Positions 1 through 64,000 of a stretch of 64,000 nt of DNA are shown piece after piece (position 1 is the stretch's first letter; each line of letters starts with the position of its first letter). A program made the translations under genes and the position numbers. Source of the stretch: Anaeromicropila populeti (GTDB lineage: Bacteria > Bacillota > Clostridia > Lachnospirales > Lachnospiraceae); NCBI RefSeq assembly GCF_900112775.1, contig NZ_FOYZ01000001.1, forward strand, positions 1 through 64,000, written 5' to 3'. The notes under the pieces were generated by a model that saw only the letters and a program-made list of their open reading frames with translations, was not told the DNA's origin and searched no databases.

Positions 1-888
1 TCTCTGTAACAGCACATACTTTTCTTCCTGGTTCTTCTCCTTCAACAGGTTTACTAACTCTGTCTGGTTTGTAATACTTCTCCAGTTCTCTTCCCGTTCT
101 ATTCGATTTGTGATACTTCTCCAGTTCTCTTCCCCTTCTGCCTGGCTTGCGAAGCCTTTCCAAAACTCTGTCTTTTCTGCTACCTGGTTCCATACCATTT
201 CTGGAATTTCCTGTATTACTTTCAGAACATTTTCTTCTGCTGTTTCCATCCTTTTTATTTTATAACTTTTCTGCATTTGGCTTTCTTTTCTTTGAATCAT
301 TTCATGCAAAACCTGCACAACAGAATAATTGCCCTCTTGACTTTTTTCCCTTAATACACATAACAAATCTGTTTTTAGTAACGTTATTTCCTCCTGGGAC
401 ATAGATATATTCTTGGAAAAAAGCTGAGCAGCCATGTCTACAATTGAATTTTCCAACAGCTCTTTCTGAAAATTCAGCTGCTGCCTTCTTACTGTCCGTT
501 GAAATAATTCTTTGCTGTTGGGAAGTTTATTTCCCTGCAAAGCCTGATTTAGGATATGAAAAAAAGATTGAGATAACGAGTATGGTTTCACCTCCATTTT
601 ACTTGTCAAAGAAATTTGAGGATATAACCTGTCATACCGAATATTAATATATTTTCTCAACCCACCTGAAATACTATGAAATTGTCGATTATCTACATAT
701 GTGTTTGTAATTTTCTTTACAACCTGAGTAATACCTTTCCCATTTTTTTGTTCCGATTCCTGGTCTGTTTTCTGCAAATACACCAGTATACCAGCATCAA
801 AATCATACTCCTCAAGTTTTGAATATTTTTCTATGATATTCTTTGCAAACAGTATTGATTGCATATTCCATATTTTCTTATTGTTCAT
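1..888 (-). CDS. unrecognised protein of the injection-system operon, 3' end missing
   Basis: The frame is open from an ATG at 888 to the left edge, giving 296 residues with no stop, so the C-terminus lies outside the window. I do not recognise the family. No signal peptide or membrane segment is visible. The second half is rich in Gln, Glu and Lys and looks largely helical. It ends in two near-identical 13-residue units built on EENWRSITN, encoded by the repeat at 58-135. The gene starts 36 bases after the second tube-like gene in the same direction, so it is probably co-transcribed with the contractile apparatus. In other such clusters this position often holds a LysM or baseplate gene, but nothing here supports that. 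Confidence 0.6.
   Translation of the reverse strand, partial: MNNKKIWNMQSILFAKNIIEKYSKLEEYDFDAGILVYLQKTDQESEQKNGKGITQVVKKITNTYVDNRQFHSISGGLRKYINIRYDRLYPQISLTSKMEVKPYSLSQSFFHILNQALQGNKLPNSKELFQRTVRRQQLNFQKELLENSIVDMAAQLFSKNISMSQEEITLLKTDLLCVLREKSQEGNYSVVQVLHEMIQRKESQMQKSYKIKRMETAEENVLKVIQEIPEMVWNQVAEKTEFWKGFASQAEGEENWRSITNRIEREENWRSITNQTELVNLLKEKNQEEKYVLLQR
58..135. repeat. 39-bp tandem direct repeat, two copies
   Basis: Bases 58-96 and 97-135 are near-identical 39-base units, and the start of a third partial copy follows at 136. The period is a multiple of three, so the encoded protein on the minus strand gains whole 13-residue units. It lies inside the coding sequence of the unrecognised protein at 1-888. 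Confidence 0.7.
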
Positions 889-923
889 AGTATCATTCCC
901 ATTACTTCATTTACTCTGCGATA

Positions 924-1337
924 TTACAAAATAGATTGCAGTCCAGAATGTGCAATCTCTAGCTTTTCAATATAAACTCTGTTGGATAACGCATCCAGTT
1001 CATCATACTTTTTTGACACAATCATGCCTGAATCAAAGCAAAATTTTTTAATAATTTCTCCGTTCATCTTTATAAAAATAAGAACATTGGAAACTCTTTT
1101 TCCAGCAGAAAATTTATCCGTACTTGCATCCTTCACCAAAACACCTTTTTCAAAAATCATTCTGTCTGCCTGCTTTTTGGGATTTCTAATTAAAACGGGA
1201 TTGGGATTTCCCCCTTCCATAATAGCGTCCACTTCCACTCCTGTCTCAATATTGCTAACTTTGGTGAAGCTCAGTACTACATCATCAAAATAAACCTCAA
1301 ATTCACAACCCGTTATATAATCTCTGCTTGTGTTCAT
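924..1337 (-). CDS. second tube-like protein (T4 gp19/Afp-type) of a contractile injection system
   Basis: A 137-residue protein of the T4 gp19 tail-tube family. It keeps the family pattern: an N-terminal beta segment (FEVYFDDVVLSFTKVSNIETG), a middle region, and an ending of the type VEKLEIAHSGL. The same EIAHEG-like ending is seen in the tube protein at 1984-2406, so the window holds two paralogues. In described extracellular injection systems a second gp19-like protein starts tube polymerisation on the baseplate; that role is inferred here from gene order. It lies between the 59-residue gene and the unrecognised partial gene, all on the same strand. Confidence 0.8.
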   Translation of the reverse strand: MNTSRDYITGCEFEVYFDDVVLSFTKVSNIETGVEVDAIMEGGNPNPVLIRNPKKQADRMIFEKGVLVKDASTDKFSAGKRVSNVLIFIKMNGEIIKKFCFDSGMIVSKKYDELDALSNRVYIEKLEIAHSGLQSIL

Positions 1338-1360
1338 GATTTTCCTCCTGTACTTTCTTC

Positions 1361-1540
1361 TTAAATCTGAAATATATTTTCAGGCTCCTGGTTCATTTTA
1401 CTATTAATTTTTGAAATTTCTTTGCACCATCGAATTCGCTCTCCATGGGGAAGGTTCATAATCTCCTCATGCCCCCAATGCATATAATATCCAATAAATG
1501 CCGCTTCCTCATATATTTGTTCTGCCGGATAAACACTTAT
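1361..1540 (-). CDS. 59-residue injection-system protein (DUF6760-like), apparent AUA start
   Basis: Small protein containing YEEAAFIGYYMHW, followed by a LPHGERIRWCKEISKIN stretch; this resembles the DUF6760 proteins that sit between baseplate and tube genes in Clostridia and other contractile injection clusters. The conserved N-terminal part (SVYPAEQIYEEAAF) has no in-frame ATG, GTG or TTG in front of it. The best start is ATA at 1540-1538, overlapping the TAA stop of the upstream gene as ATAA, the usual coupling geometry with ATG replaced by ATA. GGAAG lies 7 bases before it. If AUA is not used, the only ATG is Met20, which would remove a third of the domain. Confidence 0.65.
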   Translation of the reverse strand: MSVYPAEQIYEEAAFIGYYMHWGHEEIMNLPHGERIRWCKEISKINSKMNQEPENIFQI

Positions 1541-1908
1541 TGACCGGCTTCCATAAAATTTATAGGAATATCAAGCTCCTTATGGCAATGTGGACAAATC
1601 CCTTTATAAGAAGGCACCTCAGCCTCATTAATCCTTTGATATAAATCCTGTAGAAAAGCCAAATCCATTGTAAACAACCCTTCTACAATTGTAGTATCAA
1701 CTACAGGAAGGGTACCCAGGTTTGTTATCACTCTTGACAATAAAATAATAGTCAGATAGCCTGGATTTTGTTGAACCCTTGGATCACGCAATGGTAAAAT
1801 TTCATCTGCCGCACAGGCTAAGCGCATTACTCCCTTAGTATGTATTTCTCCATGTAAATCCCTATAACCTCTTGGTAATGTAAATGGATATTCTATCTGC
1901 ATTGACAT
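1537..1908 (-). CDS. T4 baseplate-like / tail assembly protein of the injection system
   Basis: A 123-residue protein with the pattern seen in contractile injection clusters right after the tube gene: LPRGYRDLHGEIHTKGVMRL, then DPRVQQNPGYL and ILLSRVITNLG, and a C-terminal CPHCHKE motif that could bind zinc. Families of this type are annotated as T4-baseplate-like or phage tail assembly proteins. The exact mechanical role is not known from sequence. It is 76 bases downstream of the tube gene, and its stop overlaps the apparent start of the 59-residue gene, implying translational coupling. Confidence 0.7.
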   Translation of the reverse strand: MSMQIEYPFTLPRGYRDLHGEIHTKGVMRLACAADEILPLRDPRVQQNPGYLTIILLSRVITNLGTLPVVDTTIVEGLFTMDLAFLQDLYQRINEAEVPSYKGICPHCHKELDIPINFMEAGQ

Positions 1909-1983
1909 ATAATTTCCTCCATATCCTTGAAAACCCGCCTTAAGTACATAGTTTAACTCAAGGCAGGCTATTCACTTTTTATA

Positions 1984-2406
1984 CTATTTTGTCCGAGTCA
2001 TTCCTTCATGTGCTATTTCCAAACTCTCTACTGCAATTTCTGAAGAAGTTGCATTAAAATCAGGTGCTGTATACTTTGATGGCCACGCATTAATTACCTG
2101 CCAGGAAGCAACCGCTGCTTCTGTTTCGTCCAACAATGTAATGGTAATGGTTTTTCTTTGAACTGCACCATTTACCCCTGCTATCATCCAGTCATACAAA
2201 ACCTTAGAATCAGCAAGACCTTTTTTCAAAGTAATATTTCCATATTTTTTTAATCCAGGCACTTTCATCGGAGTTTGTACCATGTCACCTTCTCTATATT
2301 CAATCACATCAATTGATGCATCAAATCCGGTTACTTCTGAAAATCCTCCTGCCTGTAAACCGTCTATTTCAACCTTATATCTATATCTACCATGTGGATA
2401 TGCCAT
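1984..2406 (-). CDS. inner tube protein (T4 gp19 family)
   Basis: A 140-residue protein starting MAYPHGRYRYKVEIDG and ending in EIAVESLEIAHEGMTR, the standard form of gp19-type tube subunits in extracellular contractile injection systems. Hexameric rings of this subunit stack to form the inner tube pushed out on sheath contraction. It follows the sheath gene by 23 bases, the usual order sheath then tube. Length matches the family. The residues GLKKYGNITLKKG correspond to the conserved central loop of gp19 proteins. Confidence 0.88.
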   Translation of the reverse strand: MAYPHGRYRYKVEIDGLQAGGFSEVTGFDASIDVIEYREGDMVQTPMKVPGLKKYGNITLKKGLADSKVLYDWMIAGVNGAVQRKTITITLLDETEAAVASWQVINAWPSKYTAPDFNATSSEIAVESLEIAHEGMTRTK

Positions 2407-2429
2407 CCGTGCTCACTCCTCTCCTATTT

Positions 2430-4166
2430 TTATTCTGCTGAATCACTAGTTTTCTGTGTAATTCTAAAGATTACAAATTCAGCAGGTTTTACAGGTGCAA
2501 CACCGATTACGCATATCAATCTACCATTATCAATGTCATCCTGGCTCATTGTATTTCTACCAATATTCACAAAGAAAGCTTCCTCTGGAGATGTTCCCGC
2601 AAGAGAACCCTCTCTCCATAAATTTGTCAAAAATACACTAATTGTTCTTTGAACCCGCACCCAAAGAGTTTCATCATTTGGTTCAAATACAGCCCAGCTG
2701 GTGTTTGCCTTAATTGTTTCTTCTATAAAAATGAATAAACGACGCACGTTCACATATTTCCAGCTTCCATCACTGCTAGCTGTTCTAGCACCCCAGACAC
2801 GAATTCCCTGTCCAGGAAAGGAACGAATTAAATTAACTCCCTTTGGATTCAGAATATCCTGCTCACCTTTATTAAATTGGCAATCCAGTCCAACACAGGC
2901 TCTTACTACCTCATTTGCCGGTGCCTTATGAACACCTCTTGTATTGTCACTTCTTGCATAAATTCCAATAACAGAACCCGATGGAGGTATTGCAATATTT
3001 TTCTTATCTAGCGGATCAAATACCTGAAGCCATGGGTGGTATAATGCTGCATAATTAGAATCAAAAATATCTCTATGGGCAATCACATCTTGTACCTTTT
3101 TTGAATCCTTTGGTATATCTAATACAGCAAAACGACTTGCCAGGTTTTCACAATGCGCTACTAAAGTAAGCTGAACATTTGGATCGGTTACCCCTGGGAC
3201 TGCCATAATGGAAACTGCATCATTATCCACAAATGCCTGTATTCCTGTTCGTTTTCCGGCCCCATTATCTACACCAATAAACTCTGCCGCAGTAACACCT
3301 GATATGGCGCCGTTGCTGCCTTCTGCCAAAGTAATGGAAACGCTGACAGCACCTTCTTCAGCCAGCTCGTCAAAAGGAGATTTTACTTCTTCTGCTTCCT
3401 TTCCAACATACTCAACAGCGATTAAATCTGATTTAGATGTCTTTTTTACAATAAAATTAGATGCCTCAATGTTAAAGGAAACATTTTCATAAATCTCAAC
3501 GATATCTTCATACCTGGCTTCTAAAGTAAATTCACAGGTTGTAATTACTCTGGCTGGTAATAAATCGGTATCTACAATGCTGTCCTCAAAAGCACTAGCA
3601 AACGTAATAATATTATCCTGATTCTTTATGACCTTATTGTATGTAACCTTCTCCTCTTCACGATAGGCAACAATATCTCCTACGTTAAAGCCTGCACCAC
3701 TTTTTACACGGTATTTTTTTCCTTCTGCTGCTTCTATAATCTCCAACACCTGAGTTTTTGCCTTACTAGCTGGATAAATCGTAATACCAATTCGATCCCC
3801 CCACATACCTGGGTTTTTTGCTGTCACCGACAATACAGGCGCATCTTTGGATGGAGCAAATCCTACAGAGCATTTTGCATCCGCTGGTGCCACACGCATA
3901 ACAAAGCAGCGAGAACCACCATTTACAAAAAAATGTTCTACTGCATATGCCAAAAACCGATACTCTCCGTATTCATTTTCTGACAAATAGCCTCCATATG
4001 TTCTTTTAAAATCCGAAAAATTTGTAACAAGCTGTGGCACTCCTTCAATAGGACCTTTTTCTGCTAACCCTATAAAACCTGCTGTACTTGTACCAACACC
4101 TTCCATAGGTTTTCCACCCGAAGCAAACTCTTCCACATACACACCTGGTGATAAGTATTCCGCCAT
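2430..4166 (-). CDS. contractile tail sheath protein
   Basis: Sheath subunit, 578 residues from the ATG at 4166. This start is chosen because MAEYLSPGVYVEEF is the conserved N-terminus of injection-system sheaths; about 22 further in-frame residues upstream look like untranslated leader. The C-terminal third has the conserved core (GVNLIRSFPGQGIRVWGART, then FIFIEETIKANTSWAVFEPN), and the end has PVKPAEFVIFRITQ. The sheath surrounds the tube and contracts to drive it into a target. A strong GGGAGG lies about 50 bases upstream of the start and precedes only a two-codon ORF (ATG CAA TAA), which is odd; the start itself has only a weak GGA. First structural gene of the cluster. Confidence 0.9.
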   Translation of the reverse strand: MAEYLSPGVYVEEFASGGKPMEGVGTSTAGFIGLAEKGPIEGVPQLVTNFSDFKRTYGGYLSENEYGEYRFLAYAVEHFFVNGGSRCFVMRVAPADAKCSVGFAPSKDAPVLSVTAKNPGMWGDRIGITIYPASKAKTQVLEIIEAAEGKKYRVKSGAGFNVGDIVAYREEEKVTYNKVIKNQDNIITFASAFEDSIVDTDLLPARVITTCEFTLEARYEDIVEIYENVSFNIEASNFIVKKTSKSDLIAVEYVGKEAEEVKSPFDELAEEGAVSVSITLAEGSNGAISGVTAAEFIGVDNGAGKRTGIQAFVDNDAVSIMAVPGVTDPNVQLTLVAHCENLASRFAVLDIPKDSKKVQDVIAHRDIFDSNYAALYHPWLQVFDPLDKKNIAIPPSGSVIGIYARSDNTRGVHKAPANEVVRACVGLDCQFNKGEQDILNPKGVNLIRSFPGQGIRVWGARTASSDGSWKYVNVRRLFIFIEETIKANTSWAVFEPNDETLWVRVQRTISVFLTNLWREGSLAGTSPEEAFFVNIGRNTMSQDDIDNGRLICVIGVAPVKPAEFVIFRITQKTSDSAE

Positions 4167-4286
4167 ATTATTCCAGTTTCTATTGCAATCACTATTATTG
4201 CATAGTAAACCAGATACCTCCCTTCTTAACAAAAAAGTTGTTGCACCTATTGTACATTTTCTTTATATACTCTTTTATATACAAAA

Positions 4287-6458
4287 CTATACATAAACTC
4301 TTTCATTTTTTATATTTTCCTCAATAAAACTATGCCTATATATTTCATTTAATTTATCGCTAGGCTCTATTTCTAGTTCTTTCTTTAATAAAATACAAAA
4401 ATCTTCGTATTTTTTTCTTACTAGTTTGTAATTTCCTAGTTGTCCATAGCAGAAAATAAGCATGCCTACTATTTTTTCCGAATAGCTGTCAATTTCCAGT
4501 GCTTTTTTTAAAAAAGCAATACTATTTTCATAGGATTTTTCCTTTATGTATTCCTGAGCCAGCAGAACACAGCCTTTTATGTACATTGTTTCGTAATACT
4601 CTTTCCCTTCTCTCCCCCATTCACAATCAAAATCACCTAAATATGTACCAGGATACACCAAAAAGTAATCCTGATTTTTTCGTAAAGCAGCCATATCGTT
4701 TTTCTGAATTCTTTCACAAAATAAAATCATTTCGGACAAATCAGACTGAATATACTCCATATTCAGACTATACATTTTATTCTTATATTGAATCAGGTTA
4801 TCCAAATGATGTGCCGCTAGTTCCTTTCTGATGTTATACAGCATATTATGTAGCATTGCCACTGCATTATCTGGCACATAATGATTCCAGAGCTTTTCCA
4901 GTATTTTTTGCCTTGATACTGGCTTACCCTGCAATTCATGCAAATATGCAAATAATTCACATCCTTTTTTTGTTCTCCATGGTATTTCTTTTTCATCCTC
5001 TGAAAATATCACTTCAAACCTGCCAAATGATTTTACTATTATTTTTTTGTTCACAGCAGGATTGTCCGCTTTTTCCACGTTTTGCACAGAACCAAAAAGT
5101 GCATCCTTTATTTTTTTGCTATAATACGGCTGATTTTCATTATATCGTATCAAAAGCTTATAAAAATCTTGATAGCTGCACTCTTGATTAGTTGGAATAA
5201 AACTATCCCTGCTTAAATCATATTCTGATTTTTTCATTTTATTTCTATAAATAAAATATTCTCCTATTTGTTCCAAAATATCCGAGCCAAGACAGTTTCC
5301 CACATTCAAAAAATATAAAATACATTTTTTCACTAGCCCATCATCCAGATGCTGTACTAAATCACTCTGATATAGCGCTAACACCTTTTTCAGATGCTGG
5401 ACGTCATGTATTCTCATCGCATAATCAATTGCCATTTCATATTTACCTATGGAACAGCAATAGTATGACGCCTTCTTTATGATTTCTTCCTTCTCTTTCG
5501 GCAGCAGCTGGTTGCAAAGAAAAGTCCGGAATATAGTATTATAATACCAGGTATTACAATCTTCCCCAACCTTTTCTATAAATAGATTTTCTCTTAACAA
5601 AATAGATATTAATCGTTCTGATTCTTGATTTAGAAAAATATAGTTGCACAATTCCAGATTAAACTCATCTAATACAGCAGTAATTTTCAGAAAATGCCTG
5701 ATTTCCTCTGGCAGATAGTTATAAATTTCTTCTTCTATGTACTGCGTTAGCAATGAAATGCTAATCAGCTCTTCCCAATTTATCTTTTCATAATTTATGG
5801 GCTTCTGATTTTCAAAATAAATAAGTGCGGCTTTTATTCCTGCCTGCCATCCATTGAATTTCTCAAATAAAATCTTTCCCATTTGTTTTTTATCTTTATA
5901 ATCAGAGAACAGTTTAACGAAGGAATCTGTTTCTTCCAGACTAAACGCTAGACTTTCCTGTGCTACACAATAACAGAAGCCTTCCATAATCAATTTTGAA
6001 AGCCCATCTGCCATGGAGCTTCTTCCTAAAATAAGTACTTTTGCATTTTGTGGTATATTAGTAATCAAATACTTCATCAAATTATGTATTTCGGAATTAT
6101 CAATTAAATGAAAATCATCAAATACCAGTCTCAGTTGTTTTCCTTCTAAATTTTCATTTAATTTTTCCAGCATTCTTTTAATATACCATTCATAATTCTC
6201 TTCCTCAGTTACTTCAAAATCCAAATCCAAACATTTCTTTTTCCATGCATCCACTAGATTTTTCATAAAAACTTTTTTTCTGTTATCTGCTTTTATAAAG
6301 GTATACCATACATCCATAATTTCTCTGGTTTTGCAATATTGTAGGGCAAGTACCGTTTTTCCATATCCTGCATTTGCATTAATTAAAATGCAAGGTTCTT
6401 TTACATCAGCAAGTACTTTCAACATGTTTTCTCTTAAAATAAAATTCTGTTGTTTCAT
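4287..6458 (-). CDS. AfsR/SARP-type regulator: MalT-like ATPase plus winged-helix and BTAD domains
   Basis: A 723-residue regulator starting at the ATG at 6458, which has AGGAGT 8 bases upstream. Residues about 25-200 form a MalT/STAND-type NTPase with a P-loop NAGYGKT and a Walker B region LRLVFDDFH. The middle is helical. From about residue 480 a winged-helix DNA-binding domain (VKSFGRFEVIF, KGCELFAYLHELQG, SRQKILEKLWNH) is followed by a BTAD-like helical repeat domain. Proteins of this layout activate neighbouring operons in response to a ligand or partner. It sits 120 bases upstream of the sheath gene on the same strand and is most likely the dedicated activator of the injection system. 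Confidence 0.82.
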   Translation of the reverse strand: MKQQNFILRENMLKVLADVKEPCILINANAGYGKTVLALQYCKTREIMDVWYTFIKADNRKKVFMKNLVDAWKKKCLDLDFEVTEEENYEWYIKRMLEKLNENLEGKQLRLVFDDFHLIDNSEIHNLMKYLITNIPQNAKVLILGRSSMADGLSKLIMEGFCYCVAQESLAFSLEETDSFVKLFSDYKDKKQMGKILFEKFNGWQAGIKAALIYFENQKPINYEKINWEELISISLLTQYIEEEIYNYLPEEIRHFLKITAVLDEFNLELCNYIFLNQESERLISILLRENLFIEKVGEDCNTWYYNTIFRTFLCNQLLPKEKEEIIKKASYYCCSIGKYEMAIDYAMRIHDVQHLKKVLALYQSDLVQHLDDGLVKKCILYFLNVGNCLGSDILEQIGEYFIYRNKMKKSEYDLSRDSFIPTNQECSYQDFYKLLIRYNENQPYYSKKIKDALFGSVQNVEKADNPAVNKKIIVKSFGRFEVIFSEDEKEIPWRTKKGCELFAYLHELQGKPVSRQKILEKLWNHYVPDNAVAMLHNMLYNIRKELAAHHLDNLIQYKNKMYSLNMEYIQSDLSEMILFCERIQKNDMAALRKNQDYFLVYPGTYLGDFDCEWGREGKEYYETMYIKGCVLLAQEYIKEKSYENSIAFLKKALEIDSYSEKIVGMLIFCYGQLGNYKLVRKKYEDFCILLKKELEIEPSDKLNEIYRHSFIEENIKNERVYV

Positions 6459-6564
6459 TTCTACAACTCCTATTCTATTTTTTTGTACCATTCTTTCTCA
6501 TGCTTTCAATTATACACCATATTCTACACATTTTTATATACATTTTAAAAAACTAATTATTTAA

Positions 6565-7170
6565 TTAATTTATTTCACTTTTTTCTGTTATGAGGTCAAT
6601 TCCCTTTAACAAATCCTCTTCCTCTATCATCCCTTGTGCATATGTGATAAGATTACCTGAAGCATCAATAAAATAGGTTGTTGGAATAGACGAAACATTA
6701 TACATATATGCCGCATTCTGATCTATATCAAAATAAACTGGAAATGTATATTCGTTGTCCTCAATATGCTGCAAAGCACTTTCCTTCGTTTCTCTGGAAC
6801 CATCTGTTAAATTCACCATCATAAACTCAACATCCACATCCAGTTCCTCATATACCTTCTGAAAATCAGGCATTTCACTTTTACACGGTCCACACCAGCT
6901 TGCCCAGAAATTGAGAACAATAGGCTTTCCTACTTTAGATTTTAAAGTTACCTCTTGTCCATCCTTATCATAAACTTTAAAATCTGGTGCAGCAAACTCA
7001 TCTGTTTCCTCTTCTGTTCCTTCAGTAGCTGCTGTTCCTTCGTCTTCAACAACCTGAAGTCTTTCCTGATTTCCATACCGTTCCTTCAGCACCTGGTATC
7101 CAATTGAGCTGCCGCCCACAAGAAGAATAAATGCACCAATCCATATTAATATTTTACTATATTTTTTCAT
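6565..7170 (-). CDS. membrane-anchored TlpA/ResA-type thiol-disulfide oxidoreductase
   Basis: A 201-residue protein with an N-terminal membrane anchor (residues about 7-25), an acidic linker (EEGTAATEGTEEETDEF-like) and a thioredoxin domain with WASWCGPCKSEMP. The CxxC pair and the cis-proline region (SSIPTTYFID) are intact. Such proteins reduce disulfides on the outside of the membrane, using electrons passed through CcdA. It lies 9 bases downstream of the ccdA gene and almost certainly shares its mRNA. Its physiological client cannot be told from the sequence; cytochrome c maturation is not indicated by neighbours. Confidence 0.88.
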   Translation of the reverse strand: MKKYSKILIWIGAFILLVGGSSIGYQVLKERYGNQERLQVVEDEGTAATEGTEEETDEFAAPDFKVYDKDGQEVTLKSKVGKPIVLNFWASWCGPCKSEMPDFQKVYEELDVDVEFMMVNLTDGSRETKESALQHIEDNEYTFPVYFDIDQNAAYMYNVSSIPTTYFIDASGNLITYAQGMIEEEDLLKGIDLITEKSEIN

Positions 7171-7179
7171 ACGACCTCC

Positions 7180-7845
7180 TTAGAAACTTAATAAAGATAA
7201 CAGATACCCCATGTATCCTGTCATCATTGCAATTCCTACCAATATAAGAAATATTCCAGATATTATATTGATTACCTGATAATGTGTTTTAATAAATTGA
7301 AAAGTTCCTTTTAGCTTATCAATTAAAATAGCGCTCATTAAAAATGGAATACCTAAACCAACCGAATAAGCAATCAGCATAAAAATTCCTTGAACCATGG
7401 AACCTCTCTCAGATGCCAGCATAAGTGCAGATCCTAAGAAGGCTCCCACACAAGGGGTCCATCCAATGGAAAAAATAATGCCAAATATAACGGCTGCGCC
7501 AAAACCAAGTTTGTTCCTGCTATATTGCAGTTTTCGTGTACTGTTTAGAAATCCTATTTTAAAAATACCTGTAAAATTCAAGCCAAATAGAATAACAATA
7601 CCTCCTGTAACTATATTTACCAGTAATTTTTGCTCCTTCAGTAAATGTCCAAGACTTCCTGCAAAAGCCCCTAGTGACACAAAAACAACGGTAAAACCCA
7701 GTATAAATCCCAGTGCATTGGTAATTACTTTTCTTTTATCCTGACTTCCCCCTGCAAAATAAGAAATATAAATGGGAAGCATGGGTAATAAACAAGGGGA
7801 TATAAAGGTGATGATGCCCTCTAAAAATGAAATAATATACTGCAT
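7180..7845 (-). CDS. ccdA: CcdA-type transmembrane electron-transfer protein
   Basis: A 221-residue, six-helix membrane protein of the DsbD/CcdA family. The two conserved cysteines are in FISPCLLPMLPIYISYF (first helix) and IGWTPCVGAFLGSAL (fourth helix). CcdA passes reducing equivalents from cytoplasmic thioredoxin to extracytoplasmic TlpA/ResA proteins. The TlpA-like gene follows directly, and a thioredoxin gene sits 0.8 kb away beyond the divergent Crp/Fnr regulator, so all parts of one electron route are present. The family assignment is clear; the final substrate is not. Confidence 0.9.
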   Translation of the reverse strand: MQYIISFLEGIITFISPCLLPMLPIYISYFAGGSQDKRKVITNALGFILGFTVVFVSLGAFAGSLGHLLKEQKLLVNIVTGGIVILFGLNFTGIFKIGFLNSTRKLQYSRNKLGFGAAVIFGIIFSIGWTPCVGAFLGSALMLASERGSMVQGIFMLIAYSVGLGIPFLMSAILIDKLKGTFQFIKTHYQVINIISGIFLILVGIAMMTGYMGYLLSLLSF

Positions 7846-7959
7846 CAGCCTCCTCCTTTCTCTATGATTACAAAATATGTCTGTTCAATACGTTCTAATC
7901 TTGCCTTTTACTGCATTTAATTGTATTATAATACTCAGATAAAGGAAAGGGGTAGAGCA

Positions 7960-8637
7960 ATGATAACACAAAATGAAGTTGATATTTTAAGCCAAAGCTT
8001 AGACTTTTGGGAAAACCTCTCAAAGGATCAGCAAGATTTTCTTATTTCCCATGCCACTATATATCACTATGAAAAAGGCAGCTCCCTTCACTCAGGCAGT
8101 AACGATTGTATTGGTCTCTTAGTCGTAAAATCTGGAACAATCCGGACTTATATTTTATCAGAAGAAGGACGAGAAATCACTCTTTATCGCCTGGAAAGAA
8201 ATGATATTTGTGTACTATCAGCATCTTGTGTATTAGAAACCATTACATTTGATGTTCACGTAGATGCAGAAACAGATTGTGATATTATTCAAATTAATTC
8301 TCATTCCTTTCAGAAAATCTCTTCTGAAAATGTTTATGCAGAACTATTTTCTTACAAATTGGCTACTGAACGCTTTTCAGACGTTATGTGGGCAATGCAG
8401 CAGATTTTATTTACCAGCTTTGACAAACGTTTAGCCGCTTTTTTACTTGATGAAACTGTAAAAAACAATTCCGACACCATTCATATGACTCATGAGCAAA
8501 TTGCCCGTTATGTGGGTAGTGCCAGAGAAGTGGTATCTAGAATGCTGAAATATTTCGTCAGGGAAGAACTGGTGACCCTGTCCCGTGGCGGAATAGAAAT
8601 AATCAATAAGCAAAAACTTCGTTCTATTATTTCATAG
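7960..8637 (+). CDS. Crp/Fnr-family transcriptional regulator
   Basis: A 225-residue regulator starting at the ATG at 7960 behind AAAGGGGT; an earlier TTG in frame at 7921 lacks a binding site. The N-terminal cyclic-nucleotide-binding-like beta barrel (residues about 20-120) contains no Fnr-type cysteine cluster. The C-terminal Crp-type helix-turn-helix is seen in MTHEQIARYVGSAREVVSRM. It is transcribed away from ccdA-tlpA and converges on the thioredoxin operon, so it lies between the two redox operons. A Crp-like palindrome at 10916-10930 is a plausible target. A TATAAT at 7927-7932 may be its -10 box. Confidence 0.88.
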   Translation: MITQNEVDILSQSLDFWENLSKDQQDFLISHATIYHYEKGSSLHSGSNDCIGLLVVKSGTIRTYILSEEGREITLYRLERNDICVLSASCVLETITFDVHVDAETDCDIIQINSHSFQKISSENVYAELFSYKLATERFSDVMWAMQQILFTSFDKRLAAFLLDETVKNNSDTIHMTHEQIARYVGSAREVVSRMLKYFVREELVTLSRGGIEIINKQKLRSIIS

Positions 8638-8681
8638 CTAGAAGGAAACACGCAAAGCGTGTTTCCTTCTAGAAGCTTTTT
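8638..8681 (+). terminator. rho-independent terminator after the Crp/Fnr gene
   Basis: A perfect 16-bp stem (CTAGAAGGAAACACGC and its complement) with an AAA loop at 8638-8672 starts one base after the stop codon and is followed by AAGCTTTTT. It separates the regulator from the convergent thioredoxin gene. Confidence 0.85.
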
Positions 8682-8991
8682 AAACATTTAACATATCAAG
8701 GATTGCTTTCTTTGGTTTTGCTCCAACAGAATTACTAACAACCCTTCCATCCTTTATTACAATAAGGGTCGGAATCGTCATTACCTTGAATTTAGAAGCC
8801 AGTTCTGGCTGTTCATCTACATTCACTTTACCTATTTTAGCTTCTGTCACTTCTCCTGCAAGTTCCTCTACAATTGGAAGGAGCATTTGACATGGTCCAC
8901 ACCATGGAGCCCAAAAATCTAGTAAAACCGGCTTGTCTGATTTCAACACTTCACTCTCAAAATTTCCCTTTGTTATTTTTATTGCTGCCAT
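8680..8991 (-). CDS. thioredoxin
   Basis: A 103-residue cytoplasmic thioredoxin with the active site FWAPWCGPCQ, cis-proline motif MTIPTL and the usual length. It is the last gene of the leftward operon starting with the ferredoxin at 10860. Together with CcdA and TlpA next door it could feed electrons across the membrane. The sequence is short by a few residues at the N-terminus compared with the housekeeping trxA of many species, so this may be a pathway-specific thioredoxin. Confidence 0.9.
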   Translation of the reverse strand: MAAIKITKGNFESEVLKSDKPVLLDFWAPWCGPCQMLLPIVEELAGEVTEAKIGKVNVDEQPELASKFKVMTIPTLIVIKDGRVVSNSVGAKPKKAILDMLNV

Positions 8992-9016
8992 ATGAATCTC
9001 TCCTTTATTTTCATTT

Positions 9017-9559
9017 TTATAATTGTTGACTCATTTCATATATTTTCTCACGTTCCTCTTGTCTGGTTGCTTTTTCCAGCAGGAATGCAATTAGAACAAT
9101 TCCTATCAGATTGCAGATAAATCGAAGAAACATGTAAGAAAAGCCAAGACTGCTTACTTCAAATAGTATTAGCGGAAGCTTTGTTGTAGCCCACGCTCCA
9201 ATAAATAAAAATACGTTAAACAGGCGGACTCCTTTTTTTAACAAAATTCCAGCCACCGGAAAAGCGGCATATAGTGGTCCTGCGGCGGCTGACCCTAATA
9301 GAAAGGCAAGCAGCGCACCTTTTATTCCTGAATCGGCACCCATAAATTTCATCATAGTTTCTTTTTCCACCCAGACATCAAGCAGACCAAGCAGGACAAA
9401 TATTGGTGGAATTACCATGAGCATTTCCTTAAGGTTTTTTGCTGTAATGATGAAGGATTCTTTTCCTAGTTCAGGATATATAAATAAAACAATTAAATTA
9501 ATAACTAAGAATACTCCAAAAAAACGATATCTTTTTATTATCTTCTTCCAGTTCTGCAT
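9017..9559 (-). CDS. half-size ArsP/DUF318-type permease (second half)
   Basis: A 180-residue membrane protein with about five helices and the permease motif GSAAAGPLYAAFPVAG. It corresponds to one half of the roughly 300-residue ArsP/YraQ (DUF318) permeases. The gene overlaps its upstream partner by one base and the partner carries the complementary half, so the two are likely to assemble as one transporter. Family members are known to export methylated arsenicals or are associated with redox proteins; no substrate can be assigned here. Confidence 0.72.
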   Translation of the reverse strand: MQNWKKIIKRYRFFGVFLVINLIVLFIYPELGKESFIITAKNLKEMLMVIPPIFVLLGLLDVWVEKETMMKFMGADSGIKGALLAFLLGSAAAGPLYAAFPVAGILLKKGVRLFNVFLFIGAWATTKLPLILFEVSSLGFSYMFLRFICNLIGIVLIAFLLEKATRQEEREKIYEMSQQL

Positions 9560-10041
9560 TATTTGTAAATAATCCCTCCTAATAGTACGGAAATCACAAC
9601 GGCATAGAAAAATGCAAATAAATTTCTTTTAATTGTTGTGCTTCTTCCAAAATATTGTATTTCTACTGGCATGGTTACAATCCCTACCATCATCAGCGTT
9701 GTGATAAACATGGTAATCTGTCCATAGCCGGCTCCTGCCTTTAACAGGGAAGCAGCCAGCGGAAATGCAACAAATCCAGGTATTAGTGTAATGGAACCAA
9801 TGATGGCTGCCAGTGCCATCCCCAGTACTCCTGACTCACTTCCTAATAAAGAAGAAATCATTTCTTTATCTAGTACGGAAAGCATCATTCCAATAATTAG
9901 CAACACAGTAAACAACTGGGGTAAAATATTTTCAAATGACTTCCATGCCTTCTTTAATGCCATTTTTGTCTTTTTCTTATCCTTACTCCATGATGCAATC
10001 AGCAATACACTCATGGTTCCGTATAATACATAAGTAAACAC
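9559..10041 (-). CDS. half-size ArsP/DUF318-type permease (first half)
   Basis: A 160-residue membrane protein with about four to five helices and the motif GSITLIPGFVAFPLAASLLK, matching the repeated GS-P-AFP-A-LL-K signature also found in the next gene. It probably represents the other inverted half of a DUF318/ArsP-type permease. It lies between a NapH-like iron-sulfur membrane protein and its partner half, with a one-base overlap to the latter. The split into two tandem genes is unusual compared with single-chain homologues. Confidence 0.7.
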   Translation of the reverse strand: MFTYVLYGTMSVLLIASWSKDKKKTKMALKKAWKSFENILPQLFTVLLIIGMMLSVLDKEMISSLLGSESGVLGMALAAIIGSITLIPGFVAFPLAASLLKAGAGYGQITMFITTLMMVGIVTMPVEIQYFGRSTTIKRNLFAFFYAVVISVLLGGIIYK

Positions 10042-10058
10042 TATTTTCCTCCTTTGGA

Positions 10059-10634
10059 TTACTCCTTTATTTTACAAATCATCTGTGTCATGGTACCCAT
10101 TGGACAATACACACACCAGGAACGCGGCTTGAAGAGAAGCATTGTAACTAATCCAAGTAAGGTTGAAGTTAGCATAAGACTATAAAATCCAAATGCAAAC
10201 TGCGCAACCCAAGGAGCTGCAATTGTCCCATGATATGCCCACGTCCACGGCATTTTAAACGTCCACAGCAAGGTTACAACCTGCTTTAAACCACTTACTT
10301 CTGAAAAAACCAGATACGTATAGAATACCATATTAGCAAACATTGTTAAAAAGAAAATTAAAAATCCGTATCGGAACCATTTACTTCGAATAAACTTAGG
10401 CAATGGTTTATTTCTGGATAGTTTGAATTTACCTCCCAGCAGATGGAACAGCTGCCCCCTGCCACAATAACGGTTACAATATGCCTTATTTCCTTTTGTG
10501 ATAGAAATAAGTAACGGAATAAGAAAACAAAGCATTCCCAGCCATGCAAATAAAATATTTACAAAGCCTAAAACCAGATAAAGCGCAGAAGCAATCCATA
10601 AATATTCATACCATTTTTTATGTCTTTTCTTCAT
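10059..10634 (-). CDS. NapH-like 4Fe-4S membrane protein
   Basis: A 191-residue protein with about four transmembrane helices and two cysteine motifs, YCNRYCGRGQLF in the first half and CVYCPMGTMTQMIC near the C-terminus. The pattern is that of the NapH/CcoG-like polyferredoxin membrane proteins, which carry electrons between the quinone pool or ferredoxin and a membrane partner. It overlaps functionally with the ferredoxin gene just upstream (one base apart), and the permease pair follows. The first motif has Gly where many relatives have Pro, so cluster binding there is less certain. Confidence 0.75.
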   Translation of the reverse strand: MKKRHKKWYEYLWIASALYLVLGFVNILFAWLGMLCFLIPLLISITKGNKAYCNRYCGRGQLFHLLGGKFKLSRNKPLPKFIRSKWFRYGFLIFFLTMFANMVFYTYLVFSEVSGLKQVVTLLWTFKMPWTWAYHGTIAAPWVAQFAFGFYSLMLTSTLLGLVTMLLFKPRSWCVYCPMGTMTQMICKIKE

Positions 10635-10635
10635 A

Positions 10636-10860
10636 CTAATTCTCCTCCTGCTGACTTGCTTCTGTTATCATTTCAATTACGCATGCTGGACAGATTTTTT
10701 CACAAAGCCCACATCCCACACATAAATCCTTATCTACTTTTGCAGTAACACCTTTTGGCACAGATATTGCAGTTCTTGGACAAACTCCTGCGCAGCTTCC
10801 ACAAGCTACACACTTACTTTCTAAAACCTCCGCATATCTTTTACGTCTCTGCACTGCCAT
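10636..10860 (-). CDS. small two-cluster 4Fe-4S ferredoxin
   Basis: A 74-residue ferredoxin starting at the ATG at 10860, which has GGAGG 7 bases upstream; an in-frame ATG six codons earlier overlaps that site. Two complete CxxCxxCxxxCP motifs are present, CVACGSCAGVCP and CVGCGLCEKICP. First gene of the leftward operon ferredoxin, NapH-like protein, two half-permeases, thioredoxin. Probably supplies low-potential electrons to the NapH-like partner. Confidence 0.88.
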   Translation of the reverse strand: MAVQRRKRYAEVLESKCVACGSCAGVCPRTAISVPKGVTAKVDKDLCVGCGLCEKICPACVIEMITEASQQEEN

Positions 10861-10888
10861 AAATGAACCTCCATTCAACTTTTGCCCT

Positions 10889-10930
10889 ATTCTATCACAT
10901 ACTTTTTTTTTATTCTGTGACTAAATCACA
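10889..10930 (-). promoter_or_regulatory. candidate Crp/Fnr-activated promoter of the ferredoxin operon
   Basis: TGTGACTAAATCACA at 10916-10930 is a perfect inverted repeat of Crp-type half-sites (TGTGA and TCACA), with a five-base spacer where six is usual. A TAGAAT -10 box lies at 10894-10889 on the minus strand, and no good -35 box is seen. The palindrome centre is about 40 bases upstream of the predicted transcription start, the position of class II activator sites. The Crp/Fnr-family gene at 7960 is the obvious candidate regulator. Confidence 0.5.
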
Positions 10931-10952
10931 TATCTATTCTCTTTTTTTTAAA

Positions 10953-12656
10953 TTAAATATCTTCCCCTCGTAAACTCATAAACGTGCCGTAAATATCTAG
11001 TATGCCATATCCCCATTCCCGATTCGGGTACGTCAGGTTGGGATTTCGTTTTACCCCTCTTACTAAATATTTTTTTGCCTGAGAGGTGTCCATACCTCTG
11101 TCATTCCCTCTCACGATCCCCCACTCTAACAGCATACCAGTTACTCCTGTGGTCAGAGCCGCTGCAATACTAGATCCAGATTGTGGCGCAAATGTATTTC
11201 CTGGCTGCGGGCTATATACATTTACACCTGGCGCTGCCATCTCTGGTTTCACGTAATCAGTTCTGGAATACCCGCGGCTGGCAAAATTATACAAACTTTG
11301 ATTAACAGGGTCATACGGAGTAACTGTGATTGCATACAACGCATTGCCTGGATTGGTAATTGTTGTATAGGTATTAGGATTTAAGAAAAAGGTTTCATCT
11401 GAAATAAAATTTCTCATAGGAAGCCAGATGTGAAAACCCGATGAAATAATTCCACTATATACATTAAATCTCCAGATACCTGGAGCAACATTTTTAAAGC
11501 GCATTAAGATAAGCTGATCTCCTGACTGAGATTCTACTAATAAGAAATCAATATTTATGATTGTATTCTCAAATAGAAATTTAACTTCCCTGTGTTCATT
11601 TAACCGTGCTGGTATTCGGGGAATGTACTGTCCTGTTGGTGACAATATATCAATGGAATACGTCCCTGGTGTATTTCCCCAAAGTTCCATTGTAAAACCA
11701 GTATCCTTTTCCCCTACTTTCAATTCAACGGTATTAAACCCCTTTGTCTTATCGATTTCTCCATAATAGTGATGACCACTGTTCCCTTCATTACCTCCCG
11801 CAGCCGTAATACAAGTCCCTACCTGATTGGATAAACGGGCAATACTGTCTGCCAGTGCCTCCCGTCCGTCATGGCTGCCCTGATTGCTTCCCAGACCGAT
11901 ACAGATTGCAATGGGTTTTTTCAGTTTTCGGGCGGCATTAAATAAGTAACGCAGTCCAAACATTATGTCATTCTCCTGGTAAGCTATTGCCTCTTCCGGT
12001 ACACGAAAATATTCCTTTAATGCTCTTTTGGCTGGTTTTAGCTTTACAACCACAAATTCTGCCGCTGGCAATACACCTGAAAAATCGCTCTCCGTCATGC
12101 GGTTTCCTCCTGCAAGTCCTGCTAATGTAGTACCATGCCCTATCTCATCTTTGCTGGGAACTATTGAATATGGATTTTTCATTTTTAGTGCCTCATTTAT
12201 TTGCTTTCTACTATATTCTGTTCCATAAAAAAAGGTATCTTCCGTTGCCTTGGTATTGGGAATGGACTGATCCCAAATGGAAACAATTCGCGTAGAGTTA
12301 TCACTGTTTCGAAACAATGGATTTGTATAATCAATTCCTGTATCCACAAATCCCAATAGGATATCCTGTCCCCGCAGACCTAGATATGGAATATTCTGAA
12401 TCTTTACAACACCAAGTTCATCTAGACTGGTCATATCCACAAGACCAAATAATTTAGGAATAATTGAATATCCAATTAGACTTGTAATTTCTTTCTTTAC
12501 CTTTTCTGCTGAATAATAAATAACTGCATACTTATTATCAATAATATTCATTGCTGTCGTATCAAACTGCTCGATTTCTTCGCTGCTTATGTTATATTCA
12601 ATGATACCGTCTACATACTCTTCACTATAAATCTTTATTCTGTCCTCCTCCAGCAT
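10953..12656 (-). CDS. Csp-like subtilase (S8 family serine protease)
   Basis: A 567-residue S8 peptidase of the clostridial CspABC/germination-protease-like group. The catalytic Asp is in GFVDTGIDYTNP, the His in DEIGHGTTLAG, and the Ser in QSGSSIAAAL, where Ser replaces the usual Thr before the nucleophile. The oxyanion Asn is in ITAAGGNEGNSG. There is no signal peptide, and a large insert lies between the His and Ser blocks. It ends in EWGYGILDIYG. Start chosen behind AAAGGATG. About 75 percent similar to the gene immediately upstream, so the pair is a recent tandem duplication. A sporulation or germination role is known for relatives, inferred here. Confidence 0.85.
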   Translation of the reverse strand: MLEEDRIKIYSEEYVDGIIEYNISSEEIEQFDTTAMNIIDNKYAVIYYSAEKVKKEITSLIGYSIIPKLFGLVDMTSLDELGVVKIQNIPYLGLRGQDILLGFVDTGIDYTNPLFRNSDNSTRIVSIWDQSIPNTKATEDTFFYGTEYSRKQINEALKMKNPYSIVPSKDEIGHGTTLAGLAGGNRMTESDFSGVLPAAEFVVVKLKPAKRALKEYFRVPEEAIAYQENDIMFGLRYLFNAARKLKKPIAICIGLGSNQGSHDGREALADSIARLSNQVGTCITAAGGNEGNSGHHYYGEIDKTKGFNTVELKVGEKDTGFTMELWGNTPGTYSIDILSPTGQYIPRIPARLNEHREVKFLFENTIINIDFLLVESQSGDQLILMRFKNVAPGIWRFNVYSGIISSGFHIWLPMRNFISDETFFLNPNTYTTITNPGNALYAITVTPYDPVNQSLYNFASRGYSRTDYVKPEMAAPGVNVYSPQPGNTFAPQSGSSIAAALTTGVTGMLLEWGIVRGNDRGMDTSQAKKYLVRGVKRNPNLTYPNREWGYGILDIYGTFMSLRGEDI

Positions 12657-12704
12657 AATGCTTCATCCTTTCTATATTATATATGCTGCTGGAAACTAAA
12701 AACT

Positions 12705-14405
12705 TTATCCTTCTCCCCGCAGACTGATAAAAATTCCGTATACATCTAACATTCCATATCCCCATTCCTTGTTAGGATACACCACATTAGGCATTCTTTT
12801 TACTCCCCGGATTAAATATTTTTTTGTCTGTACCGTGTCCATTCCCCTGTCGTTTCCTTTAACAATTCCCCATTCCAGCAGCATTGCGGTAACACCTGCT
12901 GTAAATGCAGCTGCTATGCTGGAACCTGACTGAGGCTGAAACTGATTATTCAGAGCTGGCGTATATACATTTACACCTGGGGCTGCCAACTCAGGTTTTA
13001 CAACTCCTGTTCTAGAATACCCTCTGCTGGAATATATGTATATACTTTTATTTGTGTGGTCATAAGGAACCACCGTAATTGCAAACATTGCATTTCCTGG
13101 ATTTGTTATGGTGGTATCTGGATTGGGATTAACAAAAAAAGTCTGGTCTGATATAAATCCCCGCATGGGAAGCCATATATGAAACCCTGAAGAAATAGGT
13201 CCGCTATATACATTGAACCGCCAGATTCCTGGTGCTGAATTCTTAAACCGCAATAAAATCAACTGATCTCCCGATTGTGTTTCCAGCAATAAATAATCCA
13301 CAATAACCGTTGTATTTTCAAATAGAAAACTTATCACTCGATGTTCATTAAAAGTCGCTGGTATCCGTGGAACATATTGTCCAGTTGGGGATAACATGTC
13401 AATGGAATAAGTCCCCGGTACTCCACCCCACAGTTCCATGGAAAATCCCTGTTCATTTTCTCCAACCTTTAATTCCACTGTCGTATAGCCTTTACTTTTA
13501 TCTACTTCTCCATAGAAATGGTGACCGCTGTTCCCTTCATTCCCTCCTGCAATGGTGATAGCTATTCCAACCTGATCCGAAAGGGTATTTATCATATCAC
13601 TTAGTACTCCAGTTCCACCATGGCTGCCTTGATTGGTGCCAAGTCCAATACAAATTGCAATTGGTTTTTTCAACCTTCTTGCCATATTAAACAAGTATTG
13701 CAGCCCAAACATAATATCATTTTCCTGATAACAGATGGCATCTTCTGGAATTAAAAAAAAATTTCTTAAAGTCTCCTTAGCAGGCTTTAACTTTACAATT
13801 ACATATTCTGCTGCTGGGGCAACACCTGCGAAATTTTCATTCTCTAATCGCGATCCACCTGCAAGCCCTGCTAATGCAGTTCCATGTCCTATCTCATCTG
13901 TACTTGGAACTATGGACAATGGGTCATCACTTTGCAGCGCCTCATTAATTTGTTCTCTCGTATATTCTGTTCCATAATAAAAGGTTCTGTCTGTTGCCTG
14001 CAAGTTTGGTATAGACTGATCCCAGATGGATACAATACGTGTGGTATTATCGCTGTATTGAAATAATGGATTGGTGTATTCAATACCCGTATCAATAAAT
14101 CCCAATAACACATCCTGCCCCCGAAGAGACAGATAAGGAATATTCTGAATCTTAGTAACACCTATTTCTTCTAAGCTGCTGGTCTCCACCAGTCCAAACA
14201 ATTTGGGAATGACGTAATAACCACTTTGATTAACAAGTGGTTCTGAGATTTTTGAATTTGGAAAATATATTACCGCATATTTTTCATCTATAAAATTTCT
14301 TGGATCTTTTTCAAATGTCAATAACTCTTCGCCGCTAACATTATATTCTATAATCAAATCTGCATATTCCTGACTATATATTCTTTTTCTGTCTTCTTGC
14401 TTCAT
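12705..14405 (-). CDS. Csp-like subtilase (S8 family serine protease), tandem paralogue
   Basis: A 566-residue S8 peptidase, close paralogue of the gene at 10953-12656. The triad is complete: Asp in GFIDTGIEYTNP, His in DEIGHGTALAG, Ser in QSGSSIAAAF. The C-terminal end EWGYGMLDVYG gives the normal length for comparison with the split third copy at 22237-29866. It starts behind AAAGGG. A CATATACT sequence at 14452-14445 resembles the -10 element of mother-cell sporulation sigma factors, though no convincing -35 was found. No signal peptide, so it probably acts inside the cell or spore layers. Confidence 0.85.
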   Translation of the reverse strand: MKQEDRKRIYSQEYADLIIEYNVSGEELLTFEKDPRNFIDEKYAVIYFPNSKISEPLVNQSGYYVIPKLFGLVETSSLEEIGVTKIQNIPYLSLRGQDVLLGFIDTGIEYTNPLFQYSDNTTRIVSIWDQSIPNLQATDRTFYYGTEYTREQINEALQSDDPLSIVPSTDEIGHGTALAGLAGGSRLENENFAGVAPAAEYVIVKLKPAKETLRNFFLIPEDAICYQENDIMFGLQYLFNMARRLKKPIAICIGLGTNQGSHGGTGVLSDMINTLSDQVGIAITIAGGNEGNSGHHFYGEVDKSKGYTTVELKVGENEQGFSMELWGGVPGTYSIDMLSPTGQYVPRIPATFNEHRVISFLFENTTVIVDYLLLETQSGDQLILLRFKNSAPGIWRFNVYSGPISSGFHIWLPMRGFISDQTFFVNPNPDTTITNPGNAMFAITVVPYDHTNKSIYIYSSRGYSRTGVVKPELAAPGVNVYTPALNNQFQPQSGSSIAAAFTAGVTAMLLEWGIVKGNDRGMDTVQTKKYLIRGVKRMPNVVYPNKEWGYGMLDVYGIFISLRGEG

Positions 14406-14535
14406 ATCACAGCCTGCCCTTTCCCAAATCTAATCTTTCGTATAAGTATATGAACGCATGGTACAAATTAAAACACAATTTCCATATATCGCGTTTGGTC
14501 CTATTATATCACCAGCATCACCATACATATAAGAA

Positions 14536-15489
14536 TCAAACTTCCTGACAATTCCCTCTGGTGTATTCTAAATGATAAGAATTCACTTTTTGGAAAACCT
14601 TTGGGTCAATAATGGCCTGGTGATGATTTTCTATTCTCTTCCACTTTTCTTTCTCAATTAACCTGGACTTCTTGCTTCCTATTTCTTTCACCTTGTATTT
14701 GCTGTAAATAAACGTTCCAATATAAACTTCATTCTTCAGTATAGACTGGACCACCTGAATACTCCACACATAGGTTTTAACTGGAGCATCTGGTGTCTTT
14801 CTTTTCTGTTTAAACATAGCTGGTGTTGGTACCTGCTTTTGATTTAACATCCCTGCTATCTCTCCCGGCCTCTTGCCTTCCTCTGTCCAAAGAAAGATAT
14901 CCCGCACAACCTCTGCCTCCTCCTTTTGAACTAGAAGCTGGTTTCTATTCCCAGAGTCCTTATAATAACCAAACGGTTCACTGCCATTGGCATACTGCCC
15001 GCTGCTCTTCTTCACCTCCAAAGATGCTTTTACCTTTTCCGAAATATCTTTGCAGTAAAAATCTGCAAGAATACTTTTAAATGCCACATCCAGACCAGCC
15101 ATGTTTTCTTTTAGGCAGCTGCTGTCATACCCGTCACTAATGGAAATAAAACGGACTCCCATAAAAGGAAAAATCTGTTCCAAATAACTTCCCAATTCAA
15201 TGTAATCTCTTGAGAATCTGGAGAAGTCCTTTACTATCACCGTATGAACCTCCCCCTTCTTTAAAGCTTTAAAAAGCTGCTGAATGGCTGGCCGCAGAAA
15301 ATTACTTCCACTATATCCATCATCGTAAAACTCAATTACTTCTTCACTCTCAAATTCTTTCTTTGACCTGATAAAAGCTTGTATCATTACCCTTTGGTTG
15401 GTAATGCTGTTACTTTCCTCAAAAAAGCCTTTATCCTCTACGGATATTCGCATATAAACTGCCACATACTGCTTACCGCTCATTTTCAT
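14536..15489 (-). CDS. serine recombinase, short form without zinc ribbon
   Basis: A 317-residue large-serine-recombinase relative. The resolvase catalytic domain has the nucleophile serine in YMRISVED (about residue 16) and the conserved VKDFSRFSRDYIE arginine block. A recombinase domain follows (residues about 165-300). The zinc ribbon and coiled coil found in its two neighbours are absent, since the protein stops right after the recombinase domain. Last of three consecutive recombinase genes, overlapping the upstream one by 17 bases. Two ATG starts three codons apart are possible. Confidence 0.88.
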   Translation of the reverse strand: MKMSGKQYVAVYMRISVEDKGFFEESNSITNQRVMIQAFIRSKKEFESEEVIEFYDDGYSGSNFLRPAIQQLFKALKKGEVHTVIVKDFSRFSRDYIELGSYLEQIFPFMGVRFISISDGYDSSCLKENMAGLDVAFKSILADFYCKDISEKVKASLEVKKSSGQYANGSEPFGYYKDSGNRNQLLVQKEEAEVVRDIFLWTEEGKRPGEIAGMLNQKQVPTPAMFKQKRKTPDAPVKTYVWSIQVVQSILKNEVYIGTFIYSKYKVKEIGSKKSRLIEKEKWKRIENHHQAIIDPKVFQKVNSYHLEYTRGNCQEV

Positions 15490-17068
15490 ACTCTCCTTCT
15501 ATGGTCTGTCGAAACTCTAATACAAGTTCCATTCTCTTTTCTGAATAGAGTACTATTTTGTTCACCATGCCACATAAGAAATCATCTGTCAACGCATTCA
15601 ATAGTCGTCTATTTTCTACTCCTTTTCTTTCTATTTCTTCTATTCTGTTCTTCACCTCTTTTTCCCGTCTTTCTAAAAATAAGCGGTTCTGCCGGACTTC
15701 CCTCTGCCTCTTTAAAAATTCCTTTTCTTCCATGTTCCCTTCTATATAATGCTGGAAGTCACGGCTAAACATTTTTTCTGCGTACCCCTTCCTTTCTTTT
15801 ATTTGTATCAGTTCATTTTTCACGCTGAATACTGCCGTTTTTTTTGCTTTTTCGTTTAATTTTAAAAAACCTTGCTGCTCCAGCCTGCTCATTAAAAACT
15901 CTCTTTGCATACTAGCTTCTATAATAAGTAAAAGTTCTCTTTCTTGTATGGTTTTTCTGCTGCATTTTCTTTCGTCCTGATACTGACTGTTTCCACAATA
16001 GTAAGAAATCCTTCTTATCTCTGTCCCCCTTGCTCTATAATATGCCTTTCTTAATTTTTTTTGACACTCTCCACAGAAAACCACTTCTCCCAACAACCCT
16101 CCTGCCCCATCAGCACCGCTCTTTGTTCTAGTCCTTTGATTATTTAAAAGAAGTTTGCTGACCTGTTGGAACACCTCATCTTCTACAATTGGCATATGAG
16201 CGTTTTTTACAATAAATTGATCTTCCACAACTGTTTTTCTAGCTTTATGATTTTCATAAAGTCTGCTGCTGGATTTCCTTTGAACCAGTTGACCTATATA
16301 AACTGAATTTTGTAAAAGTTCTTTTATCACATCTGTTTTCCAGGCAAACAGCTTTTCCCCCTCCTTTCTTCTTACATGTCCATATTTCCTGTACTCACTG
16401 ATTCGATGAACATGTTTCTGATATAATTGTCCTGCTATTTCTTTACACCCCATTCCTGTAAGATACTGCTGGAAAATCCATCGCACAATAATCGCCGCTT
16501 CAAGTTCCATTTCTAATAAACGCTTTCCCTCTTTCCATACGACACAATACCCATAAGGTGCTATGCTCCCCATAAAACTTCCTTTTTCCTGAAGCATCCA
16601 TTTTGTGTCGCTGACACGCTTTGATATATCCTTTGCATACAGTTCATTTACAAGGTTTTTTATGTTTACCACCATTTTCTGGTTTTCAACATCCTCCGCC
16701 AGGCTGTCATACCCGTCTGCTATCGCAATAAAACGTACCTTTAAAAAAGGAAATATTCTATCTACATAATTTCCTGTTTCAATATGGTCTCTTCCAAATC
16801 GGGAAAAATCCTTCACCACGATACAGTTGATTCTGCCTGCTTTTACATCTGCCATCATCCTTTGAAATCCACTTCTTTCAAAATCAGTACCTGTTCTCCC
16901 ACAATCCTGATACACCGCTCCAATTTCAATATCTGCTGCCTGCTCCACGTATTTTTTGGCAAGATCTATTTGTGTCTCAATAGACTCTGTTTTCCGATCC
17001 CTGGAATCAACCGATAATCTGGCATATACTCCAGCAGTATATATTCTCTCTGCTTTCTGTCCACTCAT
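15473..17068 (-). CDS. large serine recombinase
   Basis: A 531-residue recombinase. Catalytic domain with nucleophile serine in VYARLSVDSRD and the VKDFSRFGRDHIETG block; recombinase domain about residues 165-300; a Cys4 zinc ribbon (CGECQKKLRKAYY, YYCGNSQYQDERKC) and a Lys/Glu-rich coiled coil near the C-terminus (about 400-490). It is the middle of three recombinase genes. Such sets in Clostridia often act together to integrate or excise one element. Start behind AAAGGAAA. Confidence 0.9.
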   Translation of the reverse strand: MSGQKAERIYTAGVYARLSVDSRDRKTESIETQIDLAKKYVEQAADIEIGAVYQDCGRTGTDFERSGFQRMMADVKAGRINCIVVKDFSRFGRDHIETGNYVDRIFPFLKVRFIAIADGYDSLAEDVENQKMVVNIKNLVNELYAKDISKRVSDTKWMLQEKGSFMGSIAPYGYCVVWKEGKRLLEMELEAAIIVRWIFQQYLTGMGCKEIAGQLYQKHVHRISEYRKYGHVRRKEGEKLFAWKTDVIKELLQNSVYIGQLVQRKSSSRLYENHKARKTVVEDQFIVKNAHMPIVEDEVFQQVSKLLLNNQRTRTKSGADGAGGLLGEVVFCGECQKKLRKAYYRARGTEIRRISYYCGNSQYQDERKCSRKTIQERELLLIIEASMQREFLMSRLEQQGFLKLNEKAKKTAVFSVKNELIQIKERKGYAEKMFSRDFQHYIEGNMEEKEFLKRQREVRQNRLFLERREKEVKNRIEEIERKGVENRRLLNALTDDFLCGMVNKIVLYSEKRMELVLEFRQTIEGEYENER

Positions 17069-17085
17069 TGATTTTCCTTTCTTTT

Positions 17086-18666
17086 CTACGTCGTTATAAG
17101 ACTACTTTGGCAGCAAAGCACTACCTGTATTGTTTTTGCATCAATAATTTGTATCTGGTCAATAACCCGCAAAACAAGGGAACGGTTTAGTTTTTCAAAA
17201 TAATTTACCTCCTCTTCCTGACTTTGCTTTTTCCACTCTTCCTGGTCCGCCTTCTGCTTTCTTAAAACTTCTTTTAACTCTTCATACTGGTTTTTATAAA
17301 TCTGATATAATGTATCCTGTTCTTCTTTTGAAATTTCTTTGTTTCTCCCCTTTTCCTCTACAGCTTCCATCAGCCTACTTATTCGTCTGCACTCTCTAAC
17401 AATTGTCTGCTGGTGTTGTCTTTCTGCTTCACTACATGGACTTTTTGGATTCAAATCGTTCCTCCAGCCAAGCAGCCTTTCCGAACCAAAAAACACAGCA
17501 AACTGCCATCTTAAAAGCTGTCGTACCGTTTCCTCCAGTACAACTGCTTCTATACTGTGTCTAGAGCATTGCTTTGTGTTTTTATTATAGGTAGCACAAA
17601 TATAGTACTTGTTTTTTTTCTCTTGATAAGAGACTGTTTTTCGTACCATATTTTGTTCACAATCCCCACATCTAAGAAGTCCTGAAAATATATCAGCTAC
17701 ATTTTCATGTCCTGTCACTCTGGTATCCCACTGAAGTATTTTCTGAACTAAATAAAAATCCTCCCTGTTAATAACAGCTTCATGAGTATTCTCCACTATA
17801 ATCCACTGAGATTTTGGCCGATATACTCTTTTATTTATTTTGTAGTTAATCTTTTCTCTCTTTCCCTGAGCTAATGTTCCAATATATAGCTGATTTTCTA
17901 AAATTCTTTTGACTGTTTCTCTGGACCATCTTGCACTTGTGCATTTCTCGAATCCTGAGTAGTACTTAAGCCCACAAAGCTTTTTGTATTCAAGAGGTGA
18001 TAAAACCCCCTTATCATTTAGTTTATCTGCAATGTTTTTTTCACTCCAGCCTTCTAATTTCCATGAAAATATCTGTTTTACAATTTGAGCGGGATAGGCG
18101 TCTATCAGTAACTGGTTTTTGTTTTTTGGATTTTTCACATATCCATAGGCTGCAAAGGAACCTGTGAATTCTCCCTGTTTTCTTTTTATTTCCTGTTGAC
18201 TTCTAACCTTTTGAGAAATGTCTCTGCAATAGGAATCGTTGATAAAATTTTTTATTGGTAGTAAGAAGGCACTTTCTGCTTTATTGGCAGTCAAACTGTC
18301 ATATCGATCCGAAATAGCAATAAAGCGCACAGAAAAAGCTGGGAGAATTCTTTGAATCCATCTCCCAGCTTCAATATAATCTCGTCCAAAACGAGAAAGA
18401 TCTTTTACGATAATCAGATTTATCTTTCCTAAATGGACATCCTCCATCATTCTCTTAAATTCTGGACGTTCAAAATTACTTCCTGAAAATCCATCATCCA
18501 CGTACACTTCCACCAGTCGTATTTCTGGCTTATCCACCAAATAGTCTGCTATCAGTTCCCGCTGGCTTCCAATACTATTGCTCTCTGCTTTACTTCTTCC
18601 ATCTTTCACTGCATCTTCCCTAGATAACCGAAGATATGCACCAGCATAGTAAATTGCTTCACTCAT
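17086..18666 (-). CDS. large serine recombinase
   Basis: A 526-residue recombinase; the start is the ATG at 18666, with GGAG 8 bases upstream, rather than a GTG three codons earlier. Nucleophile serine in AYLRLSREDAV, then VKDLSRFGRDYIEAG; recombinase domain, a Cys4 zinc ribbon (CGDCEQNMVRK, YYICATYNKNTKQC) and a coiled coil. First gene of the recombinase trio, separated from the next by 17 bases and from the upstream ABC ATPase gene by 57 bases. Divergence between the three proteins is large, so they are not recent duplicates. Confidence 0.9.
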   Translation of the reverse strand: MSEAIYYAGAYLRLSREDAVKDGRSKAESNSIGSQRELIADYLVDKPEIRLVEVYVDDGFSGSNFERPEFKRMMEDVHLGKINLIIVKDLSRFGRDYIEAGRWIQRILPAFSVRFIAISDRYDSLTANKAESAFLLPIKNFINDSYCRDISQKVRSQQEIKRKQGEFTGSFAAYGYVKNPKNKNQLLIDAYPAQIVKQIFSWKLEGWSEKNIADKLNDKGVLSPLEYKKLCGLKYYSGFEKCTSARWSRETVKRILENQLYIGTLAQGKREKINYKINKRVYRPKSQWIIVENTHEAVINREDFYLVQKILQWDTRVTGHENVADIFSGLLRCGDCEQNMVRKTVSYQEKKNKYYICATYNKNTKQCSRHSIEAVVLEETVRQLLRWQFAVFFGSERLLGWRNDLNPKSPCSEAERQHQQTIVRECRRISRLMEAVEEKGRNKEISKEEQDTLYQIYKNQYEELKEVLRKQKADQEEWKKQSQEEEVNYFEKLNRSLVLRVIDQIQIIDAKTIQVVLCCQSSLITT

Positions 18667-18677
18667 GCACTTCACTC

Positions 18678-18719
18678 CAAACGAAAAACTATACTTTAAA
18701 AATATATTCCTTTCGTTTG
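18678..18719. repeat. 9-bp inverted repeat before the recombinase trio
   Basis: CAAACGAAA at 18678-18686 and its complement at 18711-18719 enclose 24 A/T-rich bases between the ABC ATPase stop and the first recombinase start. One arm covers the recombinase ribosome-binding site. It could be a weak hairpin, an operator, or a recombinase site. Confidence 0.4.
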
Positions 18720-18723
18720 TTTC

Positions 18724-19413
18724 CTATGCTGTTATTTTACTGTGTTCCACAATTTCCCCGTCAACCAGACGAATAATTGAAGTTCCATATTGGGCAGCAC
18801 TTTGGGAATGTGTTACCTGAATCAGCGTTTTTCCATATTTTCTATTGATGCTTCGAAATAACTCCATGATTTCCTTTCCCGTTTTTGAATCTAGATTTCC
18901 AATTGGCTCATCTAAAAAGATGATATCGGGTTCTGAAATCAATGCTCTGGCTATAGCAACTCTCTGCTGCTGACCCCCAGATAATTCTCTAGGTGTTGCC
19001 TTACGCTTATCGGATAATCCAATTACATCTAGAATTTCCGTTAATTTTTCTTCATATTTTTTAGGATTTTTGCCATCCAAAATAATAGGAAGTAAAATAT
19101 TATCTTCTACATTCAGATTTTGAACCAGATTATAAAACTGAAATACAAATCCAATTTTACTTCTTCGCAGCTTGCTCATTGCCTTTTTACTTACCTGAGC
19201 CAAATCCTTTCCATCTAACTGAACCGTCCCGCTGGTAGGCTTATCTAATCCCCCCAGCAAATAGAGCAGCGTTGATTTTCCACTTCCTGATGGCCCCATA
19301 ATGGATACAAACTCTCCCTTTTCCACACTAAAATCTAGCCCCTTTAGTACAGTCGTTTCTTCTTTCCCTGTCATAAATGATTTGTTTAGATTAATTACCT
19401 CAATTGCCTTCAT
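18724..19413 (-). CDS. ABC transporter ATP-binding protein (MacB/LolD type)
   Basis: A 229-residue ATPase starting at the ATG at 19413 behind GGAGG. Walker A GPSGSGKST, Q-loop FVFQFYNLVQNL, signature LSGGQQQRVA, Walker B IIFLDEP and the His switch VTHSQ are all present. This subtype pairs with FtsX-like permeases that move lipophilic molecules, peptides or act in antimicrobial-peptide sensing. Its permease gene lies 48 bases upstream. The gene pair stands between the recombinase trio and the protease fragment and may be cargo of a mobile unit. Confidence 0.93.
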   Translation of the reverse strand: MKAIEVINLNKSFMTGKEETTVLKGLDFSVEKGEFVSIMGPSGSGKSTLLYLLGGLDKPTSGTVQLDGKDLAQVSKKAMSKLRRSKIGFVFQFYNLVQNLNVEDNILLPIILDGKNPKKYEEKLTEILDVIGLSDKRKATPRELSGGQQQRVAIARALISEPDIIFLDEPIGNLDSKTGKEIMELFRSINRKYGKTLIQVTHSQSAAQYGTSIIRLVDGEIVEHSKITA

Positions 19414-19461
19414 ATTTCTATCCTCCAATTTAGAATTATTTTTTCTGATACCGACCATATG

Positions 19462-21993
19462 CTATTCATATTTTAATTCTTGCACAATCGAAAACTTTCT
19501 GCTTTTCCAGTAGGTTGGTATGGTTGCACATAATACAATAGCTAGGGAAATCAGATATACAAACGGAAGAGATTGATAATCCAGCTTTATATCCATACTC
19601 AAACCAGCTGCCTTTGTTAAACTGCTTACTACCCGGACAGCAAACATACTATATAATATAGTAATACCCATTGCCCATGTAACGGAAGCTATAGACTCGA
19701 AAAACAGAATTTTTGTTCTTCCGCTATCCTCCATTCCAATGGATGCCAATACAGCAAACTCACTTTTTCTTTGCAGGAAGCTGATTGCAACATTATTTAC
19801 AATTCCTAAGGCTGCAATAATAATTGCCATGTACGAAAATATACTTAAACCATTTACAACCATTTGATTTTGCTTTAAATTCACTTTCTCCATTTCCGCT
19901 TTTGTTACGGCGGTCGCACCAATTTCCCTTAGGACAGGCTTTAATTTATCCATCATCAAATCTGCGTCCTGATCCGTTACAAAAGTAATTCGATTGACAG
20001 ATGAAACTCCAAATACTTTATCCAGTGTACTATTTTGAATCAGTATGAAAAATCCACCGTTAAATAGCTTTCCGTTAATAATACCCACAACTTTTAGTGG
20101 TTTTTTCACTCCCATGCAGGTAACCTCAATGGTATCCCCTAGTTTACTGCCTAGATTTTTACTTACCACTGTAGAAATAATGACTCCTGATTCCTGTTCT
20201 TTAAAATCCTCCAAATACTGGCTATACTCAGGTTTATCAAGTTCCAGATACTGATTGTAAGACAAATAGGTATCCGGATTAACTCCCATGGCATATAATC
20301 CCATTTCCGTATCAGTGTCAGGGACAGAAAGCAAACTAGTAAAGTAATTTATCTTATTAATCTGGTTTTCTTTTACTCCAAAGCTTTCTAATTTCTTTAC
20401 CAGATATTCTTCTGTAGTTTCCTGAGAATTCTCTCTTATGGTAGAGATTCCACTAATTTCTACGTCAAACTGTAATTTTGTGTAGGCTTCTGTGACAATA
20501 TCAATCATACTGGCACCTACCGACTGAATGGCTATAATAGATGTCAGTGAAATAATAATCAGCGATATATTTCCCAACAATACCTTAGAGGTACGCAGAT
20601 TATTGATTGCGTAAATCACATTTTTACTTCTTCCCCGGAATATGTGGTAAAGTAATCCAGACAGTAAATCAATCAACTTAGGGTACGCAAGAATGACTCC
20701 TATCAGGGATGAAATAATCAGCAATGCGGAGTATACTCCAAGTTTATTTTCAGCAAATACATAGGCTGCCACGGACCCTGCCGTTATTACAGTTCCAGCT
20801 ATACATTTTTTCCACCCAATTGTTTTTGTTATTCTTACGTCATTTAAAATAATGTCCTTCACCTGTAGCTTTGAAATTTTCCGCACTGGTAGATAAGAGG
20901 ATAAAATAGATAGTACTACCGCAAATATAATTCCTGAAATCACATAATGTGGCTCTATTACCACTTCACCATAAATGCCGTAATCCTTTAGTGGTGATAC
21001 CAGTCTGTTAATTACATGAAGCCCGATTACTCCCAGGGTAATTCCTATCACTGCACCAAACAAACCATAGGTACAGCTTTCCAGATACAAAATAGTCCTT
21101 ACCTTTCCTACAGTGGCACCCTGGCTTAAAAATGTCCCTATTGTTTTTAAGCGTTCTGTAATAATCAGCTTGAACGAACTGTAAATAATAATAGAACTCA
21201 TTGCTACCACTATGATAAGCATCATATATAAAATAGAGGTAAAACTGGACGCCTGTTCTTTTATTGTATCTTCATCAAATAACTCTTCTGCTGTAAACCA
21301 TTCATTGTTTTCATTAAACTGGTCAATTCCCTCTTGTACCGTTTTTTCCGCAGAACTGCCTATAATTAAGTTGTATTTTCCCTCTGCTCCCAAATCACTG
21401 CTTAAGTAATCGTAAGGTACCATTACAGAAAAGGATGTACTGCTGTCATTATAGAAAACTCCGGCTGGTGCAGAAATCGCTGCTACCTTCAGGCTTTTTG
21501 TAACACCGCCTATTATAATATCCAGAGTATCCCCTATCCCAGTCTTCTTTTCTTCTGCTGTTCTTTCTGAAATCATACAGACAGCACCTGTGAAAGCTTC
21601 TATGTCACCTTGGGTAATCATTTCATTATCAATATACTTCGTGTCCCTTCCCAGAACCGTAATATTTAACATGGCTTCGTCATCTGTATCTGGTTTATCC
21701 ACTATATTGCCTGTAATATAAAGTTCCTTTAAAAGACTTTCTTCTTCCACCCCAGCCAATTTCATATTTTCATCCGAATAAAAATATGAGGTTTGATCCT
21801 TGGATGAAATGACCATATCTTTCCCCTCAAAGGTTTCTAGTTGTGGTTTGATTAGAGAATCCATAATGATGTCAATCATTCCTGTACTTGCTACCAGCAA
21901 TGCTGTACTAATAGAAATTGCTACGATAAGCAGCAAAAAACGACCTTTTTTCTCTGTCATGCTCTTAAGTACATATTTAAAAAATATCCTCAT
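19462..21993 (-). CDS. FtsX-family ABC transporter permease
   Basis: An 843-residue permease starting at the ATG at 21993 with AGGAG 6 bases upstream; the frame is open 23 codons further. Two FtsX units are present, each with an N-terminal helix, a large extracytoplasmic domain (about 50-270 and 510-700) and a C-terminal membrane block with three helices. This matches the MacB-like/bacitracin-export superfamily layout with ten helices. Paired with the ATPase downstream. No two-component regulator is adjacent, unlike typical antimicrobial-peptide exporters. Confidence 0.88.
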   Translation of the reverse strand: MRIFFKYVLKSMTEKKGRFLLLIVAISISTALLVASTGMIDIIMDSLIKPQLETFEGKDMVISSKDQTSYFYSDENMKLAGVEEESLLKELYITGNIVDKPDTDDEAMLNITVLGRDTKYIDNEMITQGDIEAFTGAVCMISERTAEEKKTGIGDTLDIIIGGVTKSLKVAAISAPAGVFYNDSSTSFSVMVPYDYLSSDLGAEGKYNLIIGSSAEKTVQEGIDQFNENNEWFTAEELFDEDTIKEQASSFTSILYMMLIIVVAMSSIIIYSSFKLIITERLKTIGTFLSQGATVGKVRTILYLESCTYGLFGAVIGITLGVIGLHVINRLVSPLKDYGIYGEVVIEPHYVISGIIFAVVLSILSSYLPVRKISKLQVKDIILNDVRITKTIGWKKCIAGTVITAGSVAAYVFAENKLGVYSALLIISSLIGVILAYPKLIDLLSGLLYHIFRGRSKNVIYAINNLRTSKVLLGNISLIIISLTSIIAIQSVGASMIDIVTEAYTKLQFDVEISGISTIRENSQETTEEYLVKKLESFGVKENQINKINYFTSLLSVPDTDTEMGLYAMGVNPDTYLSYNQYLELDKPEYSQYLEDFKEQESGVIISTVVSKNLGSKLGDTIEVTCMGVKKPLKVVGIINGKLFNGGFFILIQNSTLDKVFGVSSVNRITFVTDQDADLMMDKLKPVLREIGATAVTKAEMEKVNLKQNQMVVNGLSIFSYMAIIIAALGIVNNVAISFLQRKSEFAVLASIGMEDSGRTKILFFESIASVTWAMGITILYSMFAVRVVSSLTKAAGLSMDIKLDYQSLPFVYLISLAIVLCATIPTYWKSRKFSIVQELKYE

Positions 21994-22236
21994 ACTAAAC
22001 TCCTTTTCCATACGCTTTATTATGTATTTTTTCATAGTATAGTGTATCTTAAGGATTTGCATAAGTGTATTTCGTCACTTAAAAGCATGACAAATGTAAT
22101 AAACTTTTATTTTAGAATTGATTTTTGCTTCCTCTAAGTCCATTACTCTTTTTTTACATTCCATCCTGCTAGTCTCCTTTACCTATCTCTTTTAAGTATG
22201 TATCTAGTAGCAATTTAATTATATGGCATGCTTCTA

Positions 22237-23279
22237 TTATTTGCTAGCAGAATCTCCACTTGTCATTAAAAAGACTCCATCCCCCCACTCCATGAGTAAT
22301 GCCGCTGCTCCTGTAACAAATGGCGTTGCCATTGAGGTTCCGGATTTCATTGTATATCCGCCGCCACTAGAGGTAGACATGATTTCTACCCCTGGTGCAA
22401 CGATATCTGGTTTTACCATTCCATTTTTCGTGTAGCCTCTTCCTGAAAAGACTGCCAAGCTGTCATTTCTTCCATTGTATGCACCTACTGTGATTGCTTT
22501 AGCCGCAGTGGATGGAATGGTCAGTGTTGTTTCTACAGACGGACGCAAAAAGCGTGTGGAAGAATTTAGTACTCCTGAAGTTGGGAACCAGATATCATAA
22601 TTGCCAACTACTATATCCTTTGGTATAAATTCCAGCACCCATACTCCACTGGCTATATACCGATTGGCTCCACTTGGTATAAATTCAATGTATATCTCCT
22701 GATCCACACTGTATGGTGTAGGCTCGCCATAATAAATAAGCAACTCTGTTCCTTCTATTATAAATTGTTGTTTTCCTGCCACTTTAGTAATAGTGCCAGA
22801 GCGTGTCAGTCCTGGGGCACGTACAATAATGTCAAAATCATCAAAGAAATTTTTCCATATTTGCAGATTCAAATTTGCTTCTGCCTCTGACACCGAAAAT
22901 TCTACTATTGTATTTGTATTTTTATTTACAATCCCTGAGGCATGATATCCTAATGAGCCGTTATTTCCACTGCCAATACATATGGATGTTTTCCATATAT
23001 TTGACACATCATTGATGTACTGCTCTAATAATGAATTGTTGGCATGGGCACCGTAATTATTTCCAAAGCTGATGTTTATTGCCAGTGGTTGGTTCAGCCA
23101 TGCTGCCGTCCGTATGGCATAATCAATGGCTGACATAAGCTGGGTTGTTTTTGGAAAGCTTCCGCTAATAGAGGAACCTAACTTTACAATAAGCAAATCG
23201 CTTTTTGGAGCAACCCCTCTATATACCCCGTCACTGGATCTTCCATTTCCTGCTGCAATGCCTGCAACATGAGTCCCGT
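22237..23279 (-). CDS. 3' half of the interrupted S8 protease gene
   Basis: Encodes the C-terminal part of a Csp-like subtilase, resuming at GTHVAGIAAGNGRS. The catalytic Ser block KSGTSMATPFVTG and the oxyanion Asn (CIGSGNNGSLG) are intact. In the integrated state it lacks the Asp and His blocks and has only a poor TTG start, so it is probably silent. Excision of 23264-29246 would join it in frame to the 5' half at 29243-29866 as a protein of 548 residues. The end is odd: after LLMEWG it has 14 unrelated residues and a stop, where the two neighbours continue for about 54 residues. Confidence 0.88.
23264..23279. repeat. left attachment site of the intervening element
   Basis: GCAACATGAGTCCCGT, repeated with one mismatch at 29247-29262. 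On its right, GTACTTCAAAAAC (23278-23290) is an imperfect inverted match (10 of 13) to GTTTTTCGATTAC at 29234-29246. On a circularised element these two arms would flank a 14-base core with TG at its centre, the expected form of a serine-recombinase attP site. Confidence 0.85.
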
Positions 23280-23292
23280 ACTTCAAAAACTG

Positions 23293-24864
23293 CTAGATAT
23301 TCCAGTATATCTCGATTTCCCTGTTTCCATAGCAGTCCTTTTCCCCCACCTCAATATGATCAATAAAATCTGCCACTATTTCATTTGACAGATTCTTAAA
23401 ATCTATATATGTTTCTATTCCTTCTTTTTCATTCCCCTTTTGGTTCACTTCCAAAGAAAAATTTTTAATTTTTTCTTCTGTTTCTTTCCATTCCTTTTCT
23501 AATTGTATCAATTCCTGCTTAAGACTCTGTTTCATGTCAAGAAATTCCTCTTCACTGAACAGCCCCTTGGTTTTATCAATGTATAACGTGGACATTGCCT
23601 TCTTTACATCCTGCATTTGGATTTCTATGTTTTTTCTGCTCTGATTTATTCCCGTTGTTCGTCTTTGCAGCTCTATGCTTTCATTCTGTACCACCTCTGT
23701 TCGCCAGTCCCTGGGTGGTATGTCATCTATAAGCTGCTTTATTTCCAAACCAACCTGTTCTATTAGCAAATCCAACCGTATGCTATGGGTGGTACATTCC
23801 GCTCCTCTTGTCTTATTTGCCAATTGGCACCGCAAGTATCCCTTTTCTCCTCCTCCGCTTTTTATCATGGCAGCCCCACAATCCCTGCATTTTACCTTTC
23901 CTGCCAGACAATGTGCCTTCCGCTTACCTTTGTAATAGCAAACGGTTCTTTTTGCCTTCATTAAGTTTTGAACCTGAAAAAAAATCGTTTCCTCTACAAT
24001 TGGCTCATGGCTGTTTTTTATCACAATCCATTCTTCTTCTGGTGCCAGAACGATTTTTTTGCTTTTGTAGCTGATTTTTTTTTCCCGTCCCTGAATGAGA
24101 TACCCAATGTAAACTTTATTTTTTAATATTCGTTTTATTGTATTGGTACTCCATATCCCATAAGTTGTTGAGAAATCTGAATTGCTGTTTTGATAGGCTA
24201 ATCCAATAGACTGCTTATATTGCGTGGGTGTCAGAATTTTTTCTTCTGTGAGAATCCCAGAGATTTGCCTTATGCTGTATCCTTGGAGATAGAGGTCAAA
24301 TATTTTGCGTACCACCTTTGCCGCCTCTTCATCAATTGCCAGCTTATATTTTTCCTGCCGCTTGTAGCCGTAACAGCTAAAGCTTCCTAAAAATTTGCCT
24401 TCCTTCATCTTCTGGCGAAATACGCTTTTTATATTTTCTGAAGTATCTTCTAAATACCACTCATTGACAAGGCCGCTAATCTGCCTTGCTTTTTTGTTTC
24501 CTTTTACGTTGGTATCTACGTGATCCACAACTCCAATAAATCGTATTCCCCACTCTAAGAAGAGACCATGAATATACTTTTCTACGATTTCCAGCTCCCT
24601 TGTAAATCGGGACTGTGTCTTGCATAAAACCACACTAAATCTTCTGTTTTCTGCATCGTGCAGCATTTTGCTCCATTCTGGTCTGTTTTTATCTGCTCCG
24701 CTGAAGTCATCATCGCTATAGATTTTATAAATCTGCATATTATGCTCCATGGCATACTCTCTTAAAAGCGTTTTCTGGTTTTGAATGCTTTCGCTGTCAT
24801 CCCCTTGCTTTATTTTGATTTCATCTTCCTTTGACAGTCTGCAATAAATAGCTACTTTATCCAT
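23293..24864 (-). CDS. large serine recombinase of the intervening element
   Basis: A 523-residue recombinase. Nucleophile serine 11 in IYCRLSKED; CKTQSRFTRELEIVEKYI replaces the more usual VKDFSRFGRDYIE block of its neighbours, so it belongs to another branch than the trio at 14.5-18.7 kb. A Cys4 zinc ribbon (CRDCGAAMIKSGG, LRCQLANKTRGAEC) and a coiled coil (about 395-470) follow. The stop codon is 14 bases from the left repeat, the classical position next to the attachment site. Most likely catalyses integration and excision of this element. Confidence 0.92.
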   Translation of the reverse strand: MDKVAIYCRLSKEDEIKIKQGDDSESIQNQKTLLREYAMEHNMQIYKIYSDDDFSGADKNRPEWSKMLHDAENRRFSVVLCKTQSRFTRELEIVEKYIHGLFLEWGIRFIGVVDHVDTNVKGNKKARQISGLVNEWYLEDTSENIKSVFRQKMKEGKFLGSFSCYGYKRQEKYKLAIDEEAAKVVRKIFDLYLQGYSIRQISGILTEEKILTPTQYKQSIGLAYQNSNSDFSTTYGIWSTNTIKRILKNKVYIGYLIQGREKKISYKSKKIVLAPEEEWIVIKNSHEPIVEETIFFQVQNLMKAKRTVCYYKGKRKAHCLAGKVKCRDCGAAMIKSGGGEKGYLRCQLANKTRGAECTTHSIRLDLLIEQVGLEIKQLIDDIPPRDWRTEVVQNESIELQRRTTGINQSRKNIEIQMQDVKKAMSTLYIDKTKGLFSEEEFLDMKQSLKQELIQLEKEWKETEEKIKNFSLEVNQKGNEKEGIETYIDFKNLSNEIVADFIDHIEVGEKDCYGNREIEIYWNI

Positions 24865-25049
24865 AACACAGCCCTCTCTATTTATTGTTCTGCCGGCTTA
24901 TTATTTTTATCAATATTTGAATTATCTTTTCTTCCCGCTTTTTTTTATCCTTTTCCTTAAAATGATTATGTATGATTAGATTGTCGATAACAACCAGCTC
25001 CTTATTTCTTTCCTTTCATTTTATGTTTTTTGACTGTTTTTCATGCTTA

Positions 25050-25103
25050 TGGGAAAAGAAAAAGGCCCATGGATGACTGGGCTGTTACGTAATCATCATG
25101 GGC
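25050..25103 (-). terminator. rho-independent terminator inside the element
   Basis: On the minus strand GCCCATGATGA and TCATCCATGGGC pair (11 bp with one bulged base) around a 16-base loop and are followed by CTTTTTCTTTT. It would stop transcription coming from the genes to the right before the recombinase. Confidence 0.7.
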
Positions 25104-25271
25104 ATTTATTTAAATTACAATTTTTTGTTATCATTATATTTCCCATACAATCCTTCTTTCATATAAGCACCAATATACAATATCAAAATTTACGAAGTAC
25201 ATGACACTATGAAAAGTTTCAATACATCTCATGTTACGGTTCAACAGACGTAAATACGCCAATCCTTTTTT

Positions 25272-25611
25272 TCTATAATACCACAAAATTCAGATTTTGC
25301 AAACTTTCGACAAAAAAATCAGTTGGACTTTTCAGCATCAATTGTCACTTAATCTCAAAAACACACCCACTAGTTTTCCTATTTATGTACACTCAACTAA
25401 TCATATTGTATTTTTATTACTTTATCACAATATTTTTTTACCCCATTCTCTTCGTAATATTTTGTCCGTCAGCTTTCCTCTTCTGATAATTCTGTTATGC
25501 TGATCAACTCAAAGGTCATGCCGTCTTATTTTTAAGCCGTTCTCTTATCTTTTCCAATAAACTAGGGGTTCTCCTCGGTATGCTCTTATAATTCAGTAAA
25601 CCCTCTATTCT
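25272..25611. repeat. diverged direct repeat, copy A
   Basis: About 340 bases that align with 26101-26535 over the full length, with shared blocks such as AATCAGTTGGACTTT, TAGTTTTCCTATTT and TTTATCACAATAT. Many substitutions break all frames, so it looks non-coding or decayed. It lies upstream of the recombinase gene. Confidence 0.65.
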
Positions 25612-25627
25612 TGAAACATCACTTCTG

Positions 25628-26053
25628 CTATTCCTCTGACCAACTCAATTTATATTTACCTTTTGCCTGCTTTGCATTAATTTGAATTGTATATTTTTGG
25701 TCTTTGGGTACCACAAAACTTATTTCTCCATCTACCGTTCCTTCTTTACTATCAATAAGATTTCCATTTTCATCCAAAACTTTTAACATAAGACTTCCTG
25801 ACTCTTCTGTTAATGAATATTTAATGATAGCCGTTTTACTTTCCTGAAATACTACTTGCTTTTTCTTTGAACCACTAAAATATTTGAATGAAGCACTTAG
25901 CTCATTCCCAATATTATTTCCTGAAAAACCGATTTGTATATTAGCAAAGTCCTTCCTCGCTAATATGACGCTTAAAACAATGATAGCCATCCCCAGCACA
26001 CCAAATATTACAACCAATACCTTTTTCTTGTTCATAATTCTTTTCTTATCCAT
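25628..26053 (-). CDS. small membrane-anchored protein, unknown
   Basis: A 141-residue protein starting behind GGGGAG. A lysine-rich N-terminus is followed by one membrane helix (residues about 11-31) and then an extracytoplasmic domain with alternating hydrophobic residues typical of beta strands (SLMLKVLDENGNLI, KYTIQINAKQAKGKYKLSW). It resembles the small anchored beta-sandwich proteins common in Firmicutes, without an assignable family. It lies between the two diverged repeats A and B. No cysteine in the N-terminal segment, so not a lipoprotein. Confidence 0.65.
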   Translation of the reverse strand: MDKKRIMNKKKVLVVIFGVLGMAIIVLSVILARKDFANIQIGFSGNNIGNELSASFKYFSGSKKKQVVFQESKTAIIKYSLTEESGSLMLKVLDENGNLIDSKEGTVDGEISFVVPKDQKYTIQINAKQAKGKYKLSWSEE

Positions 26054-26100
26054 ATTTCTCCCCTTTTCTGCAATAAAGAAATCTTTCTTTATCGTTTCTT

Positions 26101-26535
26101 TCCATAATACTCAAAAAATTTGGATTTTGCAAGCTTATCTATAAAATCAGTTGGACTTTCTAGCACCAACTGCCACATAATCACAAAAAACGCACTCAAT
26201 AGTTTTCCTATTTCGTGCGACCAGTTAACCTTATTGCATTTTTTTCACTTTATCACAATATCTTTTCATTATAGTCTGGTGGCTGCAAAAACTAGCAGGC
26301 AGCCACCCTCTGTAAAAAGATATCCATATCCAGTCTCAAAAATTATGTCCAATATCTTTTTTTGCAACCAAGTCTCTCCTTAGTATTCTGTCTGTCAGCT
26401 TTTCTCTGTCTCATAATTCAGTTATGCTGATTCCTTAAACGTCACGCTGTCTCATTTTTAAGTCATTCCCTTATCTTTTGTAGTGAGATTGGTTCTACTT
26501 GGTATGCTTATATATTACACCATAACCTCTATTCC
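26101..26535. repeat. diverged direct repeat, copy B
   Basis: Aligns with copy A at 25272-25611. It is about 95 bases longer because of an insertion around 26270-26365 that includes the hairpin at 26278-26307. It lies directly upstream of the small anchored protein gene, so both copies sit in 5' regions of element genes. Confidence 0.65.
26278..26307. repeat. perfect 9-bp hairpin in repeat B
   Basis: GGTGGCTGC and GCAGCCACC enclose a 12-base loop. No T-tract follows on either strand, so it is not a standard terminator. It is absent from copy A. The G/C-rich stem stands out in A/T-rich DNA. Confidence 0.6.
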
Positions 26536-26670
26536 AACAACTCAACTCTTACATTTTACATTAATCCCATATAAAATGTTATTATATTCAAGCTTTTCCT
26601 CATTCGCTCTATGTTTTCCGACTAGTTCGTATACTTTTAGGCAAGAAATGCTCTTTAATGACTCACACTT

Positions 26671-27366
26671 TTACTTCTTCCACTTATCATTTACAAATCC
26701 AAATCCCCGTGCATTTCCTTCCAGTATTCCAACCCCAAGAGCAAAATACGCCAGCTCCTGCGCCATGGGATGCTCTGATATATACAAGTCCAGCTTATCT
26801 CCGAGCAGACTAACATTTTTATAGGCACAAAGAATTGGTTTTCTATTAATGAACTCTATCCTCTCAAAAAACGAAAAGTCTTCATCTACCAGCTGTCCTG
26901 TAAAATCCTTATACTTTTTGATTAGATTGCTTTTAACTGCTTCCAAAAAATTTGCTTCAGGCAAATAACTCCTCCAATATCCATAATCCGTTTTCAGCAT
27001 ACAGGGCGAAATGGAATATAACTTATAAATTGTCCGCTTCGGAAGCATCTGTACCGATGTCTCTATTACCTTTATAATTCTGTCCTTTACCCGTACTGCT
27101 TGATTGGCAAAATGTTGGGCAAGCTCCCTATCTGTTGTACGAATTTGAAGCTGATACCTCTTATTCTTGTGATATACTTTGTCACTGCTGGTTGGATACA
27201 ATGAGTTAAAACAATAATTCTTATATTTTTTTGCATTGTGCAGACCTATTAGTTCTTCCTTCTGGCACAATACGTTGTCTAAAAACTTACAGAGTACTTC
27301 CATTGTCTTTTCCATTGGTAAATTCTCCTGAAGATATATTTCCAATGAAATTTGAAACACTACCAT
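26671..27366 (-). CDS. cas6: Cas6-like CRISPR endoribonuclease, orphan
   Basis: A 231-residue protein starting at the ATG at 27366 behind GGGAGG; 23 further in-frame codons upstream are less likely. It matches Cas6 of the type I-B/III branch: N-terminal ferredoxin-like half with YKNYCFNSLYPTSSDK and RYQLQIRTTDRELAQHF, middle KRTIYKLYSISPCM, and the C-terminal glycine-rich loop GVGILEGNARGFGFVN. Cas6 cuts precursor CRISPR RNA at a repeat hairpin. A candidate catalytic His is in NKAQHF-like helix positions (H about 110), not proven. No array, other cas gene or repeat-spacer pattern is in the window. Confidence 0.82.
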   Translation of the reverse strand: MVVFQISLEIYLQENLPMEKTMEVLCKFLDNVLCQKEELIGLHNAKKYKNYCFNSLYPTSSDKVYHKNKRYQLQIRTTDRELAQHFANQAVRVKDRIIKVIETSVQMLPKRTIYKLYSISPCMLKTDYGYWRSYLPEANFLEAVKSNLIKKYKDFTGQLVDEDFSFFERIEFINRKPILCAYKNVSLLGDKLDLYISEHPMAQELAYFALGVGILEGNARGFGFVNDKWKK

Positions 27367-27585
27367 TTTGTCTTTCCTCCCACCTTCAAGCTTATTTTTT
27401 CGTGACATCAGCGACACCGCACAATAAAAGCACACATCATGAAAATTCCTTCATAATTATGTGCTTCTGCCTTTTCATTTGTGTCACTATTTAACTTTAC
27501 TGTATTTATTCATTTTATTGTATAAGTATACCATTAATTTCATTTTATTACAACATTATTTTTTATATTTCTAGTTTTTCTTCCT

Positions 27586-27897
27586 TCATACTCTTATAAT
27601 CGCCCATTTGCAGTTTTCCTTCGTATACACCAACTTTACTGTTTCTTCCATCCCTCTGTACCGTATCTTACAAATGTACTCCACTGTTGCAATTCCAGAA
27701 TAATTTTTCGGTTCTGAACACAATACTCGTATTTCCTGTATAGTATGAATCCGGCCTTCCTCATCCATAATCTTAATCATACGCGGTGTCATTTCCCCCT
27801 GACTTGTAAACCAGCAATAACAGGCAACTTCCCTTTGAATGCCTTTTAACCGTCCAGCATTGGTTTCCTGAATGATTTCTCCCAGATAAAATCCCAT
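27586..27897 (-). CDS. conserved small protein coupled to the Y-family polymerase
   Basis: A 103-residue protein whose ATG overlaps the polymerase stop (TAATG), so translation is coupled. Proteins of this length follow dinB-like genes in many Clostridia; function unknown. Sequence shows an N-terminal MGFYLGEII, a central RMIKIMDEEGRIHTI and a C-terminal VEYICKIRYRGMEE with alternating beta-type residues. No membrane segment. Probably a polymerase accessory protein, by position only. Confidence 0.7.
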   Translation of the reverse strand: MGFYLGEIIQETNAGRLKGIQREVACYCWFTSQGEMTPRMIKIMDEEGRIHTIQEIRVLCSEPKNYSGIATVEYICKIRYRGMEETVKLVYTKENCKWAIIRV

Positions 27898-29165
27898 TAT
27901 TCTACCTTTTCATTCTTATAATCTACCGTTCTCTTCTCTTTTGATATGCCGCCATTCATATGATCAATTCTGTCATTTTGAATAAACGCCGCTCTCATAA
28001 CGGAATCTGTCCCATACCGTTCCCGGATGCTGTCCACTACCCGATCCAGTTTTTCCAATTTTTCATAATCAAACTGATCAAATAAAGTAAGCTGCCTGGC
28101 TGGCTCTGCATTTACTACTCTGCTGGTTTGAATTCCTAACTGCCGGATGGGAGTCCCGTCCCATAACTCATCGAATAGCTGAGCTGCTGCCTGATAAATC
28201 TCACTGGTTATATCTGTCGGCTCACACAATACACACTGATGCGAAGCCGATATCAAATCAAAATTTTTAATTCCCACTGATATCACTTGAACCCTCACCT
28301 GATCCTTCCGAACTCTCTTCCCAATAGTTTCTGCCAAAGATAATAAAACCATCTTAGCTGTGGCTGGATCGCACACATCAAATGAAATGGTAGTGCTGTT
28401 TCCATACCCCTTATTTGCTGCTGGCTGTGACTCCACAATAGAAGTGTCTCTTCCATTGGCAAAATTCCAGATCACTTCCCCATGTTTTTTCAAATGATGC
28501 TTTACTATCTCCATATTGGTATTAGCCAGTTCTCCAATTGTCCTGATTCCCAGGCTGGTTAACCTCTTCTCCGTTGCCCTGCCTACACAAAAAAGTTCTC
28601 TTACTGGAAGCGGCCACATCTTCTGCTGTATTTCTTCTGGAAAAAGTGTATGCACCAGATTAGGCTTTTGAAAATCTCCTGCCATCTTGGCAAGTATTTT
28701 ATTACTGGATACTCCTACATTTACCGTAAATCCAAGTTCCTTATAAATTCTGTCCTTAATTACATGGGCAGCCACAACGGGCTTTCCAAATAAATTCTCC
28801 ATCCCTGTCATATCTACAAATGCCTCATCTATGCTATACTGCTCTACCTGAGGCGAATACTCTCGTAAAATCTCCATAAATGCCTTGGAATTCTTTTCAT
28901 ATAAAGAATAATTCGGGGGTACCAGCAAAAGATTAGGACACTTTTTCAATGCCTCTGTAATGGATTCTCCCGTCTGAATCTTGTATTTTTTGGCAGGGAC
29001 GGACTTTGCCAGAATAATACCATGGCGCTTCGACATGTCCCCGCCAACAGCCGAAACAATATCTCTCAAATCTACCGTTCCCCCCAGGTGTTTCAAGCGG
29101 TACACCGCCTCCCAGCTTAAAAATGCACTGTTCACATCTATATGAAAAATAACCCTTGTACTCAA
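27897..29165 (-). CDS. dinB: Y-family DNA polymerase (DinB/Pol IV-like)
   Basis: A 422-residue translesion polymerase. The start is probably the TTG at 29165, with AGAGAGG 8 bases upstream; a GTG three codons earlier overlaps that site. Palm motifs FHIDVNSAFLSWEA and YSIDEAFVDMTG hold the metal-binding acidic residues; VGVSSNKILAKMAGDFQKPN and the helix-hairpin-helix region FCVGRATEKRLTSLGI are typical. It copies damaged templates at low fidelity. Its promoter carries a LexA box (29198-29209). First gene next to the right end of the element. Confidence 0.93.
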   Translation of the reverse strand: MSTRVIFHIDVNSAFLSWEAVYRLKHLGGTVDLRDIVSAVGGDMSKRHGIILAKSVPAKKYKIQTGESITEALKKCPNLLLVPPNYSLYEKNSKAFMEILREYSPQVEQYSIDEAFVDMTGMENLFGKPVVAAHVIKDRIYKELGFTVNVGVSSNKILAKMAGDFQKPNLVHTLFPEEIQQKMWPLPVRELFCVGRATEKRLTSLGIRTIGELANTNMEIVKHHLKKHGEVIWNFANGRDTSIVESQPAANKGYGNSTTISFDVCDPATAKMVLLSLAETIGKRVRKDQVRVQVISVGIKNFDLISASHQCVLCEPTDITSEIYQAAAQLFDELWDGTPIRQLGIQTSRVVNAEPARQLTLFDQFDYEKLEKLDRVVDSIRERYGTDSVMRAAFIQNDRIDHMNGGISKEKRTVDYKNEKVE

Positions 29166-29188
29166 TTTTGTCACCTCTCTTAATAAGT

Positions 29189-29217
29189 ATTATATCAGAA
29201 CGTTTGTTCTGTGTAAA
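29189..29217 (-). promoter_or_regulatory. SOS-controlled promoter of the polymerase gene
   Basis: TTTACA (29217-29212) and TATAAT (29194-29189) on the minus strand with 17-base spacing. Between them GAACGTTTGTTC at 29198-29209 matches the Gram-positive LexA box GAAC-N4-GTTC, so LexA would block the spacer. The ribosome-binding site AGAGAGG follows. Confidence 0.85.
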
Positions 29218-29242
29218 GAGGATGAAACTGGTTGTTTTTCGA

Positions 29243-29866
29243 TTACGCAACATGAGTTCCGTGTCCTGATAAATCTGTGCTAGGAACCAGTTCCAATTGT
29301 TCAGGAACCGTCCGCTTGCGAAGTGCCATGTTAATTCGTTCTCTCGTGTAAAGAGTGCCTGTAGAAAAACCTTCTGGTGGAGCCAGGTCTCCCGATGGTG
29401 CAATAGTCTGATCCCATATTGCAATAATTCGGGTTGTATTGTCTGGATTACGGAAATCCGGATGTGAATAGTCAATGCCAGAATCAATAATTGCTACAAT
29501 AACACCTTCTCCAAACAAACCTGTTTCTGTTCTTTGGACAGGGTTAATACACGATGCTGCCCTCCCATCATTTACGGCAAATTGCAGCTTTTTTGGCATT
29601 TCAATAAATTCAATTTCATCATATTCCGAAAGTCTGGAAATCAGTCTCTGTTTAATAATAATGACTGCATATCCTGCAAATAAAACCGTCAACTGCATAT
29701 CCAGCTCCTCCTGAATTCTTTCAATATCCCCAATATACTTAATAATTAATTCCCATGTACTTTCTTCCTCATCATATCCAATTTCTAAATCCGACGTTTT
29801 TTGTCTTTGCCGGTTGGTACTGTCTAAGGCAAGTTTCAATTGGTTATCCAGCTTTTCACTGTCCAT
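29243..29866 (-). CDS. 5' half of the interrupted S8 protease gene
   Basis: Encodes the first 207 residues of a Csp-like subtilase. The catalytic Asp is in VIAIIDSGIDYSHPDF and the catalytic His in TDLSGHGTHVA, after which a TAA from the element ends the frame. A helical N-terminal prodomain-like region covers residues about 1-100. In the present form it lacks the Ser block. Joined to 22237-23279 it would give a 548-residue protease with a full triad. A CATATATTA at 29901-29893, 27 bases before the ATG, resembles the -10 region of mother-cell sigma factors. Confidence 0.88.
   Translation of the reverse strand: MDSEKLDNQLKLALDSTNRQRQKTSDLEIGYDEEESTWELIIKYIGDIERIQEELDMQLTVLFAGYAVIIIKQRLISRLSEYDEIEFIEMPKKLQFAVNDGRAASCINPVQRTETGLFGEGVIVAIIDSGIDYSHPDFRNPDNTTRIIAIWDQTIAPSGDLAPPEGFSTGTLYTRERINMALRKRTVPEQLELVPSTDLSGHGTHVA
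29247..29262. repeat. right attachment site of the intervening element
   Basis: GCAACATGAGTTCCGT, differing from the left copy only at position 12 (T for C), which changes a Gly codon from GGG to GGA. The left neighbour GTTTTTCGATTAC (29234-29246) is the second arm of the inferred attP dyad. Confidence 0.85.
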
Positions 29867-29901
29867 AAAAAATACCTCACATGCTTTTACATTAATATAT
29901 G

Positions 29902-29938
29902 AAAAAAGAAAAGACTCTCTACCACATATTGAGAGTCT
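29902..29938 (-). terminator. terminator of the deacetylase operon
   Basis: An 8-bp stem (AGACTCTC) with an 11-base loop at 29912-29938 is followed on the minus strand by TTTCTTTTTTC. It ends the arsR-deacetylase transcript just before the protease promoter region. Confidence 0.8.
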
Positions 29939-29956
29939 ATAAAAATAACTACGATT

Positions 29957-30562
29957 CTATTTTCCTACATTTGTCCATAACTTATATGTAACATCCGGAC
30001 AGACTCCCTTTTCTGCAAAAAGCTGGCTTACTGTAGCAAAAGTATATCCTCTCTTTAATAGTTCTGGAATGAGAATATCCAGTGCTTCCACAGTAAAAAT
30101 ATTTTCCCGGCAATCATGAAGCAGAATAATGTCTCCGTCCTGAACTGTATTTAAAATAGTTTCCACCCTTTTTTGTACACCAACGGAAGAATCCCAGTCC
30201 TGACATCCAATTCCACAAATAAAAGGAAAAGCAATGGTTTCATACATCATATCATTGACCTCGATATAAGGGGGTCTGAAAAACGCTGGGAGAATTCCTG
30301 TCATTTCATAGATTTTCTCATTTGTTTTTTGGATTTCCATTTGAACTTCTTCTTTGGTCAATGTAGTCATATTAGGATGACTCCACGAATGATTGTTTAT
30401 CTCACATCTCAAATCCAGCTCTCTTTGTAGAGTAGGTTTTGTTTCTTCTGTAATATTTTCTCCTATTAAAAAAAACGATGCCGTTACATTATATTTTTCC
30501 AGTTTATCCAGTACTAGCGGTGTTATTTCTGTAGGTCCATCATCAAATGTTAATGCAATCAC
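29957..30562 (-). CDS. polysaccharide deacetylase (NodB family)
   Basis: A 201-residue carbohydrate esterase family 4 protein starting at a GTG with GGAGG upstream. Motifs are complete: TFDDGP (catalytic Asp and metal-binding Asp), HSWSHPNMT (metal His pair), RPPY, and ILLHDCR (catalytic His). No signal peptide is visible, so it may act inside the cell or be exported by another route. It removes acetyl groups from sugar polymers such as peptidoglycan or chitin oligomers. It follows the ArsR gene by 15 bases, an uncommon pairing. Confidence 0.88.
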   Translation of the reverse strand: MIALTFDDGPTEITPLVLDKLEKYNVTASFFLIGENITEETKPTLQRELDLRCEINNHSWSHPNMTTLTKEEVQMEIQKTNEKIYEMTGILPAFFRPPYIEVNDMMYETIAFPFICGIGCQDWDSSVGVQKRVETILNTVQDGDIILLHDCRENIFTVEALDILIPELLKRGYTFATVSQLFAEKGVCPDVTYKLWTNVGK

Positions 30563-30577
30563 TTTTATTGCCTCCGT

Positions 30578-30856
30578 TTATTTATTTTTATCCGTTAATT
30601 CTTCTATTAACTCCTTTGCTTTTTTGCTGCCTTCCTGATTAATTATGTAATAAATCCGTTTTCCTTCCTTTCGGCTGACAACTATCTTGGAATCACAAAG
30701 AATTTTCATATGATGGGAAAGCGTCGGCTGGCTGATATTTAATTCCTCCAGCAGCCTGCATGCACACTTTTCTCCCTCCCTCAGCAGCTCTAATATTTCT
30801 ATTCTTCTTTCATCACAAAAAGCTTTAAAAATTTTTACCTTCTCTTCGTTACTCAC
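30578..30856 (-). CDS. ArsR/SmtB-family repressor
   Basis: A 92-residue winged-helix regulator starting at a GTG behind GGTGGGGG. The helix-turn-helix is in ISQPTLSHHMKIL. ECACRLLEEL-like residues precede it (GEKCACRLLEE), with two cysteines near the alpha-3 metal-binding position, though the classical ELCVCDL motif is changed. It probably represses its own operon with the deacetylase; the operator overlaps the -35 box at 30910-30925. The inducer is unknown. Confidence 0.85.
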   Translation of the reverse strand: MSNEEKVKIFKAFCDERRIEILELLREGEKCACRLLEELNISQPTLSHHMKILCDSKIVVSRKEGKRIYYIINQEGSKKAKELIEELTDKNK

Positions 30857-30895
30857 ATTTCCCCCACCTTATATTGAACATTATCTATACATTTA

Positions 30896-30925
30896 ATTAT
30901 ATATTTTATATTGATACCTGTCAAT
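30896..30925 (-). promoter_or_regulatory. arsR promoter with operator-like palindrome
   Basis: On the minus strand TTGACA (30924-30919), a 17-base spacer and TATAAT (30901-30896) form a perfect consensus promoter. ATTGATACCTGTCAAT at 30910-30925 is an inverted repeat over the -35 box, a fitting autorepression site. Confidence 0.8.
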
Positions 30926-31060
30926 CTATTATTTTTTTGTTTTCTATTTGTTTCTGATATAGTATAATAAGATTAGCTCTTAATAAAATTTATTATTTAC
31001 ATCTAGACCTTTTATACAAAGAATAAATCTTAAGACAAAAAATTAAGGAGGGCATTACCA

Positions 31061-31885
31061 ATGTTTTATGTAAACGAGGAAAAATGTATAGGCTGTGGTG
31101 TGTGCGTCAGTGACTGTCCACTTCAATTAATTACAATAGCAGAAAATAAAAAGGCTTCCATTATAAACGAAACTTGTATGAAATGTGGACATTGTCTTGC
31201 TGTATGTCCGTCAGAAGCAATCTCAACAGATGATTATGATATGAATGAAGTGAAAACTTATCATGAGGAGGACTTTTCTATTTCTCCAGAACACTTATTG
31301 GATTTTATTAAATCCAGACGAAGTGTCAGACATTTTAAGAATCAGCCTGTAGAAAAAGAAAAATTAGAAAAAATTATTGAAGCAGGCCGTTTTACAGCTT
31401 CTGGAACAAACAGTCAGGACGTTTCCTATACGGTTATAACAGACAAGCTTGCTGAGATTAAGGATATGGCATATGCTGGTCTTCTTCAGAAAAGTGATTA
31501 CATATATGCAACTACTACCGAGGATAATGATGGTGCAAGAAGATACGCAGATATGCTTTCCAAATTTTATCAGGCATACAAAAATGATCCTGAGCATAAC
31601 GATCCTCTTTTTAACCATGCGCCTGCCGCTATTATTGTGACTGCTTCCAATCCTGTTAACGCTGCATTAGCTTCCTCTAACATGGAATTGATGATCCACG
31701 CATGTGGTCTTGGCGGTTTCTTTAATGGATTCTTTGTATTTGCAACTGAAGGAAACCCTGCACTGCTGAATACTCTGAATATTCCAACTGGTAAGTTTAT
31801 TATTACTTGTTTAATGGTTGGTTATAAAGATGTGGATTATCTGAGAACTGTACCTCGAAAGGCCGCAGACATTACCTGGTTATAA
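31061..31885 (+). CDS. ferredoxin-nitroreductase fusion
   Basis: A 274-residue protein with AAGGAGGG upstream. Residues 1-60 hold two 4Fe-4S motifs (CIGCGVCVSDCP and CMKCGHCLAVCP). Residues about 85-274 are an FMN-dependent nitroreductase domain starting FIKSRRSVRHFKNQPV. Such fusions reduce nitro or quinone-like compounds, or act as ferredoxin-dependent flavin reductases, in anaerobes. Single gene between the divergent arsR operon and a shared terminator. The true substrate cannot be deduced. Confidence 0.9.
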   Translation: MFYVNEEKCIGCGVCVSDCPLQLITIAENKKASIINETCMKCGHCLAVCPSEAISTDDYDMNEVKTYHEEDFSISPEHLLDFIKSRRSVRHFKNQPVEKEKLEKIIEAGRFTASGTNSQDVSYTVITDKLAEIKDMAYAGLLQKSDYIYATTTEDNDGARRYADMLSKFYQAYKNDPEHNDPLFNHAPAAIIVTASNPVNAALASSNMELMIHACGLGGFFNGFFVFATEGNPALLNTLNIPTGKFIITCLMVGYKDVDYLRTVPRKAADITWL

Positions 31886-31893
31886 GTTTTTCC

Positions 31894-31940
31894 AAAAGAA
31901 AGAATAGTCAAAAAACTATTCTTTCTTTTAACTTTTTTTT
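31894..31940 (+). terminator. bidirectional terminator between nitroreductase and GGDEF genes
   Basis: AAAAGAAAGAATAG and its complement (14 bp) enclose TCAAAAAA at 31894-31929, with a T-run after it on the plus strand. The stem contains the last codons of the convergent cyclase gene. Confidence 0.75.
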
Positions 31941-33011
31941 ATTTTTATACATTTCCTTATCTGCCATCACATAAGCATCATGTAATGTTCCATCTACCTG
32001 CTTTCTGTAATTATAACAGCCATACGCTATTTCAACAGGTATTACACTCTTTTTATTTTGATTATGTAATTTTTCCAGTTCCTCCATTGTTCTGATTCCC
32101 TGTTTTAAACGGATTCCATCCAGGTCCTGGCATAAAACACAAAACTCATCTCCACCAATCCGAAAAACCATTCCATACTCATCAAACGCTTCGTAAATAA
32201 TAGAAGCTGCCGACTGTAAAATCTGATCCCCCTGTACATGACCATATCTGTCATTGGCTTTCTTCAGATTATTTAAATCCATTGCAATAATCGTTACTTT
32301 ATCCGCCTCACTAAGCCGCTCCATCTCTTTTTCAAACATGGCACGATTATAAATATTAGTTAAAGGATCGTATCGAAATTGCAATTCACGTATAAAAACA
32401 TAATATAGCAAAAGGGACACTGCCACACAACCCCAAATAAAAAGATATTTCCTGTTAACTGCCTGTGCCGTGCCGCCTGCTACTACCATCAGATAAATTG
32501 CCATTAAGAAACGCCGTTCACTTTTATTATATTTTTTTGTTTCTATCAGATTGCAATAAACTAAAATAATCAGATAAAAGGAACAGCAGACTGTATTAAT
32601 AAAGAAAAAATCACCTCTGCTATAAACATTATCTGGCGATACATAAAAAATCCATCCTGTTTTTATACTAATCAACGAAGCAATTCCGTTTAAAATAAAG
32701 GGAATAAAAAAAGGTAATTTAAATCTGTCAATCCTGTTCCATACTAAAATAGAAACCATTATAATTACCGCTGGCCCCAGAGCAAACCCTAACGCATTGG
32801 CTGCAATATGCAGCCAAATTATATTCGTATTGGATGTACTCTGGCACCAGATTGTAACAATCTCCAAAACAAGCATAGCTGCTGTAAGTACAGAAGCGTG
32901 AATAAAATACTTGGTTTTATTCCGATCAATTACTACATTTTTATGTGCTAATACCATCGTAAATAGTGTTACTACAATTGCCAGTATATCAATACATATT
33001 GTTGAATCCAT
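31908..33011 (-). CDS. membrane-bound diguanylate cyclase (GGDEF)
   Basis: A 367-residue protein with seven or so membrane helices in residues about 1-205, then a GGDEF domain (residues about 210-365). The active site is intact (RIGGDEFCVLCQDL), and the substrate region NLKKANDRYGHVQGD is normal. It makes cyclic di-GMP in response to a signal sensed by the membrane part. No EAL or PilZ gene is nearby. Single-gene unit. Confidence 0.9.
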   Translation of the reverse strand: MDSTICIDILAIVVTLFTMVLAHKNVVIDRNKTKYFIHASVLTAAMLVLEIVTIWCQSTSNTNIIWLHIAANALGFALGPAVIIMVSILVWNRIDRFKLPFFIPFILNGIASLISIKTGWIFYVSPDNVYSRGDFFFINTVCCSFYLIILVYCNLIETKKYNKSERRFLMAIYLMVVAGGTAQAVNRKYLFIWGCVAVSLLLYYVFIRELQFRYDPLTNIYNRAMFEKEMERLSEADKVTIIAMDLNNLKKANDRYGHVQGDQILQSAASIIYEAFDEYGMVFRIGGDEFCVLCQDLDGIRLKQGIRTMEELEKLHNQNKKSVIPVEIAYGCYNYRKQVDGTLHDAYVMADKEMYKNKKKLKERIVF

Positions 33012-33109
33012 TTCCTACACCTCATTAAAGTGTTTTTATGTATAACATTTGTAGAGTCAAAATTAAATTAATAGTAACACATTTTTTCCTGTATTTCCAT
33101 TAAATAATC

Positions 33110-34531
33110 TTAATATTTTTTTGCTGCTATGTACAGCATGTAATGCACAAAGCCCAAAATATGTTTATTCATATTCTTTGGTTCCAGTAAATGCTCCAAT
33201 CCTTCAATCTTAACGTTCAGGTGCTCTTGGGCTATTACTGCATTTTCATAAGGAACTACTGGATCCTTCTGGTGATGAAATAATGTTGTTATCTTTGATA
33301 ATTCCTTTGGATACGTAGCAAATCCATTATTTTCTATTAAAACACGAATTACATCATTATCACCATTTGGGTCACTCAAAAGTTCTTTTAATTCTGGAGT
33401 CAGCAGTTTACTTGGAATTTTCTTACCATCTGTAAATGCCAGCAAGCCCTTATCTGCCTCACTGCCAATTACGCTTCCATCTACATATTTAAATACAGCC
33501 TCTCCATTTTCCCCAAATGCACTCTCTGGTGAAAAAAGCTTATTTTCTCCGCAGCAATAATAAAAGGCCCGAATGGTCAAAGGTAAAAAGAATAGACAAA
33601 AATAATCTGCATCTGCAATCATTAATTTTCTCATTGCTTCCGAAAGACTGTATGGTCCTCCTGCTGGCCAGGACTTTTTTAGACTGTCCTTAAGTAATGT
33701 ACTTTTACTGATTCCTTCTGTGACAACCATAGCAACGTATCCACCTTGTGAATACCCTCCTACATACAGCTCATTATTCCAGTTTTCCACCTTCTTTTGC
33801 TCCACAATGACACTTTCAGCAAATCTGCATATTGTATCCGTCAGATTCTCTGCAACCACATAAGGATGTTCTGCTTTAGAATCCATACCCATTCCAGGAT
33901 AATCTGGCATCACTACACTATATCCCTTTTCCATTGCAAAAAATATTAAAAAAATCACCTCCAGATGATCCGCTAATTGTGTCTCCTGTAACTTCTTCCA
34001 TGCCTTCTCCAGATGCTTAATATATTCGAAAATATTCCACTCAAATTCCATAAGTTCTTTTATTAAATTTTCAATATCTTCCTTTAACTCCACTATAATA
34101 TCAAAAAAGCTAGATGGCACCAGTGACTTTTTTAGCTGGGTAGCATGTGTATAAAGAAAAAGTGGTTTTTTCTTCTGTGGATAAGGATTAATTACTAATC
34201 CACTCAAGGTACGTTCTCCATAAGCTGCCTGGGTTTTCTCAAAGTGAATATCTGCAATCCAGTCATCCTTTAATTCTGCTTCTGTTGGACTGGTTCCATA
34301 TTCCTTCTTTACCTCTTCCAATCCAACTGCAAATGTATGTACCATTTTTGCAAAATCATAAAAATCAATTTCAATACCAAATAGACTTGGCTTAACACTT
34401 CCAGCCTCTGCTCCTTCTATATGACCTTCCTTTAGTGCTGCGTGAAATGCCTCCCGCTCAAAGCCAGCTATTCCTTTCAATATACCTCTTACATTTTCCG
34501 TCTTACCAAAATTCATACATATTTTATCCAA
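33110..34531 (-). CDS. alpha/beta hydrolase (secretory-lipase-like)
   Basis: A 473-residue hydrolase. The nucleophile elbow is GGYSQGGYVAM, with the general fold seen in FLYTHATQ and VVMPDYPGMGMDS. The acid is likely the Asp in FHHQKDPVVPYE and the His in the region EHLLEPKNMNKH. No signal peptide, so it is probably cytoplasmic. A helical insertion lies between residues about 150 and 200. Similar to LIP-type esterases; the substrate is unknown. Alone on its strand, upstream is a short A/T-rich gap. Confidence 0.75.
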   Translation of the reverse strand: MDKICMNFGKTENVRGILKGIAGFEREAFHAALKEGHIEGAEAGSVKPSLFGIEIDFYDFAKMVHTFAVGLEEVKKEYGTSPTEAELKDDWIADIHFEKTQAAYGERTLSGLVINPYPQKKKPLFLYTHATQLKKSLVPSSFFDIIVELKEDIENLIKELMEFEWNIFEYIKHLEKAWKKLQETQLADHLEVIFLIFFAMEKGYSVVMPDYPGMGMDSKAEHPYVVAENLTDTICRFAESVIVEQKKVENWNNELYVGGYSQGGYVAMVVTEGISKSTLLKDSLKKSWPAGGPYSLSEAMRKLMIADADYFCLFFLPLTIRAFYYCCGENKLFSPESAFGENGEAVFKYVDGSVIGSEADKGLLAFTDGKKIPSKLLTPELKELLSDPNGDNDVIRVLIENNGFATYPKELSKITTLFHHQKDPVVPYENAVIAQEHLNVKIEGLEHLLEPKNMNKHILGFVHYMLYIAAKKY

Positions 34532-34685
34532 AATATAACCTCCTTTTACATAGACAGTCTGTCACTAAATAATTACTATACAAACCACCATTTTATGTAT
34601 TATTTTACCTTAGTTTCATATGCAAATCAAGTAACTTTTTAAGCGAAAATCTTGCACGGTTTTCATATAAACTGCTGAATATTTC

Positions 34686-34716
34686 TTGTAATTTCCTTGT
34701 TTAAATGATATCATTT
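34686..34716 (+). promoter_or_regulatory. promoter of the MoxR operon with palindrome at the -10 box
   Basis: TTGTAA at 34686-34691 and TATCAT at 34709-34714, 17 bases apart. AAATGATATCATTT at 34703-34716 is a perfect 14-base palindrome covering the -10 box and could be an operator. Confidence 0.45.
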
Positions 34717-34745
34717 ATTCAATTAGAGAATAAAGAGGTGACATT

Positions 34746-35672
34746 TTGGATTCTACAGTTACATACCTGAAAAATGAAATTAAGAAAGTAATCAAGGGAA
34801 AAGACGAGATTATTGATAAAACCATATGTGCCATCTTAGCTGGAGGTCACATTTTATTAGAAGACATTCCCGGAGTGGGAAAGACAACACTGGCAACTGC
34901 CATTTCTAAGTCAATGGCTTTAAATTACAAGCGTGTTCAATTTACACCCGATGTGCTGCCTAGTGATTTAATTGGCTTTTCCATGCCAAACAGCATTACA
35001 AAAGAATTTGAGTTTAAACCAGGCGCCGTTTTCTGCAACCTTTTTTTAGCAGATGAAATTAACCGTACCTCTCCCAAGACCCAGTCTGCCCTTTTAGAAG
35101 TAATGGAAGAGGGCAACGTTTCTGTAGATGGTATTACAAAGCAGCTGCCAAAGCCTTTTATTGTAATTGCCACACAGAATCCCATTGGTTCTTCTGGTAC
35201 CCAGAGGCTTCCGGAATCTCAATTGGACCGTTTTATGATTCGGCTTTCCATGGGTTATCCAGATCACGAGAATGCCATTCAGATCTTGAAAGGAAATGCC
35301 TACGATGCTCTTTCTTCCCTGTCTGTTTGTGGCTATCCAGACACCATTTTGGAATTGCAGGATACCGTTGGTAAAATATTTGTTGATGATTCCATTTATG
35401 AATACATTATAACTTTGACAGAAGCAACACGGAACCCTGAGGAATTTTCTTTAGGCTTAAGCCCCAGAGGAAGTATTGCACTTTTGAAAATGGCAAAGGC
35501 ATCTGCCTTTCTTAATCTTCGCAATTATGTTACAGCAAACGACGTTATTTCTGTGTTTTTTGATGTTTCCTGCCACCGGGTTCTGCTTAGCGGTAAAGCG
35601 CGGGCACAGGGGCTTACCATAAGACAGACACTTAGTAATTTGATACTTCGAGTGCCAGTCACCAGAATTTAG
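34746..35672 (+). CDS. MoxR-family AAA+ ATPase
   Basis: A 308-residue chaperone-like ATPase starting at a TTG with AAGAGGTG upstream. Walker A is DIPGVGKTTLA, Walker B FLADEINR, and the sensor region ATQNPIGSSGT is normal. MoxR ATPases act with DUF58 proteins in assembling or activating complexes at the membrane. First gene of a three-gene operon with DUF58 and transglutaminase genes, 15 bases before the next start. Confidence 0.92.
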   Translation: MDSTVTYLKNEIKKVIKGKDEIIDKTICAILAGGHILLEDIPGVGKTTLATAISKSMALNYKRVQFTPDVLPSDLIGFSMPNSITKEFEFKPGAVFCNLFLADEINRTSPKTQSALLEVMEEGNVSVDGITKQLPKPFIVIATQNPIGSSGTQRLPESQLDRFMIRLSMGYPDHENAIQILKGNAYDALSSLSVCGYPDTILELQDTVGKIFVDDSIYEYIITLTEATRNPEEFSLGLSPRGSIALLKMAKASAFLNLRNYVTANDVISVFFDVSCHRVLLSGKARAQGLTIRQTLSNLILRVPVTRI

Positions 35673-35687
35673 AGAGGAACATTGTAA

Positions 35688-36761
35688 GTGAGAAAAAATA
35701 TTTTTAGTATTGTAAGTTATTTTTTACTACTTTGTCTTACCATAATCCTGCTTGTATTTTATCATAATTATTACATTTTTTTGTTTCTGGTATTGATATG
35801 TATACTTCCAGCTTTTTCACTTGGCAGCTTTTTTTATACTTTAAAACGACTGAAGGTATACGCCCAACTTCCAGCTATTAAGGTTGGTAAGAATAACACT
35901 GTACCCGTGGTGTTTTTAATAGAAAACCCCACTATATTTCCCTTGTTAAATTGTACCATGCAGGTAAGTATTCAAAATCATTTTTTAACAGACACTATGG
36001 ATATAACTCTTAACCTTCCTGCTTTGGCCTTGCAGGCAAATACAACGGAGCTGCCTGTTACTTCAAAATACTGCGGCTGCCTGATTATTACCATTCAAAG
36101 CCTTCGGGCAACGGATTTACTTCATTTTTTTACTCTTAACAAGAAAATTGGCCATAAAAGTGAATATTTTGTTATGCCAGAATTAAGAACACTTTATCAG
36201 GACATACAGACAAATAGTGGAATAGGTGAAGAAGATCTAGAAAACTTTGAGGTAAAAGGCTCTGTTTCCAGCGGGATTTCTGATTTCCGAGAATATATTC
36301 CTGGGGATCGTCTCCAGCACATTCACTGGAAATTATCCGCCAAACAAGATACTCTTATAGTCAAGGAATTCGAAAGTATGTCTTCTTATGACATTCTTCT
36401 CCTGCTAGAGCTTTATCAGAATGAACAAAATCTATTAGATGCTTCTTTGGATCTTCTCTATTCCTTTTCCATACAGCTTTTGGAACAACAGCTTTCCTTT
36501 TGTATTGGCTGGTATAGTGAGAAAGATTTTCAGTTAACCCTGGAACACATTCACAATGCAGCCGTTCTAGATGTGGTCATACAAAACTTGTTTTATGAAC
36601 AGACTAGCTGCATAACTGATTTAACATTGGAAAGCTATTTCAAATTGGACTATAAAATGGGACAGGCTTTATATATTACGGGATATCATTCCCCAAGTCA
36701 TCAAAAATATAAAGAAATTTATAATGATAGGAGTAGGGTGGTAATAGTTGAAATTTCATAA
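35688..36761 (+). CDS. DUF58 membrane protein
   Basis: A 357-residue protein starting at GTG. Two membrane helices at the N-terminus (residues about 5-50) are followed by a beta-rich part and the DUF58 core with the signature GDRLQHIHWKLSAKQDTLIVKEFE shortened in the family as RxYxxGDxxRxIxWKxSA. DUF58 proteins work with MoxR ATPases and transglutaminase-like membrane proteins. Ends 14 bases inside the next gene, so the three are co-translated. Confidence 0.9.
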   Translation: MRKNIFSIVSYFLLLCLTIILLVFYHNYYIFLFLVLICILPAFSLGSFFYTLKRLKVYAQLPAIKVGKNNTVPVVFLIENPTIFPLLNCTMQVSIQNHFLTDTMDITLNLPALALQANTTELPVTSKYCGCLIITIQSLRATDLLHFFTLNKKIGHKSEYFVMPELRTLYQDIQTNSGIGEEDLENFEVKGSVSSGISDFREYIPGDRLQHIHWKLSAKQDTLIVKEFESMSSYDILLLLELYQNEQNLLDASLDLLYSFSIQLLEQQLSFCIGWYSEKDFQLTLEHIHNAAVLDVVIQNLFYEQTSCITDLTLESYFKLDYKMGQALYITGYHSPSHQKYKEIYNDRSRVVIVEIS

Positions 36762-39204
36762 AAAAAATCAAGTAAATGACAATGCATATAATCAGCTTGA
36801 TGCCAGTTCTTCTTATAAGACTGGCATTACTTTGGGAACCCAGAAAGGTGAAACCAGCCATTCCATACTTTTACTTTGTCTCGTCAGAGCTTTCCTTGTT
36901 TTTTTAGGTGCTTTTGGAACAGTTGGCTTTTATCTGGCTGGTTTTCAAATTCCCTGTAATTATTTTATATTAGGCATTGTGCTTTTTCTGACTTCTTTAT
37001 ACTGTGGTCTGCTCTATTATAATAAGTGGACTATGAATATTGGATATATTATTTTATTGCTGCTTTTTCTGTTTCCAGCTTTAGCTTTAAAAACTTATAT
37101 CAGCAGTGGATTTGCTGCTATCAGAAATATTACATATGATGTAATTGATGAAATATATATTTTGCCAAGTATTCGTCATTACGCGGAATATGTACCTGAC
37201 AGAACCTTAGCCATTACTATATGTACCTGCTTTCTGGGGGCTTTCTTGTGCATGCTTCTAAACTGCATGATTTCAGGGTATATGAGTTTTCTTTTTGCTT
37301 TTTTCATTACCTTTCCACTCATTCAAATTCCCCTATATTTTGACCAGACTCCCGGAATGATTTGGTTTGCTCTTATTGCTGTATGCTGGCTTACTCTATT
37401 GGTTTTGAAGAAAAGCAATGCCTACCGGACAAAAGGAACTGCAAAACTGAATGCAAAAGGACTTTTGCAAAACAGCGGCATAGCTGCTTCTTTTGTTATT
37501 GTTATAAGCCTTTTAGTTATGCTGGTTACGCCTAAGGGCATTTTTCATACGCCTGACGCATGGAATACCTGGAAACAGAAAACCGATCAATACATCCGCA
37601 ATTATATGATCGTTGGTTTCTCCAGTTTCTTTAATAAATATGACAGTGCTGGGGGAATTAGCGGCGGACAGCTTGGGGGAATCAGCTCCGTACGCCCTGA
37701 TTTTGAAACAGATTTAAAAGTCCGCTTTACCCCCTATAGTTCGGAGCCCCTTTACTTAAAAGCATATACTGGAATTGAGTATACAAGAAACCAATGGATA
37801 AATACTGGTGCTACGTTAAAGTCAGTGCAAAAACAATACAACGAAGATGCACAAAAATATTATGACAGTGCTGATTTTCATAGAGATAAAACTTTCTTTT
37901 ATAAGGAAAAAACGGTATTAGAAGAAAACAAAAAAAAAGGCAGCAATGGATTGTCTGGCAAAATGGAAATCACAAATGTGGGGGCAGTTGGAATCTATCT
38001 CTATCTTCCTTACTATCCATACTTAAAAAATGATTTTCAGCAATGGGCATTATCCTCTGATATTTTAGTGGGGAAATCTTCTTTCAACATACCATATGAG
38101 ATTACTTATTTTCCTTATGTACAACCTGTACATGCCTCAAAAGAAGCTTTCTCTGCCGTAAAAATGTATGAAGAAGAAAATTTGTGGCAATACACCTCTG
38201 TTCCTGATGAACTAAATTCTGTGCTGGGAACAATCTGCACTGAGGCTGGATTTCATGGAACCCAGGAGGAAATAATCCAACAAATGCAGAATTATTTTCT
38301 TGATAATTACAAATATACGATGAGCCCTGGTCTTACACCTCAAAAATCAGACGCGGTTATCTATTTTCTTACCAAAAGCAGAAAGGGATTTTGCGTGCAT
38401 TTTGCCTCAAGTGCCACCCTTTTACTACGTGCCATGGGAATTCCAGCACGCTACGTAGAAGGCTATACTATTCCCTACAGTAAAGTATTAGATAGTGACC
38501 TTGTTGCAGGAGAAAAATATGAAGACTGGTTTAGCGGCAATACGGAGCTGGGGAAAACTGCTGTCGTGGAGGTCGATGTAAATGACTCTTATGCTCATGC
38601 ATGGGTTGAAGTTTTTCAAGAAGATTTTGGATGGGTTCCTGTTGATTTTACGCCACCAGGAGAGGGAATTAACAATGAATCTGGAAGCTTTTGGAGTTTC
38701 TTTTCCAGTCTATTTAGAAATGATTCCAGTAGTCAGGTTTCTGATTTTGATTCCTCCAGTCAGTCCTTGACAACAATGCGGCCAGGCACAAAAGCATTTT
38801 TGATTGTCCTGATAATTGGTTTTACCTTTCTTCCATTACTTGTACTTTTTGTTAAAATAATGCTGCAAAAACTACATTGGAGAAAAAAACTGACTGAACG
38901 TGAATACAGGACTCGTATTATGAATCAGTACGATTTTATTAACCATTATTTGAAACTTGCAAAATTTACAGAACAACCTACTAACCTTCATTCCTTTAAC
39001 GAAATCCTTCTAAAAGAACAACTTTCTGTTCCATATGAAATCATCGGTAATTGGATTCAACTTGTGGAAAAAGTAAGCTTTAGTCAAGAACCACTGACTT
39101 CTGACGAACTGGAAAAATGCGCTGAATGCTACCTCCTCATTCAATCTGGACTGCATAAAAAGCTTTCTGTTTGGAAACGCTTTTATGTTTTCCTTAAAAT
39201 CTGA
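36748..39204 (+). CDS. transglutaminase-like membrane protein
   Basis: An 818-residue protein starting at a TTG overlapping the DUF58 stop. Six or so membrane helices cover residues about 35-265, an extracytoplasmic transglutaminase core lies at about 495-640, and one more helix at about 690. The Cys-His-Asp triad is in GFCVHFASSATLLLRAMGIP, SYAHAWVEVF and VPVDFTPP. These enzymes crosslink or cleave proteins at the cell surface. With MoxR and DUF58 it forms a common conserved module whose client is unknown. Confidence 0.9.
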   Translation: MKFHKKNQVNDNAYNQLDASSSYKTGITLGTQKGETSHSILLLCLVRAFLVFLGAFGTVGFYLAGFQIPCNYFILGIVLFLTSLYCGLLYYNKWTMNIGYIILLLLFLFPALALKTYISSGFAAIRNITYDVIDEIYILPSIRHYAEYVPDRTLAITICTCFLGAFLCMLLNCMISGYMSFLFAFFITFPLIQIPLYFDQTPGMIWFALIAVCWLTLLVLKKSNAYRTKGTAKLNAKGLLQNSGIAASFVIVISLLVMLVTPKGIFHTPDAWNTWKQKTDQYIRNYMIVGFSSFFNKYDSAGGISGGQLGGISSVRPDFETDLKVRFTPYSSEPLYLKAYTGIEYTRNQWINTGATLKSVQKQYNEDAQKYYDSADFHRDKTFFYKEKTVLEENKKKGSNGLSGKMEITNVGAVGIYLYLPYYPYLKNDFQQWALSSDILVGKSSFNIPYEITYFPYVQPVHASKEAFSAVKMYEEENLWQYTSVPDELNSVLGTICTEAGFHGTQEEIIQQMQNYFLDNYKYTMSPGLTPQKSDAVIYFLTKSRKGFCVHFASSATLLLRAMGIPARYVEGYTIPYSKVLDSDLVAGEKYEDWFSGNTELGKTAVVEVDVNDSYAHAWVEVFQEDFGWVPVDFTPPGEGINNESGSFWSFFSSLFRNDSSSQVSDFDSSSQSLTTMRPGTKAFLIVLIIGFTFLPLLVLFVKIMLQKLHWRKKLTEREYRTRIMNQYDFINHYLKLAKFTEQPTNLHSFNEILLKEQLSVPYEIIGNWIQLVEKVSFSQEPLTSDELEKCAECYLLIQSGLHKKLSVWKRFYVFLKI

Positions 39205-39221
39205 GGTGTGACCCCATCATC

Positions 39222-39259
39222 AAAATAACACCTGTCAACTATTGGCAGGTGTTATTTTT
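39222..39259 (+). terminator. terminator after the transglutaminase operon
   Basis: AAAATAACACCTG pairs with CAGGTGTTATTTT around a short loop and ends in T-rich DNA in both directions. It covers the 3' end of the convergent AraC-type gene, so it probably serves both. Confidence 0.8.
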
Positions 39260-40168
39260 GATTAGATTACGGTATTTGGAAGGTGTTAATTTTATTTTCT
39301 TCTTGAATACTCTGCTAAAATAGCTCATGTCATGAAATCCAGTACGCTCACAGATTTCTGAAACGGCCAGTTCTGTGTTTCTTAATAAAGAGGCTGCCAC
39401 AAATATCCGAAATTCTATAACATAATTTGTAATAGACTGACCTGTACTTTGCTTAAACTCCTTTAAAAGTGTTGTTCTGTTTGTATGAAACATCTTAGCC
39501 AACGATTCGATAGTAAATTTTTGATTGTAGCATGTTTGAAGATAATCAATCAACTCTTCCGTAAGCTTTGTATATTTCAATTTCTGTTGCTGTGGAACTA
39601 AAACAGGTGATTCCTCCTCAAACCGGTTTAGTACAAATAGCAGTTCTAACAAATAAGAGCGGCTCCTGCATGGCCAATACGAACTATTTTGTAATACTAG
39701 TTGTTGGCTTAATAGTTCAAATTTTTGCTTTATTACAGATGCAATTGAAGTATAAAGCTGTCTGATTTTAAGAGAATCCGAACAATTGTGTTGAAACTGA
39801 TTCAAAAACTCCAAATCCTGTCTCTCTGATAGGGACAGCTTTTCCTGATTATAAAAAGACTCTGAACAAAATTTATTATTAATCACAAAGGGTTTAAAAA
39901 ATAAAATCATAATATTGTCTTTTGGTTCCTCTTTAAATGAAATCTGATCTTGTTCATTTAGACAGATTACATTTGCCCCCGTTAATATATAGAAATTTTT
40001 ATTGAGCGCGATATGTAGTGTTTCTGATTCTATATATATGATTTTAAAATATTCATTTGCAGCCTTTTCTGCCAATGCACCTGCATCATTTCTAACACAT
40101 AATTCCATTCTATAACCGCAATAATAATTTTTCCCGATTGTAACAAAATCCAAACAATCACCTACCAT
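39239..40168 (-). CDS. AraC-family transcriptional regulator
   Basis: A 309-residue protein. The C-terminal 100 residues carry two helix-turn-helix units (FTIESLAKMFHTNRTTLLKEF and ELAVSEICERTGFHDMSYFSRVFKK) and the family ending LTPSKYR. The N-terminal half is a sensor with a cupin-like pattern (IALNKNFYILTGANVICLNE) of unknown ligand. It is 66 bases downstream of the lipoprotein gene start region and on the same strand, so the two could be linked. No obvious target operon next to it besides that gene. Confidence 0.88.
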   Translation of the reverse strand: MVGDCLDFVTIGKNYYCGYRMELCVRNDAGALAEKAANEYFKIIYIESETLHIALNKNFYILTGANVICLNEQDQISFKEEPKDNIMILFFKPFVINNKFCSESFYNQEKLSLSERQDLEFLNQFQHNCSDSLKIRQLYTSIASVIKQKFELLSQQLVLQNSSYWPCRSRSYLLELLFVLNRFEEESPVLVPQQQKLKYTKLTEELIDYLQTCYNQKFTIESLAKMFHTNRTTLLKEFKQSTGQSITNYVIEFRIFVAASLLRNTELAVSEICERTGFHDMSYFSRVFKKKIKLTPSKYRNLIKNNTCQ

Positions 40169-40234
40169 CTAATTAAAATCATACTGTCTAATTATAATCG
40201 ATTATAGGTCAATTGTAAATCATGTACTTGTATT

Positions 40235-41110
40235 CTACTTGTATTTATGTTCATTTTGTATTTGATATACATTTAATGTAGTATCTGGTAACTCATTCTT
40301 TGCTATCGTTAATTTGTTTTCAAACACTTGAATTGCCCCATACTTTTCTTCAAGCACCGGCAATGCCTTATCTGTGTAGTGAGTAGGAATAACAATTTTT
40401 GGATTAAGCTGCTCTATTATTTTAAATCCTTTTTCATTTTTAAGTGTCATATCTGAATATGAGTTTTCAAACTGCATAAATGCAACATCAACTTCCCCTA
40501 ATGCCTCTAACTGCTCTTCTGTTAATGCTGTTTGTCCGATATCACCCATATGTACAATGCGAAGACCATCTACCTCAAACACTGCGATTACATTATTATT
40601 TGCCTCTTCAATGGTGTCTCCGCTATGAGAAGATAGAATGGTATAGATATGAAAATCCTTTGTATTAATATCATCTTTTACATATTTAATTGTCTGGCTT
40701 TCTGGATAGGAATCATTAAATTTCTTATCTACATGATCATCATGACCATGGGTATTAACAATTGCTGCTGGATTCAAATCAACTACTTCCTTACTAGGCA
40801 TTTGTGTCGGATCCACAATAACAACTTCTCCGTTAGCAGATGTAATTATGTAAGAGTTTAATGGATAAGCATAGCTGTCTGATACCGTCTGAATCATTAC
40901 TTTACCTGTTGTATTGTCTGTTTCAGGAAGTATAAGTGCTTCCTCCTGGTCTGCCACGGTATTATTTTCATCCTCTTTAGTTGCTACAGGCTCTTGGATC
41001 TGCTCCAGCTCTGACGTCTGATTTGACTGCTTTGCTCCTTCAGACTTGCCAGAACAACCTGAAACCATCAAAACACTGATTAACAAAATTAATAATTTTA
41101 CTCTCTTCAT
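40235..41110 (-). CDS. metallo-beta-lactamase-fold lipoprotein
   Basis: A 291-residue lipoprotein. The signal peptide ends with the lipobox VSGCSG, followed by a Glu/Asn-rich linker (residues about 25-65). The mature part has an UlaG/RomA-like metal hydrolase pattern: VIVDPTQMPS, NTHGHDDHVDKKF (metal His/Asp), VHMGDIGQT and VIPTHYTDKAL. It is likely exposed outside the membrane. Substrate unknown. Followed by the AraC-family gene, 66 bases away. Confidence 0.83.
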   Translation of the reverse strand: MKRVKLLILLISVLMVSGCSGKSEGAKQSNQTSELEQIQEPVATKEDENNTVADQEEALILPETDNTTGKVMIQTVSDSYAYPLNSYIITSANGEVVIVDPTQMPSKEVVDLNPAAIVNTHGHDDHVDKKFNDSYPESQTIKYVKDDINTKDFHIYTILSSHSGDTIEEANNNVIAVFEVDGLRIVHMGDIGQTALTEEQLEALGEVDVAFMQFENSYSDMTLKNEKGFKIIEQLNPKIVIPTHYTDKALPVLEEKYGAIQVFENKLTIAKNELPDTTLNVYQIQNEHKYK

Positions 41111-41284
41111 AGTATTCCCTCCTGATTTTTTTCCTATCTTAACTATAATTGAAATAGGCTTTTCTTGAAATGAAAAATCTGCAATAAAATTTGTACTTTA
41201 ATAAAAACGAATAAAAAGGTAAGGAGCCTTTGCTCCATAGAGTCATGCTCTATTTTACAAATGCTCCTCACCACTGCTTATACA

Positions 41285-41443
41285 TTATTTCATTGAAAAT
41301 GATTCACAATCTGTACATTCCTTCTTAGTTGGGTTGCTTTCATGTGTTCCCACCTTGATTTTGTCCAAAGTACAATAATCGACAGCCTGTGCATGATAGG
41401 CACAGTTACTAATTGAACATTCAATGCTTGTATTCTTTTCCAT
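41285..41443 (-). CDS. DUF1540 cysteine-rich small protein
   Basis: A 52-residue protein with the two-cluster pattern CSISNCAYH, YCTLDKIKVGTH and CTDCESF, the DUF1540 domain of Firmicutes. The four-to-six conserved cysteines probably bind metal. It is too short for most gene callers and a longer frame overlapping it (41290-41562) is a shadow. Members occur in several copies in spore formers; the function is not established. Confidence 0.85.
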   Translation of the reverse strand: MEKNTSIECSISNCAYHAQAVDYCTLDKIKVGTHESNPTKKECTDCESFSMK

Positions 41444-41545
41444 AGTCGTATTCCTCCATAGGATATATTAGTACTTTCTCCACTAATGACTTGAAAGTAA
41501 CTAATGATAGTATTTCTCAACAAGCACATTTTATTCAAAATATCA

Positions 41546-42220
41546 TTATCCAAAAATTCCATCTAATACCCGGCTGAATTGCTTTCGGAAATGATTCATT
41601 GTATCAAGAATAATTTCTAAATGGCTTTTCCGATATAAATATTGATCATTCTCCCAACCTTTAAATTTTACAATCTGAAACATATCCCCTTCGTAAAAGT
41701 AATATTTTTCCAATTCTAATTCTAACTCTTTTAGTGTATACATTTTATCCGTATCGTCTATAATCCTGCACTGTTTTAAAACGGTTATAATAAATTCCGC
41801 ACACGTATAGGCTCTTTCTATCCTTATACTTTTGTGTATTGGAAAAACCATTGCTGAAAAAGTATTGTAAATATACTGTTCCCGCTCCTCCTGCAACTTT
41901 CGGATATATTGTTTCAGTTCGTTATAGCTGTCTGGTTCTACTACTATTTTAAAAACTTTTATTTTAGTAGGGTGTGACATATTTAAATGATACCTTAATG
42001 CAGATTCTTCAACAAATCCTCCTACAAGTGGCGAATTCACATGATATCTTGCAAATGAAAACATTTTATGCAAATCCTCCTCAAAGGACAGTGATACATG
42101 ATTATATTCATATCTGGTTACACCACGTATTAATTTTCCCATACTGGTATTGGTTGATGAAAGTACAATATAAATATATCTCTTTTCATCTTCTATTTCT
42201 GTTTTAAAATTCTCTTCCAT
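41546..42220 (-). CDS. permuted papain-like (YiiX/NlpC-type) protein
   Basis: A 224-residue protein starting at the ATG at 42220. A conserved His in the N-terminal part (GVTRYEYNHVSLSF) precedes a conserved Cys (RAYTCAEFIITVL), the order of the permuted NlpC/P60-YiiX fold. The central region is charged and helical. It lacks a signal peptide, so it may act in the cytoplasm. Assignment rests on this motif pair and is moderate. The gene stands alone. Confidence 0.6.
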   Translation of the reverse strand: MEENFKTEIEDEKRYIYIVLSSTNTSMGKLIRGVTRYEYNHVSLSFEEDLHKMFSFARYHVNSPLVGGFVEESALRYHLNMSHPTKIKVFKIVVEPDSYNELKQYIRKLQEEREQYIYNTFSAMVFPIHKSIRIERAYTCAEFIITVLKQCRIIDDTDKMYTLKELELELEKYYFYEGDMFQIVKFKGWENDQYLYRKSHLEIILDTMNHFRKQFSRVLDGIFG

Positions 42221-42345
42221 TTGAACCAACTTCCTCCACCGTGCATACAAGCAACATTCTAAACTTTCATTCGATTCAATAAAACAGCAGCCTATTTTCT
42301 TTTTATTTTATCACGAAATTTAATACAGGTAAACCATAAAATATA

Positions 42346-44670
42346 TCAAACACTTTCATTCAATTCCATTGCTTCTATTTCACTCATCCATGGATAGTAT
42401 ATTGTACTATCTGGTAACAAAGTTGCTATATTGATATGGGTTGCATTGAACAGAATCTCCTTCTGTTTTTGATACACAGGTACTTCTACTGCCCAATCCA
42501 AAATAGCCTCATAGCATTGCCGGTAAAGCAATTTTCTTTCACTATCATCAGTAGTATGCTTAGCTGATATCATTAATTCATCTAGTGACCCATCCTCTAA
42601 CCCGTAATAATTTGTGTTCAGTCCACCCTCTCCAGGCAGATTATCACTGTGATAAGCCTTATACAATTCTGGCACAGCCTCCGTTTCCCATGCTGCCACC
42701 CACAGCTCCTGTTCGCCTAACTCCAAAGCATTCCACATCTGGCTTCCCGTTTCTACGTCATTAATTTTCAAATAAAATCCTATCTCCTCTAATGCTTTAG
42801 CAGCATCTGCAAGAACATTGTAAACTGGATGCTCCTGTTTTCCATTTCCTGTAACCATTACTTCATATTGAAGGCTGGCACCCCATGGTGCTGCTAGTAA
42901 TTTCCCGTCCTGAACCGTATAGCCTGCTGCTTCAAAATATCCTAGCGCCGCCTCTAACGCCACTCTATATCTTGTTGCCAAAGTCATACTTTTTGAATAT
43001 ATCTCATTTCCCTCTGAATCAATCCCATAAGCTTCTTTATATTCTGTTTCTGTTTCTTCTGGAACCGACCATGAAGGCATAGGATATTGTATAATTCTAG
43101 CTGCCTCGCCAAAATACATATCCACAGCGTTTTCTCTGTATACACTTAAAATAGTTGCCAGTGCCTTACGTAGATTCTTTGAAGCATCCGAATCTGCATC
43201 GTTTCCTACATTAACCTTCTGTGCATTAATGCCGATATATCCATAACCAAGACAATCTACCTTCTCTGTAACAATCTTGTCCATTGTTTCAACCCACTCA
43301 AACTTATCCTTGTCTGGATCAATACTAGCTATATCAAGACTTCCCTGTTCCACACTCCCAATTCTTTCTTCCTCTATGGTTTCTTTTAGCTCTACCTTAC
43401 TAATTTTCGGCTGCCCCTTGTAATAGGTTTCATTTCTCTCCAAATAAACGGTATTATTCTCATATTTAACGAACTTATATGGTCCTGCTCCCATTGGCTG
43501 ACTCATTTTCTTTTTCACAGCTGACAAATCGCCTCTTTTAAAACCAAACTGATTTTTTTCATAATTATATGACGATTTATTCCCATAGTAATGAAGAGGC
43601 GCTATTTCAAAATTAAATTGATAGATTGTTGTGTCATCATATCCTCTTGTCTTTACTTCAAGCTCTGTATCACTTATTCTTGTGATTCCTTCAATGTTAG
43701 AAACCTCTTGTCCCACACCTTCTGCATTTTTTTCCTGCAAAATACAGTTTTGAGCTAATTCCCTCACCTCTGCTTTAAAATACTCTTCATCATCTGCATA
43801 TTTTGTACCTAGTGTTTTATAATCTTCTTCATACATGCTAATGATATCGGTAATGACTTGTTCCTCATCCTCCACATTCTTGGAATCATAAGCTTCATCT
43901 ATAGAATAAAAGTATGCAAATAAATCTTTTGTTTCTGGATAAAGCTGCGTATATTCACTCCATTCCACCTTTTCATAAAGACTGGCGCACCATTCAAACA
44001 CCTCCCGCAATTTAGGTGCGATTAGTTCTTCACTAATCACAGCTGCAAACTCAGGACTCATCTTCTCAATGTATTCTGAAATTTCTTTGTCTGTAATTTC
44101 TTCAGCAAGTGTACTGTTATAACGATAATTCTTCATTCCAACAACAGCGTCCAGTTGAACATCCCTTGCACCCTCATAACTAGAATCTGACAATACATAA
44201 AGTGAGAAAATAATATCATCTGTTGTCAATGGCTTCCCATCACTAAATTTAACATCATCTCTTATCTTAATATGATAGGTTGTAAAATCTGCTGCCTGGT
44301 CATAATTCACATCAAAATCTGCAATTCCTTTATATGTATACTCTTTACCACAAAAACTTTTTGTTTCTCCTTCAATTCCATGGTAGATTACACTGCCTGC
44401 CCGATCTATCGTCAAAAGCTTTTCCTGAGTAAAACCTTCTGCCTCTATGTCCTCTTGGCTTTCTGCAAAAAAAGGATGAAACCTTTCATCAAATTCACCA
44501 TATCCCACCACTAATGGCAGCTGTTCCTTTTCTTCAATTTCAGTACTATTAACCTCTTCTGAACCTTTCGCCGCATTAGACAACGCTTCTTTCACTTTTT
44601 CTTGCCTGCATCCAGATAATGTGCTAATCAACATCACTGTCAGGAGAAAAAATGCCAGTACTTTTTTCAT
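42346..44670 (-). CDS. family 5 solute-binding lipoprotein (oligopeptide type)
   Basis: A 774-residue lipoprotein with the lipobox STLSGCRQ. The mature part is an SBP_bac_5 binding protein (DVKFSDGKPLTTDDIIFSL, QPMGAGPYKFVKYENNTVYLERN, AWGASLQYEVMVTG-like). It is about 200 residues longer than usual: an insertion of helical, acidic sequence at about 180-320 breaks the first domain. No permease or ATPase gene is next to it, so it must share a transporter encoded elsewhere. Confidence 0.88.
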   Translation of the reverse strand: MKKVLAFFLLTVMLISTLSGCRQEKVKEALSNAAKGSEEVNSTEIEEKEQLPLVVGYGEFDERFHPFFAESQEDIEAEGFTQEKLLTIDRAGSVIYHGIEGETKSFCGKEYTYKGIADFDVNYDQAADFTTYHIKIRDDVKFSDGKPLTTDDIIFSLYVLSDSSYEGARDVQLDAVVGMKNYRYNSTLAEEITDKEISEYIEKMSPEFAAVISEELIAPKLREVFEWCASLYEKVEWSEYTQLYPETKDLFAYFYSIDEAYDSKNVEDEEQVITDIISMYEEDYKTLGTKYADDEEYFKAEVRELAQNCILQEKNAEGVGQEVSNIEGITRISDTELEVKTRGYDDTTIYQFNFEIAPLHYYGNKSSYNYEKNQFGFKRGDLSAVKKKMSQPMGAGPYKFVKYENNTVYLERNETYYKGQPKISKVELKETIEEERIGSVEQGSLDIASIDPDKDKFEWVETMDKIVTEKVDCLGYGYIGINAQKVNVGNDADSDASKNLRKALATILSVYRENAVDMYFGEAARIIQYPMPSWSVPEETETEYKEAYGIDSEGNEIYSKSMTLATRYRVALEAALGYFEAAGYTVQDGKLLAAPWGASLQYEVMVTGNGKQEHPVYNVLADAAKALEEIGFYLKINDVETGSQMWNALELGEQELWVAAWETEAVPELYKAYHSDNLPGEGGLNTNYYGLEDGSLDELMISAKHTTDDSERKLLYRQCYEAILDWAVEVPVYQKQKEILFNATHINIATLLPDSTIYYPWMSEIEAMELNESV

Positions 44671-44852
44671 AAATAATTCCTCCTAGATATCAGCCTCTAA
44701 CAATCTCCTGCTGATAATTCTTTGCTTCCTCAAACATTATAATTATGTGTCAGATATTTGTCAAACATTGATTTTGCACAACAGTTCCAAAAGAGGTACT
44801 CTCATTTAATTTCTCCTATTCAAATATTTGATTTATCAGATTATCTAGCATA

Positions 44853-44972
44853 ATGAAACATTTTAGTGGAAGTGGTTTTGAAGAAATACTGATACTTTTT
44901 ATTCTGTCTATTTTCTATTTAGGAATATGTACTAATAAGATTATTTCCAAAATAGAAGATTTTAAAAAGTAA
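44853..44972 (+). CDS. possible 39-residue membrane peptide
   Basis: Starts MKHFSGSGFEE and continues with one hydrophobic helix (ILILFILSIFYLGI), then a basic tail. The GSGF-hydrophobic pattern recalls small sporulation membrane proteins of the YjcZ type, but there is no clear ribosome-binding site. Real or chance frame; low confidence. Confidence 0.3.
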   Translation: MKHFSGSGFEEILILFILSIFYLGICTNKIISKIEDFKK

Positions 44973-45043
44973 CCACTTTATGTTATAAGAGAAATCCTAT
45001 GTGTAGTAGACAATTTAATCCTAGTAGACAATTTTAAAATTTT

Positions 45044-45080
45044 CAAAAAAAGAAACCCTTGAATATTCAAAGGGTTCCTT
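45044..45080 (-). terminator. terminator after tRNA-Thr
   Basis: GGAACCCTTTGAATATTCAA is the left arm of a hairpin with GGGTTTC on the minus strand, followed by seven T. It ends the sigH-tRNA transcript. Confidence 0.88.
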
Positions 45081-45082
45081 TA

Positions 45083-45155
45083 AGCTGCTAACCGGAATCG
45101 AACCGGTGACCTCAACACTACCAATGTTGCGCACTACCGACTGTGCTATAGCAGC
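45083..45155 (-). tRNA. tRNA-Thr (anticodon GGT)
   Basis: A 73-base cloverleaf. Acceptor GCTGCTA pairs with TAGCAGC; the anticodon stem CAACA/TGTTG holds the loop TTGGTAG with anticodon GGT; the T arm has CCGGTTCGATTCCGG. CCA is not encoded. It begins 6 bases after the sigH stop. Confidence 0.95.
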
Positions 45156-45160
45156 AAATA

Positions 45161-45790
45161 TTACTTCAGTTCATCAAGAATCTGACTTAACTTACTCTTA
45201 ATCCGCTGTAATGCATTATCAACTGACTTTGGTTCCTTACCAAGCTTCCCAGCAATGTCCAAATATTTCAGCCCACCAAGGTATAACATAAGTACCTCCT
45301 GCTCAAATGCACTTAAACGTCTTCCGAGTTCATATTCTATCACACTTGTACTCTCTTTGTCAATAACCATTTCCTCTGGATTTAAATTATTTGAAAACAT
45401 AATATCCAAAAGAGAAGTATGCTCGTCTTCTTCCGAATTACCTCCAAATGCAGGTGTATATAACGAAACATATGTATTAAGAGGCATATTCTTTTTTCGG
45501 TTTGACTGCTTAATTGCCGTATACATCTGACGTGAAATACATAACTCAGCAAATGAAAAGAAACTGTTATCCTTTGTGTCATTAAAATCTCGGATAGCCT
45601 TATATAGCCCAATCATACCTTCCTGAATTAAATCATCCTTATCTCCTCCTATTAAAAAAAGCGTTGTAGCCTTTTGCCGGATTAAATACTTATACTTATC
45701 CAGAAGATAATCCATGGCACAATTGTCCTGTCCACGAATAAGCTTAATTATCTCTTCATCCTTTAGGCCCTTGTACTTCTTCTCTTGCAT
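45161..45790 (-). CDS. sigH: RNA polymerase sigma-H factor (sporulation/stationary phase)
   Basis: A 209-residue sigma-70-family protein of the SigH class. Region 2 has DDLIQEGMIGLYKAIRDF and ISRQMYTAIKQSNRKKN, and region 4 LSAFEQEVLMLYLGGLKYLDIAGKLGK with KSVDNALQRIKSKL. The order yacP-sigH downstream of rlmB is the standard one in Firmicutes. SigH directs early sporulation genes. It ends 6 bases before tRNA-Thr. Confidence 0.95.
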   Translation of the reverse strand: MQEKKYKGLKDEEIIKLIRGQDNCAMDYLLDKYKYLIRQKATTLFLIGGDKDDLIQEGMIGLYKAIRDFNDTKDNSFFSFAELCISRQMYTAIKQSNRKKNMPLNTYVSLYTPAFGGNSEEDEHTSLLDIMFSNNLNPEEMVIDKESTSVIEYELGRRLSAFEQEVLMLYLGGLKYLDIAGKLGKEPKSVDNALQRIKSKLSQILDELK

Positions 45791-45815
45791 ACAAACCTCC
45801 TTAATAGAAAGAAAA

Positions 45816-46334
45816 CTAATCCTCTTTTAACCGCATTTTCTCAAGCATAGCAGCCATTTCTGGAGAAACACTGTCAAATAAGCCATTCCTCTTCTTTGCA
45901 CACTTTTCCAAATAAGTCTGACGAATTGCTTCTTCTGACATTTCCAGCTCATTTTTTAGTTCCCGGGCTGATAAACGTGTTGCCCCTCTCCCTAAAATAA
46001 TAATCTGTTCTGTTGCATCAGAAGTGGCAACGCGAATGGAATATTTATTTCCAATCTGCTGCGTTACCATTTCAATAAACTGATCTGCTGTTTCTGCTTC
46101 CTTCGTAAATACAATATCAATATTATTATAATGCAAGATACTCCCTATATTCCCCTTAGACTTATGTCCATCAAAAACTAAAATCACTTCATTCTTTTTA
46201 AATCCCTGAAAATTGCATAACCGATCTGCCAGAGTATACCGTGCTGCTTCCATATTTTCCATTGCTAATTCATGTAATTCAGGCCATGAAAAGATAATAT
46301 TGTATCCATCCACTAATAAATATTCTTTTAACAA
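45816..46334 (-). CDS. NYN-domain endoribonuclease (YacP/Rae1)
   Basis: A 172-residue protein with the NYN (PIN-like) fold: LLVDGYNIIFSW, then VILVFDGHK and RVATSDATEQIIILGRGA, with the acidic residues of the active site. In Bacillus subtilis Rae1 cuts mRNA on stalled ribosomes. It sits two bases downstream of rlmB and 25 bases before sigH, as in many Firmicutes. Confidence 0.92.
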   Translation of the reverse strand: MLKEYLLVDGYNIIFSWPELHELAMENMEAARYTLADRLCNFQGFKKNEVILVFDGHKSKGNIGSILHYNNIDIVFTKEAETADQFIEMVTQQIGNKYSIRVATSDATEQIIILGRGATRLSARELKNELEMSEEAIRQTYLEKCAKKRNGLFDSVSPEMAAMLEKMRLKED

Positions 46335-46336
46335 GG

Positions 46337-47077
46337 CTAACTCATCCTCTGTCTTACAATTTCATACGCCAGAACTCCCATAGCAACAGAAGCATTTAAA
46401 GAATCAATATCACCTTTCATCGGTATTTTAGCCACAAAATCACAATTTTCCTTTACTAATCTGCCAACTCCTTCTCCCTCGTTTCCAATCACAATTCCGA
46501 TAGGACCTTTTAAATCCATTTTGTACATAACTTCACCAGACATATCTGCGCAGACAAACCATATTCCACGTTCCTTTAACTCTTCCATGGTTTTTACCAG
46601 ATTTGTAACCTTTACCACTGGTGTATAGTTAATGGCTCCCGCAGACGCCTTTACTACTGTAGCAGTCAAACCTGCTGCCCTTCGCTTTGGGATAATAACT
46701 CCATGAGCTCCCGCAAGATTGGCTGTACGAATAATAGCTCCCAAATTATGCGGATCTTCTATATTATCCAGCAAAACAATAAACGGCGCCTCACCCTTTT
46801 CTTCTGCAATCTTAAAAACATCTTCCAATTCACTATATTCATAAGCAGCAATATACGCCACAACTCCCTGATGCTTCCCAGTTTCTGACATCTGACTCAG
46901 ACGTTCCTTTTTCACAAAATGGATAATTGAATCCTGCTTTTTTGCTTCCCTCAAAATTGATTGAATTGGTCCATCCTGACAACCGTCCAGTATGAACAAA
47001 CGGTCAATTGTTTTTCCAGAACGAAATGCTTCTAACACTGCATTTCTTCCTTCTATTGTAAATTCTTCGTATCTCAC
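46337..47077 (-). CDS. rlmB: 23S rRNA 2'-O-methyltransferase RlmB
   Basis: A 246-residue SpoU-family (TrmH) methyltransferase. N-terminal substrate domain (EGRNAVLEAFRSGKTID), then the knotted SPOUT domain with DNIEDPHNLGAIIRTANLAG, IGIVIGNEGEGV and LNASVAMGVLAYE. Methylates a guanosine in 23S rRNA. Part of the translation-related operon running from cysE to sigH. Confidence 0.94.
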   Translation of the reverse strand: MRYEEFTIEGRNAVLEAFRSGKTIDRLFILDGCQDGPIQSILREAKKQDSIIHFVKKERLSQMSETGKHQGVVAYIAAYEYSELEDVFKIAEEKGEAPFIVLLDNIEDPHNLGAIIRTANLAGAHGVIIPKRRAAGLTATVVKASAGAINYTPVVKVTNLVKTMEELKERGIWFVCADMSGEVMYKMDLKGPIGIVIGNEGEGVGRLVKENCDFVAKIPMKGDIDSLNASVAMGVLAYEIVRQRMS

Positions 47078-47085
47078 AAATACTC

Positions 47086-47595
47086 CTATCTGCCACTTCC
47101 CGGGCCCATAAATTCATTTTCGTCCATGTATCTTTCTAATCCCAGTCTGACAAGCTCTAATACTCTGTCAAATTGTTTGTTCAAATACAAATAGCCAATC
47201 AATGCTTCTAATCCAGTTGCAATCCTATATTCAGAAATAGTCGCATTTTTTGCTGAAGTATATGATTTTGCATTTCTTCCTCTTTTATAAATAGCCAGCT
47301 CTTCCTCTGTTAACTCATTTTCAATTAAATGAAGTATTTTCATCTGAGCTGGCGCCTTAACCAAAGCTGAACACCTCTTATGAAGTCTGTTTACAGGCGC
47401 ATTCCCCTGCTCCACAACGATAGTTCTGATTATAAAATCATATACACTATCCCCTATAAATGCTAATGTTAAAGGTGAAAACTGACCAGCCTCCAGATTA
47501 TGCAAAGAAAACTTCTGTGCTATCTGTTCTACTAAATCGGCGTTTTCGGCCGCTTTCATCACATCTGCTTCCCGCTTTTTTAAGCTCTCTTCCAT
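47086..47595 (-). CDS. mrnC: mini-ribonuclease III
   Basis: A 169-residue RNase III domain protein without the double-stranded-RNA-binding domain. The catalytic motif is LAFIGDSVYDFIIRT, with later SAKNATISEYRIATGLEALIGYLYL. It trims 23S rRNA precursors. Its start overlaps the cysS stop by 16 bases, the classical cysS-mrnC-rlmB arrangement. Confidence 0.95.
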   Translation of the reverse strand: MEESLKKREADVMKAAENADLVEQIAQKFSLHNLEAGQFSPLTLAFIGDSVYDFIIRTIVVEQGNAPVNRLHKRCSALVKAPAQMKILHLIENELTEEELAIYKRGRNAKSYTSAKNATISEYRIATGLEALIGYLYLNKQFDRVLELVRLGLERYMDENEFMGPGSGR

Positions 47596-48977
47596 CTTAC
47601 CCCTTCTCTGGTATCCTCTAAAATAATTCCTTTTTGTGTCAATAAATCTCTCACTTCATCTGCTCTTTTAAAATCTTTGTTTTTACGTGCTTCCTGACGT
47701 TCTTTTATAAGATTTTCAATTTCATCATCTAACAGCTGTTCTTCCTGCTCCGTCACTATACCTAGTATATCACATAATCTTGTAATTTCATCAATAATTT
47801 TTTGAATCACACTTTTCCCATTAACACTTGTAATTTTTGTATTAGCCAGTTTCACCATTTCAAATATTACAGAAATAGCATCTGCCGTATTAAAATCATC
47901 ATCCATAGCTGCTACATATTTATTTCGCAATTCCTCAAATTCTGCTAAAACAGCACTTTCCTCTTCTGATACTAGTTTATCCTCTGCTGCCTCTATAAGA
48001 TGCTTCAAATTAAATACAGCTGTTTTAATTCGTTCCAGACTTGTTTTTGCCGATTCAACAAGTTCACGGCTAAAGTTAATTGGATTACGGTAATGTACAC
48101 TTAACATGAAAAATCTTAATACCTCAAGAGAATATTTCTCTTCAATTTCTTTTACGGTAAAAAAGTTCCCCTCAGATTTAGACATCTTTTTATTGTCAAC
48201 ATTTAAGAAAGCATTATGCAGCCAGTATTTTGAAAACTCTTTTCCATTTGCTGCCTCACTCTGGGCAATTTCATTTTCATGATGTGGAAATACCAAATCT
48301 TCTCCTCCAGCATGAATATCAATCTGATCGCCCAGATATTTTTTACTCATTACAGAACATTCAATATGCCAGCCTGGACGTCCTTCCGACCATGGGGATG
48401 GCCAAGCAGGTTCCCCCTCCTTTTTTGGTTTCCACAAAACAAAATCCATTGGATCTTCCTTTTCCTCATTGACTGCAATTCGGGCTCCTGCTTCTAAATC
48501 ATCCAAATTCCTCTTGGACAGCTTTCCATAACTTTCAAACTTTCTTGTTCGAAAATACACCGTTCCATTTTTTTCATAAGCATAACCCTTATCCATTAGT
48601 GTCTGTATCAGCTCTACCATACCTTCAATTTCTTCTGTTGCCTTTGGATGTGTTGTTGCCGTTTTAATATTTAATGCTTTCATATCCTCTTTTACAGATG
48701 CAATATAGCGTTCTGATATTTCAGTACAGGAAACGCCCTCTTCATTTGCTTTCTTAATAATCTTATCATCTACATCAGTGAAATTCGACACATAATTCAC
48801 TTCATACCCTTTGTATTCTAAATATCTGCGCACGATATCGAATACGATCATAGGTCTTGCATTCCCAATATGAATGTCATTATAAACGGTAGGACCACAA
48901 ACGTACATACGAACCTTTCCCTCTTCAATTGGCACAAATTCTTCCTTTTTCTTTGATAACGTATTATACAGCTTCAT
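47580..48977 (-). CDS. cysS: cysteinyl-tRNA synthetase
   Basis: A 465-residue class I synthetase starting at the ATG at 48977 with AGGAGG upstream; 14 further codons upstream are not needed. HIGH-type motif CGPTVYNDIHIGNARP, zinc ligands in HIECSVM and the region HAGGEDLVFPHHENE, KMSKS motif KKMSKSEGN, and the C-terminal anticodon-binding part. Charges tRNA-Cys. Transcribed with cysE behind a T-box, so both respond to cysteine supply. Confidence 0.96.
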   Translation of the reverse strand: MKLYNTLSKKKEEFVPIEEGKVRMYVCGPTVYNDIHIGNARPMIVFDIVRRYLEYKGYEVNYVSNFTDVDDKIIKKANEEGVSCTEISERYIASVKEDMKALNIKTATTHPKATEEIEGMVELIQTLMDKGYAYEKNGTVYFRTRKFESYGKLSKRNLDDLEAGARIAVNEEKEDPMDFVLWKPKKEGEPAWPSPWSEGRPGWHIECSVMSKKYLGDQIDIHAGGEDLVFPHHENEIAQSEAANGKEFSKYWLHNAFLNVDNKKMSKSEGNFFTVKEIEEKYSLEVLRFFMLSVHYRNPINFSRELVESAKTSLERIKTAVFNLKHLIEAAEDKLVSEEESAVLAEFEELRNKYVAAMDDDFNTADAISVIFEMVKLANTKITSVNGKSVIQKIIDEITRLCDILGIVTEQEEQLLDDEIENLIKERQEARKNKDFKRADEVRDLLTQKGIILEDTREGVRWKRA

Positions 48978-48994
48978 AAATGACCTCCTAAATT

Positions 48995-49669
48995 CTATTT
49001 TCCATGATTTCGCTGACACTGCTCTAATTCATTTAATAATTTCGTTAATAGCTTTTCTAATGACTGATTTTCAATTCTTAAATTTTCAATATCGTTGCTT
49101 ACAGGATCCGGAAAGTGTACTTGATCCAGCTCATCCGTTGGTATTTTTTCATTATCTCTCTTTACAACTCTCCCGGGAACTCCTACTACCGTTGAGTTAG
49201 GCGGTACTTCTGTAAGCACCACGCTGCCTGCACCAATTTTTGAATTGGCACCCACTCGAAACGAGCCTAGTATCTTGGCTCCAGCACTAATCATAACATT
49301 ATCCTCAATTGTTGGATGTCTTTTCCCATGTTCCTTTCCAGTTCCTCCAAGAGTGACACCCTGGTACATCGTTACATTATTCCCAATCTCAGCTGTTTCA
49401 CCAATGACCACTCCATGCCCATGATCAATAAATAGTCCTTTTCCTATCGTTGCCCCTGGATGAATCTCTATTCCTGTTTTTCTAGCTGTTTTCTGAGATA
49501 TCCAGCGGGCAAGAAAATAATGTTTTCTAATATATAAGAAATGCGCTACGCGATACCGCATAACTGCTTTAAAACTAGGGTATAAAAAGACTTCCCAATT
49601 TGATTTTATTGCCGGATCTCTGTCACGAATCATTTTGATTTCTTCATGAATCCATTTAAAAAGTCCCAT
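48995..49669 (-). CDS. cysE: serine O-acetyltransferase
   Basis: A 224-residue enzyme starting at the ATG at 49669 behind AGGAGTG. Left-handed beta-helix repeats with GIEIHPGATIGKGLFIDHGHGVVIGETA-type hexapeptides (cut here: IHPGATIGKG, HGHGVVIGET) and GVTLGGTGKEHGKRHPTI are those of CysE. It makes O-acetylserine, the cysteine precursor. First gene after the T-box leader. Confidence 0.94.
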   Translation of the reverse strand: MGLFKWIHEEIKMIRDRDPAIKSNWEVFLYPSFKAVMRYRVAHFLYIRKHYFLARWISQKTARKTGIEIHPGATIGKGLFIDHGHGVVIGETAEIGNNVTMYQGVTLGGTGKEHGKRHPTIEDNVMISAGAKILGSFRVGANSKIGAGSVVLTEVPPNSTVVGVPGRVVKRDNEKIPTDELDQVHFPDPVSNDIENLRIENQSLEKLLTKLLNELEQCQRNHGK

Positions 49670-49745
49670 TTTCTCACTCCTGACTAACTTTCTGCACAAC
49701 ATTCTATAGTTTGCAGGTACAATAAATCGAAAGTTCTTAGCACGC

Positions 49746-50037
49746 AAAAAAACTTCGTCTCTAACTCTAGAGGCGAAGTTTTCGCGGTTCCACTCTATTT
49801 TTCAAATGACACACTCCAATATTATACATAGTTCTATTATCACTTACAATATTGGTTCACAAACAGGTCATTAAAAATCTTATTCCTATAACGGCAGTTA
49901 CCGGATTAAACTACTATTAGTTCATCTAATCAGCTCACGGAGGCACTTCATCAGTTCTCGTATAAGGAATGCTCTCAGCTTATAACATCCCCTCTCTTTT
50001 ATCACCCAACTGATTACTCTTTCCGCTCACAGCTTTT
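49746..50037 (-). promoter_or_regulatory. T-box riboswitch, cysteine-specific, before cysE-cysS
   Basis: The leader ends with the T-box TGGAACCGCG (49792-49783) and a terminator whose stem arms are AACTTCGCCTCT and AGAGACGAAGTT (49780-49751) followed by seven T. Upstream lies a stem I domain with AAGTGCCTC, where TGC is the likely cysteine specifier codon. Uncharged tRNA-Cys would prevent termination. Confidence 0.92.
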
Positions 50038-50092
50038 AAATTATATATGTTATTCTATTCAATAATTCCCTGTTTGTCAAGTTTGTGTTTTG

Positions 50093-50614
50093 TTAAATTG
50101 CACTTTGCACCAAACGAAACATCTTCATATCCAAGTCACAAAAGTCATCCATCTTAGCTTCATATACTCTTTGTGTATAAATTGTTTTAAAAAACAATGC
50201 TCTAAATGTTTCTGTATGCTCTGAGTTTAACTCTATTAACTTAGTCAGCTCACCTCGTTCATTGACATATACCAGTCCTTTAACAAACTGGGTATAGTAG
50301 TCAGCATGATGATGCATACTTCTAAGCAACATGTTCCGAACATCTACTTTAAAATGCATCCAAATGGCATTAAAAATATTGTAATTATGTCTTAAATAAT
50401 CTCTTCGGTTATCATCGGTCACACATGTGATAAGATCAGAAAGGTACATGGCATAACTTTCATATATCATCTCACCTGCTTTTTGCAATTCATTCAAATT
50501 ATTTTCTAATAATTCTCTTGCTGCTGCAATTTCATGTACTAACCTATCTCTTTCCCTTACTATCTTCCTCTCTACTTCAATTGAATCATATACTCCTCTG
50601 CCAATTGTCTCCAC
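50093..50614 (-). CDS. conserved helical protein, unknown
   Basis: A 173-residue soluble, almost wholly helical protein without a domain I recognise (starts METIGRGVYDSIEVERKIV; central LLRSMHHHADYYTQFVKG). No signal peptide or membrane segment. It lies between the T-box leader and ispF on the same strand, separated from ispF by 54 bases. A housekeeping-like context, function unknown. Confidence 0.65.
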   Translation of the reverse strand: METIGRGVYDSIEVERKIVRERDRLVHEIAAARELLENNLNELQKAGEMIYESYAMYLSDLITCVTDDNRRDYLRHNYNIFNAIWMHFKVDVRNMLLRSMHHHADYYTQFVKGLVYVNERGELTKLIELNSEHTETFRALFFKTIYTQRVYEAKMDDFCDLDMKMFRLVQSAI

Positions 50615-50668
50615 TAAGATTCCCCCTTAAACCAACTGCACACTAAAGCTACAAATCAATGAAAGCAA

Positions 50669-51223
50669 CTAATCATTATGCTTCGAGCACCCCTTACACC
50701 CACTGCATCCTTCATTAATAACTTTCCTGGGATTATCGTATGCATAATTCATAATTTCAGTTAAAGAACAAATTGCCTGTGAAGAAATTCCTTCACCTTT
50801 CCCTGTAAAACCCAGTCCTTCCTCTGTTGTTGCTTTAATATTTATTCGTTCAATATCTATTTTAAGTACTCTTGCTATATTCTCAATCATCTGCGGAATA
50901 TATAGAGCCATTTTAGGCTTTTGTGCAATAATCGTAGCATCAATGTTCTCAATAATGTAAAATTTGTGATCCAGCATTTCTTTTACCTTCTTCAAAAGTT
51001 CCATGCTGGAAATACCTTTATACCGTTCGTCTGTATCAGGAAAATGTCTCCCAATATCTCCAAGAGCGGCTGCGCCTAATAATGAATCCATTATGGCATG
51101 TAGTAATACGTCTGCATCTGAATGACCTAGCAATCCATATTCATAAGGTATTGTTACTCCACCTATAACTAAATCCCTGTCTGCTACTAACTTATGAACA
51201 TCATAACCCATTCCTACTCTCAT
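50669..51223 (-). CDS. ispF: 2-C-methyl-D-erythritol 2,4-cyclodiphosphate synthase with a cysteine-rich tail
   Basis: A 184-residue IspF. Motifs: [28 protein letters not shown] with metal ligands, [11 protein letters not shown], and the C-terminal [15 protein letters not shown]. It forms the cyclic diphosphate of the MEP isoprenoid pathway. The usual enzyme ends near residue 160; here about 25 extra residues end in [13 protein letters not shown], three closely spaced cysteines. Start behind GGAAAGGA-like purines. Confidence 0.93.
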
Positions 51224-51496
51224 TTTAATTCCTTTCCAACTAGTTGTTTTAACTATGTCTATGACTTTATTATACCAAACTAAACTTATATTGTCTAATG
51301 CCTGAGACGTCCGTTTATCACGTCATATCGCACTTTTATTACATCTTAGTTTAGTCAATAGGTCCTGCTTCTCATTTTTCCTATATTTCTTCTATTACAG
51401 CACTTCGATATGTCTTATCAGTCTGTACTTTATTTAGTCATTTCATCCGACATTTCAAGTACTTTTTGCTGAATCTACACCATCTTCAAGTTTAGA

Positions 51497-51521
51497 AAAC
51501 AAAAACCCTGTTTTTTAGGGT
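51497..51521 (-). terminator. terminator of the tRNA-Val/tRNA-Met unit
   Basis: On the minus strand ACCCT and AGGGT enclose seven bases and are followed by TTTTGTTTT. It lies downstream of the tRNA pair. Confidence 0.65.
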
Positions 51522-51524
51522 GCT

Positions 51525-51570
51525 TTTTTATGTGCTAGGAAATGCGAAGCATTTTCCTAGCACATAAAAA
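51525..51570. repeat. long palindrome, about 21-bp stem
   Basis: The arms TTTTTATGTGCTAGGAAATGC and its complement (one bulged base) meet in a GAA loop. A/T flanks are part of the stem, so no true T-tract follows. May work with the terminator at 51497 or be a repetitive element. Confidence 0.75.
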
Positions 51571-51600
51571 AAAGATGTTGTAATCAATACAACATCACAG

Positions 51601-51674
51601 TAGCGGAAAAGGGATTTGAACCCCCGACACCACGGGTATGAACCGTGTGCTCTAGCCAACTGAGCTATTCCGCC
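51601..51674 (-). tRNA. tRNA-Met (anticodon CAT)
   Basis: A 74-base cloverleaf beginning GGCGGAATAGCTCAGTTGG. The anticodon stem CACGG/CCGTG holds TTCATAC with anticodon CAT. T arm GGGGGTTCAAATCCC. The G1-U72 pair and the absence of initiator G-C triplets in the anticodon stem suggest elongator tRNA-Met; a CAT tRNA modified for isoleucine cannot be excluded. Confidence 0.9.
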
Positions 51675-51718
51675 ATATACATTATTATGTCCATTTTTAA
51701 GCTTTCTATGCTTAAAAA

Positions 51719-51791
51719 TGGGACCTACAGGGCTCGAACCTGTGACCCTCTGCTTGTAAGGCAGATGCTCTCCCAGCTGAGCTAAGATCCC
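51719..51791 (-). tRNA. tRNA-Val (anticodon TAC)
   Basis: A 73-base cloverleaf. Acceptor GGGATCT pairs with AGGTCCC; anticodon stem CTGCC... holds the loop CTTACAA with anticodon TAC; T arm ACAGGTTCGAGCCCTGT. Upstream partner of tRNA-Met, 44 bases apart on the same strand. Confidence 0.95.
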
Positions 51792-51910
51792 ATTGATTAG
51801 TAACCTATGCTTAACAAAATCAATACTGAATTGCTATCACTAGGTAACTGGTGTAACTACGTTACGATAGACATTATATTCAATAAAAACTGTTTTGTCA
51901 AGCAGTTTTT

Positions 51911-53032
51911 TCAAAATTTCATAAATTCACTCAAATCATGTGCAATAATCTTCGCTCCACGTATTATATTATCAAAAACCCCCGATCGGTAGAAATTCAC
52001 TACAATCATTCCAACGGGAATACCAATAATCAGTCCTAACAGGCCAGAAAACCGATATCCTATAAACATGAATATCAAAGTAGCCAACGGGCTAAGTCCT
52101 ATGCTGTCTCCTACCATTTTGGGCTGGAGCACCTGCTTCACAACCTGACAGACTAGATATATGACCATAAGACAGATAGCTTTTACATAATTACCTGATA
52201 TTAATTCAAAAACTGCCCATGGCCATATCACCGCTCCAGTCCCAAAAAAAGGAAGGAGATCTAGTATCGCAACTACCAATGCCAATAAAAAAGAATATGG
52301 AACTCTTAATAACTCAAAGCCAACAAAAAGTATAAGCAGAATTACCAGCATAATTTTGAATTGAGCCTTAAAATATCCACCAAAAGCCCTTTTAAAATTA
52401 TCCATTATAATATCTATCTTCTCTGTAATTACCTTTGGTGTCATTTTTCGATAGACAATCATCATTTTTTCTCTTTCTGCAATAAAAAAGTATGCTGATA
52501 AAAGAGAGATTACTGCCATAAAAAGTCCATCAGCAAGATTTTTAGCAATGTTTCCAGCCGAACTAATACTTGGTACATCATTATTTGAAATAAAGTCTGT
52601 CACATATTTATTTGCATTAGACCAAAAAGAATCCATTACATTCTTCGCATTCTCTGGCATCACTTTATAAATACCATTCATTTTTTTCGAGATATCTGCC
52701 AGCTTCAGCTCCATGCTATTATAAATATCAGGCAAATCCGTCAGTAATGAAATGATTTCTCTTCCAAGCGCTGAAATACCCAAATAAATGATTCCAACAA
52801 CAATTCCCAATCCCGCTATAATTATAATGACGGAGCTATGCTTTCTCACAATCTTAACTCTCTTTTCCATCCATTTCACAATGGGATTTGCTATCATAGC
52901 AATTATCCATCCAATTACAAATGGAAGAAAAAAGCGAATAATCCGTGGAAGTACAAAAATACAAATGCATGCCACCGCTACAGCCATAACAAAATGTAAA
53001 ACAATCTTTAAATATAACGTTTTTTTACTCAA
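51911..53032 (-). CDS. AI-2E family transporter (YtvI-like)
   Basis: A 373-residue membrane protein with about eight helices. The family core is seen in FFLPFVIGWIIAMIANPIVKW and in the C-terminal block DLLPFFGTGAVIWPWAVFELISGNY with QPKMVGDSIGLSPLATLIFMFIGY and GIIGIPVG-like residues. YtvI-type members are sporulation-associated permeases of unknown substrate; others are sodium/proton antiporters. A lone gene with the tRNAs downstream. Confidence 0.87.
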   Translation of the reverse strand: MSKKTLYLKIVLHFVMAVAVACICIFVLPRIIRFFLPFVIGWIIAMIANPIVKWMEKRVKIVRKHSSVIIIIAGLGIVVGIIYLGISALGREIISLLTDLPDIYNSMELKLADISKKMNGIYKVMPENAKNVMDSFWSNANKYVTDFISNNDVPSISSAGNIAKNLADGLFMAVISLLSAYFFIAEREKMMIVYRKMTPKVITEKIDIIMDNFKRAFGGYFKAQFKIMLVILLILFVGFELLRVPYSFLLALVVAILDLLPFFGTGAVIWPWAVFELISGNYVKAICLMVIYLVCQVVKQVLQPKMVGDSIGLSPLATLIFMFIGYRFSGLLGLIIGIPVGMIVVNFYRSGVFDNIIRGAKIIAHDLSEFMKF

Positions 53033-53087
53033 GCAACCACTTCCTTTATTTCACACATAATTTCACCAATAAAGTAATAAGTTCTTT

Positions 53088-53942
53088 CTACTCTCTTCCT
53101 AAAAAAAATGAAATCACAAAGCCAATGCAAAAAGTAACAGCACTTGATAACAGAATCATTACATTAAGTTCCTTTACACCGCACTGCATAAGCACTACAA
53201 ATGGAGAGGCTGCCACAAGACCTAAAATTCCACTGTATGCTAGTGTTTCTTTCTTTTTCAGCAACAATTCAATTAATTTTGCTATAAAATAAATGCCTAA
53301 TATAACGCCTATTCCAAAAGGAATCATAATTGCAACTTTTGTAAGCAGCGTAGAAAAGTCACCACTCACCAGTGCTCTGATAATAGCGGTTATCATTTCA
53401 ATAATTGGGTTATAGTATCCTAGCAGCATCAACATCATAGAACCACTCACACCTGGAATTACCATTGTTGCAGAGGCAACTACTCCAATAAAGAACAGCT
53501 GAAGCAAACTGATAAAAGATAACGTAAGCACTGCTTCCTCTCCGTTTCCCTCACCAAGCCACTGTAAAAATATCATAAATACAAAAAACAGAAGAAAAAC
53601 AATTATATTAGTTCCTGATATGACTTTTCCTTTAAAATGACCTAAAAGCATGGGTATTCCACCTAATATTAAGCCAATAAACAGCAAAGCTGTCTGCAAT
53701 GGAAAATGATCAAACAAATACTCAATTACAAAAGACAACCCTACTATTCCCAGTACCATTCCCACTCCATATGGCAGCAAAGTAATGATACTTTTTTTTA
53801 ATTGTTTTGAAATAGTAGTGATGGCAGAAATAATTTTGTCGTAAATCCCCATAGAAACCATCATAGTTCCACCACTTACCCCTGGAATTGCATTGGCAAT
53901 TCCGATAAGAACCCCACGAAGAATATCCTTTAAAAAATTCAT
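53088..53942 (-). CDS. DUF368 membrane protein
   Basis: A 284-residue protein with about eight helices and the repeated DUF368 signature: GIANAIPGVSGGTMMVSMGIYD at the N-terminus and ATMVIPGVSGSMMLMLLGYYN in the middle. Related proteins flip undecaprenyl phosphate back across the membrane (the PopT group), which would fit a cell-wall lipid carrier role; this function is inferred from the family. Stands 40 bases from the hydE start side on the same strand. Confidence 0.9.
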   Translation of the reverse strand: MNFLKDILRGVLIGIANAIPGVSGGTMMVSMGIYDKIISAITTISKQLKKSIITLLPYGVGMVLGIVGLSFVIEYLFDHFPLQTALLFIGLILGGIPMLLGHFKGKVISGTNIIVFLLFFVFMIFLQWLGEGNGEEAVLTLSFISLLQLFFIGVVASATMVIPGVSGSMMLMLLGYYNPIIEMITAIIRALVSGDFSTLLTKVAIMIPFGIGVILGIYFIAKLIELLLKKKETLAYSGILGLVAASPFVVLMQCGVKELNVMILLSSAVTFCIGFVISFFLGRE

Positions 53943-53981
53943 TTATACCCAATCCTTCCCTTTTTTCTAAAATCACAAAAT

Positions 53982-55022
53982 TTACTCACGAAGCACCGCA
54001 GAATCTCCACGTTCTGAAACCATCTCACAACCTATGGATTCTATTCGTCTTTGTAAGCATCCCCTACATTCTGCTGCCTCATCACCAGTACATATTTTAT
54101 TATCATAAAGTTCATATTTTTTTCGGACAGATGTTGGAGAAAGATTAGGCATAACAACATTCGCTCCTGCCTGAATTCCTTTCTCTCTCCCTTTTGCATC
54201 TAACGTACCGAGAGCAGTTGTAGCTGGAAGATTAATCTTTGGTAAAATAATACGAAGTACTGATATCAGTAACAAGGTTTTATCCAGACTCCCTTTTTCC
54301 TGTTGTGCAAAAATGGTATCATGATGTGGAATAAACGGCCCTATTCCCACCATATGAGGCTGCAGTTCCTTTAGAAAAATCAGGTCATCTGCCAGACATT
54401 CATTGGTTTGATAAGGTGAACCCACCATAAAGCCTGCCCCTGTCTCAAACCCTAGTTCCTTCAGCTGATACAGACACTCCTTTCGATTCTGCAAAGTCAT
54501 TTCCTCTGGATGCAGTTTCTTATAATGGTCTTCATTTGCACTTTCATGTCGCAGCAAATACCGATCGGCACCAGCTTCCCGAAATTTCTTATATGCCTCA
54601 TAACTTTTCTCTCCAATTGATAACGTAATGGCACAGTTTTCATATGTTCCCTTTATCGCTTTGACTATCTCAACGATACGTTCATCTGTAAAATACGGAT
54701 CTTCACCGCCTTGCAGAACAAATGTCCTAAATCCAAGATTCCAGCCGATTTGACAGCATTCCAGAATTTCATCCATAGAAAGCCTATACCGTTCTACATT
54801 CTTATTTTTACCTTGTATGCCACAATAGAAACAATTATTCTTGCAATAATTGGTAAATTCAATCAACCCTCTTGTATAGACCTTTTTCCCATAATATTTT
54901 TCTTTTAGTTCCAAAGCCCTTTTTCGCAATTGTTCCTTATCTTCCTGCGTATATTGTTCCAATAACAAAATATATTCCTCTTTGCTTAAATACCCCTGGT
55001 CAATTAATTTTTTTACTAACAT
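53982..55022 (-). CDS. hydE: [FeFe]-hydrogenase maturase HydE (radical SAM)
   Basis: A 346-residue radical-SAM enzyme with the cluster motif TNYCKNNCFYCGIQ and the SAM region LQGGEDPYFTDE. The C-terminal part has the HydE type NLPATTALGTLDAKGREKGI and ANVVMPNLSPTSVRKKYELYDN plus a cysteine pair (CRGCLQR) at the end. It builds part of the H-cluster ligand. hydF and hydG are not in the window. The hydrogenase itself lies elsewhere. Confidence 0.93.
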   Translation of the reverse strand: MLVKKLIDQGYLSKEEYILLLEQYTQEDKEQLRKRALELKEKYYGKKVYTRGLIEFTNYCKNNCFYCGIQGKNKNVERYRLSMDEILECCQIGWNLGFRTFVLQGGEDPYFTDERIVEIVKAIKGTYENCAITLSIGEKSYEAYKKFREAGADRYLLRHESANEDHYKKLHPEEMTLQNRKECLYQLKELGFETGAGFMVGSPYQTNECLADDLIFLKELQPHMVGIGPFIPHHDTIFAQQEKGSLDKTLLLISVLRIILPKINLPATTALGTLDAKGREKGIQAGANVVMPNLSPTSVRKKYELYDNKICTGDEAAECRGCLQRRIESIGCEMVSERGDSAVLRE

Positions 55023-55039
55023 CTGCTGCCTTTCTAATC

Positions 55040-56092
55040 TTATAAAATCTCTCCTAATGCAATTATTAATTGATTCATTTCTTCCTCTGTTCCAATTGTA
55101 ATGCGAAGGAAGTTATTAATTCGCGGTTTATTAAAATACCGTACATATATTTTTTTCTTTTGAAGTTCTTCATATATTTTCCCTGCTGGAACAGATTTAT
55201 GCGTTGCAAACACAAAATTTGCTTTTGAATCTAAGCAAGTAAATCCTAATTCATCCAGTTCCTGAATCGTCTTTTCTCTCTGCTCTATAATCTGGTTCAC
55301 AGTATTCTGAAAATATTCCTTATCACGAACTGCCTCTGCTCCAAGGACAATGGAAGCAGTATTCATGGTATATGAATTGTATGAAAATTTCACAATATTC
55401 AATGCTTCGATTAGTTCTTTATTTCCTATTGCATATCCAATTCGTAACCCTGCTAGTGAACGTGATTTTGAAAAGGTCTGTACAACTAATAAATTATCAT
55501 ATTCCTTCAGCAAATCAATGCTGGAAGCACCCCCAAAGTCCACATATGCTTCATCCACGATTACTACTACATCCTGATTGTGCTCCAAAATATCCCGAAT
55601 AAACTCTGTACTTTCACATATTGAAGTAGGAGCATTGGGATTTGCAATTACCACACCACCATTCTCTTTGTAGTAATCCTGTTTTACTATTCGAAAATTT
55701 TCATCGAGCATTGGCCTTTCATATGGAATTTTATATAATTCACACCAAACGTCATAAAAGGAATACGTAATGTCAGGAAAAAGCACCGGTTTATCTGAAT
55801 TAAAGTAAGTTAAAAATGCCATTCCAAGTACATCATCCGAACCAACCCCAATAAAAATCTGTTCAGGGTCCACTCTCTTCTCCTTTGCCAGCTCGTTTAC
55901 CAATTCTGTTGAATCGTAATCTGGATATAGCCTAAGCTTATCCAGCTTCATTTGCTCCATAACCCGTTCCACACCCGGTGCAGGGGGATATGGATTTTCA
56001 TTAGTATTTAGTTTTATAATATTATCTTCCTTTGGCTGCAACCCAGGTACATATGGTTTTACCTTTCGGATATTTTGTTCCCAAAGTTTCAT
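55040..56092 (-). CDS. hisC: histidinol-phosphate aminotransferase
   Basis: A 350-residue fold-type I aminotransferase. LNTNENPYPPAPGV at the N-terminus, VDEAYVDFGG with the cofactor Asp and Tyr, and the PLP lysine in TFSKSRSLAGLRIGYAIG. Histidine pathway transamination; other his genes are absent from the window, so a wider role (aromatic amino acids) is possible. 17 bases upstream of hydE, same strand. Confidence 0.9.
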   Translation of the reverse strand: MKLWEQNIRKVKPYVPGLQPKEDNIIKLNTNENPYPPAPGVERVMEQMKLDKLRLYPDYDSTELVNELAKEKRVDPEQIFIGVGSDDVLGMAFLTYFNSDKPVLFPDITYSFYDVWCELYKIPYERPMLDENFRIVKQDYYKENGGVVIANPNAPTSICESTEFIRDILEHNQDVVVIVDEAYVDFGGASSIDLLKEYDNLLVVQTFSKSRSLAGLRIGYAIGNKELIEALNIVKFSYNSYTMNTASIVLGAEAVRDKEYFQNTVNQIIEQREKTIQELDELGFTCLDSKANFVFATHKSVPAGKIYEELQKKKIYVRYFNKPRINNFLRITIGTEEEMNQLIIALGEIL

Positions 56093-56151
56093 CTGAACAC
56101 AACCCTCCTATTTGGTTTCTTCATTTCTTTCATTTCTAGTAACCTAGGAAA

Positions 56152-57339
56152 CTATGCCTGATACGCCTCTGCCAGCTTTTTAAATGCAGGAAGTGCCCGC
56201 ACTATCATGTCATAGTCCACACAGTATGCCATACGTACATAACCAGATCCACCAAATGCACTTCCGCCTACAATAAGCAGATTAAATTCTTTTGCCTTTT
56301 TTACAAACTCTGCCTCATTATCCCCCAGTATCTTCATCCAAAGATAAAATGCACCATCTGGTTTTACACATTCAAATCCATACTCTGTTAATGTATTATA
56401 TAAAAGTTCTCTATTGCGATTATACACTTCAATATCTACTTCCTCATCAATGCATCTGGCAATTACCTTCTGCATCAAAGATGGTGCATTAACAAATCCT
56501 AGAATTCTAGTTGCTACACCAGCTGCGGAAACTACATTTTCAAAATCATCTACTTCAGCTGGTATTACAAGATAGCCAATTCTTTCACCAGGCAATGATA
56601 AGGATTTACTATAGGAATAACCTACTATTGTATTATCATAATATTTCGGAATAAATGGAACCTCTTGATTTGAATATACTATTTCTCTATACGGCTCGTC
56701 AGCAATTAAATAAATAGCTGTTCCATATTCATCTTGCTTTTTATTCAACACTTCTGCCAAAGCCATAATTACCTTTTCAGAATACACCACACCAGTTGGA
56801 TTATTAGGAGTATTTACAATAACAGCTTTGGTTTTTGAAGTAATTTTATCATAAAATTCTTTTAGATTTGGTAAAAAAGTATCCGTATCTGGTGAAATTA
56901 TAACTAACTCACCTTCAAAATTTTTCACGTAACTTCTATACTCACCAAAGAATGGTGCAAATACAATTACTTCATCTCCTGGGTTCAATAAAGTTTTTAG
57001 TATAACATTCAGTCCACCTGCTGCACCTACCGTCATAATAATATTATCCTGCTTCAGGCTTGTACCATGCTTTTTGTTTAGAGAATCTGCAATTACCGTT
57101 CTTACATCTTCATACCCAGCATTCAGCATATAACCATGTATCTGCTTAGCATTTTCATTAGTTATGATATCCACAATTGCTTCTTTTACTTTTGCTGGAG
57201 GTTCTACGCTTGGATTTCCCAAACTAAAATCATATACATTTTCCTCCCCATATATTTTAGCCAGCTTCTGCCCCTCTTCAAACATTGCTCGAATTACAGA
57301 ACTTCCTTTTACATAGTCAACCATTTTTTCAGAAATCAT
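56152..57339 (-). CDS. pyridoxal-phosphate aminotransferase (aspartate aminotransferase type)
   Basis: A 395-residue class I aminotransferase. YDFSLGNPSVEPP, then MTVGAAGGLNVIL, NTPNNPTGVVYSE, IADEPYREIVY and the PLP lysine in SYSKSLSLPGERIGYL. The substrate is not fixed by the sequence; aspartate, alanine or aromatic substrates are possible. Upstream of hisC on the same strand with a 59-base gap. Confidence 0.9.
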   Translation of the reverse strand: MISEKMVDYVKGSSVIRAMFEEGQKLAKIYGEENVYDFSLGNPSVEPPAKVKEAIVDIITNENAKQIHGYMLNAGYEDVRTVIADSLNKKHGTSLKQDNIIMTVGAAGGLNVILKTLLNPGDEVIVFAPFFGEYRSYVKNFEGELVIISPDTDTFLPNLKEFYDKITSKTKAVIVNTPNNPTGVVYSEKVIMALAEVLNKKQDEYGTAIYLIADEPYREIVYSNQEVPFIPKYYDNTIVGYSYSKSLSLPGERIGYLVIPAEVDDFENVVSAAGVATRILGFVNAPSLMQKVIARCIDEEVDIEVYNRNRELLYNTLTEYGFECVKPDGAFYLWMKILGDNEAEFVKKAKEFNLLIVGGSAFGGSGYVRMAYCVDYDMIVRALPAFKKLAEAYQA

Positions 57340-57439
57340 AATGATCCCCCTTCTCTTTTTTACATTCTGTCATATTTGACTTAATCTTAATTATAAAATA
57401 CAGCTAAAGCAAATACAATACTAATTTTAAAATCCGCTG

Positions 57440-57480
57440 TCTGCATAAAAAAAGAAATGTGCCCACCTGTTGGTTCAGAC
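57440..57480 (-). terminator. possible terminator of the liv operon
   Basis: On the minus strand an imperfect hairpin around CTGAACCAACAG is followed by TTTCTTTTTTTAT. The stem is weak and has a bulge, but the T-rich tail and the position just after livF fit. Confidence 0.4.
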
Positions 57481-57507
57481 ACACCTCTTTCTCTGTCTTA
57501 TTTAAAT

Positions 57508-58239
57508 TTATTCACCTAAATATGCTTTTTTAACTGAATCATCCTTCAATAACTCTTCTGCATTTCCCTCCAGCACAATCTTCCCTGTTTCTAAAACATA
57601 TGCTCTGTTTGCAATTCCTAATGCTTTCTTTGCATTCTGCTCTACTAACAGCACCGTTGTTCCACTGGAACTAATTTCCTTGATAATATTAAAAATTTCC
57701 GAAACGTACAATGGTGAAAGCCCCATGGAAGGCTCATCCATTAAAATAATTTTAGGATGGGACATCAGTGCCCTGCCCATTGCAAGCATCTGCTGTTCTC
57801 CACCACTTAATGTACCCGCCGTCTGTTTTTTTCTTTCTTCCAGTCTGGGAAATCTTTTATAAACCATCTGTAACGTATCCTGTATTTCCTGCTTATCCTC
57901 TCTGGTAAATGCACCTAGTTTCAAATTTTCATATACCGAAAGTTCTGAAAAAACTCTTCTTCCCTCTGGAACGTGAGCCATACCCAGTGAAACGATTTTA
58001 TGTCCAGGCACCTTTGTAATATCTTTTCCTTCAAAGATGATGCTTCCTGCCTTGGAATTCATCAATCCAGAAACAGTATGAAGAATGGTAGTTTTACCAG
58101 CTCCATTTGCCCCAATTAACGCAATTACCTCTCCCTGATTCACTTCAAAGGAGATCCCCTTTATTGCCTGAATCATTCCATAGTAAACTTCTAAATTCTT
58201 AACCTCTAACATTGCCATGATTTTTCCTCCCTTACTCAC
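57508..58239 (-). CDS. livF: branched-chain amino acid ABC transporter ATPase LivF
   Basis: A 243-residue ATPase, 235 if the second ATG (MAMLEVKNLEVYYG) is used. Walker A GANGAGKTT, signature LSGGEQQMLAMGRALM, Walker B ILMDEP and the LivF-type end YVLETGKIVLEG. Last gene of the liv operon, overlapping livG by 8 bases. Powers uptake of branched-chain or related amino acids. Confidence 0.94.
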   Translation of the reverse strand: MSKGGKIMAMLEVKNLEVYYGMIQAIKGISFEVNQGEVIALIGANGAGKTTILHTVSGLMNSKAGSIIFEGKDITKVPGHKIVSLGMAHVPEGRRVFSELSVYENLKLGAFTREDKQEIQDTLQMVYKRFPRLEERKKQTAGTLSGGEQQMLAMGRALMSHPKIILMDEPSMGLSPLYVSEIFNIIKEISSSGTTVLLVEQNAKKALGIANRAYVLETGKIVLEGNAEELLKDDSVKKAYLGE

Positions 58240-58990
58240 CCAAATAAGCTGTGATTACCTTTGGATCATTTAATACCATATCTGGCGTGCCAGATGCTAA
58301 TTCTGTACCAAAATTCAAAACTGTAATTTGTTCACAGATACCAGCTACTAATTTCATGTCATGCTCAATTAGTAATATTGTCATTTCAAATTTATCCCGG
58401 ATAAAACGGATATTCTCCATTAATTCTTCTGTTTCATTTGGATTCATACCAGCAGCAGGTTCATCCAGTAATATCAGCTTAGGATTGGTTGCCATTGCTC
58501 TTGCTATCTCTAGTTTCCTCTGCTTTCCATAGGGAAGATTAGCTGCTATGATACCAGCCTCTTCATGCAGGTTAAATACCTCTAAAAGTTCCAAAGCCTT
58601 CTTGTCCATTTCCTTTTCCCTTTTAAAATAGCCAGGCAGCCGCAATACTCCCTCCATCACAGAATATTTAATCTGATTATGAAGAGCAACCTTCACATTA
58701 TCCAACACAGTCATTTTATGAAACAGCCGGATATTCTGAAAAGTTCTTGCTATTCCAACTTGATTAATTTGTGCTGGTCCTTTTCCCACAAGACTTATTC
58801 CATCTAATAAAATACTTCCTTCTGTTGGTTTGTAAACTCCTGTCAGTAGGTTGAAAATCGTAGTTTTCCCAGCTCCATTTGGTCCAATCAGTCCATATAA
58901 CTGTCTTTTTTCGATAGATACATGAAATTGATCCACAGCTCGTAAACCACCGAAGGAGATACCCAGATTTTTCACTTCTAATAAAGCCAT
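58232..58990 (-). CDS. livG: branched-chain amino acid ABC transporter ATPase LivG
   Basis: A 252-residue ATPase. Walker A GPNGAGKTTIFNLLTG, LivG-specific GIARTFQNIRLF, signature region LPYGKQRKLEIARAMA and Walker B ILLDEPAAGMNP. Forms a heterodimer with LivF. It is three bases downstream of livM. Confidence 0.95.
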   Translation of the reverse strand: MALLEVKNLGISFGGLRAVDQFHVSIEKRQLYGLIGPNGAGKTTIFNLLTGVYKPTEGSILLDGISLVGKGPAQINQVGIARTFQNIRLFHKMTVLDNVKVALHNQIKYSVMEGVLRLPGYFKREKEMDKKALELLEVFNLHEEAGIIAANLPYGKQRKLEIARAMATNPKLILLDEPAAGMNPNETEELMENIRFIRDKFEMTILLIEHDMKLVAGICEQITVLNFGTELASGTPDMVLNDPKVITAYLGE

Positions 58991-58993
58991 CTC

Positions 58994-59980
58994 CTATTCC
59001 CCCTTCACATTTTTAGAATTGCTTAATAATTTACGTTTTCCCAATAGTCTGTCTCTGACACCAGACTGATTAAACAGCATCATAACAATCAATACGGTAG
59101 CATATAAAAGCATTCTAAAGTCATCCGCTCCACGAAGAAACTCTGGTAAAACAGTTAGCGCCGCAGCCGCAATAATAGATCCTTTTATGCTTCCCATTCC
59201 ACCAAGCACTACCATAACTAATATTTCAATTGATTTTGTATATTCAAAATTTGTTGGTTTTATAATACTTACATTATGAGCATATATAACACCTGCTACT
59301 CCAGCGAAAAATGCGGCAATAGCAAATGCCAGGATTTTGTATCGACTGACCTGTAGGCCTGATGCCTCGGCTGCAATCATATTATCACGTACAGCACAAA
59401 CTGCTCGGCCATGTTTGGAATGTACAAAATTGCGAATTACAATAATCGTAATTACTACTAAAATGAAAGCTGACGTAAAATGCTTATAATTCGTATAGGT
59501 TTCAATTTTGGATAAACCCTGGGCTCCATTGGTTACCTTCATACTATTAATGATTGAAATAATGATCTGATTAAAAGCCAGTGTTACAATCGCCAGATAA
59601 TCTCCTCGTAGTCTTAGTACAGGTATACCTATAATTAATCCAGCCAAAGCTGCTGACAATCCCCCTGCCAGAAGTGCAAGTGGCAGCTCCACATATACAG
59701 ATGCGTTCATATTTAGTGTAATCAGCGCCCCCACATAGGCACCAATTGCCATAAAACCTGCATGACCTAGTGCCAATTCTCCTAAAAAACCCGTTGTTAA
59801 ATTCAGTGATACTGCTAAAATAATATTGATTCCGATAGGAACAATAAGAGAACGGTACTGACGGTTTAGAATCCCTCCATCAATTGCTATTTTTAGCAAA
59901 ATGTAAATCACAACAATTGCTAATATACTATAAACTATTTTTATTTTATCGTTTTTTCTATTTTTCGTCATAGATGCCAC
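58994..59980 (-). CDS. livM: branched-chain amino acid ABC transporter permease LivM
   Basis: A 328-residue permease with about ten helices. Family motifs GELALGHAGFMAIGAYVGAL and RLRGDYLAIVTLAFNQI, and EASGLQVSRYKILAFAIAAFFAGVAGV. Pairs with LivH to form the channel. Starts one base before the livH stop region ends, so the genes are tightly packed. Confidence 0.94.
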   Translation of the reverse strand: MASMTKNRKNDKIKIVYSILAIVVIYILLKIAIDGGILNRQYRSLIVPIGINIILAVSLNLTTGFLGELALGHAGFMAIGAYVGALITLNMNASVYVELPLALLAGGLSAALAGLIIGIPVLRLRGDYLAIVTLAFNQIIISIINSMKVTNGAQGLSKIETYTNYKHFTSAFILVVITIIVIRNFVHSKHGRAVCAVRDNMIAAEASGLQVSRYKILAFAIAAFFAGVAGVIYAHNVSIIKPTNFEYTKSIEILVMVVLGGMGSIKGSIIAAAALTVLPEFLRGADDFRMLLYATVLIVMMLFNQSGVRDRLLGKRKLLSNSKNVKGE

Positions 59981-60862
59981 CTACACTTTCTCTGTTTTGT
60001 TCTTGCCAAGTAAACCAGATGGTTTTACAAGCAAAACAACTACCAGAACGCCAAAAACAATGGCATCCGCCAGTTCTCCAGAAACATTTTTCGAGACAGA
60101 CTCAATGACTCCCAACAAAATACCTCCCAGCATGGCACCTGGTATACTGCCAATGCCACCTAATACAGCAGCTACAAAAGCTTTAATTCCTGGAAGTGCC
60201 CCTAGTGTTGGTTTTAAACTCTGGAACTGGCAAATATATAAAATACCTGCAATCGCAGCTAAAGCTGAACCAATTGCAAACGTAATGGAAATTGTTCTAT
60301 TCACATTAATCCCCATCAATTCAGCTGCACCCTTATCTTCTGATACTGCACGCATTGCTCTGCCTGTCTTTGTTTTTTGAATAAAAAGCGTCAGCGCGAT
60401 CATAGAAATAGTAGTGACTGCTAGTGTTACGATTGTAATACCTGATAAAGTGATACTTCCAATTTTTAAAGATAATGCTTTTGAATCAATTATAGATGCA
60501 AAGCTAATCGGAGTTCCTCCAAAAATAAGTAATACCGCACTTTGCAAGAAATAACTTACACCAATGGCAGTAATAAGTACTGCTAATGGTGTTGCTTTTC
60601 TAAGCGGTTTATATGCTACCTTTTCAATGCAGATTCCTAAAACTGCACAAACAGCTATGGTACAAATTACAGCGGGAACTACAGGCATATGAAGAAGTTC
60701 AATAAATACATATAGTGCATAGGCACCTATCATAATAATATCTCCATGTGCAAAGTTAATCATTTTGGCAATACCGTAAACCATTGTATATCCTAGCGCA
60801 ATCAGCGCATAAATACTTCCTGATCGAAGCCCTGTGATTAATATTTCAATGAAATTTTCCAT
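59981..60862 (-). CDS. livH: branched-chain amino acid ABC transporter permease LivH
   Basis: A 293-residue permease from the ATG at 60862, which has AGAGGTG upstream; a further 47 codons upstream in frame are non-homologous leader. Motifs GSIYALIALGYTMVYGIAKMINFAHG and AIRAVSEDKGAAELMGIN (as AMRAVSEDKGAAELMG). Second permease subunit of the liv system, after livK. Confidence 0.94.
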   Translation of the reverse strand: MENFIEILITGLRSGSIYALIALGYTMVYGIAKMINFAHGDIIMIGAYALYVFIELLHMPVVPAVICTIAVCAVLGICIEKVAYKPLRKATPLAVLITAIGVSYFLQSAVLLIFGGTPISFASIIDSKALSLKIGSITLSGITIVTLAVTTISMIALTLFIQKTKTGRAMRAVSEDKGAAELMGINVNRTISITFAIGSALAAIAGILYICQFQSLKPTLGALPGIKAFVAAVLGGIGSIPGAMLGGILLGVIESVSKNVSGELADAIVFGVLVVVLLVKPSGLLGKNKTEKV

Positions 60863-61018
60863 TATGTCACCTCTAATTCTTTCATTAGACAGAAAATTTC
60901 GACTAATAAATATTGCCCCTAAGCAATATTTATCAACCGAAATAGCTATCGAAAACAGTTTATTTTTGATAAAAGAATGAGAGAAAACAATTCCTTCTCT
61001 CACTCTGTCATTTCAAAA

Positions 61019-62143
61019 TTATCTTGCAGTGTATTCACCATTTTTAATTTCAACAAATATTGCATCCTTGTTTGGTTCGCCATCTGCTGTAAATGATACC
61101 TTACCAGTTAAACCATCTACTTCAATTTCTGTCATCGCAGCAATCAGGGACTCACTGTCAGTTGCGCCAGCCTTTTCTATCGCTGCCTTAATTACATAAA
61201 TAGTATCATAGCCATCTGCTGCGAACTGATCTGGTGTTGTTCCATATTTTTCGTTATAAGTACTTACAAAATCAGCAGCGGAAGGATCTGTTGCCAAAAA
61301 TGGACTTAAGAAAATTGCACCTTCTACCACATCTTTATTGGTTACCTGCTGTAGTACACCATCCCATCCATCACTTCCGATAAAAGGAAGTTCCATTCCA
61401 AGATCAGCTGCCTGAGTTGTAATATATGCAGCATCTCCATAATATGCAGGTACAAAAATGATTTCTGCATCTGTTGATTTTATGCTGGTTAACTGGGCAC
61501 TAAAGTCAATGTCATCTGTTTTAAAAGACTGTTCAGAAACAATGGTTCCTCCTAATTCTTTCACCTTAGCAACAAATGCATCATTAACACCTTGGCTGTA
61601 CTCATCTGCATTATTATAAAGTACTGCTATTTTTGTTTTACCAAGTTCATTTACTGCAAATTCTGCCATTTTCTCTCCCTGAAGTGGGTCTGTAAAGCAT
61701 AAGCGGAATGCATTATCATATTCTGTACATCCTTTTGCAGAACCAGAAGGAGTGATTTGAAGAATACCGTCTTCCTTTGTCAAGTCTACAATTGCCAAAC
61801 ATGCTCCACTGGTTACGGTACCCATTAATGCATCAATTCCTTCATCCATTAATGTGTTATACGCAGTAACTGCTGTTTCTTCACTTGCTTCATCATCCAT
61901 AAACTTTAATTCTAACTTTTGTCCGTTAACTCCACCAGCAGCATTAATTTCTTCTACTGCAACTTCTGCCCCCTGCTTCACCGAAATACCATATGAAGCC
62001 GCTGGACCTGTAAGTGGTCCTAATCCGCCAATTACAAATGCATCCTCGCCGCTTCCTGTATCTTTCTTCCCACAGCCAGTTGTTACAGTTACCATCATGG
62101 CAGCAGCCAGACATAAACTAATACATTTCTTTCCTATTTTCAT
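61019..62143 (-). CDS. livK: branched-chain amino acid binding lipoprotein LivK
   Basis: A 374-residue lipoprotein starting at the ATG at 62143, with GGAAAG upstream (a GTG three codons earlier touches that site). Lipobox TVTTGCGKK; mature part is a Peripla_BP_6 type I binding protein: VIGGLGPLTGPAASYG, GQKLELKFMDDEAS, and AADGYDTIYVIKAAIEKAG. First gene of the livKHMGF operon. The ligand may be leucine, isoleucine, valine or a related compound. Confidence 0.94.
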   Translation of the reverse strand: MKIGKKCISLCLAAAMMVTVTTGCGKKDTGSGEDAFVIGGLGPLTGPAASYGISVKQGAEVAVEEINAAGGVNGQKLELKFMDDEASEETAVTAYNTLMDEGIDALMGTVTSGACLAIVDLTKEDGILQITPSGSAKGCTEYDNAFRLCFTDPLQGEKMAEFAVNELGKTKIAVLYNNADEYSQGVNDAFVAKVKELGGTIVSEQSFKTDDIDFSAQLTSIKSTDAEIIFVPAYYGDAAYITTQAADLGMELPFIGSDGWDGVLQQVTNKDVVEGAIFLSPFLATDPSAADFVSTYNEKYGTTPDQFAADGYDTIYVIKAAIEKAGATDSESLIAAMTEIEVDGLTGKVSFTADGEPNKDAIFVEIKNGEYTAR

Positions 62144-62177
62144 AATATTCACTTTCCTTTCCTATCAAATAAAAAAT

Positions 62178-62246
62178 GACGTTCCTCCCCGTGTAGAACG
62201 TCCTTATCCATGAAAATATGTTAATCTAGAAATTAAATTTTGTCAA
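62178..62246 (-). promoter_or_regulatory. livK promoter and 5' leader hairpin
   Basis: TTGACA (62246-62241) and TAACAT (62223-62218), 17 bases apart, predict a start near 62211. A hairpin with GACGTTC and GAACGTC arms (62178-62202) follows at once and is succeeded by ATTTTTTATTTG about 30 bases before the livK ATG. Could be an attenuator or a 5' protective hairpin. Confidence 0.5.
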
Positions 62247-62329
62247 GTTTTTATTTATACCAGCAGCGGTGAAATGCACTTATTCTAAGAAATTATTAAT
62301 ATATTCTATTTTATATGCTTTGGGTTTCA

Positions 62330-62362
62330 AATTTAAGCCAGAGCTTCACGACTCTGGCTTAA
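62330..62362. terminator. hairpin after the acetyltransferase gene
   Basis: TTAAGCCAGAG and CTCTGGCTTAA form an 11-bp stem around an eight-base loop. A/T runs follow on both sides, without a strong T-tract. Probably ends the symporter-acetyltransferase transcript. Confidence 0.6.
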
Positions 62363-62367
62363 AAAGA

Positions 62368-62814
62368 TTATTTCAATTTGTCTTTTATATACTGCATAGG
62401 TGTGTATCTTATCCCAGCTGTCAACTGCTCTTTGTCACGATCAACAAAACCCAGCTTATGATACACTTCAACGGCATAGGGAGATGAGTGAACTGTAATC
62501 ACAGGTGATGAAGTTTCCAACAATACTTTTTCAAAAAGCAGCCGCCCAATTCCTTTTTGCTGATAACTGCTCTCTACAAAAAATAACGAGATATGGCTGC
62601 CAGCACTCCTTGTGGCGATTACTCCAATCAATTTGTCCCTTTCAAAAGCACCATAAAACTTTAAGGTAGCTAAAAATAAACTATCATGAATACAATTATA
62701 AAATGTAGTCACTCCATCTACAGGATAGTCTGGTGCTTCGTATTCCTGAAAAACCTTCCACACAAGTTCGATGGCACTATCCATTTTTTCCGGTTCTAAT
62801 TTTTTAATTACCAT
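62368..62814 (-). CDS. GNAT-family N-acetyltransferase
   Basis: A 148-residue acetyltransferase. The acetyl-CoA loop is in SSYQQKGIGRLLFEKVL, with AVEVYHKLGFVD at the C-terminus. No specific substrate is indicated. It overlaps the symporter stop by 11 bases and is translationally coupled to it. Confidence 0.88.
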   Translation of the reverse strand: MVIKKLEPEKMDSAIELVWKVFQEYEAPDYPVDGVTTFYNCIHDSLFLATLKFYGAFERDKLIGVIATRSAGSHISLFFVESSYQQKGIGRLLFEKVLLETSSPVITVHSSPYAVEVYHKLGFVDRDKEQLTAGIRYTPMQYIKDKLK

Positions 62815-64000
62815 TTGCCCTCAACTCTTTATTCATACTAAAATAACTTTTGGTTTCTGAAATAATAACATTACTTAGTCCTAAGATTCCTATTAGATTT
62901 GGAAATGCCATCAATGCATTGGCAATATCAGCGATTAACCATACTAAATCCAGTTTTATATAGGCTCCTATCCCAATCAGCACAATAAAAATAAGTCGAT
63001 AAATTTTAATTCCTTTGACTCCGAATAAATATTCTGTGCATCGCTCCCCATAATAGTTCCAGCCTATGATAGTAGTAAATGCAAAAAATACCAGACCTAT
63101 TGTTACAATAAATTTTCCAATTGCTGCTCCAGGTAATCCTGTAGAAAATGCATAATTGGTAACTGCTGCCCCTTCTAGCCCCAGATTCCATGAATTTGTT
63201 ATGATTACTACCAGTCCTGTCATGGTACATACTATAATAGTATCAATAAATGTTCCTGTCATAGAGATTAATCCCTGACGTACACAAGAATTGGTCTTTG
63301 CTGCTGCCGCTGCAATCGGTGCACTTCCAAGTCCTGATTCATTGGAAAAAACACCTCTTGCTACACCATTTTGTATTGCTTGCTTAACTGTGGCACCTAA
63401 AAATCCGCCTGCTGCCGCTGTTGTCGTAAATGCACTTTTAATTACTAGTTCCACTGCTCCTGGAAGTAATCTAATGTTTACAATCAAAATAATCAAAGCC
63501 CCTAGAATATATAAGGCCGCCATAAAAGGAACAATGATTTCTGCGACCTTAGAAATCGTTTTGATTCCATTTAATGTAACTAGTGCAACAAGAATTGTAA
63601 TAATTGTGGCTGATACCCAAACTGGTATATGATATGCTACATTAGTTGCCTGTGTAATAGAATTTATCTGCGCAAAAGAACCAATTCCAAAACAAGCCAC
63701 ACATATGCCAAAAAAAGCAAATATTCGAGCAAGCCATTTTATCCCTAAACCACGTTCAATATAATACATCGGTCCACCTGACATTTGCCCGTTTTCATCT
63801 ACAATTCTATATTTAACCGCCAGCAGACCTTCTGAATATTTTGTCGCCATACCAAAAAAAGCTGCCAGCCACATCCAAAAAAGTGCGCCTGGTCCCCCTA
63901 TTTTAATTGCAGTAGCCACACCTACAATATTACCAGTTCCTATAGTGGCTGCTAAAGCGGTACATAGTGCTGCAAAACTACTGACATCACCCTCTGCCTT
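62804..64000 (-). CDS. sodium:alanine symporter (AGCS family), 5' end missing
   Basis: 398 residues visible; the frame stays open to the right edge, so the N-terminus lies outside. Family motifs: ATIGTGNIVGVATAIKIGGPGALFWMW and AAFFGMATKYSEGLLAVKYR (in parts), SGGPMYYIERGLG, and VARGVFSNESGLGSAPIAAA. About nine membrane helices seen. Imports alanine or glycine with sodium. Upstream partner of the acetyltransferase. Confidence 0.94.
   Translation of the reverse strand, partial: KAEGDVSSFAALCTALAATIGTGNIVGVATAIKIGGPGALFWMWLAAFFGMATKYSEGLLAVKYRIVDENGQMSGGPMYYIERGLGIKWLARIFAFFGICVACFGIGSFAQINSITQATNVAYHIPVWVSATIITILVALVTLNGIKTISKVAEIIVPFMAALYILGALIILIVNIRLLPGAVELVIKSAFTTTAAAGGFLGATVKQAIQNGVARGVFSNESGLGSAPIAAAAAKTNSCVRQGLISMTGTFIDTIIVCTMTGLVVIITNSWNLGLEGAAVTNYAFSTGLPGAAIGKFIVTIGLVFFAFTTIIGWNYYGERCTEYLFGVKGIKIYRLIFIVLIGIGAYIKLDLVWLIADIANALMAFPNLIGILGLSNVIISETKSYFSMNKELRANGN

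Follow-up and report, generated by a model that had tools for sequence, protein, structure and literature searches.

Among the described systems closest to the locus considered here, the skin element in sigK of C. difficile carries a large serine recombinase (LSR) driven by sigma-A and a separate recombination directionality factor (RDF) of 72 aa, which is under the control of sigma-E (and SpoIIID) (PMC5025042). The gin element in gerE of Bacillus cereus ATCC10987, 28.6 kb in length, has three serine recombinases and an unannotated directionality factor of 42 aa, GirX (PMC5595907). In C. botulinum, yin is a prophage for which an excised circle has been reported, and it lies, with an LSR at one end, inside a spore protease gene of the coat/germination pathway (viz. 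yabG, encoding a cysteine protease) (PMC10747680). SP-beta, an active phage in spsM of Bacillus subtilis, is excised at the time of sporulation, and the gene is thereby restored (PMC4191935).

The host of the window, by which is meant the whole stretch of 64,000 nucleotides analysed, is a gut-type Lachnospiraceae with about 6 kb of mobile DNA inside its spore-germination protease gene (csp). This element resembles gin in its non-phage cargo, its serine recombinase accompanied by a tiny candidate factor, the short direct repeat in the host gene and the exact restoration that excision would give (PMC5595907), but the target of gin is not a germination protease. It resembles the C. difficile skin in combining an LSR with a separate small RDF (a candidate only in the csp element), but differs from it in target, in RDF size and in that the window copy lacks a demonstrable sigma-E promoter. 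With yin it shares the location in a spore protease gene and an LSR at one end, and with SP-beta it would share a sporulation-time excision restoring a gene, although a different one. However, yin is reported to be unique (PMC10747680), whereas the csp elements recur at one codon.

The reading that we prefer, with a probability of about 0.6, is that csp received the 5,983-bp segment as an integrative element through the action of the element's own LSR, that the family to which it belongs would act as a skin-like switch, this being the best reading for the csp elements as a group, and that the window copy is locked and decaying. If this is correct, a germination protease gene would join the sporulation genes split by removable elements (viz. 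sigK, spsM, spoVFB, gerE and yabG). Among the matches listed in a search of titles and abstract beginnings of open-licence PMC articles, no element in csp or cotJC is described.

The interrupted csp gene and its element

The interrupted gene encodes a CspB prodomain and an S8 domain with Asp, His and Ser, as in Csp (CspB-like) germination proteases, and the break lies between HG and THVAG. The 5' half, which is 65% identical to the uninterrupted gene of G302 (the closest relative found), ends in GHGTHVA followed by a stop just within the element, and the 3' half, at 22237-23286, picks up again with THVAGIAAGNG. When joined, the halves give 203+345 = 548 codons in which the Asp, His, Asn and Ser motifs are present, and the window protease matches the solved CspB chain 4i0w over 3-335. 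A scan of 23201-23340 against offsets of 5950-6019 (at least 13 bases, at most one mismatch) found a sole pair passing the threshold, GCAACATGAGTCCCGT at 23264 and GCAACATGAGTTCCGT at 29247, which are 16 bp long, 5,983 apart and differ at one base within a Gly codon (GGA/GGG). The short repeat at both junctions with a precise in-frame join, and the site-specific recombinase gene adjoining one end, are as in skin-type elements. By eye, the arms of the attachment sites are imperfect inverted repeats, which are weaker in Herbinix. Of what the preliminary description claimed, the halves ending GHGTHVA and resuming THVAGIAAG are borne out by coordinates and domain matches, the repeat with its silent mismatch by the scan, and the LSR at one end by its Resolvase, Recombinase and zinc-ribbon domains. 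The element would have been inserted by this LSR at the subtilase His motif (HG/THVAG), within the coding sequence of a cspB-type gene.

Table 1. Coordinates of features in and near the interrupted csp gene.
Feature	Position	Strand	Remarks
Three tandem LSRs, downstream of second break	14536..18675	-	14536-15489 (short), 15473-17068, 17086-18675
End past second break	22237..22281	-	DGVFLMTSGDSASK + stop; unlike tails of relatives
csp 3' part homologous to relatives	22282..23274	-	THVAG... to ...LLMEWG; catalytic Ser motif GTSMATP
Direct repeat, 3'-half junction (attR side)	23264..23279	.	
Inserted element	23264..29246	.	5,983 bp
LSR	23293..24864	-	523 aa; stop codon a few bases from attachment core
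Small ORF, candidate RDF	24878..24988	-	just upstream of LSR; HMM E 4.1e-7
Possible -10 of sigma-E-type promoter	25018..25025	-	CATAAAAT; poor -35, weak
Single CRISPR repeat (Rfam RF01316)	25216..25245	+	identical to two repeats at G000:C21:311-406
Predicted protein	25628..26053	-	141 aa; no family match
Cas6 endoribonuclease	26671..27435	-	homology from residue 24; TIGR01877 78 bits (cut-off 58.65); Cas6b E 2.3e-81
Protein	27586..27897	-	103 aa; no family match
Y-family DNA polymerase	27897..29174	-	
csp 5' half	29243..29866	-	prodomain, catalytic Asp and His; PF18425 E 1.4e-30, PF00082 E 5e-7
Direct repeat, 5'-half junction (attL side)	29247..29262	.	

The cargo (Table 1) includes Cas6, the Y-family polymerase and the lone CRISPR repeat, all of which the preliminary description had passed over. 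No phage structural gene is present among the five element proteins scanned, and PHROGs matches are limited to the recombinase and the polymerase, so that the element does not qualify as a prophage. Further, no copy close to the window LSR was seen among phages (595 records) or plasmids (302 records), with identity below 60% in every case, and the best of 80 viral contigs reaches 46%. Comparison of the cargo of six csp elements gave four matches, none of them with the window or with L060 (whose cargo holds Vsr, a restriction enzyme and a methylase). L152 shares one gene with L153 (69% over 141 aa) and one with G369 (40% over 128 aa), and the remaining two matches are weak and involve Herbinix. 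The matches to the window polymerase in L171, L068 and L110 fall outside the csp-element group. A common cargo gene as the source of an excision factor was rejected, as the Cas6, polymerase, 103-aa and 141-aa proteins of the window are unmatched in other csp elements (the entries L163 and L162 being the window itself). Accessory and mostly unrelated cargo of this kind is in favour of an ordinary mobile island with defence and DNA-repair genes, which attaches at a conserved coding motif, inactivates a gene dispensable in vegetative growth and is rarely excised, without developmental control. Conserved motifs are common LSR targets, and this also favours such an island, which we nevertheless consider rather unlikely in view of the evidence given in the following two sections.

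Elements at the same codon in other genomes

Five genomes besides that of the window have an LSR element at the same csp codon, namely three of Anaerocolumna, one of Herbinix and G369, and the interruption reported earlier is therefore real and more than a chance occurrence. An artefact of assembly or binning could be suspected as the source of the split gene, due to the draft state of the genome (44 contigs, 2.1% contamination). However, the identical junction is present in two complete Anaerocolumna chromosomes and in the single-contig G369, and the ends of the element fit the anatomy of attachment sites, which makes an artefact most improbable. The search for an intact protease gene in related genomes, which the preliminary description had proposed, found csp uninterrupted in G302 and in G024, the latter of the same genus as G369. 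The insertion is thus within the frame of a germination gene that has uninterrupted orthologues, as for skin-type elements.

Both csp halves are open in all six occupied genomes, the window included, and in the other five the joined gene is in frame, full length (576-592 aa) and constrained, which argues against an island that merely inactivates its host gene. The csp of the interrupted genomes is under purifying selection and is not accelerated, but this selection may predate recent insertions. G123 has, beside intact copies, a dead relic made up of a csp 5' half and an attachment-like arm but lacking an LSR, and this again is as expected of an island lacking developmental control. The short csp frame of G298, considered as a further insertion, proved instead to be a small gap.

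The relationships of the LSRs and of csp disagree (e.g. L060 and L152 show 77-79% for csp vs 49% for the LSR), and the elements were therefore acquired repeatedly. That related species have elements which are alike but not identical at this precise position of csp suggests a skin-like gene switch. The 10 LSRs scored as abutting subtilase genes all fall within one clade of 13 tips (support 0.99), and this group may use the His motif of csp and other subtilase genes as its attachment site. In its widest form, to which we give somewhat less than even odds, the proposal is that one LSR group is specialised on the catalytic-His codons of subtilases and repeatedly inserts cargo-swapping islands into csp, that a micro-gene beside the LSR, timed to the mother cell, would let mobile DNA decide if the spore receives its germination protease, and that the window lineage is losing the protease, its switch being locked. 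Should csp indeed be split recurrently at one codon in several genomes of Lachnospiraceae type, by elements whose cargo mostly differs, comparison among them would offer a test of how developmental excision evolves.

The small ORF beside the recombinase

A conserved small ORF is located upstream of the LSR in 61 of the 83 regions (seeds included), never on the reverse strand, and was not detected in the other 22. Its differences by codon position are 33/21/70. In the window, a 45-codon stop-to-stop frame (24878-25015), which the preliminary description had passed over, matches this family in an HMM whose seed excludes the window copy. The arrangement resembles that of known RDFs, which counts against an island excised only rarely and without control, and for many recombinases that are otherwise uncharacterised it supplies a concrete candidate for the directionality factor. 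The insertion, the precise frame, the uninterrupted orthologues, the recurrence and the conservation of the small ORF are seen in the sequences; that the elements are excised, when this happens and what the small ORF does are inferred.

A two-box sigma-E-like promoter precedes the small ORF in 30 of 58 loci (shuffled mean 1.57, maximum 5), this motif being one of eight patterns tried and some of the loci being close relatives; in 28 of the 30 it sits 17-38 nt upstream. The signal comes mainly from LSRs abutting Mn-catalase (CotJC-type) genes (24/34), which occupy 41 of the 82 loci and form the sister group of the subtilase-abutting LSRs. Both the CotJC-type location of these relatives and the promoter of their small ORF speak against an island under no developmental control, and such elements look commoner still than those in csp. 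The weak promoter signal of the subtilase clade is, however, in favour of that island: none of its 10 loci has the two-box motif at 60 nt or less from the small ORF, and a ATAGGACA[AT]G block is upstream in 3/10. The window small ORF is preceded by neither. Upstream of the LSR genes themselves (200 bases), no sigma-E/K motif is enriched (two two-box patterns, 0/82), and this absence of sporulation promoters fits with the sigma-A-driven LSR of the C. difficile skin. The window genome encodes SpoIIID and sigma-E.

The C-terminal end of the window protease

After the window's own row, the 27 rows of highest score all stop at residue 335 of 349 (...LLMEWG), the last 14 residues of the 3' half look unrelated to relatives, and the alignment with a weaker paralogue (G007:C11, 33% identity) reaches residue 345. 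About 50 conserved C-terminal residues, which exist in all full-length relatives compared, are absent, and the catalytic domain is thus not complete to its C-terminus; the 4i0w chain is also longer than its match to the window protease. The coding sequence for the missing tail is found at G000:C36:121731-121868, beside three LSRs. Due to this loss, the 548-residue frame of the preliminary description is literally open after the join, but encodes a truncated enzyme and not a full-length product such as the other five occupied genomes would yield. The small ORF frame of the window is likewise open but has no in-frame ATG, GTG or TTG start, and by eye an ATC occupies the place of the ATG of L060 and L086.

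A functional, naturally shorter Csp of 548 aa, produced by excision from a working window copy, would be consistent with the intact catalytic motifs and with the branch length of the retained part, which shows no excess (0.315 vs 0.394 for its intact sister G302). However, with the tail encoded elsewhere and the small ORF lacking a usual start, we regard a working window copy as very unlikely. With the C-terminal coding end of the protease gone and no start left for the small ORF, the switch in the window lineage is probably crippled, and its csp copy is best read as a locked, decaying member of the family; this further decay would equally be expected of an uncontrolled island. The earlier claim that a Csp-like protease gene holds a skin-type LSR element is supported by the anatomy, the uninterrupted orthologues, the five additional occupied sites and the candidate excision factor, whereas control of the enzyme by excision is, on sequence evidence, plausible for the family and is opposed in the window by the missing tail and start codon. 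Loss of the switch in this lineage would show the consequence of breaking such a domesticated element.

One large insertion between the second break at 22282 and the tail on C36 was rejected, since the first 121 kb of C36 contain core-like chromosome genes (by eye), and a seven-base match near both breaks would give an out-of-frame join (by eye). The DNA around the second break has no significant match elsewhere in the same genome, and a 36-residue frame (14433-14540) adjoining the short third LSR has no convincing relative. In number of recombinases, gin is closer to the clusters of three LSRs at 14536-18675 and in C36 than to the csp element.

Features of the window and of other contigs of its genome (G000). 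LSR, large serine recombinase; csp, gene for a CspB-type germination protease
Feature	Location	Content or remark
16-bp repeat, one mismatch	window 23264 and 29247	spacing 5,983 bp
Element genes	within the 5,983-bp segment	LSR, 141-aa protein, Cas6, 103-aa protein, Y-family polymerase
Lone CRISPR repeat	window 25216-25245	beside Cas6 in the element
Small decaying CRISPR array	G000:C21:311-406	repeats of the same sequence as the lone repeat
Diverged direct duplication	window 25262-25610 and 26091-26534	~76-78% identity; either side of the 141-aa gene
Three-LSR cluster	window 14536-18675	downstream in the window
Two intact Csp-like S8 proteases	window 10953-12656 and 12705-14405	directly downstream of the three-LSR cluster
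Phage-like contractile tail tube and sheath genes	window 924-4232	PF06841, PF04984
Three tandem serine recombinases and displaced csp C-terminal tail	G000:C36:117248-121868 (L033)	tail at 121731-121868
Second split subtilase (non-Csp)	G000:C26:74.2-81.8 kb (L032 4229-11834)	break at AAG(N)G region

The split csp gene and its displaced tail

The window corresponds to contig C29 of a 4.22-Mb draft assembly comprising 44 contigs. As the preliminary description had stated, its csp gene is split, with the 5' half ending in GHGTHVA, the 3' half restarting at THVAGIAAG and a repeat at the two junctions, and an LSR is indeed among the genes of the intervening segment. The 5' half has CspB prodomain and S8 matches. 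The proposed single frame of 548 residues is also obtained, as the joined gene has 548 codons; however, its product would not be full length, since the C-terminal tail is absent. The csp 3' half was matched in 33 of 41 genomes, and, the window's own row aside, the match ends at query residue 335 (...LLMEWG) in the 27 top-scoring rows, one weaker paralogue row extending to residue 345. For the solved CspB chain 4i0w, the match covers residues 3-335 of this half, and the chain then continues for 62 more residues. The tail missing from the window (GEKVKAYLIAGTRKL...) was found on contig C36, directly behind the tandem LSRs, and 32 of 42 residues are identical between it and the tail of G302, the closest csp relative found. 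Because C36 carries apparent core genes (by eye) before the tail, the window csp and its tail seem to have been parted by a rearrangement and not by a single large insert.

In the same genome, the non-Csp subtilase on C26 is split by three short LSRs, and the cargo there includes apparent two-component and nitrilase-type genes (by eye).

Interruptions of csp in related genomes

When an LSR alignment was searched against the genome collection, with the window's own genome left out, 80 loci (the best 80 of 565 confirmed relatives) were retained. In four of these, viz. L060 (an Anaerocolumna MAG), L061 and L062 (two complete Anaerocolumna chromosomes) and L063 (a Herbinix MAG), the LSR adjoins a csp 3' half that is cut at the window's codon. 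The 5' halves were located on the same contig in three cases, at distances of 6,288, 15,315 and 25,156 bp, and on a different contig in Herbinix. The csp gene of G369 is also split at this codon, by an insert of ~10 kb whose LSR adjoins the 5' half and is encoded on the opposite strand. Uninterrupted csp genes, sought as a check, were found in G302 and in G024, which belongs to the same genus as G369. With start codons picked by script, the joined genes of the five other genomes have 583, 587, 592, 576 and 583 codons and complete C-termini, as against 548 codons for the window.

Judged from sequence, the csp-element family resembles skin or gin elements in its anatomy. The earlier reading of a skin-like element probably applies to the family, with same-codon cases in five other genomes, but not fully to the window copy, which is probably a locked member because its restored product would not be full length. 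Five close csp pairs give dN values of 0.055-0.157 and are saturated, or nearly so, at synonymous sites; the window csp has a branch length of 0.315, no greater than the 0.394 of G302, its uninterrupted sister. This pattern would be compatible with csp genes still working after excision, and also with recent insertion.

Within the family, 216 of 397 genomes gave a match to the csp 5' half (E 1e-35), and the count of interrupted genes is an "at least" figure, taken from the matches listed. Short csp frames were traced in G123, G369, G148, G169, G270, G287 (two genes) and G298, G416 being left out. The frame ends at about residue 276 in G169, G270 and the two G287 genes, and at about 270 in G148; csp thus has more than one interruption site. 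Two other LSRs separate the csp parts of G169, where the 3' part extends to residue 578 of 583; no csp 3' part was found in the stretch fetched for G148, G270 and G287. G123 has a csp 5' half with an attachment-like arm and no LSR, which is a relic, and also two intact csp copies. The regions L170-L174 show csp split near residue 270-276, with other recombinases responsible in L171 and both G287 genes hit.

Recombinase kinship, targets and cargo

The LSR identities do not follow those of csp (L060 and L152 share 77-79% in csp and 49% in the LSR; window and L060 LSRs share 56%), which points to repeated acquisition of LSR elements in csp. Cargo mostly differs among the csp elements: Vsr, restriction enzyme and methylase-like genes are present in L060, and miscellaneous cargo in L152, L153 and G369, with one gene common to L152 and L153. 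The attachment-site arms form an inverted repeat centred at C|A of the His codon after Thr (by eye).

When the 900 bases next to the LSR were screened for patterns at 82 loci (the 80, the window and G369), the neighbours scored were Mn-catalase-family genes in 41, subtilases in 10, other genes in 27 and contig edges in 4, some likely subtilase targets such as L065 and L083 being overlooked. The Mn-catalase assignment was confirmed by Pfam (PF05067) for the two fragments tested. These 41 loci apparently belong to elements that interrupt spore genes and are widespread; CotJC is the spore-coat member of the Mn-catalase family, and CotJC-type loci lie within L078-L136 (e.g. L109, L094, L128). By eye, the LSR neighbour in L065 resembles a subtilase, and that in L083 is the 5' half of a subtilase, with NGHGTQ at its end; a shorter fragment of each fell short of a Pfam S8 match. 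The 10 scored subtilase-adjoining LSRs fall within a 13-tip clade (support 0.99), which also includes L065 and, in the midpoint-rooted tree, has L083 as its sister. In L072 and L079, related LSRs adjoin a PRK06851-type hypothetical gene (NF005320; L072 tested only).

A small ORF and candidate promoters

An ORF of ~35-56 residues, a candidate recombination directionality factor, lies directly on the upstream side of the LSR. Two HMMs (8 and 6 seeds) found it at 40 and 9 non-seed loci, with no reverse-strand matches, and their union, seeds counted, places it in 61 of 83 regions. Differences at codon positions are 33, 21 and 70 (nine pairs), and none of six small ORFs tested matched a Pfam family at cut-off. 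The window ORF matches the HMM (E 4.1e-7) and lacks an in-frame ATG, GTG or TTG, an ATC being aligned with the relatives' ATG; a sequencing error may be the cause. The script found no such start in 6 of the 61, including L062, where a TTG occurs slightly further on (by eye).

Of eight patterns tried upstream of the small ORF, the two-box motif ATA-N15-18-CATANNNT is present in 30 of 58 regions; as some loci are close relatives, the 30 cases are not all independent. Chance levels are a mean of 1.57 (maximum 5) in shuffles and 1.3 (maximum 4) in random windows. The sites lie 17-38 nt upstream of the ORF in 28 of the 30. By group, the motif is seen in 24 of 34 Mn-catalase loci and 0 of 10 subtilase-clade loci. 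The pattern ATAGGACA[AT]G, picked after viewing the loci, occurs in 3 of 10 subtilase-clade loci and presumably resembles the B. subtilis SpoIIID site. No such promoters were found at the LSR genes themselves, and the same is reported for the C. difficile skin. The host encodes SpoIIID and sigma-E, and on this gene content it would be competent for mother-cell control of excision.
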